This document shows positions 1 to 64,000 of a stretch of 64,000 bases of DNA, piece after piece (position 1 is the stretch's first letter; each line of letters starts with the position of its first letter). The notes beneath the pieces were generated by a model that was not told the origin of the DNA, did not search any database, and saw only the letters and a list, made by a program, of their open reading frames with translations. Location: positions 10,320,001 through 10,384,000 of the forward strand of contig JADLSH010000395.1 in assembly GCA_016169945.1 (NCBI GenBank). The letters run 5' to 3'. The translations under genes and the position numbers were made by a program. The DNA is from Trachythela sp. YZ-2020 (lineage: Eukaryota > Cnidaria > Anthozoa > Malacalcyonacea > Clavulariidae).

Positions 1-589
1 TATTAAATTCTTATACGCTGGCGCGGCTGCCGGCTGGCTCGAATCAATTAGCCAGAAGAAATGAAGAATTGAAAAACTGAAAAATATATTTACATTTTTT
101 ATATGTTGTTTATGCAAATAATAAAATAAATTATGGCATCTTCCGCATCTTCAGGTAGGTTTTGGTTGAGACTTTAATATCAAAGGTTTTTACTTTACTT
201 TTTATAATCTAAGTTGCTTAACTTTGTGTTGGGTCTTTAGCTTAGACGTGACTCGTGAGCTCCAGCATGGCGGCATGCGAGCCTGTGATATATAGGCCTT
301 ATAAACCTTAACTAAGGCGTTTCAGTTTCATTTTTTCACTTAATGTTGTCTTGTTTCATAAAAACTATTTGGTAATTTTCCTGGAATGCTTAATTGGGTA
401 TAAAACAATATAAACAAAGAACACCAAGGGCAATGATTCATTGTGTTTAAAAATGCAAATTTTCCTGTATTTTTGCTCCAAATCAACTCAGACGTTTTCC
501 CGCCAAAACTTATCGTGTCAATGAGAGATCGAACTTATACACGTTCCCTTCCCGCTTTAATCTCTGGGAATACTTTTCACTGTTTTCAG

Positions 590-825
590 GGAGAAGGATG
601 TCCCTTGCAGCCTATTTTGTCATGAAAAAATTGATATGCTCTTCTATAGATTGTACAATTTAACTTGGGACCCTTTTTATATAGTTTGTGTTTCCTGTGA
701 ACAAACGTATAGTGGGAGTCATACTTGTCTCTCATGCCTCAAGCCTTGTCACAATTTTGTGCCATGCAGCATCAATGGGCCAATTGAAGGATATGGAGCA
801 CAAGTGCTATGTTCTAACTGCCAAG
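590..825 (+). CDS. Zinc-binding N-terminal exon of the hAT-like gene
   Basis: One open frame between an acceptor (TTTTCAG ending at 589) and a donor (AAG|GTACAG after 825). It carries paired cysteines and histidines: CVSC, then SHTCLSCLKPCH, then a glycine-rich EGYGAQVLCSNC. This C-x2-C...H-x-C-x2-C...C-x2-C spacing looks like a metal-binding module placed before DNA-transposase cores in animal hAT-like proteins. The module assignment is inference; the residues and splice borders are visible. Confidence 0.5.
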
Positions 826-2335
826 GTACAGTTAATTTAAGGTGTGCCGTATGGCAATAGTTTGGTTGTCTATAAAATACACTTAAATTCACAAGGAACT
901 GAACTACTGAAGAATGAAAACAATTATGTGAAAGATAATGTTGTTTACTTTTTTACATTAATAAATCCTTTCTTGTTGGAACCTAAACCAAATGTCGCAG
1001 ATAACAAATTGCCTGCCAATAAACAGTGTTACAATAATAGTAAACAAGTAAAAAAGCAATGCAATATGCTATCTTTTCTTGATAAAAGCATATCTAATCA
1101 AAAAAGGTCCTTATCACCATAAGAAGTAATTCAACAAAATGTGCACCGTCAAGAGAGCCATGCATCTGCCTAACTTGTTTCATGACAATTCTATACCTGT
1201 AAAATAGAAAAATACTCTGTATCAAATACAACTGAAATAGCATCTATATAATACTAATAGGCAATGGTTCAGAATTTATTGCAACTCGTAAATAAATCAG
1301 TTTACCTTATTTCTAGTGCTGATAAAACAAAGTATCTGTTTACGTTCTACTTATGTCGTAGTGATAAGCAAACAAAAATGCGCCACATAGAGAAAGTTCA
1401 CTGTGCCATTATGGATGCTGAAAAAAGTTACATTCAGTTTGTAGATATAAATGCCCTAGAGGCAAAAGAAGTTCTTAATTGTTATAGAATAGCATGTGAT
1501 ATGAAAACAGTCGAAAAGGGAAATAAATATGATCAGGCAACCGCAAAACAATCTGCTGGTGCAAGAAAATCTGTTAGAGTACACAGATGAACACCAGACA
1601 AATGAAACACTCCAAATATCAGATGATTATTCTCTAGAATCAAAGGTGGATACAGTAATAGAAATGCTAAAGAAGTTGTCCACAAAAATTGAGCAGCCAA
1701 AGTCCCCTACTTATCCTGACTTCTCAGCAATAGTGAAAGAACTGTCCACAGACGAAAACAGTCAATTGGACTGGAGCACAATTGAAAATATCATCGAGCT
1801 GACAGAAAAAGTACCAAGTATCAGATTCTTTGCTGGCCAGTTTGGCCAAGTCTGGCCAGGTGTCAAACTTGCGTTGACTACCTTTGCACTCAAGATGGTG
1901 TTTTGACAAAACGTGACCCATTGTTGGTTGATGATGATGACGGACAAGTGATTGCAACCCATATAAAAAAGTATGTTCTTGTTTTTAAATATATCTCGTT
2001 TTTTAACATTTCATCTAACATCCCATTTTTAACATATCTGTGTTATAGATGTGGTAGTAATATATCTACTGGTTTGTTTCTGGAGGCTGGAAATGTCAAT
2101 AGAATCGTCAAAGGCAAAAATGATTATTGGTATCACCTTAAAAGTAGAACAAAGAACCACCTTAGCTGTGTTGGAGACAACGCAAAGACACATCTGGAAG
2201 CACTAAGGTAGAAATTTGCAATAAGAATGTCTACCTCCTGTTAAATTTACATGTAAACATTCAATGTAGATTAATGGAAATATATACAGTGAGTGTGTTC
2301 AATCATTTCATTAATCTTTATCGATTGTTGTAGGC

Positions 2336-3754
2336 TAAACACATGAAAAACAGATTAGAGAAGAGGCATCAACGTTATGAAGAATCTCATCAGGGTCACG
2401 CTTTGTGTTGTCGAATCTAAATGTGCCGCTACATTTCGAAAAACACAAATCGCGGCACACATTTCCACTGGTTCTGACATGGGAGACATTGGCCATAGTC
2501 GGAAACAATTTAACGAGATCCTGAGTGCAACAGAGATATATTTTGATAAGCAAATCGAGGAATACCTCCTAACTCCCCTTCAGAATACCTTATTGCCACC
2601 TCATTTCTGTGGGCTGGCTGACAAATCTACAGTTCACCGCGTCACCAACCAGGGAGTCGTCATTACCACAATGGTGCAGGGGATTAAAACAGCAATCGCA
2701 GTTCAAGCACCCGCAGTGTACCATGGTGCTGATGAAGACCAGTCTGAAGGTGTAACTGGAGCGTGTGCTCCAGAGCTGGCAGAAACTATGTTCGATACGA
2801 TCAAAAATGCTTATCCCAAACTGGCAGACATGCTGGGAAATTCGTGGTAGGGAAGTGTCCTTGATGGGCAATACCAAGCCAAGGGGTTTGCTAAAAACTT
2901 AATAGCCTTCTCAAGAAGCCAGAGTCTGAATTCGTGGATGTAGTATGGGACCCTCCTCACTGGACAAATCTGGGCATAGAAGATGTGATCGATGGAAAAG
3001 TTGGGGAGTCAAAGGAGTTCATGAAGCGACTGATAAGTATGACTTTCAACATTATATTTCTAAATACCTAAAAGTATTCTTTTCTTTGTTCGATTGTAAT
3101 GCATCTGAAGGTTTCTATACTGTATTTTAAACAAGCATACATATGATTATACCATGGCCATGCAAATAACTTTTGACATTAATCGTTATGCAGGTCGAAG
3201 CTCAGCTATCCACAAGTTGTTTCAAAGGGGAAAACAACTTGCTGCAGCAAGGAGGAAAGCGGACGAAATGCGAAGTCCTCTTCATCTAACAAGTCGGACC
3301 CTGTGCAACTCGGTTTTCTACTTCTCAAGTTCATGAGTTTAGGAAATTACTTTCATCAATCCACATCTATATGGTGACATACACCGAGTTACACCAGGAG
3401 GACGATGAGTTTGAGGTCAAAAAGTATGAAATATGCGGTAAAGATTTCATCGCTGACCTATGTGGTTGCGTCGATGTTATGACTCCAGTCATAACCTATC
3501 TAGTTGATTTACAAGGCGTTCAAGTTCCTGTCTGGAAAGCGGCAGTGTGGTTCCCAAACGTAAATGTTGATTTGAAGAACCTTGGCAAACTATCGATCGG
3601 TAATCCCCAGGAGACCTGCGTTAATCTGAAGTCTAACATTGACGACATTAAGAAATTCAAATTTCACGGCCAAGAATTAGTTAAAGGCTGGTTAATCGTT
3701 GGAACAGAAGTGCACCATGTCGCCGGCGAGGAAAGGTCTGAAGTTCTGATGTAG
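2336..3754 (+). pseudogene. RNase-H-like core of the hAT-like transposase
   Basis: Starts at an acceptor (TTGTTGTAG). It contains IGHSRKQFNEIL, then HFCGLADKSTVHRVTNQGVV with a candidate first catalytic Asp, then VLDGQYQAKGF and VVWDPPHWTNLGI with a candidate second Asp. After the 3045/3194 intron comes a helical stretch (SAIHKLFQRGKQLAAARRKA) and then YMVTYTELHQEDDEFEV. A TAG at 2848-2850 sits inside the conserved frame; further shifts lie near 2900 and 3300. Enough remains to recognise the family but not to encode an intact enzyme. Confidence 0.5.
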
Positions 3755-4431
3755 AGAATGCGACAACTGCACAACGTTCAAGAAGATCTGCGGCAGTTAG
3801 CCAGAGATTTATCTTCCTCTTTGCAAAGTCGCCATGCCATGGCAGATGCTTGTCAAGCCTGCAACATGTCCTTATCTGTATAGACATTGACACACTTATC
3901 AATCTCCTAGTTGGCAAGCGCAATTCCTGTGGTTACCCGTCCCTGACACGTGAAGATGACTTTGTCAAACATGGCAAAAAAGAACTCAAAAAATTTTACA
4001 CTTATGTTTGCTCCTTAACTCATGTAAAAGAGCTGGCCGAAAATCACTTTACAGAGTTAAAACTAAGAAGTGTATATAGTGATGAGGTGTTAACCAAGCT
4101 GAAGAACACCTTAAAGATTATACTGTAGACACCACAACATGTGCAAGTTCCTTTCCAGATGGTTAACATTCTTGACAGTGGGAAATAAAGGGCAGGTAAT
4201 TTATTTGACCTGCAGCTTGACAAATTCTCATTTGACCGGGACATATGATACAAAACAAAGCAAATAGACCAGACTAGTCTTTTGTGTTTGTTTGATTAAA
4301 AACATACCATTACTGACTTGATAGTATTAATAGTACATCTTGCAGTGAATTGCTGCCTTAAATTTTTGTGCACATACAGTAATTGATGTGGCCTTTACCA
4401 AAATTTAACCTTCCTTTCCTATTTCATAAAA

Positions 4432-5232
4432 GGTACTGGAAAAAGTCTTGAATGCGAGGTAAGACACCTAATAAAGCTTATGGACTTCCAGCGCATCCAG
4501 TCATCCTATTTTGAGAAAACCTATTACCTTCAGAACCTTTACAATGCAACATTTTTGATGGATGACAAAAAGCTAAAGACGTTCGTGGTTAATGAAGGTG
4601 AAGTCTACAGGTGCACTCACTGGGGGGTGCATGTAAAGATTTGTATTATATCTTTGTTTTATTAATTGAATAACAACATGTATATTCAATACAATTTTAA
4701 GAGTTTTTGTCTTTATAGATCTTTGTATGTGGATGAATTGGTGTTTGATCAGGTTGGTGTTGAAATGAGCATAGCAACAGACATCGCGTTAGCACTCAAA
4801 AACACTGAGTCAATTGTTGAGTCCTTGTATTTGGTAATGAAATCTCAGTCCATGGAAGGTGGCCAGGATAACAGTACATTGGCCTTATGGTATAACTTTA
4901 GTTGCTATTCTTTTGTATTTTCTCTATTTAACATTTCCACAAATGTTAAAGTACTTGGCATGCAGTTCCGAAGGAGTTCGAAACTGGAACATTAATCATT
5001 GTTTACTTCATTCAGAACCAAGATCGACTGGCTGATGCCCACAGTAATTCAAGCAGATCGGATTGTAGCCGGAGTTGCAGACCTCTACATCCAAGGTGAT
5101 TCGAGCCACAAGCTTCCAAGGCACCGCTGGCCTATAATGAGTGCCAAGGCAACCTATGGTCACAGAAAGGATTTTGGAAAAGTCATATCAAGGAAGAAAA
5201 CCAAAGCAGTCCGATTACCGTTTCTCTTGTGA
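4432..5232 (+). pseudogene. C-terminal exons of the hAT-like gene
   Basis: Short open stretches separated by apparent introns. The first, at 4432-4637, includes LMDFQRIQSSYFEKTYYLQN. The second, at 4720-4890, includes SLYVDELVFDQVGVEMSIAT and GGQDNSTLA. The third, at 5020-5232, reads TKIDWLMPTVIQADRIVAGV and then ADLYIQGDSS. Lengths and order fit the tail of the same protein. No helpful motif fixes the function, and the final stop at about 5230 lies in a low-complexity basic tail. Confidence 0.35.
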
Positions 5233-5561
5233 AAAGAAGGAATATTATATTTAGTACTACACAGTGGCAGGAAGATATGAACTCTGTTTTCGTTGAACGT
5301 GCAGCGAATGAGCAAACTTATTTTTAAACTTTGCATTATGCAGGGCAAAGTATCAAGAACATAGAATGTTATTTTTTGTTCCTGATTATTTTTAAGAATT
5401 TTTATGAAAATATTCATTTTTTGTTTTTTATATGTAAATTAAAACTAAAACTAATATATATTCACAAAAATAAAGTATATAGTATGTTTCCTCCAAATTT
5501 TATAAGACAATAAATAAGACTGGTATTCTGTGGTACATACACCTGTAGGTAATATTTTAGT

Positions 5562-5590
5562 AACCTCGTACCCAGGCTGGGTACGAGGTT
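5562..5590. repeat. Perfect 14-bp inverted repeat (hairpin)
   Basis: AACCTCGTACCCAG at 5562-5575 is followed after one G by its exact reverse complement at 5577-5590. It lies about 330 bp beyond the last exon of the hAT-like gene. It may be two MITE ends fused head to head, or a terminator-like hairpin. No second copy was found in the window. Confidence 0.7.
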
Positions 5591-5599
5591 GACCTTTCA

Positions 5600-6590
5600 G
5601 TGGCATACATTATATTGAGTTGTTGTACAGTTGTACTATGATACTTTTATTTGAATAATAAAGTAACCCACTTTGTGTCTTCACTATTAACCACAAACTG
5701 TACATACAAATACCACTACATTAAATAACTGTGCCTGCAAAGAAATAATTAATAAATATGCATACCCCCCTGAAATGAATGTAATTTATACAGTATGCGA
5801 AAAATACAAATCAAATAATCAACAAATGAACATGAAAATTATAAGTGCTTCCCAACAAATATTCTAAACCTTTAAAACTTCAACAAAGTCTTTGATACAT
5901 GTTTAAATTGTCGAAAAAAGCTGATATAAATTAAATAACATTCTTTAAAGAATTAAAATCTAATTTAAATAATAAAAAATATAATATAAATTTCCCACTC
6001 AATGCAATCTGCCATTTTGAATTACAAAATCCTCTCTACATGCCTACCTTGAAGACAAAATCACTGCGCCAGCAATAAGCACAAAACGGCTCAACCATGT
6101 ACAGTTTTGGCAGGCATCTCACCGTCTTTCTACTGACCAAAGTGACCTGGTGGTAACCCATGAGATGCCCACTGAGGAAGCTAGTAAAGTTGAAGTTAGA
6201 AGGCCAAATGTTAGAATAAAAGAGCATATCCCTTCAAGAAATATTTCTAACAAGCACTTCACTTCATTGAAACAAGTACTTACGTAAAATGCCAATTGTT
6301 ATCAATAATGCATGAAAATGCACACTGGGGGATAGAAAACTTTAAGTTAGACATTGCTGAATGCAAAGAACGGTCGAGGGAAGCGTTTTTTCTTTTCATT
6401 CATGATTAACAGCCTTTCTCCTAAACATAGATATTTACATTTTCTTGGTCGAAGTTCTATATGCCACCAGATGCTTAAAGATCTACTATTTCATGCTAAA
6501 CGTTTTGCTTTTCCTCTTTAAATTCCAAACATGTTTTAAAAATTTAGTTTTGTTTAATAACACCATATCTATAATCTATTATGTATAGCA
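5600..6590. other. AT-rich stretch without recognisable genes
   Basis: I see no conserved coding signal, long repeat or RNA gene here. Open frames are short and composition-driven. Confidence 0.5.
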
Positions 6591-6694
6591 TGTCTGGATG
6601 CGCATGTGTCTGAGTATTGTACCACATGCGCTTGGTGAGGGCAAGAGTATGGTGTATAAATACGAAGTCACTCGCATCTAGACTGCGTTACAAG

Positions 6695-6738
6695 CTGCAC
6701 TGACGAGCCGTTGAAAGGCGAAACATGCATGTCTGCAG
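6695..6738 (+). ncRNA. Hammerhead ribozyme, copy 1 (type I)
   Basis: Stem I is CTGCA (6695-6699) with TGCAG (6734-6738). The core CTGACGA lies at 6700-6706. Stem II is GCC/GGC (6707-6709 with 6717-6719) with a 7-nt loop. GAA lies at 6720-6722. Stem III is ACAT/ATGT (6723-6726 with 6729-6732) with a 2-nt loop, and C6733 is the predicted cleavage-site nucleotide. All conserved core bases are present. Very short stem III is typical of hammerheads in PLEs and retrozymes. Confidence 0.88.
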
Positions 6739-6976
6739 ATTTGACTATATATGCTCCTTCACTTGTGTTGTTGAGCACTCTGTGAGGTTAATTTGTGTCT
6801 AATAAGCTATAATGCAAAAGCTCACTTACCTTGTGGTTGTTTGAGCATTCTGGCCCCAAGACACTTCACACATGTCTGGATGTGCACATGTCTGAGTATT
6901 GTACCACATGCGCTTGGTGAGGGCAAGAGTATAGTGTATAAATACGAAGTCACTCGCATCTAGACTGCGTTACAAG

Positions 6977-7020
6977 CTGCACTGACGAGCCGTTGAACGG
7001 TGAAACATGCATGTCTGCAG
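6977..7020 (+). ncRNA. Hammerhead ribozyme, copy 2 (type I)
   Basis: Same fold as copy 1: stem I CTGCA/TGCAG, core CTGACGA (6982-6988), GAA (7002-7004), stem III ACAT/ATGT, cleavage nucleotide C7015. Stem II is extended: C-G, C-G, G-C and T-A pairs closed by a G.T wobble around a TGA loop. The difference from copy 1 sits in stem II while the core is unchanged, as expected for a functional RNA. Confidence 0.87.
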
Positions 7021-7359
7021 ATTTGACTGTATATATGTATATATATATATATGTTCTAATTGGTATACGCTCAATCAATTATCTCAACTGCGTTTTGTAT
7101 TTTTGTGTAAAACATTACTTATTGAGCAAAAGCAGGGGTTACTGTTAAAGTTTCAACACCATTCTAAACTGCTGTGCTCAAGCAATTCAATAGATGGTGG
7201 TAATGGTACAGGTGGTGTAGGTGGTAATGGTACAGGTGGTGTAGGTGACAGTGACCCTACTGAAGGAAAATATCATATATCACAAGAGGGCTAAAAGAAC
7301 CAAATATAAAGTCAACTGGGGGGCTTAGACTAGATGTTATCAGAGAGCATTAGAAAATA

Positions 7360-7800
7360 TTGGGAAGAAACAAAGACACTTCTCTATTGAGTTGGCGAAA
7401 AGCAGTTAATCAAGCAGCGTTTGATCTTGCACAACAGTCACCAGATCGTATGTATGATCGAGGACACCTGAAGATAGATGCTGAGGAGGAAGCAAGAAAA
7501 ACATCTGTTTTTAATAATTCACATGGCAGTAGGCCAAATTCGATCAGGAAGAGAAACCTGCAGAGGGCAAACTTTCTAATAAGTCTAGGCACAACGAAAT
7601 AAGCATTTGCTCCATTGAACTTCACACACTTACAGAACTGGCTCGAGAAACACAGATTCGACTTTCCTGTTCTCTGGCCTTTAAAGATTTTGAGAAATGT
7701 TCCCAATTACAAAAGGAATACAGGCATCTGCAGGCTGAACGAAAAGAAGCCCGGAACGAAGCTTGCAGGGTTACAAAAGAAAGAAGCTAGACACCTAATC
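7360..7800 (+). pseudogene. Unclassified repetitive-family gene with coiled coil
   Basis: A first stretch (7360-7602) includes SWRKAVNQAAFDLAQQSP, YDRGHLKIDAEEEARKTSVF and GSRPNS. A second, shifted frame (about 7597-7790) includes HNEISICSIELHTLTELARE and SQLQKEYRHLQAERKEARNE, a charged coiled-coil-like helix. The sequence reminds me of a multi-copy uncharacterised family in marine invertebrate genomes, but I cannot give it a function. The coding parts are out of frame with each other, by lesion or by an unseen intron. Similar coiled-coil coding appears on the opposite strand at 8.85-9.23 kb. Confidence 0.35.
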
Positions 7801-7831
7801 ATCATGAAAACAATTCTTTAAAAAAAAACAC

Positions 7832-7902
7832 GCTCCTGACGGGATTTGAACCCGGATGTTTGGGCTGCGAAACCTCAAACCTAACCACTACACTACCACA
7901 GC
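7832..7902 (-). tRNA. tRNA-like sequence (degenerate tRNA or SINE head)
   Basis: Read on the minus strand it has an A-box-like TAGTGTAGTGG and a canonical B box GGTTCAAATCC within a T-arm (CGGG-loop-CCCG), followed by a run of Ts that could terminate Pol III. The acceptor stem and D stem pair poorly and no convincing 5-bp anticodon stem forms, so it is probably a tRNA pseudogene or SINE promoter rather than a working tRNA. Confidence 0.4.
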
Positions 7903-7924
7903 AGGCTCAACCAGAATACAAATA

Positions 7925-8040
7925 AAAATGTATCTAACGGAATTGACTGCCGGTCATTTAGTATTTTCTACTACCCGACCGGCTGCCGGGTTCTACCCGA
8001 CCGGGTGCCAGTTCAGTTTTTCACTGTAAACTAGGTTTTT
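7925..8040. repeat. Short degenerate repeats of a CCGGGT-containing motif
   Basis: Variants of ACTACCCGACCGGCTGCC and TACCCGACCGGGTGCC follow one another, next to the tRNA-like sequence. This may be the body of a SINE. Not matched to a known family. Confidence 0.3.
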
Positions 8041-8853
8041 TTTGGAGTCCAATCTGTTGTCATGTCTTTGCAAAAGCGATTATACTCTGAGGTCTTAACA
8101 GGTAATTTATATCTATTTGAATTTGTTGAATGTATTGAGCCATAGCTCATAAGAGCCAAAAATTATCAATCCTTCACAATATGACTTCACTATTTTATTG
8201 TTTGTTTTGAGCAAGCTCCAGTGGAACTTCTTCGTCAGACTCTGCAGATGTAACATCTGACTTCAAAAGGAGGTGAACAGAACAAACGAACCTAGCACCA
8301 TACTCTTTCCCAGGCTTCTCGCTCCAATGCCTAAAAGTACCCCCTTTTTATTTTTTTTTTGAGATGCCACCAAGAGGAAAATATTCAGTTGAGAAGTTCT
8401 AAGTTTCAGTTGAATAGCTTGAGTACTTTCGGAAATAATGACTGCACCCCCCCCCCCTAGTGCAACCTGACCCACATATGCCCGATGAGAAAAAGTCTAA
8501 GCCGAAAGCAACAGGAAGGTTTTTGGGCTGTGCTGGATATGGCGCAACTTTGGCGAAAATGCGTGCAACCTCTCATGAATTACCAGGTAGACAGAAGCTC
8601 GCCCTGGTCAATTCCCCTTCACCTACAAGGAAGAGTGTAGTAGCCGACATGATAGGTAAATTATCACAGAAAAATTATTTATTTTCCATGCATTAGTCAT
8701 TACTGGGAGTATTGGAGAAACCTGCTTCACTTGAATACAAACTTTCTTCAACTCATTGTCTAAGGCTTTGAAGCATTGTTTGAATGTGTTTCGTAATCCA
8801 AAATTATTTCTCTCTCTCCCTCTATGCACGCACACACACACATATATATATTA

Positions 8854-9230
8854 TTATGTATTTCTCACAAAAATTAGCCGCAGGCATTGGTTTACTAGTT
8901 TTCTTTCAAACTGGTCTCTGCCTCTGTCCTCCAGGGAATAGTTAAAGACGTTTTCTAACATACTGTTCGACTGGTTTAACTGTTGTTCCAACTTTCGTTT
9001 TTGTCCCATCGTTGTGCGAAGTTGTTCGGACAATTTAACATTACTTTCTTTTTCTGCCTTAAGTTCTTTCTCTAAAACTTCTATTTTAAATTGCATTGTT
9101 TTGCCACCTCGATATCTGTCTGTCCGGCATCTTTATCCCCTCTGTTTATTTTGTGCAGGCCTCCTAAAAGCTGCAGCTCTACTGTTTCCAGCATTTCGAT
9201 GTCACGTTTGATGTCGTGCATTTTTATTAA
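8854..9230 (-). CDS. Small coiled-coil coding fragments
   Basis: The minus strand at 8854-9096 encodes a strongly heptad-like helix (IEVLEKELKAEKESNVKL, then SEQLRTTMGQKRKLEQQLNQ). Just upstream at about 9100-9225 another frame reads MHDIKRDIEMLETVELQLLG. No domain is recognised. The charge pattern recalls the fragment at 7.6-7.8 kb, so both may come from one mobile gene family. Without homologues I cannot tell an exon of a host gene from a relic. Confidence 0.3.
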
Positions 9231-9831
9231 TTTAAGTGCATGTATCTTGCAAGGTATATAAGGATCAGCGACAGTGTGATATCTTCTAATATTCGTGGAA
9301 ACTACCCGGGCTCGCTCACCTAAGCGGGTTGCTGCGGAGTGTTATTGTTCTGTTTACGCAAATATATCGTGGTAAATAATATTTTCTAGACAGCTTTTGA
9401 TCTTAAAATGTCTCTGACAACGTTGGTTATAACCGTGAAAGTTGCTCGCGAAAGTTGTTTCACGCTTTTCCTTTATTGTCACTGTCACACTGTCGTATTT
9501 TTACAAAAAATACAATATTAACATTGAAAAAATAACATTGAAAAGTGGAAGTGGGAGGTCAATTTAGTATTGTTTCAATAACGATAGCAGCGTTTATTGC
9601 CAACTTCTTCTAGCCATCAAGCATGCTCCATATCTACATTAAGTCACTCATGGTCGGAGCGGATTTCATTAACTCAGAATTATACAGGTTATTGCATCAT
9701 GATCAATGTAGTAAACTGGATGAATCATTGTATCAATAGGTTTCGTTTTCATGTACACGTGATCCAACAATCCTCCAAGAATATGTGTTGCAGTCGAAAT
9801 TACTTGCGTAAAACCTTTGTTATATAAGTTA

Positions 9832-10406
9832 TCAATGAATCAAATTATTTTCATTCTTAAAAATATCCAAGTTGAAATCGCCACACAGCACTGTAGGTGT
9901 ATTAACCGACATGTTTTCTTCAATTAGCATGAGTAGTTGTGTCTGTGGACAGGTATGTGGTTGATAGATGGCGAAAATTTCATAATGTGATACCAACAAT
10001 TTGGAAATCTGACAAGGATTTATGACGTATATGCTGATATTCGACGTCATAATGTGATACCAACAATTTGGAAATCTGACAAGGATTTAGCCGAAAGTGC
10101 AATTTGTTCATCATTAGGCGTTAAGACTTCTTCAGATAAACAAATAACGCTACTTCCGAGTATAGTAAGATCAAATCGTAAGTCATCAATATGTTTCCTG
10201 AGTGAGCGAATGTTCAAGTGGGATATTTTTAAGTGAGATGTTTCAGGCAATGATGGTTTAGTATTAATGGCAACTTGGAGCTTATTATATGTCCAGGTTT
10301 CAATCGTTGATTCATCGGAACTTATTTCGAGGTAAGTGCATTCAAGTTTATTTTTAAGTGAGATTCGCTTACAACATGATGGTTTAATAGCGCTTGTTCC
10401 AAGCAC
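9832..10406 (-). pseudogene. CR1-like AP endonuclease fragment
   Basis: The minus strand encodes HLKISHLNIRSLRKHIDDLR and VICLSEEVLTPNDEQ, the start of a CR1/L2-type endonuclease, and further on VLCGDFNLDI, the GDFN metal-site motif. About 40 bp (9977-10018 and 10048-10089) are duplicated in direct orientation, which breaks the frame between the two motifs. A free LINE fragment is possible, but its position after Helentron segments supports a Helentron C-terminal endonuclease. Confidence 0.6.
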
Positions 10407-10575
10407 GCTTGCAATTAAGATATATGCGGATTGTTTTCGAAACTTGACCGTTGTTTATTACAATTTCAGGCAGATTTACAATCACATCGTGACTTTTGTC
10501 TTAGTGATTGTAATGTAAATAATTCTCACAGGACTAGACAGAGTGAGTTTAGCTTTTCTTCCAATTTCTGTGTCA

Positions 10576-11265
10576 TCAAATTCGATGAGAATAGCTTGTA
10601 CTACATTTTTGGTACTTCTTATATCGGAGAACTGATGGCCGAGTTCGTATTTTCATAAACTGTCCCTGAACATCAATCAGCTCAGGGAGATATTCTGCTT
10701 CACAATCATCATCCGCGCCTGATACGATTACGTGCGAACTTTGTTTATCATTCCTTTTCTTAGATTCTTGCACACGTTTTGCTGTGACAGGGCACGTATC
10801 ATATAAAGTGGAAAACTGTGCCAAAGAGATTTTAGATAGAGAAAGAGGTCACGCCTAATACTTTCATGTATTGATGAAGAATTCTGACATATTGCTGTTC
10901 CAAGACATATTCTGAGGGAGAATGTCTCTCTTCATATTCACAGTTCTCATCACAACTTTCTCAGGAATTTTACGATGATTGGAAGGATTTACGCATTTTT
11001 TCTGAGACGGTTGCTTTTCAGTGCATTCCTTCAAAGCGTCAATCAAAAATGGCATGGTGCCTGATTCATCTTTAGTGTAATAATCTGTGATATATGTGAT
11101 AATGCCATAGTAATCTAAACATACTTGTATATCCATATTATCCACGAATGCTGCGACTATACAACACTGCTCATTGGTCAAACATTTCTGGTTGCGCAGC
11201 ATTTCCATGCAGTCAGTGATTCCCGGGATAACTTTTTCCATCTCCTTATAATCAACCCACAGCAC
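10576..11265 (-). pseudogene. Helentron Rep-helicase linker segments
   Basis: 11265-10864 contains CLDYYGIITYITDYYTKDES and GTMPFLIDALKE, a block that precedes the helicase in Helentrons. After a stop and frame change, 10824-10576 continues with MAQFSTLYDTCPV and LPELIDVQGQFMKIRTRPSV. Recognition rests on recalled family motifs. The two ORFs are only about 40 bp apart and probably were one reading frame. Confidence 0.5.
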
Positions 11266-11359
11266 TCCTCTTTTTTTTCGTTCACATCAGCGGGTTAAAT
11301 GATCATCAATGGCTAGGTCATCATTAGCAGCTAGGCTATGATCAAGGGCAATGTTATCA

Positions 11360-11835
11360 TCAGTTTTTCGTTTGACCGGCATTATCAGGTCCTCTGGGTA
11401 GTTTTGTCAGGCTGGACAACGTTTTGAGTAAATCATTATCATTGATCGGAACATTTACTAATTTATCACGTATGGCAGCCCATCTAGTTTTTGGAAGTTT
11501 AAACAATTTAAAAAATAGTATGTTCTTTGCTATTAATACACTTTCCATCCCAGATAAATTCATGCACTGGGTATTTCATCAATAGACAGACCATTTTTTG
11601 TTGACATTGAAGGACACTTCGTCTGATATAAACTTCTGTGACATGTATGACATAAATATATTTTACCGTCAGTTGCGCATTCTTTAAACTTATCACTGAC
11701 AGATCGTACTCCATTGGAATTAAGTAGTCTGTAGCATGATGAACATGGGAAAATTGGACCATTGTAAACTGACATTCTCAAATTTTGCAATTGTGTACTT
11801 TCATCTATTTTGTTTCGCTTGTTGCTGTCGTATCT
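11360..11835 (-). pseudogene. DUF6570-like region of the Helentron
   Basis: On the minus strand, FPCSSCYRLLNSNGVRSVSD and IYLCHTCHRSLYQTKCPSMS form paired CxxC motifs. These are followed in another frame by MNLSGMESVLIAKNILFFKL, LPKTRWAAIRDKLVNVPIND and LTKLPRGPDNAG. The order (Cys pairs, then the LIA...LP..R..VNVPI block ending LPR.P) is that of the domain found upstream of Helitron Rep in animals. At least one frameshift separates the two halves. Confidence 0.5.
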
Positions 11836-11836
11836 C

Positions 11837-12185
11837 GTCTGTGTTTTCACGGTCGTATTTTTGTTGTTTGGCTCGCACCTTGTATTTGTTTTCACGGTCG
11901 TATTTTTGTTGTTTGGCTCACACCTCGTCTTTGTTTTCACGGTCGTATTTTGTTGTTGTCTTTCTCGCACCTCGTCTTTGTTCTCACGGTTGTATTTTTG
12001 TTGTCTTTCTCGCACCTCGTCTTTGTTCTCACGGTTGTATTTTTCTTGTCTTTCTCGCACCTCGTCTTTGTTCTCACGGTTGTATTTTTCTTGTCTTTCT
12101 CGCACCTCGTCTTTGTTTTCACGGTTGTATTTTTGTTGTCTTTCTCACACCTTGTCTTTGTTTTCACAGTTGTATTTTTCCTGGT
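11837..12185 (-). repeat. 45-bp coding minisatellite
   Basis: About seven tandem copies of a ~45-bp unit. On the minus strand each encodes the 15-residue pattern KYNRENKDEVRERQE, a highly charged helix. One copy near 11955 has an indel that shifts the frame, so later units read NTTVKTKTRC instead. It lies between the OTU/zinc-finger part and the DUF6570-like part of the Helentron. Confidence 0.8.
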
Positions 12186-12186
12186 T

Positions 12187-12594
12187 CTTTCTAATTTTCT
12201 CCTTATTTGTGCTATTATACTCTTTAATATTGTCACACTTAAGCTCCCGGTACTCTTTCTTTTTCACATTGACTTGGGATCGTTTTTTCTGTTTGTATAC
12301 AGTTTGCTGAGTTTTAATATGCAAAGCAGATTCAGCCTCTATGCTCGAAAAATCATAAACATTTTGACAGGCAGGTTTCTTAGTCAAATGTAGTTTGAGA
12401 TTCTTGAATGATTTACCACAACCATGACAGTTCCTTAGATGCTTGTTTCCAGGAGTATCGTGGTCACATTCGATTTGGAGACCCGCCGAATTATTCGCAG
12501 TTGATACGTCAGTACTATTATCAATTTGTCGCCGCTTGGGACCAGTTACCACAAACGCCAACGCCCTAAATAGACAATTCCCATCACCTCTCAC
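12187..12594 (-). pseudogene. OTU protease start and zinc finger (Helentron N-terminus)
   Basis: The frame begins MRGDGNCLFRALAFVV. DGNC-FRA is the signature around the OTU catalytic cysteine. It jumps quickly to CHGCGKSFKNLKLHLTKKPA, a C2H2/C2HC-like finger, so most of the OTU fold (including the catalytic histidine) is absent. OTU cysteine proteases remove ubiquitin and are carried by several Helitron lineages. Confidence 0.55.
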
Positions 12595-12989
12595 ATTGTC
12601 AATTACAAAATCATTCCCAGTTAGTCTGTTCTGTTGTTAAACATATCAAACAGCTGTCGGTTCAACACGACATGTCAAACATTGACACAGTTCCTGCTGC
12701 CATTGGAGCATTGGTGGACAGAATTCTAGTGAATCAAGTACTTGGTGATGTGATCCTGTTATCACTACGCTCGCATATGTAGGAGTTGTGGCACCAGTCA
12801 GAGGATAGGAGCCATGGCCATCGCTTTTTTGTTCACCGTGTTGATCCGACATTTCAGACCTTGTAGGTATTCGCAATTGTTTCAAACCCTTAATTTTGTT
12901 TCGTAGAGGCTTTTTTTTAAATATGTAAAAGTAATAACTAGACACTTGTGAAACTAATGATTCCCAAAGTATTGTCAGCATAGACTGAG

Positions 12990-14300
12990 TTCCCTAAATG
13001 TTCAACTTTTGCTTTAATTTGGACATGCAAGATAAACAGTACTTTACTTCATGTGCATATGCTGCATGCTTTTGTATTTAAAATACATGTAATTCGTCTG
13101 AGTAATGTTTTGGTAATTGCTAATTAATACATCAATGACAATAGTTTAATTTTGGAAATTCCGGGAAGATGATCGAATAATATACCTAAACAATTATATT
13201 GGATTATGGTTGCTAAACAACAGCTACTCAACTCAGCCCAAAACATTGTTATTAGTTTTTTGGGCAAAAATAAAATACATGTGTGACACCAGTCAAAGCC
13301 AAAGGACTGTATTCGTGCATAAGACTAAGGATTTGTGCGTGAGCACAGCTTTTTATCCGGACAAAAATGGGTCTATAAGTGCCATGTATAAAGAGGAGTA
13401 AATCTGGACAAAGTATAGATAACTATATGCGCAGTTTTCAAAAGTATTTCCTCGCATTCGAATTAGTCTACAGTAGATAAGTTAAGTGTCCCACAATATT
13501 TACAATAAACATGCCGTGCCTAAATTTAACTTTTGCCGTACATCAAATTTTGCCATGCCGTGCGTGCCATTCCAAAATATTGGAGCTACCGTAGTGTATT
13601 TGCTGTGTAAACAGGGCAAATTGTTGGTAGGTTCATTTTGCAGTTTCATGTCACTTAGTCATAGCATGATCATGGCTTCATAAAAACACAAATTGACATG
13701 TCTTTGTTCGCAGTTTTCTATGACTAGGAATATTATAATGTAGTCAGAAGGAGTATTACTCCTCTGCGCTTGTATCTTGCTTCTAAAGTCAAAAATAAAA
13801 AATCGAACACTGTCAATCGATGCGAAATATTGCTAAGAATAATTACTTTAAGTTTCATTCCGATCGGACAAGTAATGACGGAGCCTTAGGTTTTTTTCAA
13901 GGAGCGTCTCCCCCTAACAACAACAACAATAACAAGAAGAAGATTAGCAGCAATTGGGGACCAGTACCTGGTCCAAAAATAACAGGTTAGATTCCTGTTT
14001 GTATATCTATATAAAAACAAAAATTTGACATCGTGCATGCGCACATCGCACACTTGCACGTACGCACCACGTTCCTTAACACCATCTTGCACACATATAA
14101 TCACACAACGGCATCTCCAACACTTCAGTCAGCTCAACCAAGGCTTTGGTGCAGCAGCTCTGTGTAGACTCGTACCCAATCCCCCACATGCACACAAACA
14201 CACACGATAATTTATGCAAACAAAACACCCGAGGATCAAATTACACTCTACGTCACACTCATAATACAATCTATAACAAATAGCGATTGAGAATTTGAGA
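12990..14300. other. AT-rich stretch without recognisable genes
   Basis: Only short composition-driven frames are visible. The segment at 13486-13680 contains several GCCGTGC motifs that resemble ones near 17660, which hints at a shared unclassified repeat. Confidence 0.4.
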
Positions 14301-14503
14301 CTACCCAAAAGCTTTGGCAGCCATTTTGAATACTAATTCGCTCTCAGCTCCCCCCATCCATGGCACTTTTTTGTCTACCCCTCCCAAAATAAAAAATGGC
14401 AAAATACTAGATACTACTCGTATGGCCCAAGAAATAGAGTTGGAAAGACTGCACAGAATGCAGCTGAGTCATCTGCATCATCCAAACAAGTCCATATAGC
14501 CAA

Positions 14504-14606
14504 CTAACAGAATCTCAACTAACAAAATAGAATCTCAGCTAACAGAATCTCAACTAACAGAATCTCAACTAACAGAATCTCAACTAACAGAATCTCAACT
14601 AACAGA
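14504..14606 (+). repeat. 15-bp minisatellite
   Basis: About six copies of ACTAACAGAATCTCA with slight variation. In one + frame they read QLTES repeated, continuing into DSDIDTHTQDTDTD. The upstream frame from 14314 closes at 14499, so coding is uncertain. Confidence 0.75.
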
Positions 14607-15142
14607 TTCCGATATAGATACGCATACCCAAGATACCGATACAGATTGATAATGACAGTGATTAATTTAAGACTAGCAGCAGTTGCAACTGTATGTATCA
14701 ACTTATGTATTGTACAATCTTATATTAGTTATAGTTTGATAGGTAGTTACAACACATGTAAATATCCACAGTTTCGTTTGGCATTGTCTATTGTTGCTGT
14801 TCTGTATAATTTATTTCTCTTATCTCATGGAAACTCAAACTTTATTTGAAACGTCAAAATAGCAACTCAATAAAATTTTCAAACTGGCCTTGATACCCTG
14901 TATACTGGGGTATCAATGCCAGTTTGGGCTTGATGCCCTAAAAAACTTCAAGGCCAAACTGGCCTTCCCTTTCTTTTTCCCAAATTCGAGGCCTGCTGTT
15001 ACCCTGTTCACATCATGTCACTCGTCTTCTGATGCGAAGAGTACATTGACATGGACATAGGGGACGCGATGCCACCCTTGCCAAATTCTGTGAATTGTCA
15101 GCCGTGTAATATATACGACAAGCAAAGCTTCTACAGCAAGTA

Positions 15143-15670
15143 ATGGGTCAACTCCCAGAAGCGCGTCTGCAGCCGAGTCCTCCGTTCACACATGTCATGC
15201 TCGATATGTTTGGTCCTTACATTGTAAAGGGAGAAGTCCAGAAGTGCGTAAGTGGAAAGGTGTATGGTGTAATTTTCGCTGATCTGGTGGTTGGAGCTGT
15301 GCACATTGACGCAGTATATGGCTACGATATGCAATTGTTCCTAATGGTGTTGAGTAGATTCGCTTGTATCCATGGCTGGCCAGCAACCATATACAGCAAC
15401 CCAGACTCTCAACTAGTGGGTGCCGACCGAGAATTAAAAGAGGCTTGGAATAGTATTGATCGTGAGGCACTGCATAAAGATGGTGTTAAAAATGGACTGA
15501 CATGGTTGTTGGTCCTGCCGACAGTCCGTGGAATCAAGGAAAGTCAAGACATTAGTCAAATTCATTTGCCATACATAACAAGCATTCCGCCGTATAGGAA
15601 ATTCTCACAATTTGTTACGAAGCAGCCAACCTGCTCAAACCTTCGACCAGGAGATCGAAAGGTATGACAA
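15143..15670 (+). pseudogene. BEL/Pao-type integrase core
   Basis: Contains PPFTHVMLDMFGPYIVKGEV with the first catalytic Asp, then KVYGVIFADLVVGAVHIDAV, then IYSNPDSQLVGADRELKEAW. The usual YSD of the second catalytic site reads YSN here, so a catalytic residue appears lost. After about 15500 the frame shifts: the alternative frame gives PADSPWNQG, the expected continuation before the catalytic Glu region. BEL/Pao or a related stand-alone integrase is the best match. No protease, RT or LTR was seen nearby. Confidence 0.7.
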
Positions 15671-16040
15671 GCGTTGGTCAAATACAAGAGCTATAAAGTT
15701 GGCGAAAGAGATCATGACTATACAGAGCATGAAGAAGTGGTTGTATTTTGTAATGTTAATTGTTTAGCTTTTTGGTGCCGGTGGAATACGATCAAGAAAA
15801 CACTAGGAAGACTAGTTAAGGAACGTTTCTGATTGGAGTAATTATCAAGACTCAGAATTACTAGACGTGTACTTTTGACAGTATACATTAGTTTACATTT
15901 TTGCCAAAATTGGTCACATGATGATGTCAAGAAGAGACTAGCGGCTAAATAAAGGAATTGCGCATTTACACTATATAAGTAATTTCACCTTATAGAAGCA
16001 AACTATAAATACAATTTATTGTCGTAAAGTTTTCAGCTGT

Positions 16041-16105
16041 TCGCAGTGGTCTAGCGGTACGTTCTCTGGCATGTACGCACATGTTCTTGGGTTCGATTCC
16101 TCTTT
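16041..16105 (+). tRNA. tRNA-like promoter sequence (probable SINE head)
   Basis: Contains an A-box match TGGTCTAGCGG and a B-box match GGTTCGATTCC at tRNA-like spacing. The stems pair poorly and a T/C-rich tract follows directly, so a SINE head or tRNA relic is more likely than a functional tRNA. Confidence 0.4.
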
Positions 16106-16171
16106 CTTTTCTTTTCACGTTTTACGATTTTTTTTCACAATTTTTTTCTATTTGTAATTTGTAAACATTTA

Positions 16172-16252
16172 TTAGGTTGGTTAGGGTTAGGTTTGGGGTT
16201 AGGCTTAGGGTTAAGTTTGACGTTAGGTTTGACGTAAGGGTTGGGTTAGAGT
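16172..16252 (+). repeat. Degenerate telomere-like TTAGGG repeats
   Basis: TTAGGG and variants (TTAGGT, TTGGGGTTAGGC, TTAGGGTTAAG, TTGACGTTAGG) run for about 80 bp. TTAGGG is the common animal telomere unit. The tract directly follows the tRNA-like sequence and may be part of the same repeat. Confidence 0.7.
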
Positions 16253-16586
16253 CAGGCTATGCGCGCAAATGCGTAATTCCTTTATTTAGCCGCAAGTAAG
16301 AAGAGGAAGGCCGCCATTACTGAAGATAGATATACAAAAGTGTTTTACCGATTTATTTAAATACCAGGTGGCTTCCTTGGACTTTTGGTTTGTTACAGTT
16401 TCCAACTAACCTAAAGTTATAAGAAGCTTAATGTTAAAATAACTTTCATGTTTACAACATTGAACATGTCATATTGAAACCTGTTTCTAAAATTGTACTT
16501 AACATGTTCATGGATTTACACCGCATCCCAGTACAAATACTACCTACAGCAGCATAAGTAGTATTATTGGTAGGTAGTAAATGTAT

Positions 16587-16935
16587 AATTTGCTCTAACT
16601 ATATGTTGTCGAGCACTCTTTGCGTTTCGTAGACGTAAACCTACACGTACTATTTACGCTCGTTCACTTTAGTGTTGTTGAGCACTCTGGCAAAGCTAAT
16701 GGGTGTCTACTAGCGATAATGCAATGCTCACTTCCCTTGTGGTCGTTTGAGCACTCTGGCTCCATGACACTTTGCGCATGTATAGATGCGTTGATGTCTC
16801 CGTGTTGTACCACATGCGCTTGGTGAGAGTAAGCTCATGTGTATAAATATGGTTGGCATCTTGTGCATAGACGTATACCAAGCTGCACTGACAAGGCGTT
16901 GGACGCCGAAACATGCATGTCTGCAGATTGTACTA
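16587..16935 (+). repeat. Second retrozyme-like unit, + orientation
   Basis: Shares GAGCACTC, the TTGTGGTCGTTTGAGC segment, ACCACATGCGCTTGGTGAG and the TATA-like motif with the 6.6-7.0 kb unit and ends in hammerhead copy 3. Its first ~65 bp (ATTTGCTCTAACTATATG onward) are nearly identical to the sequence directly after the right PLE copy at 33349, linking the retrozyme-like family to the PLE family. Confidence 0.65.
16883..16926 (+). ncRNA. Hammerhead ribozyme, copy 3 (core mutated)
   Basis: Stem I CTGCA/TGCAG, stem II GGCGT/ACGCC with a TGG loop, GAA, stem III ACAT/ATGT and cleavage nucleotide C16921 are all present. The core reads CTGACAA, so the invariant G8 (general acid in catalysis) is A at 16893. 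The fold should form but self-cleavage is probably lost. Confidence 0.8.
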
Positions 16936-17195
16936 TATATATAGTCAAATCTGCAGACATGCATGTTTCGCCGTTCAACGGCTCGTCAGTGCAGCTTGTA
17001 ACGCATTCTAGATGCGAGTGACTTCGTATTTATACACCATACTCTTGCCCTCACCAAGCGCATGTGGTACAATACTCAGACACATGTGCATCCAGACATG
17101 CGTGAGTGTCTTGGGGCCAGAGTGCTCAAACGACCACAAGGGAAGTGAGCTTTTGCATTATGTTGCCGAAACATGCATGTCTGCAGATTGTACTA
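16936..17195 (-). repeat. Third retrozyme-like unit, inverted
   Basis: The reverse complement of the 6.87-7.03 kb sequence: hammerhead, ATTTATACACC (TATA-like reversed), CCTCACCAAGCGCATG, CAGAGTGCTCAAACG. It forms a large inverted repeat with the + unit at 16587-16935. At 17165-17186 it runs into a half hammerhead (GAA, stem III, stem I 3' strand) in + orientation. Confidence 0.65.
16951..16994 (-). ncRNA. Hammerhead ribozyme, copy 4 (minus strand)
   Basis: On the minus strand the core CTGACGA and GAAA are intact, with stem I CTGCA/TGCAG, stem III ACAT/ATGT, and stem II GCCGT/ACGGC around a TGA loop. Compared with copy 3, the second stem II pair is C-G instead of G-C, a compensatory double change. 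It faces copy 3 across a 24-bp AT-rich spacer. Confidence 0.85.
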
Positions 17196-17268
17196 CTATA
17201 TATATATATATAGTAGTACAATCTCTGCTCTATCTATGTTTTTCAGCGTCAACGCCTCGTCAGTGCAG
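17187..17268 (-). ncRNA. Decayed hammerhead copy beside an AT palindrome
   Basis: 17187-17222 is a palindrome centred on (AT)n with arms ATTGTACTACTATA. Next to it the minus strand holds CTGCA, the core CTGACGA and stem II GCGT/ACGC followed by GAAA, but stem III and the 3' strand of stem I have diverged. Probably a dead fifth copy. Confidence 0.5.
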
Positions 17269-17274
17269 CTTGGT

Positions 17275-17640
17275 ATACATTGTTTTCTTTCAATGTCCAA
17301 ATATATTTTGAAAGTTCTTTGTCGTTTGCGTGCTTTTTATGCTGAAAAGATTTAGTGTGGTTGGCCAATCGCTCTTTGAATGTGGTTGCAGTCATGACAA
17401 TGTAATGTATTTCAAAATTTTGTATTTTGAAAGAAAAAAACAAGAATTGTTTACTCACAAAAGAGCTGAAATAATTTCATGGTGTCGTCATCGTAACAAA
17501 TTTTTTGTGTAAACAACGTAAACAAAGCCATGCATGCACACATTGTCTCCCACATACACCCCCACGTTCCGGCAGGAAGCATATAAGCGTTCATGTCTTT
17601 CAATACTTTGTCACTGCCTGATGATTCGTAAGGCCCATGT
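17275..17640. mobile_element. Penelope-like element fragment with internal inversion
   Basis: 17275-17405 on the minus strand encodes MTATTFKERLANHTKSFQHK and ELSKYIWTLKENN, the GIY-YIG endonuclease part of the PLE at 30-33 kb. From about 17409 the orientation flips: the + strand carries the C-terminal end and 3' UTR (TTGAAAGAAAAAAACAAG, GCATGCACACATTGTCTCC, GGCAGGAAGCATATAAGC) to about 17640. The copy thus joins two pieces of one element tail to tail. Confidence 0.7.
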
Positions 17641-17989
17641 ACACAACAGTCATTTTAGGCACGGCACGCTTAAATTTTGGCACACAGACCCATGCTAGTT
17701 AGCTTGCCTATTGCGTTTACACTACAAATTTTTTGTTCCAAAAATTTTGGGTTCTGCACGCCTAAACAGGGAACAGCCCTCCTACTTTCAGAGCCCGCTT
17801 GTCTGTCTGCCAGAGGTATTTAACAAACAAACCACTCGAAACGTCATGTAGAGAAAGGATATGGTGACCAAATTCACAATGGCACCAAACGACTTGTTAA
17901 GAAAGAAAGCGTTTGCCTGGTATTTTCATAAGAAAATAAATAGGAAAAGTGAACGTAGATTTACTGTTTCCAAGTTATAATGATAAACC

Positions 17990-18945
17990 ATGTTAAGAGT
18001 AATAAAACGACAGAAAATGGAATTGTTACAAGCTATATTAGCTTGTGTTTTTTACCCACGTATCAGGGAAGTATGGATGCTCATCATCCTCAATCATTTG
18101 CATGGTTTCACATTGCATCAACAGCAGAGTACAAAACCATCGCTAACTTGTTTGGAGTTTCTGCTGCTTTTGTATGTATGTATTTGTGTGAAGGAGGTGT
18201 GCCAAGCTATCAGAGAACGTTTACCAACTGTGGTTAAGTTTCCACAAGGACAAAACCTGCTCCAAGTTATCCAGTGCTATGAAGAGAAGTGGGGATTTCC
18301 TATGTGTACTGGTGCTATAGATGGTACTCACATTCCTGTATTAGCACCTTCAGAAAGTCACATAGATTATGTCAACCGAATGGGCCAACACAGTATTGTC
18401 ATGCAAGCTGTTGTTGACTATTATCTATTCAGAGATATAGTTGTAGGATGCCCAGGTAGTGTGCATGATGCACATGTTTTGTCAAATTCTGGTATATTTA
18501 GGAAAGCAAATTCTAACGAATTGTTCCATGGAGTGCCAAGCAAACGAATAGGTGGCCAAGACATCCATCCACCTATTATCGGAGATCCAGAATACCCACT
18601 ACTATCATGGCTAATGAAGCCTTATCCTCAAAATGCAGACACTATTTAACTACCGATTAAGTCGTTCAAGAATGACCGTAGAAAATACTTTTGGCCGATG
18701 GAAGATTTATTCGGTTCACAAAGAGAGTGGACATTGAAGCATCTAGTCTAGGTAATGTTGTTTCAGCATCATGTATCTTGCACAATATATGTACAATATA
18801 TGTGAGGTACAGAACAATGCATTTCTTCCTCACTGGGAATTAGAACATATCCATGACGAACCAGTCATGCCTGTTAACCATGATGCAAACGATGCTGTAG
18901 ACATTCGAGATTGTTTGGCAGAGTACCTTATCTTACATCCACATT
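17990..18945 (+). pseudogene. PIF/Harbinger transposase, frameshifted
   Basis: A helix-turn-helix-like YKTIANLFGVS (frame starting before 18124) is followed by VCQAIRERLPTVV, then the DDE_Tnp_4 catalytic core: GAIDGTHIPV (Asp codon 18320-18322), GCPGSVHDAHVLSNSGIF (Asp 18467-18469) and, after a frame change at about 18648, SRSRMTVENTFGRWK (Glu 18681-18683). The tail ends SCILHNIC...LILHPH at about 18945. Asp-Asp and Asp-Glu spacings fit Harbinger nucleases. At least two frameshifts inactivate it. Harbinger elements normally work with a Myb/SANT-like partner; the minus-strand pieces at 19.4-20.1 kb could be its remnant. Confidence 0.8.
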
Positions 18946-19365
18946 AATTGATTGTTTGTGTGATTATAATTACTTGATACAGCACACATGCATCGAAGGC
19001 AAATTAGGGAAATGTAACTGGGGCACGTTTATTGTTCAGATTCTATGAAAACCTAATAATAAAAAAATATATTTCTAGTGATGAAAGCAGAATCTTGAGT
19101 TGAAATACCAGGTATAATTTTTTTGGGATTGCTAGATTTGCTACAGTATACAGTAGTTATACTAATTTAAACGCTGACAAACTCAAAATTTATTACACAA
19201 TAAACTAAAGTTCAAAAGAACAAATGTACTGCATTTACTTTACAATTGGATCTACCTAGTATTGTAGAACCTTATCACTAATTATGACACAATTTGTCAC
19301 AATTTGACACTAATTATAACACATAATTTTGAATGAATGAAACAAGAAACTGTGGACACAAATAG

Positions 19366-20144
19366 CTACAGTGGATAATAAACAGAGTTTGTATTTTCAA
19401 TATCACTGTAATGTAAGGTACTGGTGCTGACTTCATCATAAGGAACTGCTGGAGTTAAGAATTGCGGATGAACATTGTGCATTGAAGACAAAGGTTGGGG
19501 TCCCATTATCATTCTTAGGATGTTCATCTCATGTTCTCTTTCCTCTCTTCGCCTAACATTTTCAGCAGCCATTCTCTGCAGCTCTAACTGCTGTTATTTT
19601 TCTATCCTTTCCTCTTCTAGCTTTCGATATCTGATAAGTTAGTTAATTTAAAGCATAAAAATGTCAGGTGTGTATTCAATATGGTTAATTTATTTAGGGG
19701 AAAGGGCACACACGCACTATTATTTTTTCTGACTGTAATGCCAGAAGATTTTATGTCACTGAACATACTGGCTTGCTTTGATTTTGCTAAACCTTAAAAG
19801 TACCACAACTCAACTATGATTAATTGATTATGTACTGCAAAAAACTTCATCAGCAGATTACTTAAACTGCTTAAATACAGCTTCTAAAGATTTCTCCATG
19901 TTTGTCTTCCTCTTTTTCTTTGGCGTGGGCTTTGACACACCAGAGGGTGAGAGGTTTCCTCTTTCTCATCTTTGTTATCATCAATACCTTCAAAGAAAAT
20001 AACATTTGTGTAGAAAGAGTAATTACTTAGGGGATTTGTTATTATTAATTTAGTGTCTCTCATTGTAAACATCGATATAAACCCCCCCCCCCTAATATGC
20101 CCTCGCCAACCCATGTCGTCCATGTATATGCCAATCAAGAACAC
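19366..20144 (-). pseudogene. Possible Harbinger partner protein, C-terminal parts
   Basis: On the minus strand 19945-19870 reads KPTPKKKRKTNMEKSLEAVF, a basic nuclear-signal-like stretch. 19620-19366 reads KLEEERIEK, then a TAA, then QQLELQRMAAENVRRREERE and NILRMIMG, a charged helix. This pattern (basic stretch, then E/R-rich helix ending in a hydrophobic cap) fits the tail of Myb-like proteins encoded opposite Harbinger transposases. No Myb domain is visible here, so this is an inference from position. Confidence 0.4.
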
Positions 20145-20519
20145 TCATTTGGGGCGGCCACACCCCCTCATATCTATATATATATTTTTGTAGTTAAAAG
20201 GGTAAAAAGATTTAGTTAACCATAACAGTTCAAATTAAACACATTGACTAGGTTACCTAAAATGTAGTAAATGCTGCCTTTAAGAAGCAAATTTTTAGAA
20301 AGATAAAGGCTACATAAAAAATTAAGGAACACACAATATGCACTAGTAAACGGAGCCAGAGCAAAAAAATGGAACAATATATTAAGATTGATATTAACAG
20401 TAAAGACTAACATGTTTGTTCAAACTACAAAATGTTTCTTTAATTAAACTATCTTCGTACGAAGAATGAATCGTACTACAACTGTATCACAACGGTTTTT
20501 TACAGGCGTATTAGTCAAA

Positions 20520-21416
20520 TTAACATTTTTTGCTTACTGCAACAACATTGTTTTTGGTGTTGAAGTAAATGATTGCTTCAACTGTCAAGATCATCTCCAT
20601 TATGCTATCGTCATCGAAACTTGAAAATTCTGCTTGCGAACCATTTTGTTCCACATAAAGTTTGTATAACTCGCATATTTTATCATCAAAGAGCATGAGG
20701 GACTTGGTGGAACCTTCTGATGGAAAGATGACACTTGCCAACAACCGCTGTTTCCATTTATTCTTTAGTTGGGCAAGTCTGCACTCGCTACATTTCACAA
20801 TATTCTTGTCAGTTATGGGTGCCAATTTTTAATGACACTTGTTGCATAAAAGGAATCTCCTGATTGATTGAACACCATCCGCTGGACAGAAGACTTTGGC
20901 CATGCTCAAGTTGTTATCTTTAGACTGTTCATCTTCCCTCTCAATGGTAGCAGATGATTCTACTATAACAGATTGCCTGTTCAAAGAGAAGTAATTGGTT
21001 CCGTTATATTGACGTACTATGGCATTGGACAATTCGTACGACTTTCCCGTTGCAATCTTATCGATATCATTTTCCCACAACACAAATCTCATTGACGCTG
21101 TGTTATCAGTGAGTAAGGTCTCTTGTTTCCTCAGCGTTTTTCCTCTCGAAAATACCGTCTCTTCAGGGCCTTGGAAGCTGATTCGACCAGAAACATCCAC
21201 TTTAAGATTAGGTGGTCCTATAAGTGCTTCATATACTGTCGATTCGACGCTGTTTTGTTGCTTAGCCGGTTCAAGTTGTTTTATGTCAAAATTGATCTCG
21301 TTGCTAGCTGGTTCTAACAATCGTGTCCGTTTGTTGATGTGTACTTCATCCTGGTCAGTCCAATTGTTTCTTTTCAGCTGGTACTTGGTCAACTTGATTG
21401 GGGAAGACTCGCACAT
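20520..21416 (-). pseudogene. RPA70-like single-strand DNA-binding protein
   Basis: The minus strand encodes an OB-fold stretch (KTLRKQETLLTDNTASMRFV, WENDIDKIATGKSYELSNAI, NGTNYFSL), then CPADGVQSIRRFLLCNKCH, a TAA at 20831-20829, and in the same frame KLAPITDKNIVKCSECRLAQ. The CNKC...CSEC pairs are the zinc ribbon of the third RPA1 DNA-binding domain. RPA binds single-stranded DNA in replication. Some Helitrons carry RPA-like genes, and this one lies about 0.6 kb beyond the helicase end at 22050 on the same strand, so it may belong to that Helitron. The single TAA suggests a pseudogene. Confidence 0.65.
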
Positions 21417-22240
21417 AGTTTTACATTACTGCTCTGTACAGTTTCTCTTCTGTTTGTAGAGACATATCGAAATACAAATTACTTCGTTGACTTGTCTTTA
21501 TTTCTGACAGGTTGTGGACATAACCAACTATGACATCGCCTGAAAAACAAAGCAAACTACTATGAGGTTGCGAAAGTATTCTATGAAAACGTATGCAGTG
21601 CAACACATATTTACAAACATGTCTAATGACATGAAATAGTTGTTAAGTTGCACTTTCCTGATGCTAAAGATAATGGTGTGATGTACTCTAGTTAAACATA
21701 CTTACTGTCATTGTTATCTTCTGTCTGTATTTCTTCACCTAAGTCAGAAGATATATATTCGCCATATTAGTGATTTTTTTAATAGTCAGGATCTTCCTGA
21801 CAATGACTTGTGTTCGATGAAACACCACACATGGTGACATAGAACCAATGTAAAAGCATTTTTGATCTTGCCTAAATTTTCTGAACAGTGCATCCTCCCT
21901 ACAAAAAAAACCCAAAACAAATACAAACATTACCTTTCAACTCAGTCATTTTAAATTGCACAACACACTAAAAACGAGAAAAAATTAAACAAAATAAATA
22001 TCGATTACTACATACTGTACTACCAACGTTGAAAACAAGAAATTCACCAATTAATTTATGTCTGAGATTGTACAGAAATTAATTCTAAGCGTTTTTCTTC
22101 ATTCAATCTATAACGAAGCATTTCCTTTTTCTTAATTTCCAAAAGTCTTTGAAATGTTATTGGTTCAATGACCAGTGATGAAAGATTTCGAACCCTACTT
22201 ATTGCTACATAGGTTAACCCAAGAGTAGTTTCTTATATCC

Positions 22241-22505
22241 GCGCTCTAGAAATCTCCTACGATTCTGACAATCCACGAACATTTAAAACTATATGCACCA
22301 AGTGTAATACTGCTCGAACTCTGGCTCAGCCTCTGAAGTGTTGCTATTAGTTATGTTGATACTATTTTATGTTTGTATGTCTTAATTTCGGGTCGCAGGA
22401 TTTGGCTCACGCTGTTGCGGTCACCCTGCCTATAGTCGTATGTCTTGTTTTGTCATACTGTATGCTGTTATTGTGTTATGTATTGTAATATTGGCGAATC
22501 TAATA
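22241..22505 (+). mobile_element. LINE 3' tail inserted in the helicase gene
   Basis: Plus-oriented, non-helicase sequence ending in AATAAATAAAATAAAAAAATAAA-like A-rich DNA at 22500-22525 breaks the helicase frame between LEKAWID and LGLTYVAISR. It contains the GGTCGCAGGATTTGGCTC segment and a terminal tail typical of 5'-truncated CR1/L2-type LINEs. No clear target duplication was found. The family is not identified. Confidence 0.55.
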
Positions 22506-23208
22506 AATAAAATAAAAAAATAAATCAATCCATGCCTTTTCTAATGTTAAACCTTGACTTTTATGAATTGTTAGGGCCCAGGCAAGTCTAAGAGGTATTT
22601 GTTGTCTTTCATATACTGAATTACATGCATTTATACTGGCTGTTATCGGTGGAATTTGAACACAATTTGGTATAGTAGAGATCGAAGGACCAGTATAGTC
22701 ATCAAATTTAACAATTACAGCAATAGGTAAATCTGGAGGTTGATGAATAGTGGCGTAAATTATATCCACAACAACTCCTGTTGTTCCATTACAAAGACCA
22801 ACTGATGGCCATAGATTAATTGTTAACATAACACGAGCACCATTACAAATATACAGTACTGCCTGTAAACCAAGCATATCTTGAGAGTTAATACACTTGG
22901 CCTTGTTACTTGAATGTGTGGCATGTATTGTCGCAACTGGTTTTTGTAAATTGACTAAGTGTTCATAATTGTACTTTGCTACTTGCTCATTACTGTAATA
23001 TAACCTTGTGGCATTTTCAAAATAATCAAGATTTTTAACACAACTCGGCTGTCTAGTCAACAGAAGGTTCCAGTCATCACAAGTGGAATCTCCATTTCGA
23101 AGTCGTGATAAAAGTTCTCTAAATATGGCCTGATCAGATTGAGAACCATTTACTCTCTGATTACGTTTAAGAATTACAACTTTTTCAAACATCATATAAG
23201 CATAATAA

Positions 23209-24698
23209 TCAATAAATATCATACCATGGATAAATCATCTCATCAACAGCAAATCCTTCCCCTCGCCAGCTATCTCAAAAAGAGACTCCAGCCCTTGGGA
23301 CACTGGATGGCGGCTTAAAAGGAGGAAGGAATACACTGAAACAAGAAAATATATTTTATTATAAGTGCACAACAATACTGTTTAAATAACCAGATGTAAC
23401 TAAAAAAAGCCTAAATATATGTCAATTATAGAACAAAGCGTTCAGTGAGACATAGGCGTAAGCATAAAACACTAAATTCAAATATAAAGAGTCGTTTATC
23501 ACAATACAAGTAATTCAAACATAAAAAATCGTGGACTTATATAGTGTAGTGCACCGGAAATAGAAGCATATCTAATGATGATATGATCACATGATAATGA
23601 CGCCAAGCGTTAAAGGCACCTATCAATACAATAAACTAATTAAAAGTCAAATGACGTGATGTTTAAAAGGAAACCTTCTAGAACAATATTTGTGAATATT
23701 CGCGTGTCGAAAAACCTCAACGAATACAAATATATATCAATTAAGATATGACTTTAACCAGAACAAAACTACAAGGTTTTGTACTCCAATCTATGTACGC
23801 TAAACAATAAATGAAATAACAATCAATAAATATCATACCATGGATAAATCATCTCATCAACAGCAAATCCTTCCCCTCGCCAGCTATCTCAAAAAGAGAC
23901 TCCAGCCCTTGGGACACTGGATGGCGGCTTAAAAGGAGGAAGGAATACACTGAAACAAGAAAATATATTTTATTATAAGTGCACCACAATACTGTTTAAA
24001 TAACCAGATGTAACTAAAAAAAGCCTAAATATATATGCTTCAATTAAGCGTTCAGTAAGGTCTAGTGAGTAAGCATAAAACTACTAAGCCTAAATATATG
24101 TCAATTATAGAACGGCGTTCATTGAGGCATGGCGTAACAGCATAAAACACTAAATTCAAATATAAAGTGGATTTATCTATTCAATAAAAGTGCAATTCAA
24201 CAATATAAAAAATCGTGGACTTATATAGTGTAGTGCACCGGAAATAGAAGCATATCTAATGATGATATGATCACATGATAATGACGCCAAGCGTTAAAGG
24301 CACCTATCAATACAATAAACTAATTAAAAGTCAAATGACGTGTTGTGCACTTATAATAAAATATATTTTCTTGTTTCAGTGTATTCCTTCCTCCTTTTAA
24401 GCCGCCATCCAGTGTCCCAAGGGCTGGAGTCTCTTTTTGAGATAGCTGAACTAGGGAAGGATTTGCTGTTGATGAGATGATTTATGCATGGTATGATATT
24501 TATTGATTGTTATTTCATTTATTGTTTAGCGTACATAGATTGGAGTACAAAACCTTGTAGTTTTGTTCTGGTTAAAGTCATATCTTAATTGATATATATT
24601 TGTATTCGTTGAGGTTTTTCGACACGCGAATATTCACAAATATTGTTCTAGAAGGTTTCCTTTTAAACATCACGTCATTTGACTTTTAATTAGTTTAT
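23209..24698. mobile_element. 1.49-kb repeat insertion with 13-bp target duplication
   Basis: TATAAGCATAATA occurs at 23196-23208 and again at 24699-24711; removing the insert and one copy restores the helicase frame (GYYAY-MMFEKV). Inside are a partial unit (23209-23630), a full unit (about 23631-24314) in the same orientation, and an inverted partial unit (24343-24698). The inverted part is the reverse complement of about 23629-23985. There is no coding capacity. Repeat class unknown. Confidence 0.75.
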
Positions 24699-25190
24699 TA
24701 TAAGCATAATATCCTTGTTGCCCTAAACTATTCGATGGGTTGGAGTGGTACAATGGTTTGTCACAAACCGGAGGCAATTGACCAGGATCACCAATCAAAA
24801 TAATTGATTTACCACCAAACAACTGATCTTTGACTCCCGTGGCTTGTCTACAACGCCTATCTATCCAACCCATTGTGGTTTGACCAAGCATGGAGTATTC
24901 ATCTATGAGTATATAATCAATAGTTGACATTTTATCTTGCAACATGCAAATACTTTGGCCTGACAAATCTTTTTGAGGCATACAAGCAACTGGAAGTTTT
25001 AAAAAGGAATGAATTGTCACACCATTGATAAGGTAGGCTGCTTTACTAGTTGTTGCTGTTACAACACATCTATTTTTCAAGAAACTATGAATTGCATGTA
25101 TGAGGTAGCTTTTCCCAGTCCCTCCAAAACCAATCATGTCATATGCATTATTTTGCTCCTCATTTAAACTGTTTGTGTCAATTTGATAAT

Positions 25191-25715
25191 CTAATTTATT
25201 AACTGGAACAGCCTGGTCCTTTTAATCCAATTCGGCATTTCCCCTATTTGCTGTTCAGTATACTTTGTACTATCTAATTGCCAGTTGCATGAGTTTTGGG
25301 CAAGGTTTTGTGAATTGAAATGGCTGTTGGAATTATGGTAATCTGAAAGTATCATCCATTCCTCCTGAATATGTTGTTCATTTTCTACATGTTGATCGTT
25401 AGAAAGTTCAATGTTATGTAAAACATTTTGAAGCCTTTCTGCCCATTGCGGAACATGTTCTTTGGCAAATGAAGTATGCCATGCTATAATAAAAGTACTG
25501 TCACTTGTTTCATCACTTCCCCATGCATCATGCTCAGAATCTTTCCATGGTTTGTATCTAAGTAATTGGTATTTGCAAAACAGAGCATAATTGTCACCTT
25601 TCGGATTCGATGAATAGTTTGGAAATATTCTAGGGACCACATTGCTGGTTTGTTTTACAAAGGAATTCTTCTTAAGTGTATATTTAGTAGTAAAATCAAC
25701 AAGATTGACACTCAT
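25191..25715 (-). CDS. Helitron spacer domain between Rep and helicase
   Basis: Encodes MSVNLVDFTTKYTLKKNSFV, VVPRIFPNYSSNPKGDNYAL and FCKYQLLRYKPWKDSEHDAW. The V.R.FP.YS.NP...Y..FCKYQL..YKPW pattern is conserved between Rep and helicase in OTU-bearing Helitrons and recurs in the second copy at 33900-34283. Open for 174 codons. Role unknown. Confidence 0.6.
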   Translation of the reverse strand: MSVNLVDFTTKYTLKKNSFVKQTSNVVPRIFPNYSSNPKGDNYALFCKYQLLRYKPWKDSEHDAWGSDETSDSTFIIAWHTSFAKEHVPQWAERLQNVLHNIELSNDQHVENEQHIQEEWMILSDYHNSNSHFNSQNLAQNSCNWQLDSTKYTEQQIGEMPNWIKRTRLFQLIN

Positions 25716-25769
25716 TATATCAGGAAAGACATTTTTGAATTTAATACGATTTGCATATACATCTAATAA

Positions 25770-26660
25770 TTAATTCTTTGTGCAAAGTTCTGTGTCTACA
25801 ACATTAACTTCTACCCTACGTGAGCCGTTTAAGTTCACTGGCAATACTTGAAATGATGTGCTATGTAATTTTAATGACAGTAATAGATGCATTGTTTCTT
25901 GGGCACTGAAATCTCTAACACCAAATGTTCTAATTAAAACTTTTTTCATAGGTTTTTGGGGATCAGAATCTGGCTTTACATTTTTCATAATTGCATTGAA
26001 AGTGTCTTTTAACATTGGTGATCTCGGTTCACCTTTGGCAGCATACTTACAGAGATTACTCTATGCATGCATGATAATCAATGATAACTTGGATATCACA
26101 ATTACCTCTCCACCCCTGAAGTTGAATTATTTGATGGTTATTCAGTCTAGGATCATTCCTTTTGGTTACTATATTAGCTTTATATTGAACAGATTTGTCT
26201 TTAGTGTGAATTTGTTCAAAATTTAGAATTGTTTTTGAACAGAGATCAAAAGGATATTTAAAGCGACAGTGGAGATTTTCGTTATCTTTGCTGTGCTTCA
26301 GACAATATTTTGTGCTACAGTGTGTGTGACGCTGAACTGTGTTTAGAAGATCTGCATAATCACTATCAATATTGCTAACATCCTGGTAGCGTTTTTTACA
26401 TGGATGTATACCAGGCTTTGTCCATGCATTGTTCTGAGGTGGAAGTGGGTTCCAAGTTGAAACAATATTGTCAACATAATCACATATTTGCCTGGTAGCT
26501 TTCTTACCCTGTTCAATATCAAGTAAGATGTTTTCGTCCCTGCTAGTATCTGCACATTTTTCAGCTAAAAACCCTTTTAAAGCAATTTCAGAAAGATTAC
26601 ATGGCCGTGGGTCACTTTTCAATTTGGCAGTGCCATGACAATGGATGCTACCTCTTGCTT
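25770..26660 (-). pseudogene. HUH Rep endonuclease of the Helitron
   Basis: After a 1-nt shift near 26661 the frame reads [20 protein letters not shown], whose HCHG is the HUH metal motif. It continues [12 protein letters not shown]...[20 protein letters not shown] and [13 protein letters not shown] to about 26056, where a stop and frame change occur before NLCKYAAKGEPRSPMLKDTF. In related copies the last block is preceded by a Tyr (RYMAKYAAKG at 34.6 kb); here the first of the two catalytic Tyr positions is damaged. Rep nicks and joins DNA strands. Confidence 0.75.
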
Positions 26661-27331
26661 GAAATGAAATTCATACCTATGCCATTCCGCATCTAAGGTA
26701 TCATACAACCAGTGCTTAAGAAAACTTTCTAAACGTTTAGTGAAAAACCAGTCAACTAAATGTGGATTGTTAATAACATTTTTTCGTCTTTCTTCTGACG
26801 TTGGATTAGGAGAGGAAGGGTTCAAAAGCATGTGCAGCTCAGGCAAGTTCATGTCTGCGGAGGAAAAAGTAAAGAAAATAGTAGGAGCCCCCTTACAAGC
26901 AATAATTGCCTTTAAATCCTGTCGAACTTTGTACCAGTATGCAGAACTTCCTGTGATGTTGCTTACATATCTAGAAAGTTTTGACATGAAAGCACCTGAG
27001 CTGTCATTAGATGCCATATCTCGAAGTTCATTTATTGTAAGATGAGATTCTTCGGGATTTTGTTTGAGAAAAATAGCACTTTGCTGTAACATTCTTTTTC
27101 TCTGAATCATATCAAGGGCCCAATATGAAAATCTAGGGTGAGATGCAAATCTATAGATCCACTTTTCATCAACATAGCAAATTTTATGAGATGTTGTATT
27201 TTATTAGATAGGCTGATTTCTCTAAATAATGCAGGGTTAGTTGGATCACCTTTCCCATCTGGAAACAAGCATGGAAATGCCATTGTAGCCAAAAAAGGTG
27301 TGGTATATTCATCAAGGGTCAATTTTAGCAC
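26619..27331 (-). CDS. Helitron-like N-terminal domain
   Basis: 27331-27107 reads [20 protein letters not shown], the AFP.LFP.G.GD block. 27110-26619 continues [40 protein letters not shown] and [12 protein letters not shown], then [20 protein letters not shown]. This is the Helitron_like_N domain before Rep. The two halves are in different frames near 27110. Confidence 0.7.
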
Positions 27332-27576
27332 CTAATCTGTTTTGTATTGCATCATGCTCAAGTTGTTCATTGTTACTCTGGGGAAGAAAATAACTTGTTT
27401 CTGTTTTCTCATCAAATACATTGTCTTCATTATTGTCAACAGTTTCATGCAGAACATGTTGATCACCACTTTCGCTAATCACTTCATCACTAATTTCCTC
27501 TGGATCTGATTCTGTTTCAATAACTTGTAGGTTATGTGGAATGCCATTTACTGGCAAATTGTCAAGCAAATGTATG

Positions 27577-28044
27577 TCAATTTTTTACATCATGGTAGTG
27601 AGGGTTATGTTTTATCAACCATTGCAATGCTTGCTCAACTTTATTCTTCCTTACAACAATATCTTTGAATGTGTTATCTTTGCCTTTCATGGTTACCACA
27701 ACTACAGGTATATCTTTAGGACACCGTGGCAATGATTTATCTAGGTCTGTAATTTTTGGAGGCAAATTTATGCAATGCCCAGAATAACCTCTTTGACCCC
27801 CTGGTTTGATATAAACTTTCATAATGGGGAGAGCTCGGGCAATTAACATTTCTTCTATTTGTGTTAGACCTTGTAATACCTCAGGAACACAAGAAGGAAT
27901 CATAAAATTATCTGAAGAAAACAATTTTGGAGATTGCTTATCTAAAGAGCACCTACAGCATATATAACTGGAGGGGGATTTGGGTTTTGTTTTTAAAGGC
28001 CATGCTTCTTGACATATTCTACACTGATAAGCCGTGGAATTCAT
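27577..28044 (-). CDS. DUF6570 domain of the Helitron
   Basis: Open for 155 codons: [88 protein letters not shown]. Two Cys pairs and the [13 protein letters not shown] block define the domain that precedes Rep in many animal Helitrons. Biochemical role unknown. The following 27569-27330 frame is an acidic linker. Confidence 0.75.
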
Positions 28045-28057
28045 TTACTTGTGAAAC

Positions 28058-28600
28058 TTATTGATATTTGTGCCAGCATTTTTTATTGCTATAGTTATTT
28101 GATTTACAAATCTTTGTTTTGAGTTGCTCATGTAATATTGGTCTTCCATTGGACATGCATGCAGAATCAACCGAAACCAGGTAATCAAGCTTACCAATAT
28201 TTGTGTCACCATTTTTCAAAACATTGGCATGGCTATAATTTTCAGTCAGTTTGGATTCAGTTGCCTTTTGTTGCTCAAGCATGTCTGGTTTTAAAACTTT
28301 GGTGATTTTAAGTTTTTTCGTAACAGGCATAGCACCGTCTGAATCACTTGCTTGTTCCCCTATTTTCCTTTTAATACTGAAGCAGTTACTTGGTGGAGGT
28401 TTTGTGCCTGCACATACATAAAGAACAATATCATAATGTACACCATTACTATGACGAATGTAGATTGCACCAACATTTTTTGGGCAAGAGCCACCTAGCA
28501 TTGATCTAGAAAATTTGTGCCACTTATACAAACTACTAACTTGAGTATAAACATAGATATCTGTGTCTAGCAATGATGCCGAAGCGTAGCCTAAAACCAC
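28058..28600 (-). CDS. OTU protease, C-terminal half
   Basis: Begins after an acceptor-like TTTTAG at about 28586 with GYASASLLDTDIYVYTQVSS, YKWHKFSRSML and IYIRHSNGVHYDIVLYV. The H-x-N-G-x-H-Y-D block holds the OTU catalytic histidine. A Lys-rich linker follows. The catalytic Cys half would lie upstream (above 28.6 kb) but was not found. OTU proteases cut ubiquitin chains. Confidence 0.65.
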   Translation of the reverse strand: MVLGYASASLLDTDIYVYTQVSSLYKWHKFSRSMLGGSCPKNVGAIYIRHSNGVHYDIVLYVCAGTKPPPSNCFSIKRKIGEQASDSDGAMPVTKKLKITKVLKPDMLEQQKATESKLTENYSHANVLKNGDTNIGKLDYLVSVDSACMSNGRPILHEQLKTKICKSNNYSNKKCWHKYQ

Positions 28601-28902
28601 AAAACATATTGTTTTAAAATACTGTCTAGTGTATGCAAATCAAAGATGTGTTATCGCATATAGGAAATATGCAAATACAAAACTTGAAGCGTAGCCTAAA
28701 CCACGAAACGTATTAAAATACTATATCCTAAAATACAGTAAAACCGAAACGCTGTGACTCACTACCAAACGTATTAATAATGTTTATATGCAAATAACGA
28801 AATATTAAAAGCATAAAATTCAGTTACTAACCTTTGTTTGTCCACTCCAGCTCAACTCTCTCGAAAAAGAGAACACATGCTCGAATGGAGTTCGTTCATA
28901 TC

Positions 28903-28928
28903 AGTGAACTCTATATATAGAGTTCACT
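28903..28928. repeat. Perfect 26-bp palindrome
   Basis: AGTGAACTCTATA followed directly by its reverse complement, flanked by near-direct GTTCATAT copies. A second, looser inverted repeat (GCCGCA...TGCGGC arms, about 28940-28989) follows. Possibly fused MITE ends. Confidence 0.75.
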
Positions 28929-29039
28929 GGTTCATATAGCCGCACGTTGCATGTTGGTAAAATGACTTTCAACCAACATGCTTTGCGGCTCTAGCAAGAT
29001 TGAGATTTTGAGTAGCTGTACGATTTTAGTCTGCTGCCT

Positions 29040-29115
29040 TGCTCGCTCGCTGTGGCAGCAATAACTGGGGGGGGGGGGGTGCAATTGTTTTTGGGGGGAA
29101 GGGGGGTTTTGGTTG
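29040..29115 (+). repeat. G-run tract with quadruplex potential
   Basis: Four or more runs of at least four Gs (one of thirteen or more) within about 50 bp on the + strand, next to TTTTTGGGGGG. It could form a G-quadruplex, but may simply be a slipped homopolymer in a mobile repeat. Confidence 0.4.
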
Positions 29116-29194
29116 GTGCAAAAATTATCTGAGGGTGTGCACCCCCTGCAAAATCCATCCCTAATACATTTCAAAAAATATATACTTACTGCAA

Positions 29195-29700
29195 TTGTTA
29201 TCATCGTCTTTATGTCCAGCCTCAACTGAGTCTGCTGAGGTGTCAATGAGTGACAGGTGATTAATGTTATGTTTCGTGCATAGGAACTTGTCGACATCTT
29301 TAAAAAGGTTCCATTCTCTTTTCTGGTTGGCACCGTTGGCGCTTTTATTTTTTTGGTCTTTGACAAGTATTTACTTCGCAATATTATAAAATATATTAAA
29401 AATATTAAATGTGAAGTAAAAACTTGTCAATTTTTGGCACATTTACATTTACACAACAAAACAAAGAAAACCGTACTCATCTGTATGGGGTTTGCTTGGA
29501 AATGTTTTCTGACTTGTAAAATTTGAAAGAAAAGAACAATTCAACAATCGTAAAAAAACAAGCAACTTACCAAGAGCATGTTATAGACTTGTCTTGTCTC
29601 TTTTGACTATTGCAGCTTCCTAGGTAAAGCTGGACTGCTTTTTCTGTCCACAATTCTATTAAAGTTCTGGTAGCGTTGTCGGACCACATTTCCCCTCTGT
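29195..29700 (-). CDS. Myb/SANT-like DNA-binding protein, two exons
   Basis: Exon 1 on the minus strand (about 29700-29574) encodes NRGEMWSDNATRTLIELWTE and KAVQLYLGSCNSQ up to a TTGGTAAGTT-type donor near 29574. A second exon (about 29345-29190) encodes NQKREWNLFKDVDKFLCTKH and HLSLIDTSADSVEAG and ends at a CAGTAAGT-type donor near 29190. W...LI.LW.E followed by EW.LF is the pattern of Myb/SANT-like domains found in Harbinger partner proteins and in host genes. No further exon was recognised. Confidence 0.5.
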
Positions 29701-29959
29701 TTTTTGTTTGTTTTTCGGTTCTACAGACGCCATTTTGCGATGTGAGAAAAAAGATAGATAAATTCGACGCATGCATAATTTATTTTGGGTCCGCGGACCA
29801 GCTTTTAGGCAGGCCGACACTACCTCTATAGGAGGTCTTGGCCCGCCTAAAATTTTGGGTACGCATACCTTTAATTTTGTGTTTACAACAAAAAAATCAG
29901 GAGTGCAGTGCCCAAAACGTACGTACCTATATATATATAGATTTTCGCTTACCTCAAAA

Positions 29960-30012
29960 CTTGTCTGCAACAGGCTGTTTCATCTGTAAAGAATCATCAG
30001 GCAGTTTACAAG
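29960..30012 (-). ncRNA. Second-type hammerhead motif in left PLE 3' region
   Basis: On the minus strand: stem I CTGC/GCAG plus an outer CTTGT/ACAAG helix, core CTGATGA, GAAA, and stem III ACA/TGT with cleavage nucleotide T. Stem II is weak (TCT/AGA with a T.T mismatch at its base). All invariant core bases fit. Differs from the right copy by one base missing in the stem II loop. Confidence 0.65.
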
Positions 30013-30180
30013 TATCGAAAGAAATGACCGCTTATATGCTTCCAGCCGGGGCGTGGGGGTGTGTGTGGGAGACAATGTGTGCATGCATGGTTTGTTTGTG
30101 TTGTTTACGCGAAATTTGTTATGATGACGACATCGTGAAATTATTTCAGCTCTTTTGTTGAGTAAACAATCCTTTTTTTT

Positions 30181-31386
30181 TTATTTCAAAATACAAAATT
30201 TTTCTTCTAAACATAAATTGCATCGTTTTGATCCTCCCGTATACGAAATAGAATGTTTTAAAATTTGCCAATTAATACTGAAATCCTTATTGTTTTCTTT
30301 CAATGTCCAAATATATTTCGAAAGTTCTGTGTCAATTGCATGCTTTTTATGCTGAAAAAATTTAATGTGGTTGGCCAATCGCTCTTTGAATGTGGTTGCA
30401 GTCATGCCAATGTAATTTTTGATCGTGTTTGTGTTGCTTACTGTGACCGTTGCTTTGTATACTATGTCCCTAGTCATGCATTGTTTTTGAAGCGGGCAAA
30501 CAGTGTTTTCTCTACAACTGCAATTGGTAGTGTCCCTCTCCTGTGGCTTGTTATTTCTAGATATACGTGCATTGTGTTTAGTGATTACTGACTTAATATT
30601 GTTCATGCAGCTATAACTTACTTTAACTGTATTTCTGTTAAAAATTTTATGTAGCTTGTGGTGCGGTGGAAAATGTTTGTCAATTAGACTAAGGAAATTA
30701 CGTCCTATATTTGTGTTAACACTCTTGCTAAATGGTGGGTTGAACCAAATGATGTTGCGTTGCCTGTTCCTGCGTTGTTTTTGCGGTGTGTGCTGAGTGT
30801 AGCTAAGTTCATGATTAAAGTTGCTATGCCTAAGTGCGTTCTGATATATGGGTGCAGATTCCTGAAAAGTTTGCTCATCTGATGAAAGAAGTGCGATGCG
30901 CTTGTTAATTGATGCAGGTAGTTGCCTTGTGATGCTCGGTGGGTGATTAGAGTGCATATTTATGTATAGTGGATCGTCATTGGGCTTCCTATAGGGCCAA
31001 TATTTTCCATTGTTAAGGTCGAAAGTTACATCTAAAAAGTTTACTATACATAAATTTGATTCGGCGGTAATTTTTAGGTCAAACTGCTCGAAAATTTTGT
31101 GGAGGTCTTTCCTTGTTTTGTCTGCTAAACGTTCTGATTTACTTTTTATAATAGCCAAACCGTCATCTCTATATAGGCCGATGCTTTCTTTGCCAAATTT
31201 TTTACTCAGGTGGTTTAAAATGAAAAGGCCTACTAACTCGCAAATTTCTGCGCTGTCGAAACTGCCCATGGTAACGTCAAACAAACTCTTGCTATCTTTT
31301 TTTATCCATGAAATTCCGGTATTGAAAAGGAGAGATTTTCTAGCGTGTTTTATTATTGAAATATCGTTTTTAGGTATAGTAGCCAA
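30181..31386 (-). CDS. PLE reverse transcriptase (C-terminal part) and GIY-YIG endonuclease
   Basis: RT catalytic motif is GLYRDDGLAIIKS, with the YxDD form usual for Penelope. Thumb-like IVNFLDVTFDLNNGKYWPYR and DDPLYINMHSNHPPS follow, then KTVCPLQKQC-type cysteines (CSCRENTVCPLQKQC), then the GIY-YIG signature VYKATV...KNYIGMTATTFKERLANH with catalytic Arg, and finally a CNLCLEEKFC tail. The 5' end falls just after the position of motif A in the right copy. Open and little decayed. Confidence 0.85.
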   Translation of the reverse strand: MATIPKNDISIIKHARKSLLFNTGISWIKKDSKSLFDVTMGSFDSAEICELVGLFILNHLSKKFGKESIGLYRDDGLAIIKSKSERLADKTRKDLHKIFEQFDLKITAESNLCIVNFLDVTFDLNNGKYWPYRKPNDDPLYINMHSNHPPSITRQLPASINKRIALLSSDEQTFQESAPIYQNALRHSNFNHELSYTQHTPQKQRRNRQRNIIWFNPPFSKSVNTNIGRNFLSLIDKHFPPHHKLHKIFNRNTVKVSYSCMNNIKSVITKHNARISRNNKPQERDTTNCSCRENTVCPLQKQCMTRDIVYKATVTVSNTNTIKNYIGMTATTFKERLANHIKFFQHKKHAIDTELSKYIWTLKENNKDFSINWQILKHSISYTGGSKRCNLCLEEKFCILK

Positions 31387-31411
31387 GAAAATTAATTAGT
31401 CTCCCAACATT

Positions 31412-33140
31412 TTCATTTTTGCTGACAAAACTAGGAATATTTATGAAACCTCGCTCGACACATACAACAAGCTCTTACATGACAACATCACAAAAACATA
31501 TAAGCATGGATCCGAGGACTCTATAGATGAAATTGATTCAGAACTAAAAAACATTTCGAACAATTTAGGAATAGGCGACAAAATTGAAAAACGCGAAGCA
31601 TTTATATCTTTAAAAGATCACAAAGAAAATTTCGAAAACAATCCAAAATGTCGATTAATTAATCCCGCTAAAAGCGAATCCGGAAAAAATAAGCAAAGTT
31701 ATTTTGGACAAAATTTAATTCTAATTTGAGACAAAAACTGGATTTAAATCAATGGAGGAATACAAAACAAGTTATTCAGTGGTTTGGCAATATAAAAGAT
31801 AAGGACAGACGCAGTTTTATTTCGTTTGACATTGTCGATTTCTACCCATCCATTTCTGAAAAACTATTGGACCAAGCTTTATGTCAAATTTGGCTACTAT
31901 ACCTAAAAACGATATTTCAACAATAAAACACGCTAGAAAATCTCTCCTTTTCAATACCGGAATTTCATGGATAAAAAAAGATAGCAAGAGTTTGTTTGAC
32001 TTACCATGGGCAGTTTCGACGGCGCAGAAATTTGCGAGTTAGTAGGCCTTTTCATTTTAAACCACCTGAGTAAAAAATTTGGCAAAGAAAGCATCGGCCT
32101 ATATAGAGATGACGGTTTGGCTATTATAAAAAGTAAATCAGCAAGTTTAGCAGACAAAACAAGGAAAGACCTCCACAAAATTTTCGAGCAGTTTGACCTA
32201 AAAATTACCGCCGAATCAAATTTACGTATAGCAAACTTTTTAGATGTAGCTTTCGACCTTAACAATGGAAAATATAGGCCCTATAGGAAGCCCAATGACG
32301 ATCCACTATACATAAATATGCACTCTAATCACCCACCGAGCATCACAAGGCAACTACCTGCATTAATTAACAAGCGCATCGCACTGCTTTCATCAGATGA
32401 GCAAACTTTTCAGGAATCTGCACCCATATATCAGAACGCACTTAGGCATAGCAACTTTAATCATGAACTTAGCTACACTCAGCACACACCGCAAAAAACA
32501 ACGCAGGAATAGACAACGCAACATCATTTGGTTCAACCCACCATTTAGCAAGAGTGTTAGCACAAACATGGGACGTAATTTCCTTAGTCTAATTGACAAG
32601 CATTTTCCACCGCACCACAAGCTACATAAAATTTTTAACAGAAATACAGTTAAAGTAAGCTATAGCTGCATGAACAATATTAAGTCAGTAATCACTAAAC
32701 ACAATGCACGCATATCTAGAAATAACAAGCCACAGGAGAGGGACACTACCAATTGCAGTTGTAGAAAAAACACCATTTGCCCGCTTCAAAAACAATGCAT
32801 GACTAGGGACATAGTATACAAAGCAACAGTCACAGTAAGCAACACAAACACAAACACAATAAAAAATTACATTGGCATGACTGCAACCACATTCAAAGAG
32901 CGATTGGCCAACCACACTAAATCTTTTCAGCATAAAAAGCATGCAAATGACACGGAACTTTCGAAATATATTTGGACATTGAAAGAAAACAATAAGGATT
33001 TCAGTATTAATTGGCAAATTTTAAAACATTCTATTTCGTATACAGGAGGATCAAAACGATGCAATTTATGTTTAGAAGAAAAAAATTGTATTTTGAAAGA
33101 AAAAAACAAGGATTGTTTACTCAACAAAGAGCTGAAATAA
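31412..33140 (+). pseudogene. PLE reverse transcriptase and GIY-YIG endonuclease, frameshifted
   Basis: Readable blocks: FIFADKTRNIYETSLDTYNK, AFISLKDHKENFENNPKCRL (fingers), SFISFDIVDFYPSISEK (motif A, catalytic Asp), then after frame changes MGSFDGAEICELVGLFILNH, LYRDDGLAIIKS (motif C), and from 32397 NIIWFNPPFSKSVSTNMGRN and YIGMTATTFKERLANHTKSF (GIY-YIG) to a stop at 33140. A one-base deletion at about 32003 and a further shift at about 32500 break it. Closely related to the left copy. Confidence 0.85.
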
Positions 33141-33269
33141 TTTCACGATGTCGTCATCGTAAATAATTTCTCGTAAACAACGCAAACAAAGCCATGCATG
33201 CACACATTGTCTCCCACACACACCCCCACGCCCCGGCAGGAAGCATATAAGCGGTCATTTCTTTCGATA

Positions 33270-33323
33270 CTTGTAAACTGCCTGATGATTCTTTTACAGA
33301 TGAAACAGCCTGTTGCAGACAAG
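33270..33323 (+). ncRNA. Second-type hammerhead motif in right PLE 3' region
   Basis: CTTGT (33270-33274) and CTGC (33278-33281) pair with ACAAG (33319-33323) and GCAG (33315-33318), separated by an AAA bulge. The core CTGATGA lies at 33282-33288, GAA at 33302-33304, stem III is ACA/TGT (33305-33307 with 33311-33313), and cleavage is predicted after T33314. Stem II is only TCT/AGA above a T.T mismatch, so activity is uncertain. The mirrored partner lies at 29960-30012. Confidence 0.68.
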
Positions 33324-33899
33324 TTTTGAGGTAAGCGAAAATCTATAATTTGCTCTAACTATATGTTGTCGAGCACTCTTTGCGTTTCGTAGACCTAAAC
33401 CTACACGTATATATACATATATATATACATCGATTGGTGCAGTTTTGATTAGAATTTTGCCATAGGTTTAATCTGGAAATTCTGTTTCTTTAATAAAACT
33501 GACCCTGCCAATGCAACACTTGGCAAGAAACTGCATGTTTTCATGTTTTCATGTTTACAGTTACTGCAAGTTAAAAGAAAGGAATAGGGGCTCTTGCTTT
33601 CCACTCTTCTAATAACTACTGCAAATTGAATTTGGCAATGTTTTCCTCATCACATTTCCTCAAAATTGATGGCTTTGATCTGGAACAAAGATGGTTAACT
33701 TTGCTAGATAGCAAATTTAGAACCATCTTTTCTGTATCCTTGGTGACCAAGTTCCTCAGCATCCTTTCTCTGTTTATATATCTATCCTGGAGCTTCCTTT
33801 AGAAAATCTGTAGGTACAGCCCTTACCGCTTCACTGTTTGACATCCCATTACCTGCTACATCGTAATGTTGGTTGATTCTGCACAACAACATCCAATCA

Positions 33900-34840
33900 T
33901 CAACTCGTCATTATGATCAATTTAACTTTCCCATCATCAATGCGCAGCGTGAACCATTTCTGATTCAATAGAATACCTCTAAACACATTCTCTTCACCAA
34001 AATCAGTCTGAATAAACAAATAATAAGTGTTAATAAACATGTCATCGCTCTCGTCCTGATTATCCCACACATTTGATGATTTACCTTGCTGTGGCTTAAA
34101 CTTTCTAAGCTGATCTTTGCAGTATTTTACAAAATCAGGACCACCAGGATTGGCTGAAACCTTTGGAAATGTCCTGACAATGTACGGATTTGCTTGTTTG
34201 GTCAACTCGCCCCTGACTTTAGTGTACTGCGACACATATTGCATCAAATTCAACTGAGACAACCCAGTATACCTACTTCTCAATGCTGTACGCTCTCCAT
34301 AATCTTCTAGAACAGATTTCTGAAGTACCTCGTCTCCTCGATTTTCTGCATCAAGATGTTTTCTAAAGAAATAGTAACAAAAATATATGTGCAGCCTACC
34401 AATGGCAGACTAAGTAACATATGTGCAGTTTCTTGGGCTGCCATACCTCTATCTCCAGTAACTTGGGTCATAGCTTTCTTGATGGCTGAAGACACTTGGT
34501 CATCATTCTGTAATGAGGATACAACAGCTTTTAGTATTTCAGAGGCAGATTTTGATCGTGGATCTCCTTTCGCAGCATACTTGGCCATGTATCTTGCATA
34601 TGCCTTCTCATCTACAATAACCTGCAAAAGGGCATTGCCCCCCCCCCCCCCTGTTATGGGAATTTAGCCATTTTCGTCATTTTTTTGGTGTGTAACTCAG
34701 ACCCTATAGACTTATTCTTCTTACCTACAATCTCGTAAGTTAGTGTTGTTGTATCTTGTAATCTCCTCCAGTGTTCATCTGCCATGTCTTCATTCACTGT
34801 TGGCACCAGCCAGTCCACATAGGCAGGTTAAAATTTAAAG
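33900..34840 (-). pseudogene. Helitron fragment, Rep end and spacer domain
   Basis: 34627-34307 encodes AYARYMAKYAAKGDPRS, the two-tyrosine active-site block of Helitron Rep (Y-M-A-K-Y), then GDRGMAAQETAHMLLSLPLV. 34283-33900 continues VRTFPKVSANPGGPDFVKYC and KDQLRKFKPQQGKSSN, parallel to 25715-25191. A splice-like or frameshifted join lies at about 34290-34350. Upstream (34840-34730) the frame reads VDWLVPTVNEDMADEHWRRL, which I cannot place. It is a different, more diverged Helitron than the 20.5-28.6 kb copy, and its helicase is absent. Confidence 0.65.
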
Positions 34841-34849
34841 AAAGTGCTC

Positions 34850-35500
34850 TCAGTAAAAGTCAAGGGGCATTTGTGGGTAAAAGTTAGGAACTGCTTTAGC
34901 TTTGATATTTTGGCCTTGCTAACACACAAATTCAACGGTTTCTAATTCTAATTCAAATTAATGAAATTTAGCACCTAATTTTCAGTTTAAAAATATCTAG
35001 TTTTGCGCATGCACAGTTATTTTAACTTTCGCTGTGCGGTTTTATTTTACATTTGAAGATAGTTATATAAATAGCAAACGCTTGTCATTAAAATGTTTAA
35101 ATAAGCTAGCATAAACGATGGTGGCAATGATTATTTTTTCGCCATCGTTTCATGTGGAAGCATGCAATTTAAAATAATTTCACTGGGTATTTTCAATGGC
35201 TTAGTGTATCCATGATGTAGTAAGTGCAATTTTGTTTTCACTGAAGGAATGGGCCCATTTTGTAGATAAGAGTACGTCTCTTTCTTAGAGTAAACAAACA
35301 TAAACAATATAATTAAGCTAGGATGTCCATAAACCCTGCGAATGATGGAGAATTACAGCAATGTACTTCATGTAATCCAAGCGATGTGGTTAATTACGGA
35401 TATACGTATTACATTATTATATACCTCCCCCCAAGTCTTTAATGATTGGAGTGGAACAAGGTCATTAAATACTGCAACTGAAACAATATTAACCTAGTGT
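34850..35500. other. AT-rich stretch without recognisable genes
   Basis: I see no conserved coding or structured repeat between the Helitron fragment and the LTR-element remnant. Confidence 0.4.
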
Positions 35501-36419
35501 ATCTGTAATACTAAAGGGCGACATAGCTTTGGTTGGACTGGGGTGAATTTGCGTAGGAATTTCCGATTCCAGATTGTAACTCTGTTACAGATTGATCGGT
35601 ATTGGAGTACTGTGCATTGTAGGCCATCTGTGTTGAGGATACTGTTAGGACCGGTATTGTGGTTATCAGGGGCTTGACTGTTTTGACGCTAACTTTCGTC
35701 ATGGCAGTTGGAGTGGGGATGCGCTACGGATGTCAGATGATGGTGGACTGCCCAAGTCTTCAGGAAATCTTGTGTTGACACAGCCGTAAATTCAGGATCG
35801 CCGTTCCGTCGCTAACTCCTCCAGGATTCCAAATGTGCAACGTAGGCACTTGATTAATCTGGTTACACCATCTTGAGAATGCTCTATTATTGGCCAGTTG
35901 GAGATGACCCCTTGGTGGGTGGAGTAGAGTATGGATAAGAGTGACCTCGAAGTGATGGGGGTATGATGATGCGATGTTTGTATTAGACGATGCCGTCCAC
36001 TGTATAGAGGTAATCGCGAAACTGGTAAAATTCTTGTAACTCCGGTAGAAGTTGTTAGCAAAATGCGGGGAAACCCTTATAATGGTAGAAAGGACCCGTG
36101 GTTTTGTTGCTAGCTGTTGCCATTTGGACACGGTCCAATGTTATTGCCATCGAGTTGGTAGATTTAATGCAATCGAGTTGGTGGATGTTGATGAGGTTGC
36201 GTCGGGCTCTGTGGTGCGGATGCCGGCCTGGAGGGATTGGCTGAACAGGGGCATATGAGGACTGGCGTCGACGTTGCCCACATCGTCGGGGATGTGCATG
36301 GTTTCACTGTGAGGGCCTCATCTTCAATGGGTGCATAGCGTGACTAAGCGATGTGAGTGAACCTACTTCTGACCAAGGTGATCCTGACCAAAGTGATCCT
36401 GACTCAACAGTGTCCTGAC

Positions 36420-37129
36420 CAAAGACAAACTTATCTGGGTTGAGGATTATGCCATTCTTACTGCAGGTGTCAAGCCAGTCAATTGCTTGGAAAAAACTAC
36501 CTTCAATGCTGTCTGCCCACAGGAGTGTGTCATCAATGCATTGTTTTGTCTTGGATATCCGAGATGATCTCATCAAAACGGCGAGAAAAGCCATCCCCGG
36601 AGGCAATGTACCCTTGTGGCATGGTCTTGTAACAATATCTTCTCCAGAAGGTAATTAAGGTGCTGAAATGATGGTCGTCGGGGTGTATGGCAACACTATG
36701 GTCGCCGTTCCAGCAATTGAAGATGGGTTTTTTCTTGTTGTGGGGCACATATCTTGCTTGGTGGAATGGGCTTTGGGTGTGGTGTGTCTCGCGGGTGGCG
36801 TGTAGGTTTAAGGCTTGGAGGTCAACTGTATGGCGTGGTTGGCCATTCTTTTTAGCACAGATAACCATTCTGTGACACCAAGTGACAGGTTCACCGATTG
36901 GCACTGGTTCAAGGACACCTAATGCCACATCCCGATCAAAGCCAATGTCCTCTTGCCAATGACGTGGCACTGGGATTGGAGTGTGCCATGGGGGTAGTCT
37001 GTGGGTTGACCATAAGGCGCATTGGTGGGCCATGCATAAGCTGGAGGGTCTGATGTTTGCATGTGTTGAAGGTACTGGAAGCATAGTAGTCAAGGGGCCA
37101 CTGTTGGAGAAGTGCACGGTTATCTTCAT
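36420..37129 (-). pseudogene. Reverse transcriptase of the Gypsy-like remnant
   Basis: Contains CHRMVICAKKNGQPRHTVDL (fingers, VDL), SVAIHPDDHHFSTLITFWRR and CYKTMPQGYIASGDGFSRRF, then after a shift CIDDTLLWADSIEGSFFQAI with IDD as the catalytic motif C, and ILNPDKFVFGQDTVE. After about 36420 it collapses into 15-bp repeats (GACCAAGGTGATCCT variants, 36367-36415) and the RNase H and thumb are gone. Confidence 0.7.
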
Positions 37130-37690
37130 CAGCAGGGTAGGGTAACTTTGTAGGTTGGGGTGTAGGGGCTTGCGGATGTAGTAACGGATGCTGGAAGTGT
37201 AGTTATGGGTGACGACTCGCCTTTCGTGGGAAACTTCTCAGAAATCATGACAAGGGTGACACAAGCTTCTCGGCTGAGGAATAATCTTTCAGAGTCACTG
37301 GTCACATAAATGACCTGTCTAGTTTCTAGTGTTTCACCTGAGGATATTGATCCCTTGGATATTGATATCCTCGCACCAAGGATATTGATCCCGTTGTTAT
37401 TCGCAGCAAACATGCACATGGAGACTTGGGATAAGATCTTTCTTTTTTCAAGAGGCCAAATCTTTGGACAATCTTCAAGCTGGCTAGGCAAGTTTTACAC
37501 CCTGTGTTGGCCATAACAGGTATTTCAAGTGTTTTGCCATAACAGGTATTTCAAGTGTTTTGCCATAACAGGTATTTCAAGTGTTTTGCCACGTGTGTTT
37601 GGTGGGGAAAAACCAATGGTCTTGTAGTCATCTGGACGCAACGTGCTTGTCAGTGTAATGAAGGGTTGGGGTTTGGAGGATTGGCTTACC
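37129..37690 (-). pseudogene. Aspartic protease region of the Gypsy-like remnant
   Basis: The expected active-site D-T-G reads A-N-T-G-C (MANTGCKTCLASLKIVQRFG), so the catalytic Asp appears to be Asn. It continues in another frame as MCMFAANNNGINILGARISI and RQVIYVTSDSERLFLSREAC. Directly upstream on the minus strand is a 26-bp tandem triplication that also shifts the frame. Confidence 0.6.
37513..37590 (-). repeat. 26-bp tandem repeat, three copies
   Basis: ATAACAGGTATTTCAAGTGT plus TTTGCC repeated three times without mismatch, inside the protease-gag junction of the Gypsy-like remnant. 26 is not a multiple of three, so each extra copy shifts the frame. Confidence 0.9.
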
Positions 37691-38187
37691 TACCAGTTGT
37701 TCAGTTGGTTGTAGAGGTGGTGGTCCAAAGAAATGGAGCAAGAGGTCGAGCAGAGTGAATCGAATATGGCACCTTCTTTATCCTTGTCATGATCTCTGGT
37801 GGGGAATTGTGGTTTCAGTTTCCTTTTCTGCTGGCAGGTAGACTCCAGGTGGTTTGGTCGACCATGATGTCCGTATAGGCAGGGCATGCGTTCTTGTGAA
37901 TGGTTTTGGTGACACGTTACCATGACCCTGTTGGCCGCAATAGTAGCATGTGTCTTTTGTGTTGAGGTGTTCGGACTTGAGTTCTTCATGAGACTGTGTG
38001 AGCCATTCACTGATTGGGCTTCTTGGAGACGGTCAGCAGATCGTTTCCCTGCTTCTTTGGCCTCAATTAATTGAAATACTTCTTCCAAGGACATGTTTTG
38101 GTTTTTGTCTCCCAAGAGGTCCAGTTGGATTTCATGGTCTGCTATGCCACAGGTCACAATGTCTCGCAGGATATGTTTAGTGTAATT
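37690..38187 (-). pseudogene. Gag C-terminal part of the Gypsy-like remnant
   Basis: Reads DIVTCGIADHEIQLDLLGDK, LEEVFQLIEAKEAGKRSADR, then CHQNHSQERMPCLYGHHGRPNHLESTC in which a Cys/His pattern resembles a damaged zinc knuckle, and QQKRKLKP. The sequence stops being element-like at about 38187, marking truncation. Confidence 0.6.
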
Positions 38188-38529
38188 AACCTCTGGTTAC
38201 CCCAGGTTTAGTGTAATTAACCCCCAGTACCTATAGTTAGGCGCTTAATCTTTTCAACTTTGCATGATTGTGCGAGGGCAGGAGGGTTTGTGTGTGCCCC
38301 CTTGGAATGGACTGTTATCATGATTACAGCGAGTTTGTCAGAGATATCTTCGGTCTCGAAAGGGCAGCCAAGGAATGGGCACTTGGTTTTAGGCATCGTT
38401 GTAGGTTGGTTGCGTCAGATTTTGTAGGAAAAATCATTGTTTTTCATACCTTTTGTAAAATCCAAGAGGGTGGCTACGGTTTGCCAGTTGAGGTTTCTTC
38501 TATATTTCTAGTTTTATACAAGGGAATCT

Positions 38530-40169
38530 TTGCAATGTAGAAAGCAGATTGGAGAAGTCAGTGATGTTATAAATCGTCTGGATGAAGTGTTTGGTGGTAA
38601 TTGTACAATGCATAATATTAAATGGCACAAGCAATGTTACAGATATTTTACCGAAAAGGCGAGAATTGAGCAAGTCTCAACGAAGCTAAAGAAACAATCA
38701 CAGGAAGAGCAGAAACCCACACACAGCAATCAAGATGGAAATCTCAGTGGAAATAGCAGTAAAGAGAGAAATTTTCAGGCTCAATTCAGCCAGTCAATTG
38801 GGATCAGTGTATTTTTTGTCAGTCGGAGAACCCTAAATATAATGACATTCTCAATGAGTAAACAGATCCTGGAATCTGCTTATCTTCATCACAAGCTCTC
38901 TGTGTGCCTAGCTGGTGTCGACAACCTCATTGCAGCTGAAGGAAAATATCATTTAGTTTGTTTGAGAGCATTCGAGCAATTGTCCTCAAAAACGAAATAA
39001 GAGTGCATGGACACAGACCTTGCTTTTTCATGGCTATGCAAAGAATTCGAGCGTGGAGCAGAGCAGGGTCATATATTCCAACTAATAGAGGTGTGGAATA
39101 GGTATGTGGAGCTTGCTGAAGAATTGGCCATTGGAATTCCTCAATCATTCATTACTAGGAAAGCAACATTCAAAGAAAAACGTGAAAGCAAAGTTGGTGC
39201 CATCAATGGGGAAAAATGGACAGCCAAACATGTTGGGCAAACAAGTATGCTTCACCAGGCTACAAGATCCAAAGATCTAGTAAATGTGTTTCACCAAGCA
39301 GGTCACTGCCTTAGTTACAAGCAACTACTGAAAATTGATACTGCCCTGGCAAAGAATACATTGAAGTCAACGGATCCCAGAAGTGGTGCAGTCATACCAG
39401 AGAACTTCGTTCTGAATACATTTATTCACTTTACAGCAGATAATATTGATATTCTGGATGAATCACTAGAGAGGAAGAACACTTTCCATGCCACACAAAT
39501 GGCTGCATATCAAATGAGTGACAACAGAAATCAGGATCCACTCGTTGCAGTTGAGATATCTGCTGCTGAAACTTTAAAAGTTCCAGAAATCCTGCAAGAT
39601 GTCACTCCTGCTAGAATCATTGAAGGACAAACAAAACCCATTTTTCAAAAGCCAGTCACCCTCGATCTTTTTGAGAGTGACAACAACCAATCAGAAGTGC
39701 AATGAAAAGCAGAGGCTACATATCAAGCATTCTTTGTTCATCGTCAAGAATGCACTAAAAAACCTGGATGGACAATTTTCAACAAGAACCATTCCACCAC
39801 TAACCCAACCGAAACATCTATCGGACACATGCCAATTATTCTTGTCCCTGTCCACAAGTTAGATACACTAAACACTATTACCGTAGACCAAGCACTGTAT
39901 TACAAGTTGACAGAACTCAACTGTTCGGTGGTTTACACATCTTGATGAGTTTCCTCAAGGTAATTGGAAAGCATATGTCTGGAAGAGGGTTGTATGAAAC
40001 GTGGATAAAAAATGGCTTACTTGGAGAAGGAGCAGCAGAGTTAGTGTTTTCTGTCAAGGCTTATAGTAAAGCAATGCATGCCCATAAGATAACTATCCAA
40101 GCCCAGGCTTTCGGGCTATTTCTTCATCCCTTCCGCTTCCGGCACAGTTTTCTTAATTTCTATGGCTAA
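38530..40169 (+). pseudogene. Unclassified multi-copy gene family, disrupted
   Basis: Frame 38530-39705 (with an in-frame TAA at 38998-39000) includes NIKWHKQCYRYFTEKARIEQ, IMTFSMSKQILESAYLHHKL and LAFSWLCKEFERGAEQGHIF, then FIHFTADNIDILDESLERKN and TFHATQMAAYQ. After frame changes it continues IGHMPIILVPVHKLDTLNTI, VDQALYYKLTELN and, at 39942-40169, MSFLKVIGKHMSGRGLYETW and KAYSKAMHAHKITIQAQAF. I recall the same block order in many uncharacterised invertebrate proteins, apparently repetitive. No nuclease motif is evident, so I do not assign a transposon class. Confidence 0.5.
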
Positions 40170-40534
40170 TGAGAATAGCCCAGAAAAGATCCGTTTCCAA
40201 CTTTTACCAATAAATGCTGTTGCAAGTTGTTTTTCATAAATCGGAACCTGTCTAACATACCTTCATTGAAAAAATATAATAAACATAGAAACTATAATAA
40301 TAAACATCATTCTACTCTCTGTATTCTAAAACGATACTGACTGGTGTGTATTAAATGGGGAAGGATGTAATGAATCCCAACACTACAAACGTTTAATATT
40401 TTTCATGCAAGATTCACAGTTTTTTAATTTCACACTATATAAACCCTTAGATTCCAACTCCAATGAAACCTTCAAATTGGGCTATTACATTTAATATCCA
40501 CATGCCCCCCTCTCTAGGACCTCCCTGTTTCACT

Positions 40535-40720
40535 ATTTGACCCCCTCTGGAAATTTAAAAAATTCCCCCCTTGGAAATTCTCTCTCAAAACCCCCTAGGA
40601 AAGACGTTTTGCCTCGTCTGGAATAGTCTTGAGCCCCCTCTGGCAAGGCTTGACATGTATTTTGGAAATGAGAACCCCTCTGGAAATAATTTACCTCACA
40701 AAAAGATTTCAACATTCTAT
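40535..40720. repeat. Degenerate CCCCCTCTGGAAA repeats
   Basis: At least six variants of a C-run followed by CTTGGAAA or TCTGGAAA at irregular spacing. No coding potential. Confidence 0.5.
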
Positions 40721-40740
40721 GTGTGTGCCATTCTGAAATA

Positions 40741-41260
40741 TTAACTACTAACTTCCACACGAAAGGCCTTGCTCGAAACGTCAAAGTTCTCATTGTATTT
40801 TTTCAACACAAGGTTCTCCATTCTTGACATATTCTCTTCCATATCAGTTATATATTTTTTGAGCATTTTAACTCTGTCAAGATTTTTACCGACTGTTTGG
40901 TTAGCTTTGGGTGTTGCCTGACATGCCCCAGAGGAAAGTTTGGCTTCCAATTCATGTTCAAGTACATTGGCTTTTTCCTTTCTCCAACGTTTGTTGATGT
41001 ATTCATGAGATAGGTTCCTTGAATGTGAAAGTTTCTTCACCTCCTGGTTCCAGAACTCTCTCTGTTGTTTCTCATAACCCACTGCTGTATCTATTTCCTG
41101 TGGACTGCTGTTTGAAATCTTGATCCCCTTAACCTCCCATGGTTTAGGACTCCGCATAAACAAAATCACTGTCATTCGGGGAGTTTTATCTTTCTGGGTG
41201 CAACTCGACACAAACATCAGGTAACTTTTTAGAGCATTTGACAGCACTCTGCTCTCCTAA
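40741..41260 (-). CDS. Hypothetical protein fragment, helical
   Basis: An open frame of 168 codons with MRSPKPWEVKGIKISNSSPQ, EKQQREFWNQEVKKLSHSRN, NKRWRKEKANVLEHELEAKL and a C-terminal helix KYITDMEENMSRMENLVLKK. No family recognised. The frame continues upstream of the listed Met as readable sequence (VAVPDESLKSQILHAKNTAIN to about 41335), interrupted by one TAA at about 41260. Confidence 0.35.
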
Positions 41261-41529
41261 TTTATTGCTGTGTTCTTCGCATGCAAAATTTGTGATTTAA
41301 GGCTTTCATCGGGAACGGCAACATCTACTTTCCACGTTGTTTCACTGTCCACGTCTTCACTTCCACTGTAATCCTCGAGGTAATCCTTACTCAATGTTTC
41401 ATTTGTCCATAGCACTGTACTGGTGTCTGGTTCACTGTCTTCACTGTGGCTCTCTTCATTTTTGCCTGTTGTTGCAGGAAGCTAATACAGTTGTCACATC
41501 TTTTAGTTTTACTAAGTTTTCCTGATATT

Positions 41530-43030
41530 CTGAGATTTGAACACCATGAAATTTAAAACGATAATTAGAACCTGTGCACTCAAATCCGTCCTTTTCCAGC
41601 TGCAAGCGCAACTCAGACAAACTGTTATTTTAAATAAAGTAAGGAATAACAAAAACCAAATTGTTTTCTTTGAATATTTGCACTACAGACATTTTGTTAA
41701 TCGTTATATTATACTTCTATTTTTAAAGAGCTGAGTGTATATATTTGTAAGTAATTTCCTAGTATAAAAGTGTTACTATTTTTAGTTGCACATTACAGGT
41801 TTAATTTTATTCCGAGGCAATAATTCCGTCTGTATTTACAACAAAATATTTACATAATCAACTCACTATTCTGAAAGTTGAAGTATCGAATTACTTATTT
41901 TAGAGTCACATAATATCCGGTGTTCTGTTGTGAGGAATATTCATTAGGACATTATATTGCTCTTGCAACCAACGTGAACAAATTGCAAATTAAATTCACA
42001 ATTACCAGGTTTGTAAACAAAGCAGCTAGCAACGGGTTTTATAAACCTGGAACTTTTTGCACTGGTTAAAAATTGCTCAGAGCAATCTCTCTATCAAAAT
42101 TGCAATACCCAGTATGTTGGCACAATAATTCTCCATAAGAACATGAGAACACCGGGTATTCCTTCAAAATATTAACGTCCGCATATTTTGTCGTTGAGAG
42201 ACTACTGGTATACTACCGGGGGAGGGTAATAATTTCAATGTATTCTCAATGCAATTTGATGTATTTTCGATGTAAGTTTATAGCTGTGGGGTGCAGGAAA
42301 CACACAATCCTTAGGGTAACTTTATATATACAGACAATTACATTCACTGCATAAATAAGCTAAGTAATAGCTGGAGAATTAAAATATAGGTACAAAAATT
42401 ATAAAACCTTGTGCACAGAGTGCATGATATGCTTGATACTTGTGGGATTTCCCCTGAGTGAGGTGAGACAGTTGCAACTTTATAGCACTTTATTATTTTA
42501 TAAACATGAGAATATAACTTGTTTTGTTAATTACGACTCTTTGTTTTGTTACTAGAGGTTAGTTTAGTTTTGCTTCTTCAGGTTAATAGATGACAGAAAC
42601 GAGAGAAACAATCATTTTCAAGTGTAAAAATGTATATAGTATTATACTAATACAATTGAAATCACAACTGCTGTCAAATGTCAATACTCTACATATCAGA
42701 CATGTATTAATTTTAGTCCATAGTCAGACATTTATAGTCATCTGATAATCGATACACATGCAGTAGTCTATATATCAATAATGTTTTCCACTTCAATAAA
42801 ACATATCGCAGTCAGGTTTGTTTAAAGTACAATTGAATGAAAGTACTTGACTTATTGTAATAAACTGAACTTTCTGTATAAAAACGCAAAGGATTATATT
42901 TCCAAGTTCCATTCCAAAACGGATGCATACTCTGGGGCGATTGCAGAATGATTCTTTACAATTATTCACTGACGTAACCGTCCATACACGTCTTCAACAA
43001 GCACATTTATTTATTTGTCTTTCAGATCGC
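41530..43030. other. AT-rich stretch without recognisable genes
   Basis: No conserved coding, RNA or element signature is visible. Confidence 0.4.
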
Positions 43031-43225
43031 CTATTTCTTGCATGTAACTAGAACTAACTTCCCGCATAGCTTCGTACATTTTGCAATAAATGCTTCATAA
43101 GCTTTAACCAGATTAGCTTGTGTTTTCTTTAATATTGAAAAATTCACATGTCTGCACAAATCATTGTACATTCTGTTCACTGCTGCATGCGCTCTTTCGA
43201 CATGCTGGAGGTTTTCCATCCTCAA
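43031..43225 (-). CDS. Small ORF, possible retroelement Gag N-terminus
   Basis: Encodes VERAHAAVNRMYNDLCRHVN and LVKAYEAFIAKCTKLCGKLV. The helix-rich L..AY..F..KC pattern recalls N-termini of LTR-element Gag proteins, but without a following element this is weak. Confidence 0.25.
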   Translation of the reverse strand: MRMENLQHVERAHAAVNRMYNDLCRHVNFSILKKTQANLVKAYEAFIAKCTKLCGKLVLVTCKK

Positions 43226-43231
43226 CTTACC

Positions 43232-43350
43232 TGGTGCTGAATATAGATAGATAGATAGAAACTTTATTTAAAGAGGATGACACTTAATAGTATGAAGTAC
43301 TAATGAACTTGTGGCCCTCATAAAACTTACAAGAATTAGGTCTATTTACA
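43232..43350 (-). mobile_element. LINE 3' tail with (TAGA)n
   Basis: (TAGA)n followed by AAACTTTATTTAAAGAGG and ACTTGTGGCCCTCATAAAAC. The last segment matches ACTTGTGGCCCTCAAATAAT at about 50500 at the 3' end of the LINE nested in the GINGER element. This is therefore a related 5'-truncated copy, minus strand. Confidence 0.6.
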
Positions 43351-43812
43351 ACATTTATATATCTATGGGTATACCAAAATTTAAACTTTCAGTATACTTG
43401 AAAAGGCTATATTATATACATGAGGTATATATAGGACATAACATTACGTTACATTACATTATGATCTCTCAATCTCTGTGTATACAGTTTCACACTTCTG
43501 CACATGCAATTGAAGGAGCTCAGCTTTCTTTGAAGTACATGCAACATCCACCACTCCATTCAAAGCCTGACCACCCCAATGTCATATGGCATTATCATTT
43601 TCAACTTCTTCTGCTTTTTTATTCCAAAAATATTTTCTCTCTTTCAAACAGCTCGTTGGAAGAACGTTCTTCTAACTCCTTGGCTGAGTAGTACTGCTCT
43701 CTGTTGGCGTTGGCGTTCCTGGGTTTTTAAGGAGGCTCCCTACAGTTTTAATTCTGTAGCACGCAAATGTGCTCCAAGGTCCATTATTTGCTCATTTTGC
43801 AAGGTATGGTCA

Positions 43813-45703
43813 CAGGGTTGCCAAGTTCGGGATTTTGTCCCGAGATCTCGGGATTTTAAAAAGCAGTTGGGAACTTTTTGGGATTTTTGTTTTAAAAATT
43901 CATGCTCGGGATTTTTTTGGGATTTTTGAGAACAGAAAGTTCGAGAATTAAAAATTGTAAAATTATTTTAAATTGAAATAAACAATAATATAATAACAAT
44001 TTTCAAAAAATCCAGCGTTCGTCTGCTGGCATCCTATTGAACTTTATGTTACAAATGTTATACTAGATCAGTTTATCCATAGACTATCCAGAAGACAGGG
44101 ACTGGAAACGCCATTGTTTTGCGTGTGCTGTCCGTGATACGGCCTGTAGAACAACAATGTCAATGGCGAGTGTTTTTGTAGTTCGAAATAATACGCATGC
44201 ATTCAAAGGTGATCTTTGGCTTTGGTAATCCCAATAGAACTTTGAAAAGGCGATAGCTGCATTGACATTTATATTTTTGGTCAATATATATAAATGGAAA
44301 ACCCTGAAATATATTCAAAGTAAAGTTACAGGGTTTGAAGTAGGTGTGTACTGCGACAACAACAATGGCTAGTTTTTGTAGTTCAAAATAATACGCATGC
44401 ACTCAAAGGTGATTTTTTGCTTTGTTAAAGCCAATAGAAGTTTGAAATAGCGATAGCTGCATTCACATTTCTATTTTTGTTCAACATATATAGATAAGAA
44501 ACCCTGAAATATATTTAAAATTAAGTTACAGGGTTTGAAGTAAGTGTGTACAGAAACAACAACAAGCGGCTATTCTGTAGTTCAAAATAATACGCATGCA
44601 TTCAAAGGTGATTTTTTGCTTTATTAAATCCAGGAGAACTTTGAAAAAGCGATAGTTGCATCGTCATTTCTATTCTTGTTTAAAATATGTAAATGAGAAG
44701 TCTTGAAATTTATTTGAAGTGAAGTTACAGGGTTTGAAGTAGGTGCATACACTAACAACAACAATGGCGACATTTTTTTAGTCAAAAAGGGAACGCACGC
44801 ATTCAATGGTGCTTTTTAGCTTTGTTAAACCATCAAAAAGTTTGAAAAGTCGATAGTTGCATCGACATTTTTATTCTTGTTTAAAATATGTAAATGTGAA
44901 GTCCTGAAATATATATAAAGTGAAGTTACAGGGTTTGAAGTGAGGACAACATAAATTGCGATCCTCTCGTAGTCGTGCAAACAGAAGAGTCAAAAAACCT
45001 CGTTTGTACAAGATTGGCATATCGCACAAAGTTGTAACTACCCTATTTGCATTAACATTGCATATGAGATGATAAATATATGTTGTAAAAGACAAGTGAT
45101 AGCCTTCTCGTCAAGTTCCAGGGTTTGAAAGGAAACTACCTATGTACGGATGCTTTTTACGTGCGCCATTTTGATGTACATGCTACGACAAAACTGGATT
45201 ATGATTAATATTTATAGTCAAAATGGAAAAATAAAAACGCACTTACCTTGGCAATAACTCTGTGCTTAAGGGCACATAAAAAAATCAATATTAATGAGAT
45301 GTACTTGGATTTAAATAGGCCAAATTACCAAAGGATTCACTTTCTTTTTTGTTCTGATTATGGCTGGTTGCCGTGGCAACTGACAATTGCTACGTGATAA
45401 AAGCGCATCACGGATGTCGCGTCAGCAACATTAGAGCTTTGCCCAGCGTTTCCAGTCCCTGTCTTCTGGATAGTCTATGGTTTATCCAACTGAAGTATGT
45501 TTCATTTATACAACATGATGTATTACGCATATTTAGAGAAACCGGCCCGATCTCTTAAATCTCTTTTTCAGAGTATGCCCGTTCGCAGGTTGGGGTCTTT
45601 GGGGACTGGGAACGAAAGTGGGAACATTGGGATTTTTGGGGGAATCTCGGGATATTTGGGAAGCTTAGTTGGGAATTTCACACATTTGCAGTTGGCAACC
45701 CTG
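43813..45703. mobile_element. Non-autonomous hAT element with exact TIRs and TSD
   Basis: CAGGGTTGCCAA at 43813-43824 and its reverse complement TTGGCAACCCTG at 45692-45703 form perfect 12-bp TIRs. TATGGTCA flanks both sides (43805-43812 and 45704-45711), the 8-bp TSD expected for hAT. Subterminal GGGATTTTTGGG-like motifs occur near both ends. The 1.9-kb interior has no transposase and holds a ~200-bp satellite. Confidence 0.92.
44100..45000. repeat. ~200-bp satellite inside the hAT element
   Basis: At least four diverged copies; ACGCATGCATTCAAAGGTGA-type anchors start near 44193, 44393, 44592 and 44792. Each unit also contains GCGATAG.TGCAT, a TGAAATATAT segment and GTTACAGGGTTTGAAGT. Short ORFs in it are repeat artefacts. 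Confidence 0.85.
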
Positions 45704-45711
45704 TATGGTCA

Positions 45712-48700
45712 CAAGACTTGGCCATCAGATTGAAACTTAAAAGAAAACATCTGGTGTTTGGATTGGAAACGAAAAAAGTGTAATGGAGTTTGAATAAAAA
45801 TAGATTGCCCATTGGGTATTTTCGAAATTGACAGTTGACCTTTCAAAAACAGTATTTAAAAGCACAGAATAGGCCAGGGTATGCTGATCAATTTATTTAA
45901 ATTGCAACTTGCTTAATTTGCATCTCGCAACAGGAATTTCAATTTTGCAAAGATTTTTACTTAAAATCATATTACTGTTACGATATGTAAATCATGTGTG
46001 CGATTTAAATAGATTGATTAGCATCCCTGCCCATTTATAAGACAAAAAGTCCGAAAATAGAAATATTGAGAAATCTAATGGATAGGTTAAAACAAGGCTG
46101 ATTTTTTCGACAAACTATATATTTTTATTATTGTCTATAGCAGGGTGTAAAGCCCAGATCAAACGATACGTAAGTCGTCTCAAGTTTAAACTCTCGAGGT
46201 ATGGAAAAGAGGGAATAAACAATTTGATAAAAAAACACAGAATGTGAAATACACAAAGTGTCTTGTGGAAAGTGATTTGTTTGTAATATACAGCTAAGGC
46301 CTTTTAAAATATCCCGGTTTATCATCAGCGCCCGCATCCATTATTCGTGCAGCATGGATTTATTTATTTTTATTAACACTTTCGCAATTATTTTGTTATT
46401 TTTATACTGTCTCCCTTTTTTCAACAAGCGAGTTCGTTATAAATATTAATTGCTTTGCACAAGAATTCTTGACAACTCACATGAAAAGTGTACTAATAAA
46501 ATATTATTGCATATTTGTGTCTCTTGTGTCCTGCGTATACAATTATTCTACTTTGCTTTTGTTTTTCAGAAATATGTGATTATGTACCATCAATCAGACA
46601 TGTGAATTTGAACATATTCTTCCGTGCATCCAATGAATGTGTTCGGTCAGATATTAAAAAATCAAAAAATCTGCCTGCCCACATGGAAAATGTTTACTAT
46701 TGATGAGAAACTGGGATATTTTTGTGAATGGCCTATACACAAATATTGTACGATATGTATATGTTTAACAGAGAGTTTAAGCTTAGCGTTCGTACGTCAA
46801 ACGCCAGGCGTTGAGTAACCTTATATATATTTTTTAATTGTTAGTTACGGTATGTTATTTTGGCAGATCTAAATTGGGAAATTGCAAGCTAAGCGTAATT
46901 GGGAAAACTGTATAACGCTGAATTTTTTACTGTACGGTGTAGCTAACACTAACAAGGGCTAAAATCCATATCAAAAAGTGTGGGGGGGGGTGAAGCCCGG
47001 TGTAGCAGTCTCAATACTCAATTACTTACCTTACTTAAAGTGCTTATAAACCCAAAATGGGTTTTTACTGATTCGGACAGAACATAAAAAGTTAGTTAAT
47101 AAGTTCTAGATTAGTTTTTGGCTTAGACTTTTAGTTTCGGAGATATAAAGGCTCAAAGTCGCTATTTTGGAAAAAAAGTTGCGTCTTCCGGGGGACTGGG
47201 TCCCAGGAACATGTGTATTTAATTTTACTATAAAAACTAATACATTTGGATAAATCATCTTGAAAAGTCTGCTATTTCGTGAGGAAAAAAAACACATTTT
47301 TGAACTCAAACACATTTTTGAGTGTGTAAAGTAACCCTTCTAGTGGTTTGCATCGTCAATCGTGGAATATAGACGAAGGAATGGATTTAAATGCGATTTC
47401 AAAGTCGATCGTGGAGACGACCATGACACTTGCAGTAACTTATGTCAATTACAATTTTTTTTTTTTTTTTACAATTACAATTTATTGAAGTTGCGCACGT
47501 CATATAGGTTATTTACAAGAATGAAGAGTAATGAAGTTATAGTGAGTAGTAGATATAAATTGGAGTTAATATTTCATTATGTCGTGCGCAGTGGACAAAG
47601 TAGCATAGTGCTTTCGAGTTGTCCACTGCCTACGATTTATTACTAATAAGAACGGAGCGGCGCTAGAACGAATATGTCTATAAATTCTGGGACATAGATG
47701 CCTCTTCTGGCGAACCAATTGCTTATAAAATTATTTCGTATAGTATCAAATAAAGAAAGAAGAAATAAATGAACGAATGCAAGGGTTAAAAGTTTGTTGG
47801 AATGGAACTTAAACCTTTTACTGCATTGTATAGTCTTGATGCCTTCATGGACATGGGAATCGGTTGCATTTCATTTCTGATTTCTACACCTGCTTTAAAG
47901 TTGGTTCTCACTTTAGCAAGGAAGCTTGTTTCCCTACAAATTTTACATCCAAATTTACCCAAAATTTGGACATTTTCAAGAATAATAACTGGTTAACTGC
48001 AACTGGCCAACCCACAATCTAATGAAATTGGCCCCCATGTATATTCTCACAGAACCTTTCATAGGAAGATTGGTTGACAGATTGTCATCTTTGTCCATGT
48101 AAATGAAAGATGATCAATACACAGATATCATAAACTGGATATATAGATATATGGAATTATTGTGACAACACTAAACATTAATTGCCACATAAATAGGCTT
48201 AGAATAATATTCATCTTTTGAGAATGTTTTAGTGGGGAAACATATCTAATTTAATAAATAAGCCATAAGGCCAGTATGTGATCTGTAAAACATCGTACTT
48301 TCTATTACAGTAGCTTTGCCTGTGTGGGCAGAGCAAACATGCTTCAACTTTCACATTAGATGTCTGGTGTGAGAGTGATGTTTGCTTTACTCACAGTGTA
48401 CACACATCCAACTTTCTTGGCATGCCCACATAGCTGATTTAAGTGACTCAGAAAGGTGCTTCTCTGTGCAAGTAAAATGACTTTCTCTCCATGGAGGGAA
48501 ATGGTGTAGTAATGTACCTCAAGAATCTTCAGAACTTGCATTCTAATAAATCTAATTGAAAAATATCTAGAGGTTCGCTGCATCACTACATTGCCCCATG
48601 GGCATTATCTTGTCAATTGTGTGACGCATCCCCCCTGGCCCATTGGGGACATTGACCACTAACAAAAAATTCCTTTGACAAATCTATTTTTTCAGCTAGT

Positions 48701-49450
48701 TATTCAAGAACTGCCTCCATTTGTCAGGTAGTTTTGACCAAACGTGCTGCATGGCAATAAAGTCTTGTTTGTAATGATCACAAATTAAGCAAACCTATAA
48801 AAGGTAAAAAAATACCACCTCTCGACGTTATCATGGAGAATTGGTAGTATAGTTGGTTAGAATAAGACTTTCCACATTGTACGTACCATCTGTTGCTAGT
48901 ATATTTCTCATGGTTTTTCATATATTTGTCATGTTCATAATTATTTATTGTAATTTCTAGATAATGAGTTGTACTACTAATTGGATGGAAAGGAAACGGT
49001 CCGAAAAAAGGTTGTCTTTACTGTTCATGAAATTAAATACATTTTGCATCATCATCACAGTGATACAATGGGAGGACACAGAATGGAATGAAAGAAGACA
49101 TCCAGGAATATGTAAGTTGATATTATTAGAATAGAATACTTTATTCAAATGTCCTGTGTATCTTCTACCTTGCGGCTTCCATAATTTTGGTTTGTTCTAC
49201 GCACCGAAAAAATTCCGTTGGCCAGTATTCATCATGCTGGCACACTTTCACAGTGCTTATTGTGTGGTTTTAACCAGTGATCTGCTCCTGACTGTCTCGA
49301 ATTTGATGTAAACCAAAAAATGTAACCTTAAGAATCTGATACTTGACAAGTGACTACAACACTGGTGGGGTCGACAATAATTGGCTTTGAGGTTGCCCTC
49401 CGTGTTGTAATTATTTGCTGTAGTTCATTGTATTATTTATTTTGATGTAA
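45712..49450. other. AT-rich stretch without a recognised gene
   Basis: No family-level coding match was found. At about 47455-47500 a T-run and ACAATTACAATTTATTG resemble a reversed LINE tail, and AGAATACTTTATTCAAATG at about 49135 resembles another. Confidence 0.4.
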
Positions 49451-49489
49451 TTGTTGTATGTTTTAGGCAAAGTTCCTTAAATTATGTCA

Positions 49490-50421
49490 TGTCATCAATG
49501 TCAGATATACAGGAAAATTAAAACCAAGCACCAGAAGTAATCCCTATAAAAGTAAACAATGCTCTGGAGTTGGTTGGAATAGATTTAATTGGTATGTACA
49601 TGTAAATCAACTGGAACAAATTACATATTATAATATATTAATTGTATAATCTGTAATTGTTGTGCTACACAAAGTAGCAAACTGTCCAAAATCAAGGTGA
49701 TATCATGTGTGAGTGCTTCTGCTAACAATATTTCAATTTTTATTTTGTAGGGCCACTACCGACAACTGCAGATGACTATAAGTATGTGTGCACCTTCACT
49801 GACTACTTCACCAAGTTTTTTGATTTCTACCCCATCAAGGACAAAAGTGCACTTGGTGTTTCAAAATGCATCAAGACATTTACATGCAGGTACCACATTA
49901 ATTTGTCTTCCTTTCTGACCAAGGAAGAGAGTTTGTCGCGCAAGTTAATGATAAAGTGTGCAAAGAATTTGGAATAAAGAGATCAGTAACCAGTGCCTAT
50001 CACCCTCAAACAAATGGTTTAGATGAAAAAACGAATCAAACTTTAAAACAACGGCTGTCAAAACTGGTCAACGAATACCAAAATAATTGGTCTGACTTTT
50101 TGGATGAAGTGGCTTATTCTATACGGACACAAAAGCAATCTGCAACTAAGTACACTCCGTTTTTGCTAATGTTTGGTCGGAATCCAAATTCACCAGAGAA
50201 GGTAAGTTGTATTGTGCTTAATGATATTGTAGTACATAGGTTTTTACACATGAAAAAATGTGTAATACACAAAATATACAATCTTGTTGTATCTACAACA
50301 TTTAAAAATCTTGTAGATAACTGTTATGGAGGACAATTCTCCTGTTTCAGATCAACCGGAAGATCTTCTGGATGAACGAGTAGAAGAAAATAATGTATTA
50401 TCTGAGGCTACATGCCAACAG
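49490..50421 (+). pseudogene. GINGER1 integrase exons 1-3
   Basis: Exon 1 carries CHQCQIYRKIKTK (remains of the HHCC zinc site) and NNALELVGIDLI with the first catalytic Asp, ending at 49591 (G|GTATGT). Exon 2 (49751-50201) begins GPLPTTADDYKYVCTFTDYF, holds SDQGREFVAQVNDK (second Asp, reached after a frame change at about 49915), and AYHPQTNGLDEKTNQTLKQR with the catalytic Glu. Exon 3 (50317-50421) is an acidic tail, in phase. The D,D,E set is present. Confidence 0.8.
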
Positions 50422-51436
50422 GTATAGTAAGTAAGTAAGTAAGTAAAATCTTTATTTCAAGAGGGTAAAATACACACAAATAGCTAACAAGCTAATAAAC
50501 TTGTGGCCCTCAAATAATACAATATTAAAAATAGGCTATAAGAAGTTAAGAACACTATTATACTACTGATATATAAAAATTAAAAATTGTTCATAGAATA
50601 TATGATAACACTGTTACTGTCAATATATAGATTATAAATTAGTTAAGAGTTTAGTCCATCAAAGATAGACTTCCACATTTTGCATTTAAAGCTTTTGAGA
50701 GAAGACGACTTCCTCAAATTCAAAGACAGGCTGTTCCACAACTTACTGGCAATGACACTAAATGTTCTACCACCATCAGTTTCCCTTACATATCGCGGAC
50801 AAACAACGTTGTAATTACAATATCGGGTATCCGAGAGTGTATTTGACTGTTCGTAGTAATCAGGTGATCAAGATACGATGGTAATGTTCTATGCAAATGT
50901 TTAAAAACGATGGAACACCTGGTAATGTTGGCATCTTCATAAAAGGGCAGCCATCCCAAATCACTGAAAAGTTGTCTTGATGGTGATCTACGCTCAGCAA
51001 AAACAATAACTCTGGCAGCTCTTTTTTGAAGCCGTAGTATTCTCTGTAGACTTTCTTTGTTACAAGTTGTCCATACGGTGCTCACATAATCAATTATAGG
51101 ACGAATCAAGGAATTATAAAATAATTTCCTTTGCCGTAATGGTAGGTATGATCTAATTTTCCTTAATACAGCTATACGTTGTGACACTTTACTGCACAAT
51201 TTATCAACATGATTATCAAACGATAATTTACTATCAATGTCCAAGCCCAGAAGTGTTGCGCTTTCCACATTAGCAAGTGAGTTTCCATTTACAAATACAT
51301 CAGGCAATTGTTCAATCCTGGAAGCCAAACGTTTCCCGGTAATAGTCAACACCTTCGTTTTTCCGTCATTCAGAGGTAATTTGTTTGTCGTATATGTTGC
51401 ACTTTTATATGTTGCACTTTTATAGCCAAACAATCT
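50422..51436 (-). mobile_element. 5'-truncated CR1/L2-like LINE nested in a GINGER intron
   Basis: Lies between the donor at 50421 and the acceptor at 51494. 3' end is (AGTA)n at 50422-50446 on + with ATCTTTATTTCAAGAGGG. On the minus strand 51433-50786 encodes LPLNDGKTKVLTITGKR, LLGLDIDSKLSFDNHVDKLC, IRSYLPLRQRKLFYNSLIRP and LQRILRLQKRAARVIVFAER, the RT thumb and C-terminus of CR1/L2-type elements. A 15-bp duplication (TATGTTGCACTTTTA, about 51397-51426) sits at the truncated 5' end. Confidence 0.8.
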
Positions 51437-51494
51437 GAATTAATAACAACTTCCCCTTGTTCAATTTATTATTTTACAATATATTTTGCTTTAG

Positions 51495-52526
51495 GTTCTC
51501 AAGAACATAGACATCGCTCAGCAGAAACAAAAAAAAACAATACGAAAAGAGAAAGGCGAAGGGAGTGAAAACTTTTGTCATAAAGGTTGGGGATACAGTT
51601 TTCAAAAAACAGATGAAAAACGTGTCAAGAAAAGGTGGAAAGATGGAGCCTATTTGGATAGGGCCATACAGGTACATAATTTTTTATTTTACTAACTCTA
51701 ATGCCACAGGAAGTCTTTACAGTACAGTTTAGGTATACTCTATAAGCATTCAGCTCCTAAGACCTGGATCTTGCACTCTAATGGGTTAAACTGCTGGGTG
51801 TTATAAGGTTCAAATGTTTACTTTCATTTCTTGTATTGACTTTGTGTCTGGATATGACAAGGCAAAATAATAAGAGGGGAGCTATGCATTTGGGTGCATT
51901 GTACATTTAGTGGGTTAGAATTTTTATCCTGTGGGTTTAACCCATTTACTGGCAGAATTAGACAGAGTAAATACTAAAATAGGGTGCATCTGGGCGCATT
52001 GCCAGGGTTAATAAATCCTTATATAATATTAGTTATGTTACTACAACCTCTTTCTTTTAGAGTGACAGAAATTGACAAAATCCAAGGGGCAACCCTTATT
52101 TCCTTAAAGGATGGTGCTTTGCCTTTAAAGAAAAAAGTCCCTTATGACCAACTGCAACCCTATAGTACAAGTGAACTCCATGACAGCACCTCACCACCAC
52201 CAGATGACAGCACCTTGCCACCACCAGAAGACAGCACCTCACCCACACCAGATGACACAGACAGCACCTCATTGCCACCCAATGACAGCACCTCACCTGC
52301 ACCAGGTGACTGCACTTTGCTACCACTCCATGACAGCACCTCACTACCACCAGATGACACAGACAGCACCTCATTGCCACCCAACGACAGCACCTCGCCA
52401 CCAGCAGATGACAACCCCTTGCCACAACCAGACAACCACACCTCTCCACCACCAGCAGATGAAAACACTCTCCCACCACCCTCCCACCACCATCCTACAC
52501 AGTCAACAAAAACAACAAATGAATAA
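51495..52526 (+). pseudogene. GINGER1 GPY/F domain and repetitive linker
   Basis: Exon 4 (51495-51671) starts VLKNIDIAQQKQKK; after a one-base slip in the A-run at about 51531 it reads TFVIKVGDTVFKKQMKNVSR and KMEPIWIGPYR, the GPY/F core. Exon 5 from 52061 continues VTEIDKIQGATLISLKDGAL and KKKVPYDQLQPYSTSEL. Then repeats of DDSTSPPP and PNDSTS fill 52175-52490. The linker is low complexity and probably unstructured. Confidence 0.75.
52170..52480 (+). repeat. Imperfect DSTSPPP-coding tandem repeats
   Basis: Units around GACAGCACCTCACCACCACC with variable length (mostly 24-48 bp) encode Asp/Ser/Thr/Pro-rich peptide in one frame, between the GPY/F and Ulp1 parts. Confidence 0.8.
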
Positions 52527-53060
52527 GTAGAAAACCCAAACAGATTTTGTATTCAAGTGCAAATCCAAAGCCTGGCAAATTGGTGTCAACAATTCTTCAA
52601 GCGGACTACTGGCTTACAGATGAACATATCGATCATGCCCAATGGCTAATATCAAAGAAGTTTCCCCATGCAAAAGGTTTGCATTCGGTGTTACCCTTTC
52701 AAAGCAAAAAGCCAAAAGTAGAGAGAGGATTGGAAGACTTTGTGCAGGCCATTAACATTGGCGGAAATCACTGGGTGACAGTTACCAACATTGGTTGTGA
52801 AAGCAACAGAGTTAAAGTTTATGACTCTCTTTATGCCGAACTCCCAGAGAGTGATAGACAGAAATTTTACACATCCTTGGCAAACATGGTGGTCGAATGG
52901 CCATCAATGGTACAGCAAAAAAGGTTGTTCAGATTGTGGCCTTTTTGCCCTTGCAGTTGCTGTTAGCCTTTGCAATGGTGATGACCCTGGTCTACAAGCA
53001 TATGATCAAAGTGTCATGAGAGTACATTCAGCTCTTTGTCTTCAATGTGACAAGATAGCT
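52520..53060 (+). pseudogene. Ulp1/SENP-like cysteine protease of GINGER1
   Basis: Contains ADYWLTDEHIDHAQWLISKK, NIGGNHWVTVTN with the catalytic His, KVYDSLYAELPESDR with the Asp, and after a slip in the A-run at about 52918 GCSDCGLFALAVAVSLCNGD with the catalytic Cys. Ulp1 proteases cut SUMO-like modifiers; in mobile elements the role is unknown. Frame changes at about 52530 and 52918 break an otherwise complete catalytic triad. Confidence 0.8.
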
Positions 53061-53119
53061 GCATTTCCAGTCAAGTCATCAAGATGTGTGGTGGATGTTA
53101 GTACTGAAGAAAGTGTAGA

Positions 53120-53269
53120 CTTATTCTGCATTGCAGAAAGCCATATAGTGACGGTATTTTTATGGTTGAGTGCCCAAAATGTTTCAATTGGTTCCATCGA
53201 TCATGTGAGAAGGTGCCCAGAACTGTTACCAGCAAAACATATTTAAATTGTAAAAATTGTAAAATATAA
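53120..53269 (+). pseudogene. C-terminal PHD finger of GINGER1
   Basis: From a one-base deletion at about 53134 the frame reads HCRKPYSDGIFMVECPKCFN, WFHRSCEKVPRTVTSKTYLN and CKNCKI before TAA at 53267. The C..C...C-P-K-C...W-F-H-x-x-C...C-x-x-C arrangement is a PHD finger, which usually binds histone tails. Its first cysteine is also in place if the lost base is allowed for. Confidence 0.7.
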
Positions 53270-53526
53270 TTTGTAAATACTTGTACATAATGTGTAAACT
53301 ATAAAGGGATGTTAATTAAATGGGAAAACTGGCATTTAAAATGCCATGTTCATATGAACATAATTATGGACAATAAATTGCAACAATTTATTGCTCGTAT
53401 TACTTCACCTTTAGAAATTATAAAAAAGCAAAAAATATATAACAGGAGATACCCCAGACTGGGGAGCATACAGACCAGTCTCAATACCCTCCAGTCTGAG
53501 TGATCTCGTTTAAAAAATTATAACAG

Positions 53527-53775
53527 CGCCAGTAAAGAAGAAGGACTCGTAAATAACGAACGATAAAATAATATATTGTACAAACAAAACATCTACAATA
53601 TCGAGAGGGCGAGAGAGATCTCGTGTGAGCCGGAAGTTACATAACAAGTCTCTATAATACTTGGAGTAAGAATGGTTCTCAATAGTCAACGATATGCCAT
53701 ATACTGCAAACAATATAATGTCACTAATATGCCATATATGGCGAACTATAATTACACTAACAATATGCCAGATAT
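53527..53775 (-). repeat. LTR, 3' copy for the minus-strand element
   Basis: 249 bp, matching 58820-59068 with six differences, mainly transitions. Contains overlapping ATATGCCATAT-type palindromes. The edges are set by the extent of identity, not by a clear TG..CA. Confidence 0.85.
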
Positions 53776-53869
53776 GGCGTGATGTCTTCTTTTTCCTCTC
53801 AAACTAACGACAAACAGTTCTTTATGTGCTTTGGTTGATGGGTAACGCGTGATTGACTATGATGACTGA

Positions 53870-54480
53870 TCACGAATGTGATTGATTATATCCGTAATAA
53901 TCTGGTGGATTATGTTCGCGCTGAGGGCGGGGACTAAGAGGGTTGATTGCTTCACCATCTGTACTGGACGATATTAAACGATCAGGACTACGGCATGCAG
54001 CTGATGTGTTGTCCGCTGGGTGTGTTAACACAGGTGGAACGTCGCGTGTTTGGTATGGAGAATCTTCAACTCTTTCTTCGTCTGAACTATCTTCATCACA
54101 GTTAGGGTAGGGTGCTCTGGACATTGACTGGTTTGGAACCACTAGAAAATCTGAGATTTTAACTTTGTAGGATGACGCACGCAGTTGATTGCCTGATAAT
54201 TTTTTTACAAAACACCGGATCTTCAACCGAAATAACCAAGTATCTGCTGCGAGATTGCGTCTTGTCTTGGTCGGTGACCAAATACACTAAGTCACCCACG
54301 TTGATGGTTGTAGGTGTCATCTCCGTCCTGGTACGATTTTTTGATTTCTGACTATGGGGGTGGTTTTTCTTTCGTTGTAGGTGCTGTTTTAAGATTACCT
54401 CACGATCAGATACAGGAAGTTGATCATGAGTGAATTGGTCTCGCTGAGTCCACAGTTCACACACAGAAAGTCTGTCTCTT
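53870..54480 (-). pseudogene. Integrase C-terminal region and tail
   Basis: 54480-54159 reads SDREVILKQHLQRKKNHPHS, NVGDLVYLVTDQDKTQSRSR and YLVISVED; 54226-53870 continues CFVKKLSGNQLRASSYKVKI and VVPNQSMSRAPYP, then an acidic DSSDEERVEDSP tail. The GDLVYL block is the beta-barrel end of retroviral-type integrases. One frame change near 54200. Confidence 0.65.
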
Positions 54481-55345
54481 CGAAGGCGGGAATTAAGTCG
54501 AGATGTCACAATAGCAAGTGTAAGAGTCGATATGGGACCACCATTGGGTGCCTGACGGAGGATTTCTTCGAGTTCGGCGATTGCCTTCTCGGCGACTGGG
54601 TTTTTGTTGATGTTTTTAACTCGTCCAATCTCTAAGGATATGTTGACACGTTTAAGCATTGGATCGTCTCGTAAAGCAATAAAACCAGGGGCCGGGTCGA
54701 CTCTGACGACGGCAAGTGGACCTTCCATGGAGTGTAACTCGCTACATAAACGACCAAGGGCGTCGCGGAGTGTATTAGCTTTCGCCGTGGAATAATGGAC
54801 GTGGAAGTGAAGGAGGTAGTGGTTTCGCGAACAACAATAATAGCTTGTTTACACCGTCTAAGTACATCGGCGGCAAACGATACTCCAACGACCTTGGGTG
54901 GTTCCTCGGTGCTATGTTGTACAGCTTGTGGTGGGAGTTTTTTCAGAGAGGTACACATATGACAGGTGTCACTCACATGAGCAATAGCACTTTGCATGTC
55001 TAGGGCGTAGAATGTACGTTTCATCATCATTTGGTGCTTTGATGGATGGTCAAGTTTAATATGTAAGGCTGTTACGAGACCGTCGAGGACGGAGCGGGAA
55101 CGACGATCAACTCGGTAGATGGTGATAAAGGGTCGGTCCTGCGAACTACTAGTAAACCATCTTTAGCTATAGTAAGGACGTTTAGATACCGTTTGACGTC
55201 CTTTATGTTTGTCAATTTCTTAGAGGGATGTGTTCCTTGCTTGAGGTGGGCGTGTGTTCTGCGTAGGTCGGGACACTCGGACTGGATTTGGATCCAGGAG
55301 GAACGGGTTGTGAAAGGTACCCGCGACTGGTTGTGGATGTCTTGG
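54480..55345 (-). pseudogene. Integrase zinc and catalytic domains of the LTR element
   Basis: 55340-55085 holds the N-terminal segment; 55030-54632 reads RTFYALDMQSAIAHVSDTCH and MCTSLKKLPPQ, the second half of the HHCC site, then GVSFAADVLRRCKQAIIVVR. A frame change near 54830-54800 leads to VVRVDPAPGFIALRDDPMLK and NKNPVAEKAIAELEEILRQA, with candidate second Asp and Glu. The domain is recognisable but frameshifted. Confidence 0.65.
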
Positions 55346-55409
55346 GCAGAAGTGGTCCGAACAACAGAGTCTTCTGTGGTCGAGATGAAGCTACAAACCT
55401 GACAACGTG

Positions 55410-56009
55410 GTTCGCTACACTCTGGTGCATTTTGACTGGAAAAATCTGAAGGTACGTTGGCTGAGCCTGCGAGGTGTCGTATGTCAACTTGGTACCGACT
55501 GACAACAGATAAAAATGATGTGACGCGCGGGCTCGCAGAAAATTCACCACGGCGTAGCTTGTCAATGGCTTGAACGCATGGCTTGCTATCGGTGAGTATG
55601 CAAGCGTTGTGTTGGGACTGGATTATAAAAGGGCTAAAGTGCTTCACCGAGGTGGCGATGCCTAATGCTTCGATTTCACATGGTAGCCAGTTCACTTGGT
55701 GTTTTCTTAACTTGGCACTGAAGAAGCCGGCTAGGAGAAGGGTTTGGTGATGCGATACATATAAGGTACCTCCAATACCTCGTTTGGTTACGGACCCATC
55801 AGTAATCCACAGCTTGTCAGACGGCTTTGGGAGTGTGATAGACTTGCTACTGGACAGAGAGGTCTGTGCTAACTTAAACTGTTGAGACAAAGTTTCTGAC
55901 CACTTTATCTTGTCACGTGATTGTTGTCCTGCGATGGAACTCTCTAATGGTGCGATGACGTGTGCACACTGCGGAAGAACGTGTCCGAGGACTTTGTAAG
56001 CTCCTATAA
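55410..56009 (-). CDS. RNase H domain of the LTR element
   Basis: Contains [20 protein letters not shown] (first Asp), [20 protein letters not shown] (Glu), [20 protein letters not shown] (second Asp) and [16 protein letters not shown] (last Asp). This is the usual DEDD order, placed just upstream of the integrase. The frame is open here. Confidence 0.75.
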
Positions 56010-56670
56010 AGGAGCTGGCATGCCCATTGCAGATCGGGTGTAAACTCGAACGCCACGGAATGGGGTTACAACCCCACAATACTTCATGGACTTTTTGGCA
56101 AGGGGGATTTGGTAAAAGGCACTGGTAAGATCGGACACAATGATGTACTTCCACTTGGCAATTGTTCGAAGGGTAGAGTCCACATCTGGTAATAGAGATG
56201 GTTGCGGTTTGCTGTATCGACCAACATCTGCGAATGCTGTTACTAGGCGATGGCCACCGTTTGATGAGAAACGATGGGTTGAGGTACTCCACAGTTATAC
56301 CAAGGTTTTCAGGAGGCTGGAAGATGCCTTGCAACTCTAGGTCATCAAATTTTTCTTGAAGCTCAACCATCTTGTTTGGGGCATACTGGGGAAGTCTGCC
56401 TTTTCGTTGTGGTGGTTGCACCGGGCCCATGTTTACAACCGCTTCAAAGGGACCAGCAGCACCATTGTAACCAGAGATGTTCTTATCGAAAACATCATCA
56501 TACTCTTGGATGACACGGCTAAACTCTGTGCGCACACTCTCTGGTAGGATGGAGTCTGGGTCTAGTTGGACAGACGAGGAGTGTTGTTGGGGTGTAGGGG
56601 GGGATGCTGCCGGGGAACTGGCGGATGGTTCACCATGATTTTCAACTGTATCTGGGATGTACGTAGGCAC
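56010..56670 (-). pseudogene. Reverse transcriptase, internally deleted
   Basis: Open part reads EFSRVIQEYDDVFDKNISGY, PPQRKGRLPQYAPNKMVELQ and [15 protein letters not shown]. In the next frame [31 protein letters not shown] (motif A) and [10 protein letters not shown] follow. At about 56010-56022 the sequence jumps directly to [13 protein letters not shown], a segment normally well downstream. RT motif C and the thumb are therefore missing, so the enzyme is dead. Confidence 0.7.
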
Positions 56671-56679
56671 AACCTGACA

Positions 56680-56935
56680 GAGGACGGAGCGGGAACGACG
56701 ATCAACTCGGTAGATGGTGATAAAGGGTCGGTCCTGCGAACTACTAGTAAACCATCTTTAGCTATAGTAAGGACGTTTAGATACCGTTTGACGTCCTTTA
56801 TGTTTGTCAATTTCTTAGAGGGATGTGTTCCTTGCTTGAGGTGGGTGTGTGTTCTGCGTAGGTCGGGACACTCGGACTGGATTTGGATCCGGGAGGAACG
56901 GGTTGTGAAAGGTACCCGCGACTGGTTGTGGATGT
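56680..56935 (-). repeat. Duplicated 256-bp integrase segment between protease and RT
   Basis: Matches 55085-55340 with two differences seen by eye. On the minus strand it encodes the IN N-terminal part ([46 protein letters not shown]). This copy is out of place upstream of the RT, where it breaks the pol frame. Confidence 0.9.
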
Positions 56936-56999
56936 TGTGGTCGTGTCCGGGGGATGCGTTTTGGTTGGAGGGTTTCATTGGGTATGCGAATCCTTCTTG

Positions 57000-57917
57000 C
57001 AACTGCCTCAATAATACAAGGATGTGGCCAATCACAGATAGACTTGGAGCAGTCTCTTCGTGGTTCGATGGCAAGGATAGAATCTGGGGCAACATGGTCG
57101 GGGAGGTCTAACTCAAGATACTGTCCGGGCCAAACTACAGAAGAAGGAGATGGAGCACGAAGGACTACAGTTTGTGTGCGGCGGATAGAGCTTGCGCTCT
57201 CGGATGGTTTGGTAGTACCATAGTAGATACTCTCGTACCCTTGAATTGTGATTTCTTGTTTAGCTGGTCTGAGAGAGATGTCATTGGTAATCATGAAGGG
57301 AGTCCCAGCCAATACATCGACATCCAGGTTATCGACAACTAGTACATCCAAAAGTAGACTGAAGTTGTTGTGTGACAAAGTTACATGGACTTCGCCAACA
57401 ACGACTAACTGGGTTACACCGTCTGCCTGAAGGGCTTTCTGTGTGGTTTTCTGAATGGCGACACCAATTGCTCTAGCAATGCTGGTTTTTATCATGCTTG
57501 TTTCGGCTCCAGTGTCTAGTGTCAGGAGTAGTGGATGATGGTCAAAGAATGTCTTGAGATGGGGCGACTGCTTAACACTGACTCGGTTGGTGGTAGACTG
57601 TACTCGATAGCTATGAACATCCTCAGCGACTTCTACTGCGCAATCAGAGAGAAGGTCCTCTGGCTCGGTGCCGAGTACCTGTCTTGAACGAGATAGGTAC
57701 TGCCTATCTTCAACTGGGAGGTACGAGCATTTACTAAGGTAGTGTTGATGTTGTCTACCTGCTTGTTTACACAAGGCACAACTCTTTGTTGAGGTTTTGG
57801 GTGACCGAGGTAAAGATGGGGGGGTTTGACGACGACTGCTAGGTTGGAGCTTTCTAGGGGACTGTTGGAAAGCAGTGCGAAGTACCTTGGCATCGCTAGC
57901 AGAGCGAATCTCATCAA
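57000..57917 (-). CDS. Zinc knuckle and aspartic protease of the LTR element
   Basis: From 57830 the frame contains [18 protein letters not shown], a C-x2-C...H...C knuckle. It continues through [15 protein letters not shown] to [20 protein letters not shown], the protease active site with DTG, and [20 protein letters not shown]. The sequence [20 protein letters not shown] and beyond leads towards the RT before the inserted duplication at 56935. Open and apparently intact in this part. Confidence 0.75.
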
Positions 57918-57979
57918 GGAGGGAATCTAATGCCTGTGAAATTTCAGGTTTGAGGGACGCAATGGTTTGGGACCGAAGA

Positions 57980-58608
57980 TCAGAACCGTATCATTGTTTG
58001 ACCAGGGTGGGCAAAGAAGGATGGATAAGGCGTAGCCATGTACACAATCATGTTCTCCAGGGTTGGGGAGATTTCTTCATCAGTTGTGATGTCTTCACTG
58101 TGGTGTTGAACTCCATCATTAGCTTTAAGTAAATTGTCATCGACAAAGCTAAGTAACCGTTGGTACAGGTCTTCTGGTCGCTCGTCAGATTCTAAATGGA
58201 TGTCATTAAAATCCAAAAAGTGTGCGCCAGTAGACTGAAACCCGAAGTGAGCACGAATTGCCTGCCATATTGTACTCAAAGATGTTGAGTTTTGCGAGAA
58301 ATGACAATAGTATTGCGAGAAATGACAGGGCAATAATTTGCTATTTGACCCAATAGAAGTTCTAATTGGGTTGCTTTTTGTGCGGCTGTGCGACGTTGTG
58401 GTGCGGGTACAGGATCAGCGTCGTCTTCGAAACCGCGTAGTGGGGAGGTAGTGGTTTTCTTTAACCAAGTTACGCCGTCGATTAAATATGGGGCGAAGTT
58501 TGGGTCTAACGATAGTGTATACTGTAAATTTTGACGCCAAGCTTCAAACAATGTTATTGTCTCTTGTTTGGTGAGAGACCATTGTTTTGGGGCACGGTTG
58601 CTTGCCAT
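57980..58608 (-). pseudogene. Gag of the LTR retrotransposon
   Basis: 58608-58276 begins [20 protein letters not shown] and [20 protein letters not shown], and 58333-57980 continues [20 protein letters not shown] and [15 protein letters not shown] ~20-bp tandem duplication at about 58290-58330 (TTGCGAGAAATGACA twice) interrupts the frame between them. Helical capsid-like region; family from context. Confidence 0.6.
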
Positions 58609-58819
58609 GTTGATGAGCGAGACAACGCACTAACTACACAAACGATTAACTTACGAAGTGCTCCGACGCTAGAAGAGTTCTATTATTTAAAATCGCAGAC
58701 GAAGTGAAAGTCGGCTCGTTTTTACCTTGTTTTGGTGAGAGAAACTTTCTTCTGAATGGTAAATTATTATCTCCGCTGTGTTAGAGATCGAAGGAAAGTG
58801 AAATAACTCACTGCCACCA

Positions 58820-59068
58820 CGCCAGTGAAGAAGAAGGACTCGTAAATAACGAACGATAAAATAATATATTGTACAAACAAAACGTCTACAATATCGAGAG
58901 GGTGAGAGAGATCTCGCGTGAGCCGGAAGTTACATAACAAGTCTCTATAATACTTGGAGTAAGAATGGTTCTCAATAGTCAACGATATGCCATATACGGC
59001 AAACAATATAATGTCACTAATATGCCATATATGGCAAACTATAATTACACTAACAATATGCCAGATAT
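58820..59068 (-). repeat. LTR, 5' copy for the minus-strand element
   Basis: Partner of 53527-53775. On its outer side it abuts the (TTA)n tail of the LINE at 59069. On its inner side the minus strand reads TGGTGGCAGTGAG, a candidate primer-binding site. Confidence 0.85.
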
Positions 59069-59294
59069 AATAATAATAATTTATTGATATCCATCTTTAG
59101 TATAAAATTACAATGGATTTACAGTTTATAAAGTTGATACGAGTATATGTACATTGTGTTAAGTATAGTATATGTTATATACAGTGTATATATATACTGC
59201 CAAAATTGCCACAAGTTAAATTTGGCAGTTGAGTAAAATTTATTATGACAAATATAGTAAAAATGTTAAGAGCAAAAAGAGTATAAAATTTAGA

Positions 59295-61101
59295 TTATAA
59301 TAACGCATTTGTTCTTGGGATAAACGAGAGTTTGTGCCTTTTAGTATGTGAGAAAAATTGTGGGAGAGTATTTACTGTTCTTAGATCATATTTTTTCGTC
59401 ACGATATCTGGTATATATTTTCTGCATGGATGCGTTTCATCATCAATAATTTTCTTATATTCACGAATGGCGAGCATATTACGACGTTCTTCAAGAGACT
59501 GAAGTAGGTCGGACGGCAGGGCAAGTATTTTTTGACTTCTAGTTTGGATATTCTCCACCTCATCTATTAAGTATTGTGGTAAACCACTCCATATTGGGGA
59601 CGCGTATTCCAATACCGGTCTGATTTTGGAGAGGTAACAGGTTAGACCTACTTCTGTCGGTAGATTAGCTCGACGACATTCCCGAAGGTGGAATAAACGT
59701 TTGCTTGCCTTTCTTGTAATTTCTTCGACATGTGTGTTCCATTTAAGGGTATTATTACACCAAAGGCCCAGCAGCTTAAACGATTTAACTCTTTCAATCA
59801 CATCATTACCAATCGTAAGTAAAGGTGGTTCGGGAATACCTTCTTTAAAACAGATCCACATATCTTTAGTCTTTTTTGCGTTAAGTTCCATCTTATTTCT
59901 GAAGGCCCAGTCATTCATTAAATCAAGCACCATTTGCATGTTACTAGTAGAGCAATATGAGATTGCAATCATCAGCATATTTATGCATATTAATCTGAAA
60001 ATAGTTAGGAATACAGTCTTCAAGGTCGTTAACATGAACATTAAACAGTGTTGGTGAGATAACAGAACCCTGGGGGACTCCGGAGGGACAAGGCCTAGAA
60101 GATGATAAGCTCTCACCAAGTTTTACTTGCTGGCTCCTTCCTTCTAAAAAACTCTGCGTCCATAACCAAAAAGACTTTGATACATTCAATTCCGCGAGTT
60201 TTCTTAGAAGCAGACCATGGTCGACCAAATCGAACGCTTTACGAAAATCGATAAATAAAGCGTGGATCCCCATTCTTCCATCACGTGAATTTTCAGTCTT
60301 ATTGTACCAATTTTGGGTAATACTCGCTAATGCAGATACTGTTGATCTACCATGTGTAAATGCATGTTGATTATCTTTGATCTTAAGGTCGCTTTTATTC
60401 AATTTGAGTTGTATGGTTTCTAGGATTTTTGCCATTTGCGATAGCACAGAAATCTGCCGGAAGTCATTATCTATATCATTCGGGGGGTTCACTTTGGGCA
60501 CAGGGGTGACTAAAGCATGTTTATATAAGGTCGGGTATTTAGACTGGGAGATGCTACAGCAGATGATGTTATGGATAACAGGAGCAAGCTCTTCGCTATA
60601 ACGACTCAGTAACCATGCAGGAATATTGTCCGAACCACTAGCTTTCCTAGGGTTTAGGTGCTTAAGAATTGCCTTGATTTGACCGATCGAAGGTAGTGCT
60701 GGCGCGATGTTTTTGAGTAGGTGTTCGACTTCCACTAGTTTCGGAATTTCATTTGGTATGGTAGTCTGCCAAGGCTTAGTGAAACTTTGTTGTAAGCATT
60801 CAACTAGGTCATCTGTGGAGGCAGCTGAGAATTGACGATTACATTCGTTAACGGCAGCAAGTTCGTATATAGTTTTATGCCACTTTGCCGGGTTAATTTC
60901 ACGTGTATTTTCCGCTTTTGATTGGTAGTACGTTTTCTTTACACTGGATATAAGTGAAGAAACTTTGTCGCATAATACTTTATACCTTGATTTGTTTCCT
61001 GATGTAAAGGCTTTTTGTCTGGCTATTATTTCATGCTTAAAGCCTGGTTCACACTTGTCGCCATTCATCGGCGATCCATTGTATTCTTTCCAAACTGACA
61101 A
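59295..61101 (-). pseudogene. LINE reverse transcriptase and C-terminal domain
   Basis: Motif A is HALFIDFRKAFDLVDH, motif B CPSGVPQGSVISPTLFNVHV, motif C MHKYADDCN. A frameshift near 59970 moves the remaining protein to another frame: MQMVLDLMNDWAFRNKMELN, KSFKLLGLWCNNTLKWNTHV, LSKIRPVLEYASPIWSGLPQ and DEVENIQTRSQKILALPSDL, the usual CR1-type thumb and tail. All catalytic residues remain. Confidence 0.82.
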
Positions 61102-61114
61102 AAGATTTTATGCA

Positions 61115-61975
61115 TTAATGACTACCGACAATGGACAACGCCGATATTTGCGACAAGTGTGAACCAGGCTTAATACGTGGGGTGATCCAGGGTTTATCTG
61201 AGGGGTGGAAACGTATAATACGTTTGGGCACCGTTTTATTGAGAATGCACATGATAGTACTTGTGAAAGCACTAACTTTATCGTCAATCTCATTAGTAGC
61301 ATAAACAAATTCCCAGTTCTGCCTATTCAGATGGATACTCAGTTCAATTAAGTTACTACATTTCGTCAGGTGCACTTTTCGAGAAATCGCCTTCACCTTT
61401 TCTTTCAGCTTTGGAGTGAGTAACAGACACTGATGGTCAGAATGGCCAATCGGCGGGAGATGTTTAATGTCATTGTATAGCTCTGACATGTTAGTAAGGA
61501 TTTGGTCTAAAACGTTTCTACCTCTAGTGGGAGCCCGTACAACTTTGCAAAGGTTGAAGCGTCTGCACAGTAAATTCAGTTTCATTTTATTGAAATCTCC
61601 AGCAATTATACCTGCTGAGGGATGGTCCTGCAGAATTTCATCAAGTCCGTCAGTGATATACTCACGCATAGCTCTTTCATCATCGTTCGTCTGACCAGGC
61701 GGATAGTATACGCTAATAACTATTATGGAGCTGTAAGGCCTGGGAGTTCTAGGCGGTTTAAGTACAAGCCAAAGAACTTCTTTATCGTCCACTTCAAGAT
61801 TTGTCAAACGGGTAGTAGGTATTTGGTGGTGCACATAGGCTAAGACACCGCCACCAGGGGTAAGGCGGTCTCGACGGAATGCATTAAATTTCTTACTAAT
61901 TTCTATAGCAGCATCCGGGAAGTTTGAGTTCAGCCAAGATTCTGTAATTATGAATAGTGTCGGGGGTTATTAACA
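61115..61975 (-). pseudogene. LINE apurinic endonuclease
   Basis: From about 61965 the frame reads FIITESWLNSNFPDAAIEIS and RDRLTPGGGVLAYVHHQIP (Glu and Tyr/His sites), then IIVISVYYPPGQTNDDERAM, AGIIAGDFNKMKLNLL and LPPIGHSDHQCLLLTPKL, the full AP-endonuclease motif series ending in SDH. A one-base lesion separates it from VLLTNACHVTNKITELSGIV upstream. Confidence 0.8.
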
Positions 61976-62509
61976 GCAACGATTCCAGAAAGTTCTGTAA
62001 TTTTATTTGTCACATGACATGCATTGGTTAAGAGTACAGATGGAACTGAGTAGCCGCTAGGTGGCATAGTTATATTACTTTCCTTTACGGAAATTGGTAT
62101 TAGGTTGCAGCGGTATTTCAGAGCATTACCTCTCAGAGTTATTGGGCGGCTTGTAATTCTAACTGGGATTTCCTTTGGGGTATCCTTAGTTGTGTCAGAG
62201 ACTTCAAGTGTATTTATTGTGCAATAATCAGAGATAGGAGATCTATTACCATGGAGAGGAAGTCTTATTTCATGTGAATCTATCTGTTGTAGGGAGACCA
62301 TGTTTAGCGAAGTTGAGGTGGTGGCTGAGCTGGAATTCCTATCGCGGAGTATGATCGGAGGGGAGGAACTGATATATCCATTAGTGGTCTTGGAAAGAAC
62401 ATAGGTCCCCATGGTTACGGATGGTTGCCCAGACATCTCGGTGGTAGATTCATATAAGTACTTGGTGGCATTAACGCATTCTCTCGAAATAAAAAAGGCT
62501 GCATGCTTT

Positions 62510-63782
62510 CTAAAAAAGGGTGCCTATCATTGTATTGGGTGTTGGCTGAGGGTTGATCACCAGACATGGAGGGAAATTGACGGTTATGGGAAAAATCTCA
62601 TGAAGTTCCTTTATTGCAAAACCCCTTTTTACGCAAGAACGGGCAAAACACCGCATCTTTTGGTATATTGGGGAGTTGACAATCTTCATAGTTATTAACT
62701 TTATTTGAATGGGAAAAGTCACACCTATCGCCTTTTAAACACCAACCGCGTCGCGAAATAAAAGGGCACAGAATATTACTTTTTCGCGTTGGTAGTTGAG
62801 GAATGTTATTATTATTAGGACAGTTTCCCGTTCGAACCGGAGAATTACGTGGAGGGTCTAGATTTAAGCCATGAGAAGTGGTCAAATAATTATCTTCACG
62901 GAGACCAGCACCAGATTTGCTGTTTAATATATTCACAGATTGATTGTGTACGTGGGATAGAATAGTTGAATCGTTAACTACAAATAAGGAATGGATGCTT
63001 TCATCCGGAGTTAATGAAGTTTGCAGTTGCGATTGGGGAATTGGATCTACGCTAATTAAGGTAGAATCAATTACGGTACGACTGGGCATTTCATCATTTA
63101 TATTCATGTTCGATGAAGCTCCGCTACTTAAGTCTTGAGAATGTGCGTGGGATAATATAATTGAATCGTTAACTACAGGTGAGGAATTAATGCTTTCGTC
63201 AGGAGTTAATGAAGCTTGCAATTGCAATTGGGGGTTCCCAATTGGGGGATTAATTTGTCTTAGATTAATAATCTCCTCTTCTTGACTTTTAACTTTAGCC
63301 TCTAGGTCTGTTTGATTTAGTTGTATTAAATTAATAGTAGACTCAAGGGCGATCAGTTTTCGATGAGAAACAGGGTCCGATTGCGATTGTAAAATTGCTA
63401 TATCTAATTTGATTCCCTCTATCTCTGCAATGAAAGCAGCATCAGAACACCTACAGCCCATTTGATTATTAACATCTAGTAATACGCTTGACTGACCGGT
63501 ATTTGAGGCAGACGTTTCTGAACCTTCCTCGTTTTGTCTCCATATCTGTTTACATAACTCCTTCACAATAAAAGTCGCCTTCTCTCCGTTAAAACCGAAC
63601 ACGTTTTTATTCTTCCTCCATGTTATAGTTGCCTTCTCTCCCGTAAATAGTTTTTTGTCGCTACCAGGATGCGACCAAGTGCCTTCAAGATGTAGTTCAT
63701 CGCTGACAAATTCTTTCAATGATTCAAAATCCCCCGTCCATGCAAAGGCCAAATTTTCACTAAGAACTCTTGCCATAAGCAA
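62510..63782 (-). pseudogene. LINE ORF1 with CCCH zinc fingers
   Basis: Starts MLMARVLSENLAFAWTGDFE, then VSDELHLEGTWSHPGSDKKL and a Gln/Ser-rich middle with near-duplicated blocks (QLQTSLTPDESI, NDSTILSHVH). Near the C-terminus CPFISRRGWCLKGDRCDFSH is a C-x8-C-x5-C-x3-H finger, and CPFLRKKGFCNKGTS leads into a second one. That second finger is cut by TGA at 62600-62598 exactly where its third Cys should be, and DFSH follows in frame. ORF1 proteins bind the LINE RNA; CCCH fingers would suit that. Confidence 0.7.
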
Positions 63783-64000
63783 AAAGTAAGCTTTAAAATG
63801 ATATCAGTTGTTTATAAATAAATATATATACTTGATCAATGAATAAAAATCAGGAGCTCGAATATGCACGTCTTACTCAATACTCTGTATGATATACAAG
63901 TAATTTCAGGACATCCGCATCATTTATAGACACTTCTTGACCAGTGGCATAGCCAGGGTGTTGACTTTAGGGGGCAAAACAAACATAGATTCAGAACGCA

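What the first reader, a model, noticed from the sequence alone, without database searches (positions are those of the whole stretch)
6593..7032. Hammerhead-bounded tandem repeat that looks like an animal retrozyme
Two complete type I hammerheads (6695-6738 and 6977-7020) cut at positions 282 bp apart, so the DNA encodes exactly one monomer framed by two ribozymes. A TATA-like motif precedes each ribozyme. This is the expected layout of non-autonomous retrozymes, which give small circular RNAs.
Basis: partly seen in the sequence, partly recalled or inferred. Interest (0 to 1): 0.85.

Follow-up and report, generated by a model that had tools for sequence, protein, structure and literature searches.

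The report
Ribozyme repeat likely copied by Penelope
The repeat looks like an animal 'retrozyme', a tiny jumping element framed by self-cutting RNAs, and it shares a hairpin signal and landing sites with a Penelope retrotransposon in the same genome, which points to the enzyme that may copy it.

Summary
Confirmed: two type I hammerhead motifs (predicted cuts after 6733 and 7015) frame one 282-nt monomer of a young, dispersed tandem-repeat family (at least 186 matches in the 578-Mb genome), i.e. a metazoan-type non-LTR retrozyme. Self-cleavage and a circular RNA were not shown. The larger result is a candidate for the enzyme that copies it. Penelope-like elements (PLEs; GIY-YIG endonuclease) lie in the same window. 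(1) Retrozyme arrays end at one fixed base, 13 nt past the ribozyme cut in family A (65 of 74 A arrays, 32 of 34 C arrays), mostly against a (TA)n tract, as PLE copies do. (2) Past that base in families A, C, D, E and G, and past both PLE ends, comes a hairpin GCUC...GAGC-ACUCU, 6-8 nt on. The pattern occurs 8,199 times (control 52) and its inner stem covaries. (3) PLE and retrozyme arms share two head-to-head insertions, and the window holds a ribozyme/PLE-ORF fusion. Best reading: PLE reverse transcriptase starts beside this hairpin on retrozyme RNA; circles or uncut multimers give tandem arrays. A 2020 review said metazoan retrozymes show no motif revealing their mobilising element; this hairpin is a candidate. 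One genome, sequence evidence only.

The parts
6588..7028 (+). retrozyme family A array, 1.6 units; 5' end probably lost by a later deletion
6695..6738 (+). type I hammerhead 1, predicted cut after 6733
6977..7020 (+). type I hammerhead 2, predicted cut after 7015
6734..7015 (+). 282-nt monomer that two cuts would release (predicted circular RNA)
   Evidence: circularity inferred
6655..6662 (+). TATAAATA, upstream of hammerhead 1 (second copy 6937-6944)
   Evidence: promoter role untested
6746..6747 (+). fixed 3'-end boundary of arrays, GACT|ATAT, 13 nt past the cut; inferred reverse-transcription start (second copy 7028/7029)
6753..6781 (+). hairpin 1, GCTC...GAGC-ACTCT, 6 nt past the boundary
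6820..6851 (+). hairpin 2, GCTC...GAGC-ATTCT
7030..7051 (.). (TA)-rich tract abutting the array 3' end
16583..16648 (+). PLE 'tail' segment with hairpin 16592-16619, joined to unit C
16649..16942 (+). retrozyme family C unit, 79% identical to A; hammerhead core CTGACAA, so probably dead
16937..17161 (-). retrozyme family A copy with intact hammerhead (core at 16989)
17165..17203 (+). family C fragment, head-to-head with the family A copy
17206..17278 (-). family C ribozyme end (unit positions 225-294) fused in the same sense to PLE coding sequence
17279..17406 (-). PLE ORF piece (homologous to 32866-32993), the other half of the fusion
17414..17627 (+). PLE 3' piece, head-to-head with the previous one
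29936..31386 (-). PLE-1, 5'-truncated; ORF 30181-31386; ends at the short 3' site against (TA)n
31395..33408 (+). PLE-2, head-to-head with PLE-1; ends with the tail against (TA)n
30184..30519 (-). GIY-YIG endonuclease domain of PLE-1
33278..33318 (+). minimal hammerhead-like motif of the PLE (core CTGATGA...GAAA from 33282)
   Evidence: stem II opens with a U.U mismatch; read by eye
33343..33344 (+). PLE 3'-end boundary 1, AAATC|TATA (boundary 2, the tail end, at 33408/33409)
33352..33379 (+). PLE hairpin, GCTC...GAGC-ACTCT, 8 nt past boundary 1

Best explanation
6588-7028 is a copy of a metazoan-type non-LTR retrozyme that is copied in trans by the Penelope-like reverse transcriptase/GIY-YIG endonuclease of the same genome. 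Proposed cycle: tandem units are transcribed. Hammerheads cut the RNA into 282-nt monomers, and a host ligase closes some into circles (inferred from published retrozymes). The PLE protein recognises the hairpin GCUC...GAGC-ACUCU, cuts a (TA)n tract, and the TA end primes reverse transcription at a fixed base 6-8 nt upstream of the hairpin (the fixed 3' end, the hairpin and the TA target are seen in the sequence; that this is the start, and the recognition, are inferred). A cut linear monomer would carry that start only 13 nt from its 5' end, so useful templates should be uncut or re-closed RNA. Going round a circle would give tandem arrays with one fixed 3' end and variable 5' ends, which is the arrangement seen. 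The PLE supplies the same downstream hairpin through its tandem arrangement. Both broken ends can prime, so some insertions carry a PLE arm and a retrozyme arm.
Against: No experiment; no RNA data; circles not shown. Loci were picked by similarity to A, C or the PLE tail (best 40 candidates of 540, 1,067 and 1,244), so fractions are not genome-wide. Clean PLE/retrozyme head-to-head pairs are only 2, and L028's retrozyme arm is about 12-14 nt. Same-sense PLE-retrozyme junctions can be nested insertions into a TA tract (L067 is). In 25 hairpins of 20 regions chosen for different hairpin types only 14 have a hammerhead core pattern upstream (3, 1 and 4 in the other positions). That test uses the core letters only, not stems. 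The outer stem was fixed by my search pattern, so it is no evidence except for two GCAC/GTGC rows from PLE site 2; pairs and types alone do not exceed the shuffles clearly (58 and 67 of 500). One of the 10 loop groups has only a 2-bp inner stem, and the A- and C-type loops pair out of register. Hairpin 1 is not in the minimum-energy fold of the circle. No reverse-transcriptase profile in Pfam matched the PLE ORF; the YRDD motif is my reading.
Confidence: 0.75

Rival explanations
1. Retrozymes are only internal-deletion remnants or recombination products of PLE terminal repeats, spread passively with PLEs, not copied as independent RNAs.
For: Same ribozyme-boundary-hairpin order in both. A 2024 review proposes that retrozymes arose by reduction of PLEs (PMC11722881, passages); such an origin is compatible with my reading, passive spread is not.
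Against: Monomers A and C gave no BLAST match at 1e-4 to the PLE body beyond the tail segment. Arrays are dispersed with their own fixed 3' ends and TA flanks, and family A units differ by 0.86% on average between 49 arrays of a sample that favours close copies.
Confidence: 0.1
2. An ordinary LINE or other reverse transcriptase mobilises the retrozymes; the (TA)n preference is coincidental.
For: An ORF with RVT_1 lies in the window (59944-61101); LINEs were named as candidates in PMC7229834.
Against: A fixed internal 3' end against TA rather than a poly(A) tail, the hairpin shared with PLE ends, mixed head-to-head pairs with PLE arms.
Confidence: 0.08
3. The arrays are satellite DNA spread by unequal crossing-over or rolling-circle DNA, and the hammerheads are passengers.
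For: Arrays reach about 14 units (C33:107882 onward); within- and between-array divergence have nearly the same median (0.36% and 0.37%).
Against: One fixed 3' base and TA flanks at most ends on many contigs.
Confidence: 0.05

Closest known systems
Metazoan non-LTR retrozymes (Cervera and de la Pena 2020, PMC7229834)
   Same: Type I hammerhead with short helix III, 282-bp tandem units within the 170-400 range, many dispersed copies, no long ORF, PLEs in the same genome.
   Different: The mobilising element was inferred there from shared hammerheads, tandem copies and co-existence; here a fixed 3' end, a shared covarying hairpin, shared targets and mixed insertions point to it. Circular RNA not tested here.
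Endonuclease-bearing Penelope-like elements (PMC11167929, PMC3846280)
   Same: C-terminal GIY-YIG, tandem copies, optional 3' tail, head-to-head inverted copies, AT-rich targets, minimal hammerhead-like motif.
   Different: The retrozyme encodes no protein. In the lizard PLE the start lies inside an AC-rich stem-loop; here the hairpin lies 6-8 nt beyond the inferred start.
Plant LTR retrozymes (PMC4918200; search listing only)
   Same: Hammerhead-framed monomer.
   Different: Those carry type III hammerheads in LTRs with PBS/PPT and are thought to use Gypsy machinery (as told in PMC7229834 and PMC7761336).

Membership tests
metazoan non-LTR retrozyme | type I hammerhead in each unit | tested here: met
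   by motif: (2 of 2 in this array); 86 motif hits in A/C units of the 65 loci then held; Rfam thresholds not reached
metazoan non-LTR retrozyme | tandem units of about 150-450 bp, dispersed in many copies | tested here: met
   282 bp; 186 matches from the 40 candidates scored of 540
metazoan non-LTR retrozyme | no protein coded | tested here: met
   no ORF of 110 aa or more (ATG/GTG/TTG starts) overlaps 6588-7028
metazoan non-LTR retrozyme | target-site duplications, longer than 4 bp when present | tested here: inconclusive
   TA tracts on both sides blur duplications; the window copy's 5' junction looks like a deletion
metazoan non-LTR retrozyme | no LTR, primer-binding site or polypurine tract | not tested
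   the 164-nt repeats are the tandem units themselves; no search for PBS/PPT was made
metazoan non-LTR retrozyme | self-cleavage and circular RNA | not testable with these tools
   needs RNA
Penelope-like element (29936-33408) | C-terminal GIY-YIG endonuclease | tested here: met
Penelope-like element (29936-33408) | telomerase-like reverse transcriptase | tested here: inconclusive
   YRDD nearly invariant (90% or more) in 12 aligned sequences, but no RVT profile hit and no PDB sequence hit
Penelope-like element (29936-33408) | tandem/inverted copies with an optional tail | tested here: met
retrozyme copied by PLE | shared signal, target and mixed insertions | tested here: met
   sequence evidence only, two clean mixed insertions
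retrozyme copied by PLE | PLE protein reverse-transcribes retrozyme RNA | not testable with these tools
   biochemical assay needed

The most novel reading that the evidence does not exclude
The hairpin GCUC-stem-GAGC-ACUCU is the general template-recognition signal of this PLE lineage, and several circular-RNA retrozyme families live as parasites by displaying it just past their reverse-transcription start. Circularisation is then needed because cutting leaves the start signal at the 5' end of the linear monomer; closing the circle turns it into an endless template, which explains tandem arrays.
Probability: 0.55. Interest if true: 0.85.

Novelty: new variant of a known kind. Interest (0 to 1): 0.72.

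Why it matters
Which enzyme moves animal retrozymes is open: PLEs were named a strong candidate on shared features and co-existence (PMC7229834), and a 2020 review says these repeats show no conserved motif that would help deduce the mobilising element (PMC7761336). A shared, covarying hairpin at a fixed distance from the array end gives a concrete signal to mutate. It also proposes why self-cutting elements would need circular RNA, and how one PLE could feed several small non-coding families.

Tried and rejected
Rfam at gathering score found nothing. An 8-bp target duplication at 6580-6587/7034-7041, seen by eye, was dropped: the other copy of the locus shows the left junction is not original. 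'Arrays end at query position 50', my first reading (note), was an artefact of split matches; one search corrected it. 'The PLE has no hammerhead' (note) was wrong: it has a minimal motif with a U.U mismatch in stem II. L067 as a template jump was dropped for a nested insertion. L034 and L014 are less clear PLE/retrozyme contacts and are not counted as clean. Patterns in viral and genome contigs: none for the ribozyme; 36 stretches for ribozyme-hairpin spacing in viral contigs, near the number I roughly expected by chance, not followed. The whole PLE ORF model was poor (pLDDT 51) and its fold search without significant match. 5' ends of A arrays cluster near the hairpins, but TA microhomology could do the same. 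Within-array against between-array divergence was not decisive. The organism was not identified.

Full report
1. The observation. A structural motif scan finds three in the window (6700+, 6982+, 16989-) and none in 100 random windows of the same dinucleotide make-up. The direct repeat is 6589-6752 / 6871-7034, spacing 282, 96% identity. Helix III can be read as two base pairs closed by a palindromic tetraloop (CA-UGCA-UG), the form that PMC7229834 mentions for invertebrate retrozymes (abstract, parts 1-2 of 3 of Results and the Discussion read). Rfam models do not reach their cut-offs, and the free fold of 55-nt pieces does not give the whole ribozyme, so activity is predicted, not shown.

2. 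The family. The 282-nt monomer has 186 matches from the 40 scored candidates of 540 in the 578-Mb genome holding the window, in arrays of one to about fourteen units. 109 full units from 49 arrays differ by 0.86% on average (median 0.37%) between arrays, so the family is young; the sample favours close copies. A second family, C (window 16649-16942, 79% identical to A), has its own tandem arrays. Further families with other hammerheads, here called D, E, F and G, turned up in the fetched loci. The window copy itself is an insertion shared with contig C360, where its 5' end reaches further.

4. One 3' end, one target. Of arrays with a visible 3' end in L001-L103, 65 of 74 (A) and 32 of 34 (C) stop at the same base, GACT| or TACT|, 13 nt past the ribozyme cut in A; 63 of 65 and 26 of 32 have a TA run of 8 or more in the 32-nt frame round it. 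In the window 544 of 63,968 positions, 0.85%, meet that test. The PLE copies stop at AAATC| or, with the tail, at CACGT|; of distinct junction sequences in 120 loci, 31 of 35 without and 18 of 22 with the tail have such a run just past the end (two further tails run into a next copy, and two of the misses are such run-on cases by eye). The eleven A/C exceptions are listed. Of tail-to-tail junctions, 28 are PLE/retrozyme, 12 retrozyme/retrozyme and 6 PLE/PLE (haplotype copies not removed).

5. The shared hairpin. Where a tandem copy shows what follows that base, the next letters are AT-rich and then GCTC...GAGC-ACTCT. The distance is 6 nt in A and C, 8 and 6 nt at PLE sites 1 and 2 (C by eye from its printout), and 6-8 nt by eye in D (two variants), E and G. 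In F the hairpin follows the ribozyme, but I saw no array end that fixes the boundary. The pattern GCTC-N(10-20)-GAGCACTCT occurs 8,199 times in the genome against 52 for the reversed pattern. The loop was free in that search. The 37 distinct sequences among the listed places (a capped list, first contigs) collapse to 10 loop groups whose inner stems beat 2,000 of 2,000 shuffles. With two PLE site-2 hairpins added, 27 distinct rows pair in 90.7% of cells; 34 cells carry changes on both sides, covariation 0.420 against 0.149, 0 of 500 shuffles, and sliding the partner destroys it. The counts of varying pairs and of pair types are less striking (58 and 67 of 500 shuffles as high). Shuffles ignore relatedness, and the outer stem was fixed by the pattern apart from GCAC/GTGC. 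A hammerhead core pattern lies within 140 nt upstream of 312 of 416 hairpins, against 7, 6 and 23 in the three other positions and 369 of 4,000 random positions of the same loci; many of those are A, C and PLE copies. In 20 regions chosen for different hairpin types it is 14 of 25, against 3, 1 and 4.

6. Mixed insertions. Head-to-head pairs, in which two 5' ends meet, number 39 PLE/PLE, 1 PLE/A (L080), 1 PLE/C (L028) and 3 A/C in 120 loci, two of the last being haplotype copies of one event. L080 is clean: a 90-nt PLE arm meets a 787-nt family A array with no gap. L028's retrozyme arm is only about 12-14 nt. In the window, 17206-17278 (family C ribozyme end) runs without a gap into 17279-17406 (middle of the PLE ORF), same sense. 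A jump of the enzyme from retrozyme RNA to PLE RNA explains it; a later deletion is possible.

7. Mechanism. Shown in sequence: fixed 3' end, TA target, hairpin, mixed insertions. Inferred: that the fixed end is the reverse-transcription start, that the PLE protein reads the hairpin, that circles or uncut multimers are the templates, that laps give arrays. The lizard PLE starts internally, cuts AT-rich DNA and needs RNA beyond its start site, with ribozyme mutants still inserted (PMC11167929). That fits a start followed by a recognition element, and fits a ribozyme whose task is to make circles rather than to serve reverse transcription directly.

8. Novelty. The element is a new family of a known class. 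In nine searches of the held papers I found no report of a motif shared by PLE and retrozyme ends. PMC7761336 states that metazoan retrozymes show none (passages read), and PMC11722881 suggests retrozymes are reduced PLEs (passages). Two earlier papers on PLE hammerheads are not held. Everything here comes from one genome of unknown species and from sequence alone.

Noticed in passing
window 22500-28600: Several minus-strand ORFs, two with PIF1-helicase-type Pfam matches; looks like a Helitron-type element.
   Followed up: no
window 44172-44941: Tandem array of a 200-bp unit, 3.8 copies, 83% matches.
   Followed up: no
window 11834-12179: 45-bp tandem repeat, 7.6 copies, inside overlapping ORFs on both strands.
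   Followed up: no
window 55072-61101: ORFs with RNase H-type and RVT_1 matches, i.e. remains of other retrotransposons.
   Followed up: no
window 17990-18649: ORF with a DDE_Tnp_4 transposase match.
   Followed up: no
window 6600-6631: 9-bp inverted repeat GCGCATGTG/CACATGCGC inside the retrozyme, upstream of the TATA motif; role unknown.
   Followed up: no
L013 1062, L014 1290, L087: Some family A copies start at rotated position 209-210, about 20 nt past the TATA motif, as if at a transcription start.
   Followed up: partly
L105, L108, L111-L116, L120: Other hairpin-bearing families with different hammerhead-like cores or PLE-like ends that I did not resolve.
   Followed up: no
contig C360 (L002, L010): Second copy of the window region, 94-96% identical, probably the other haplotype.
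   Followed up: partly
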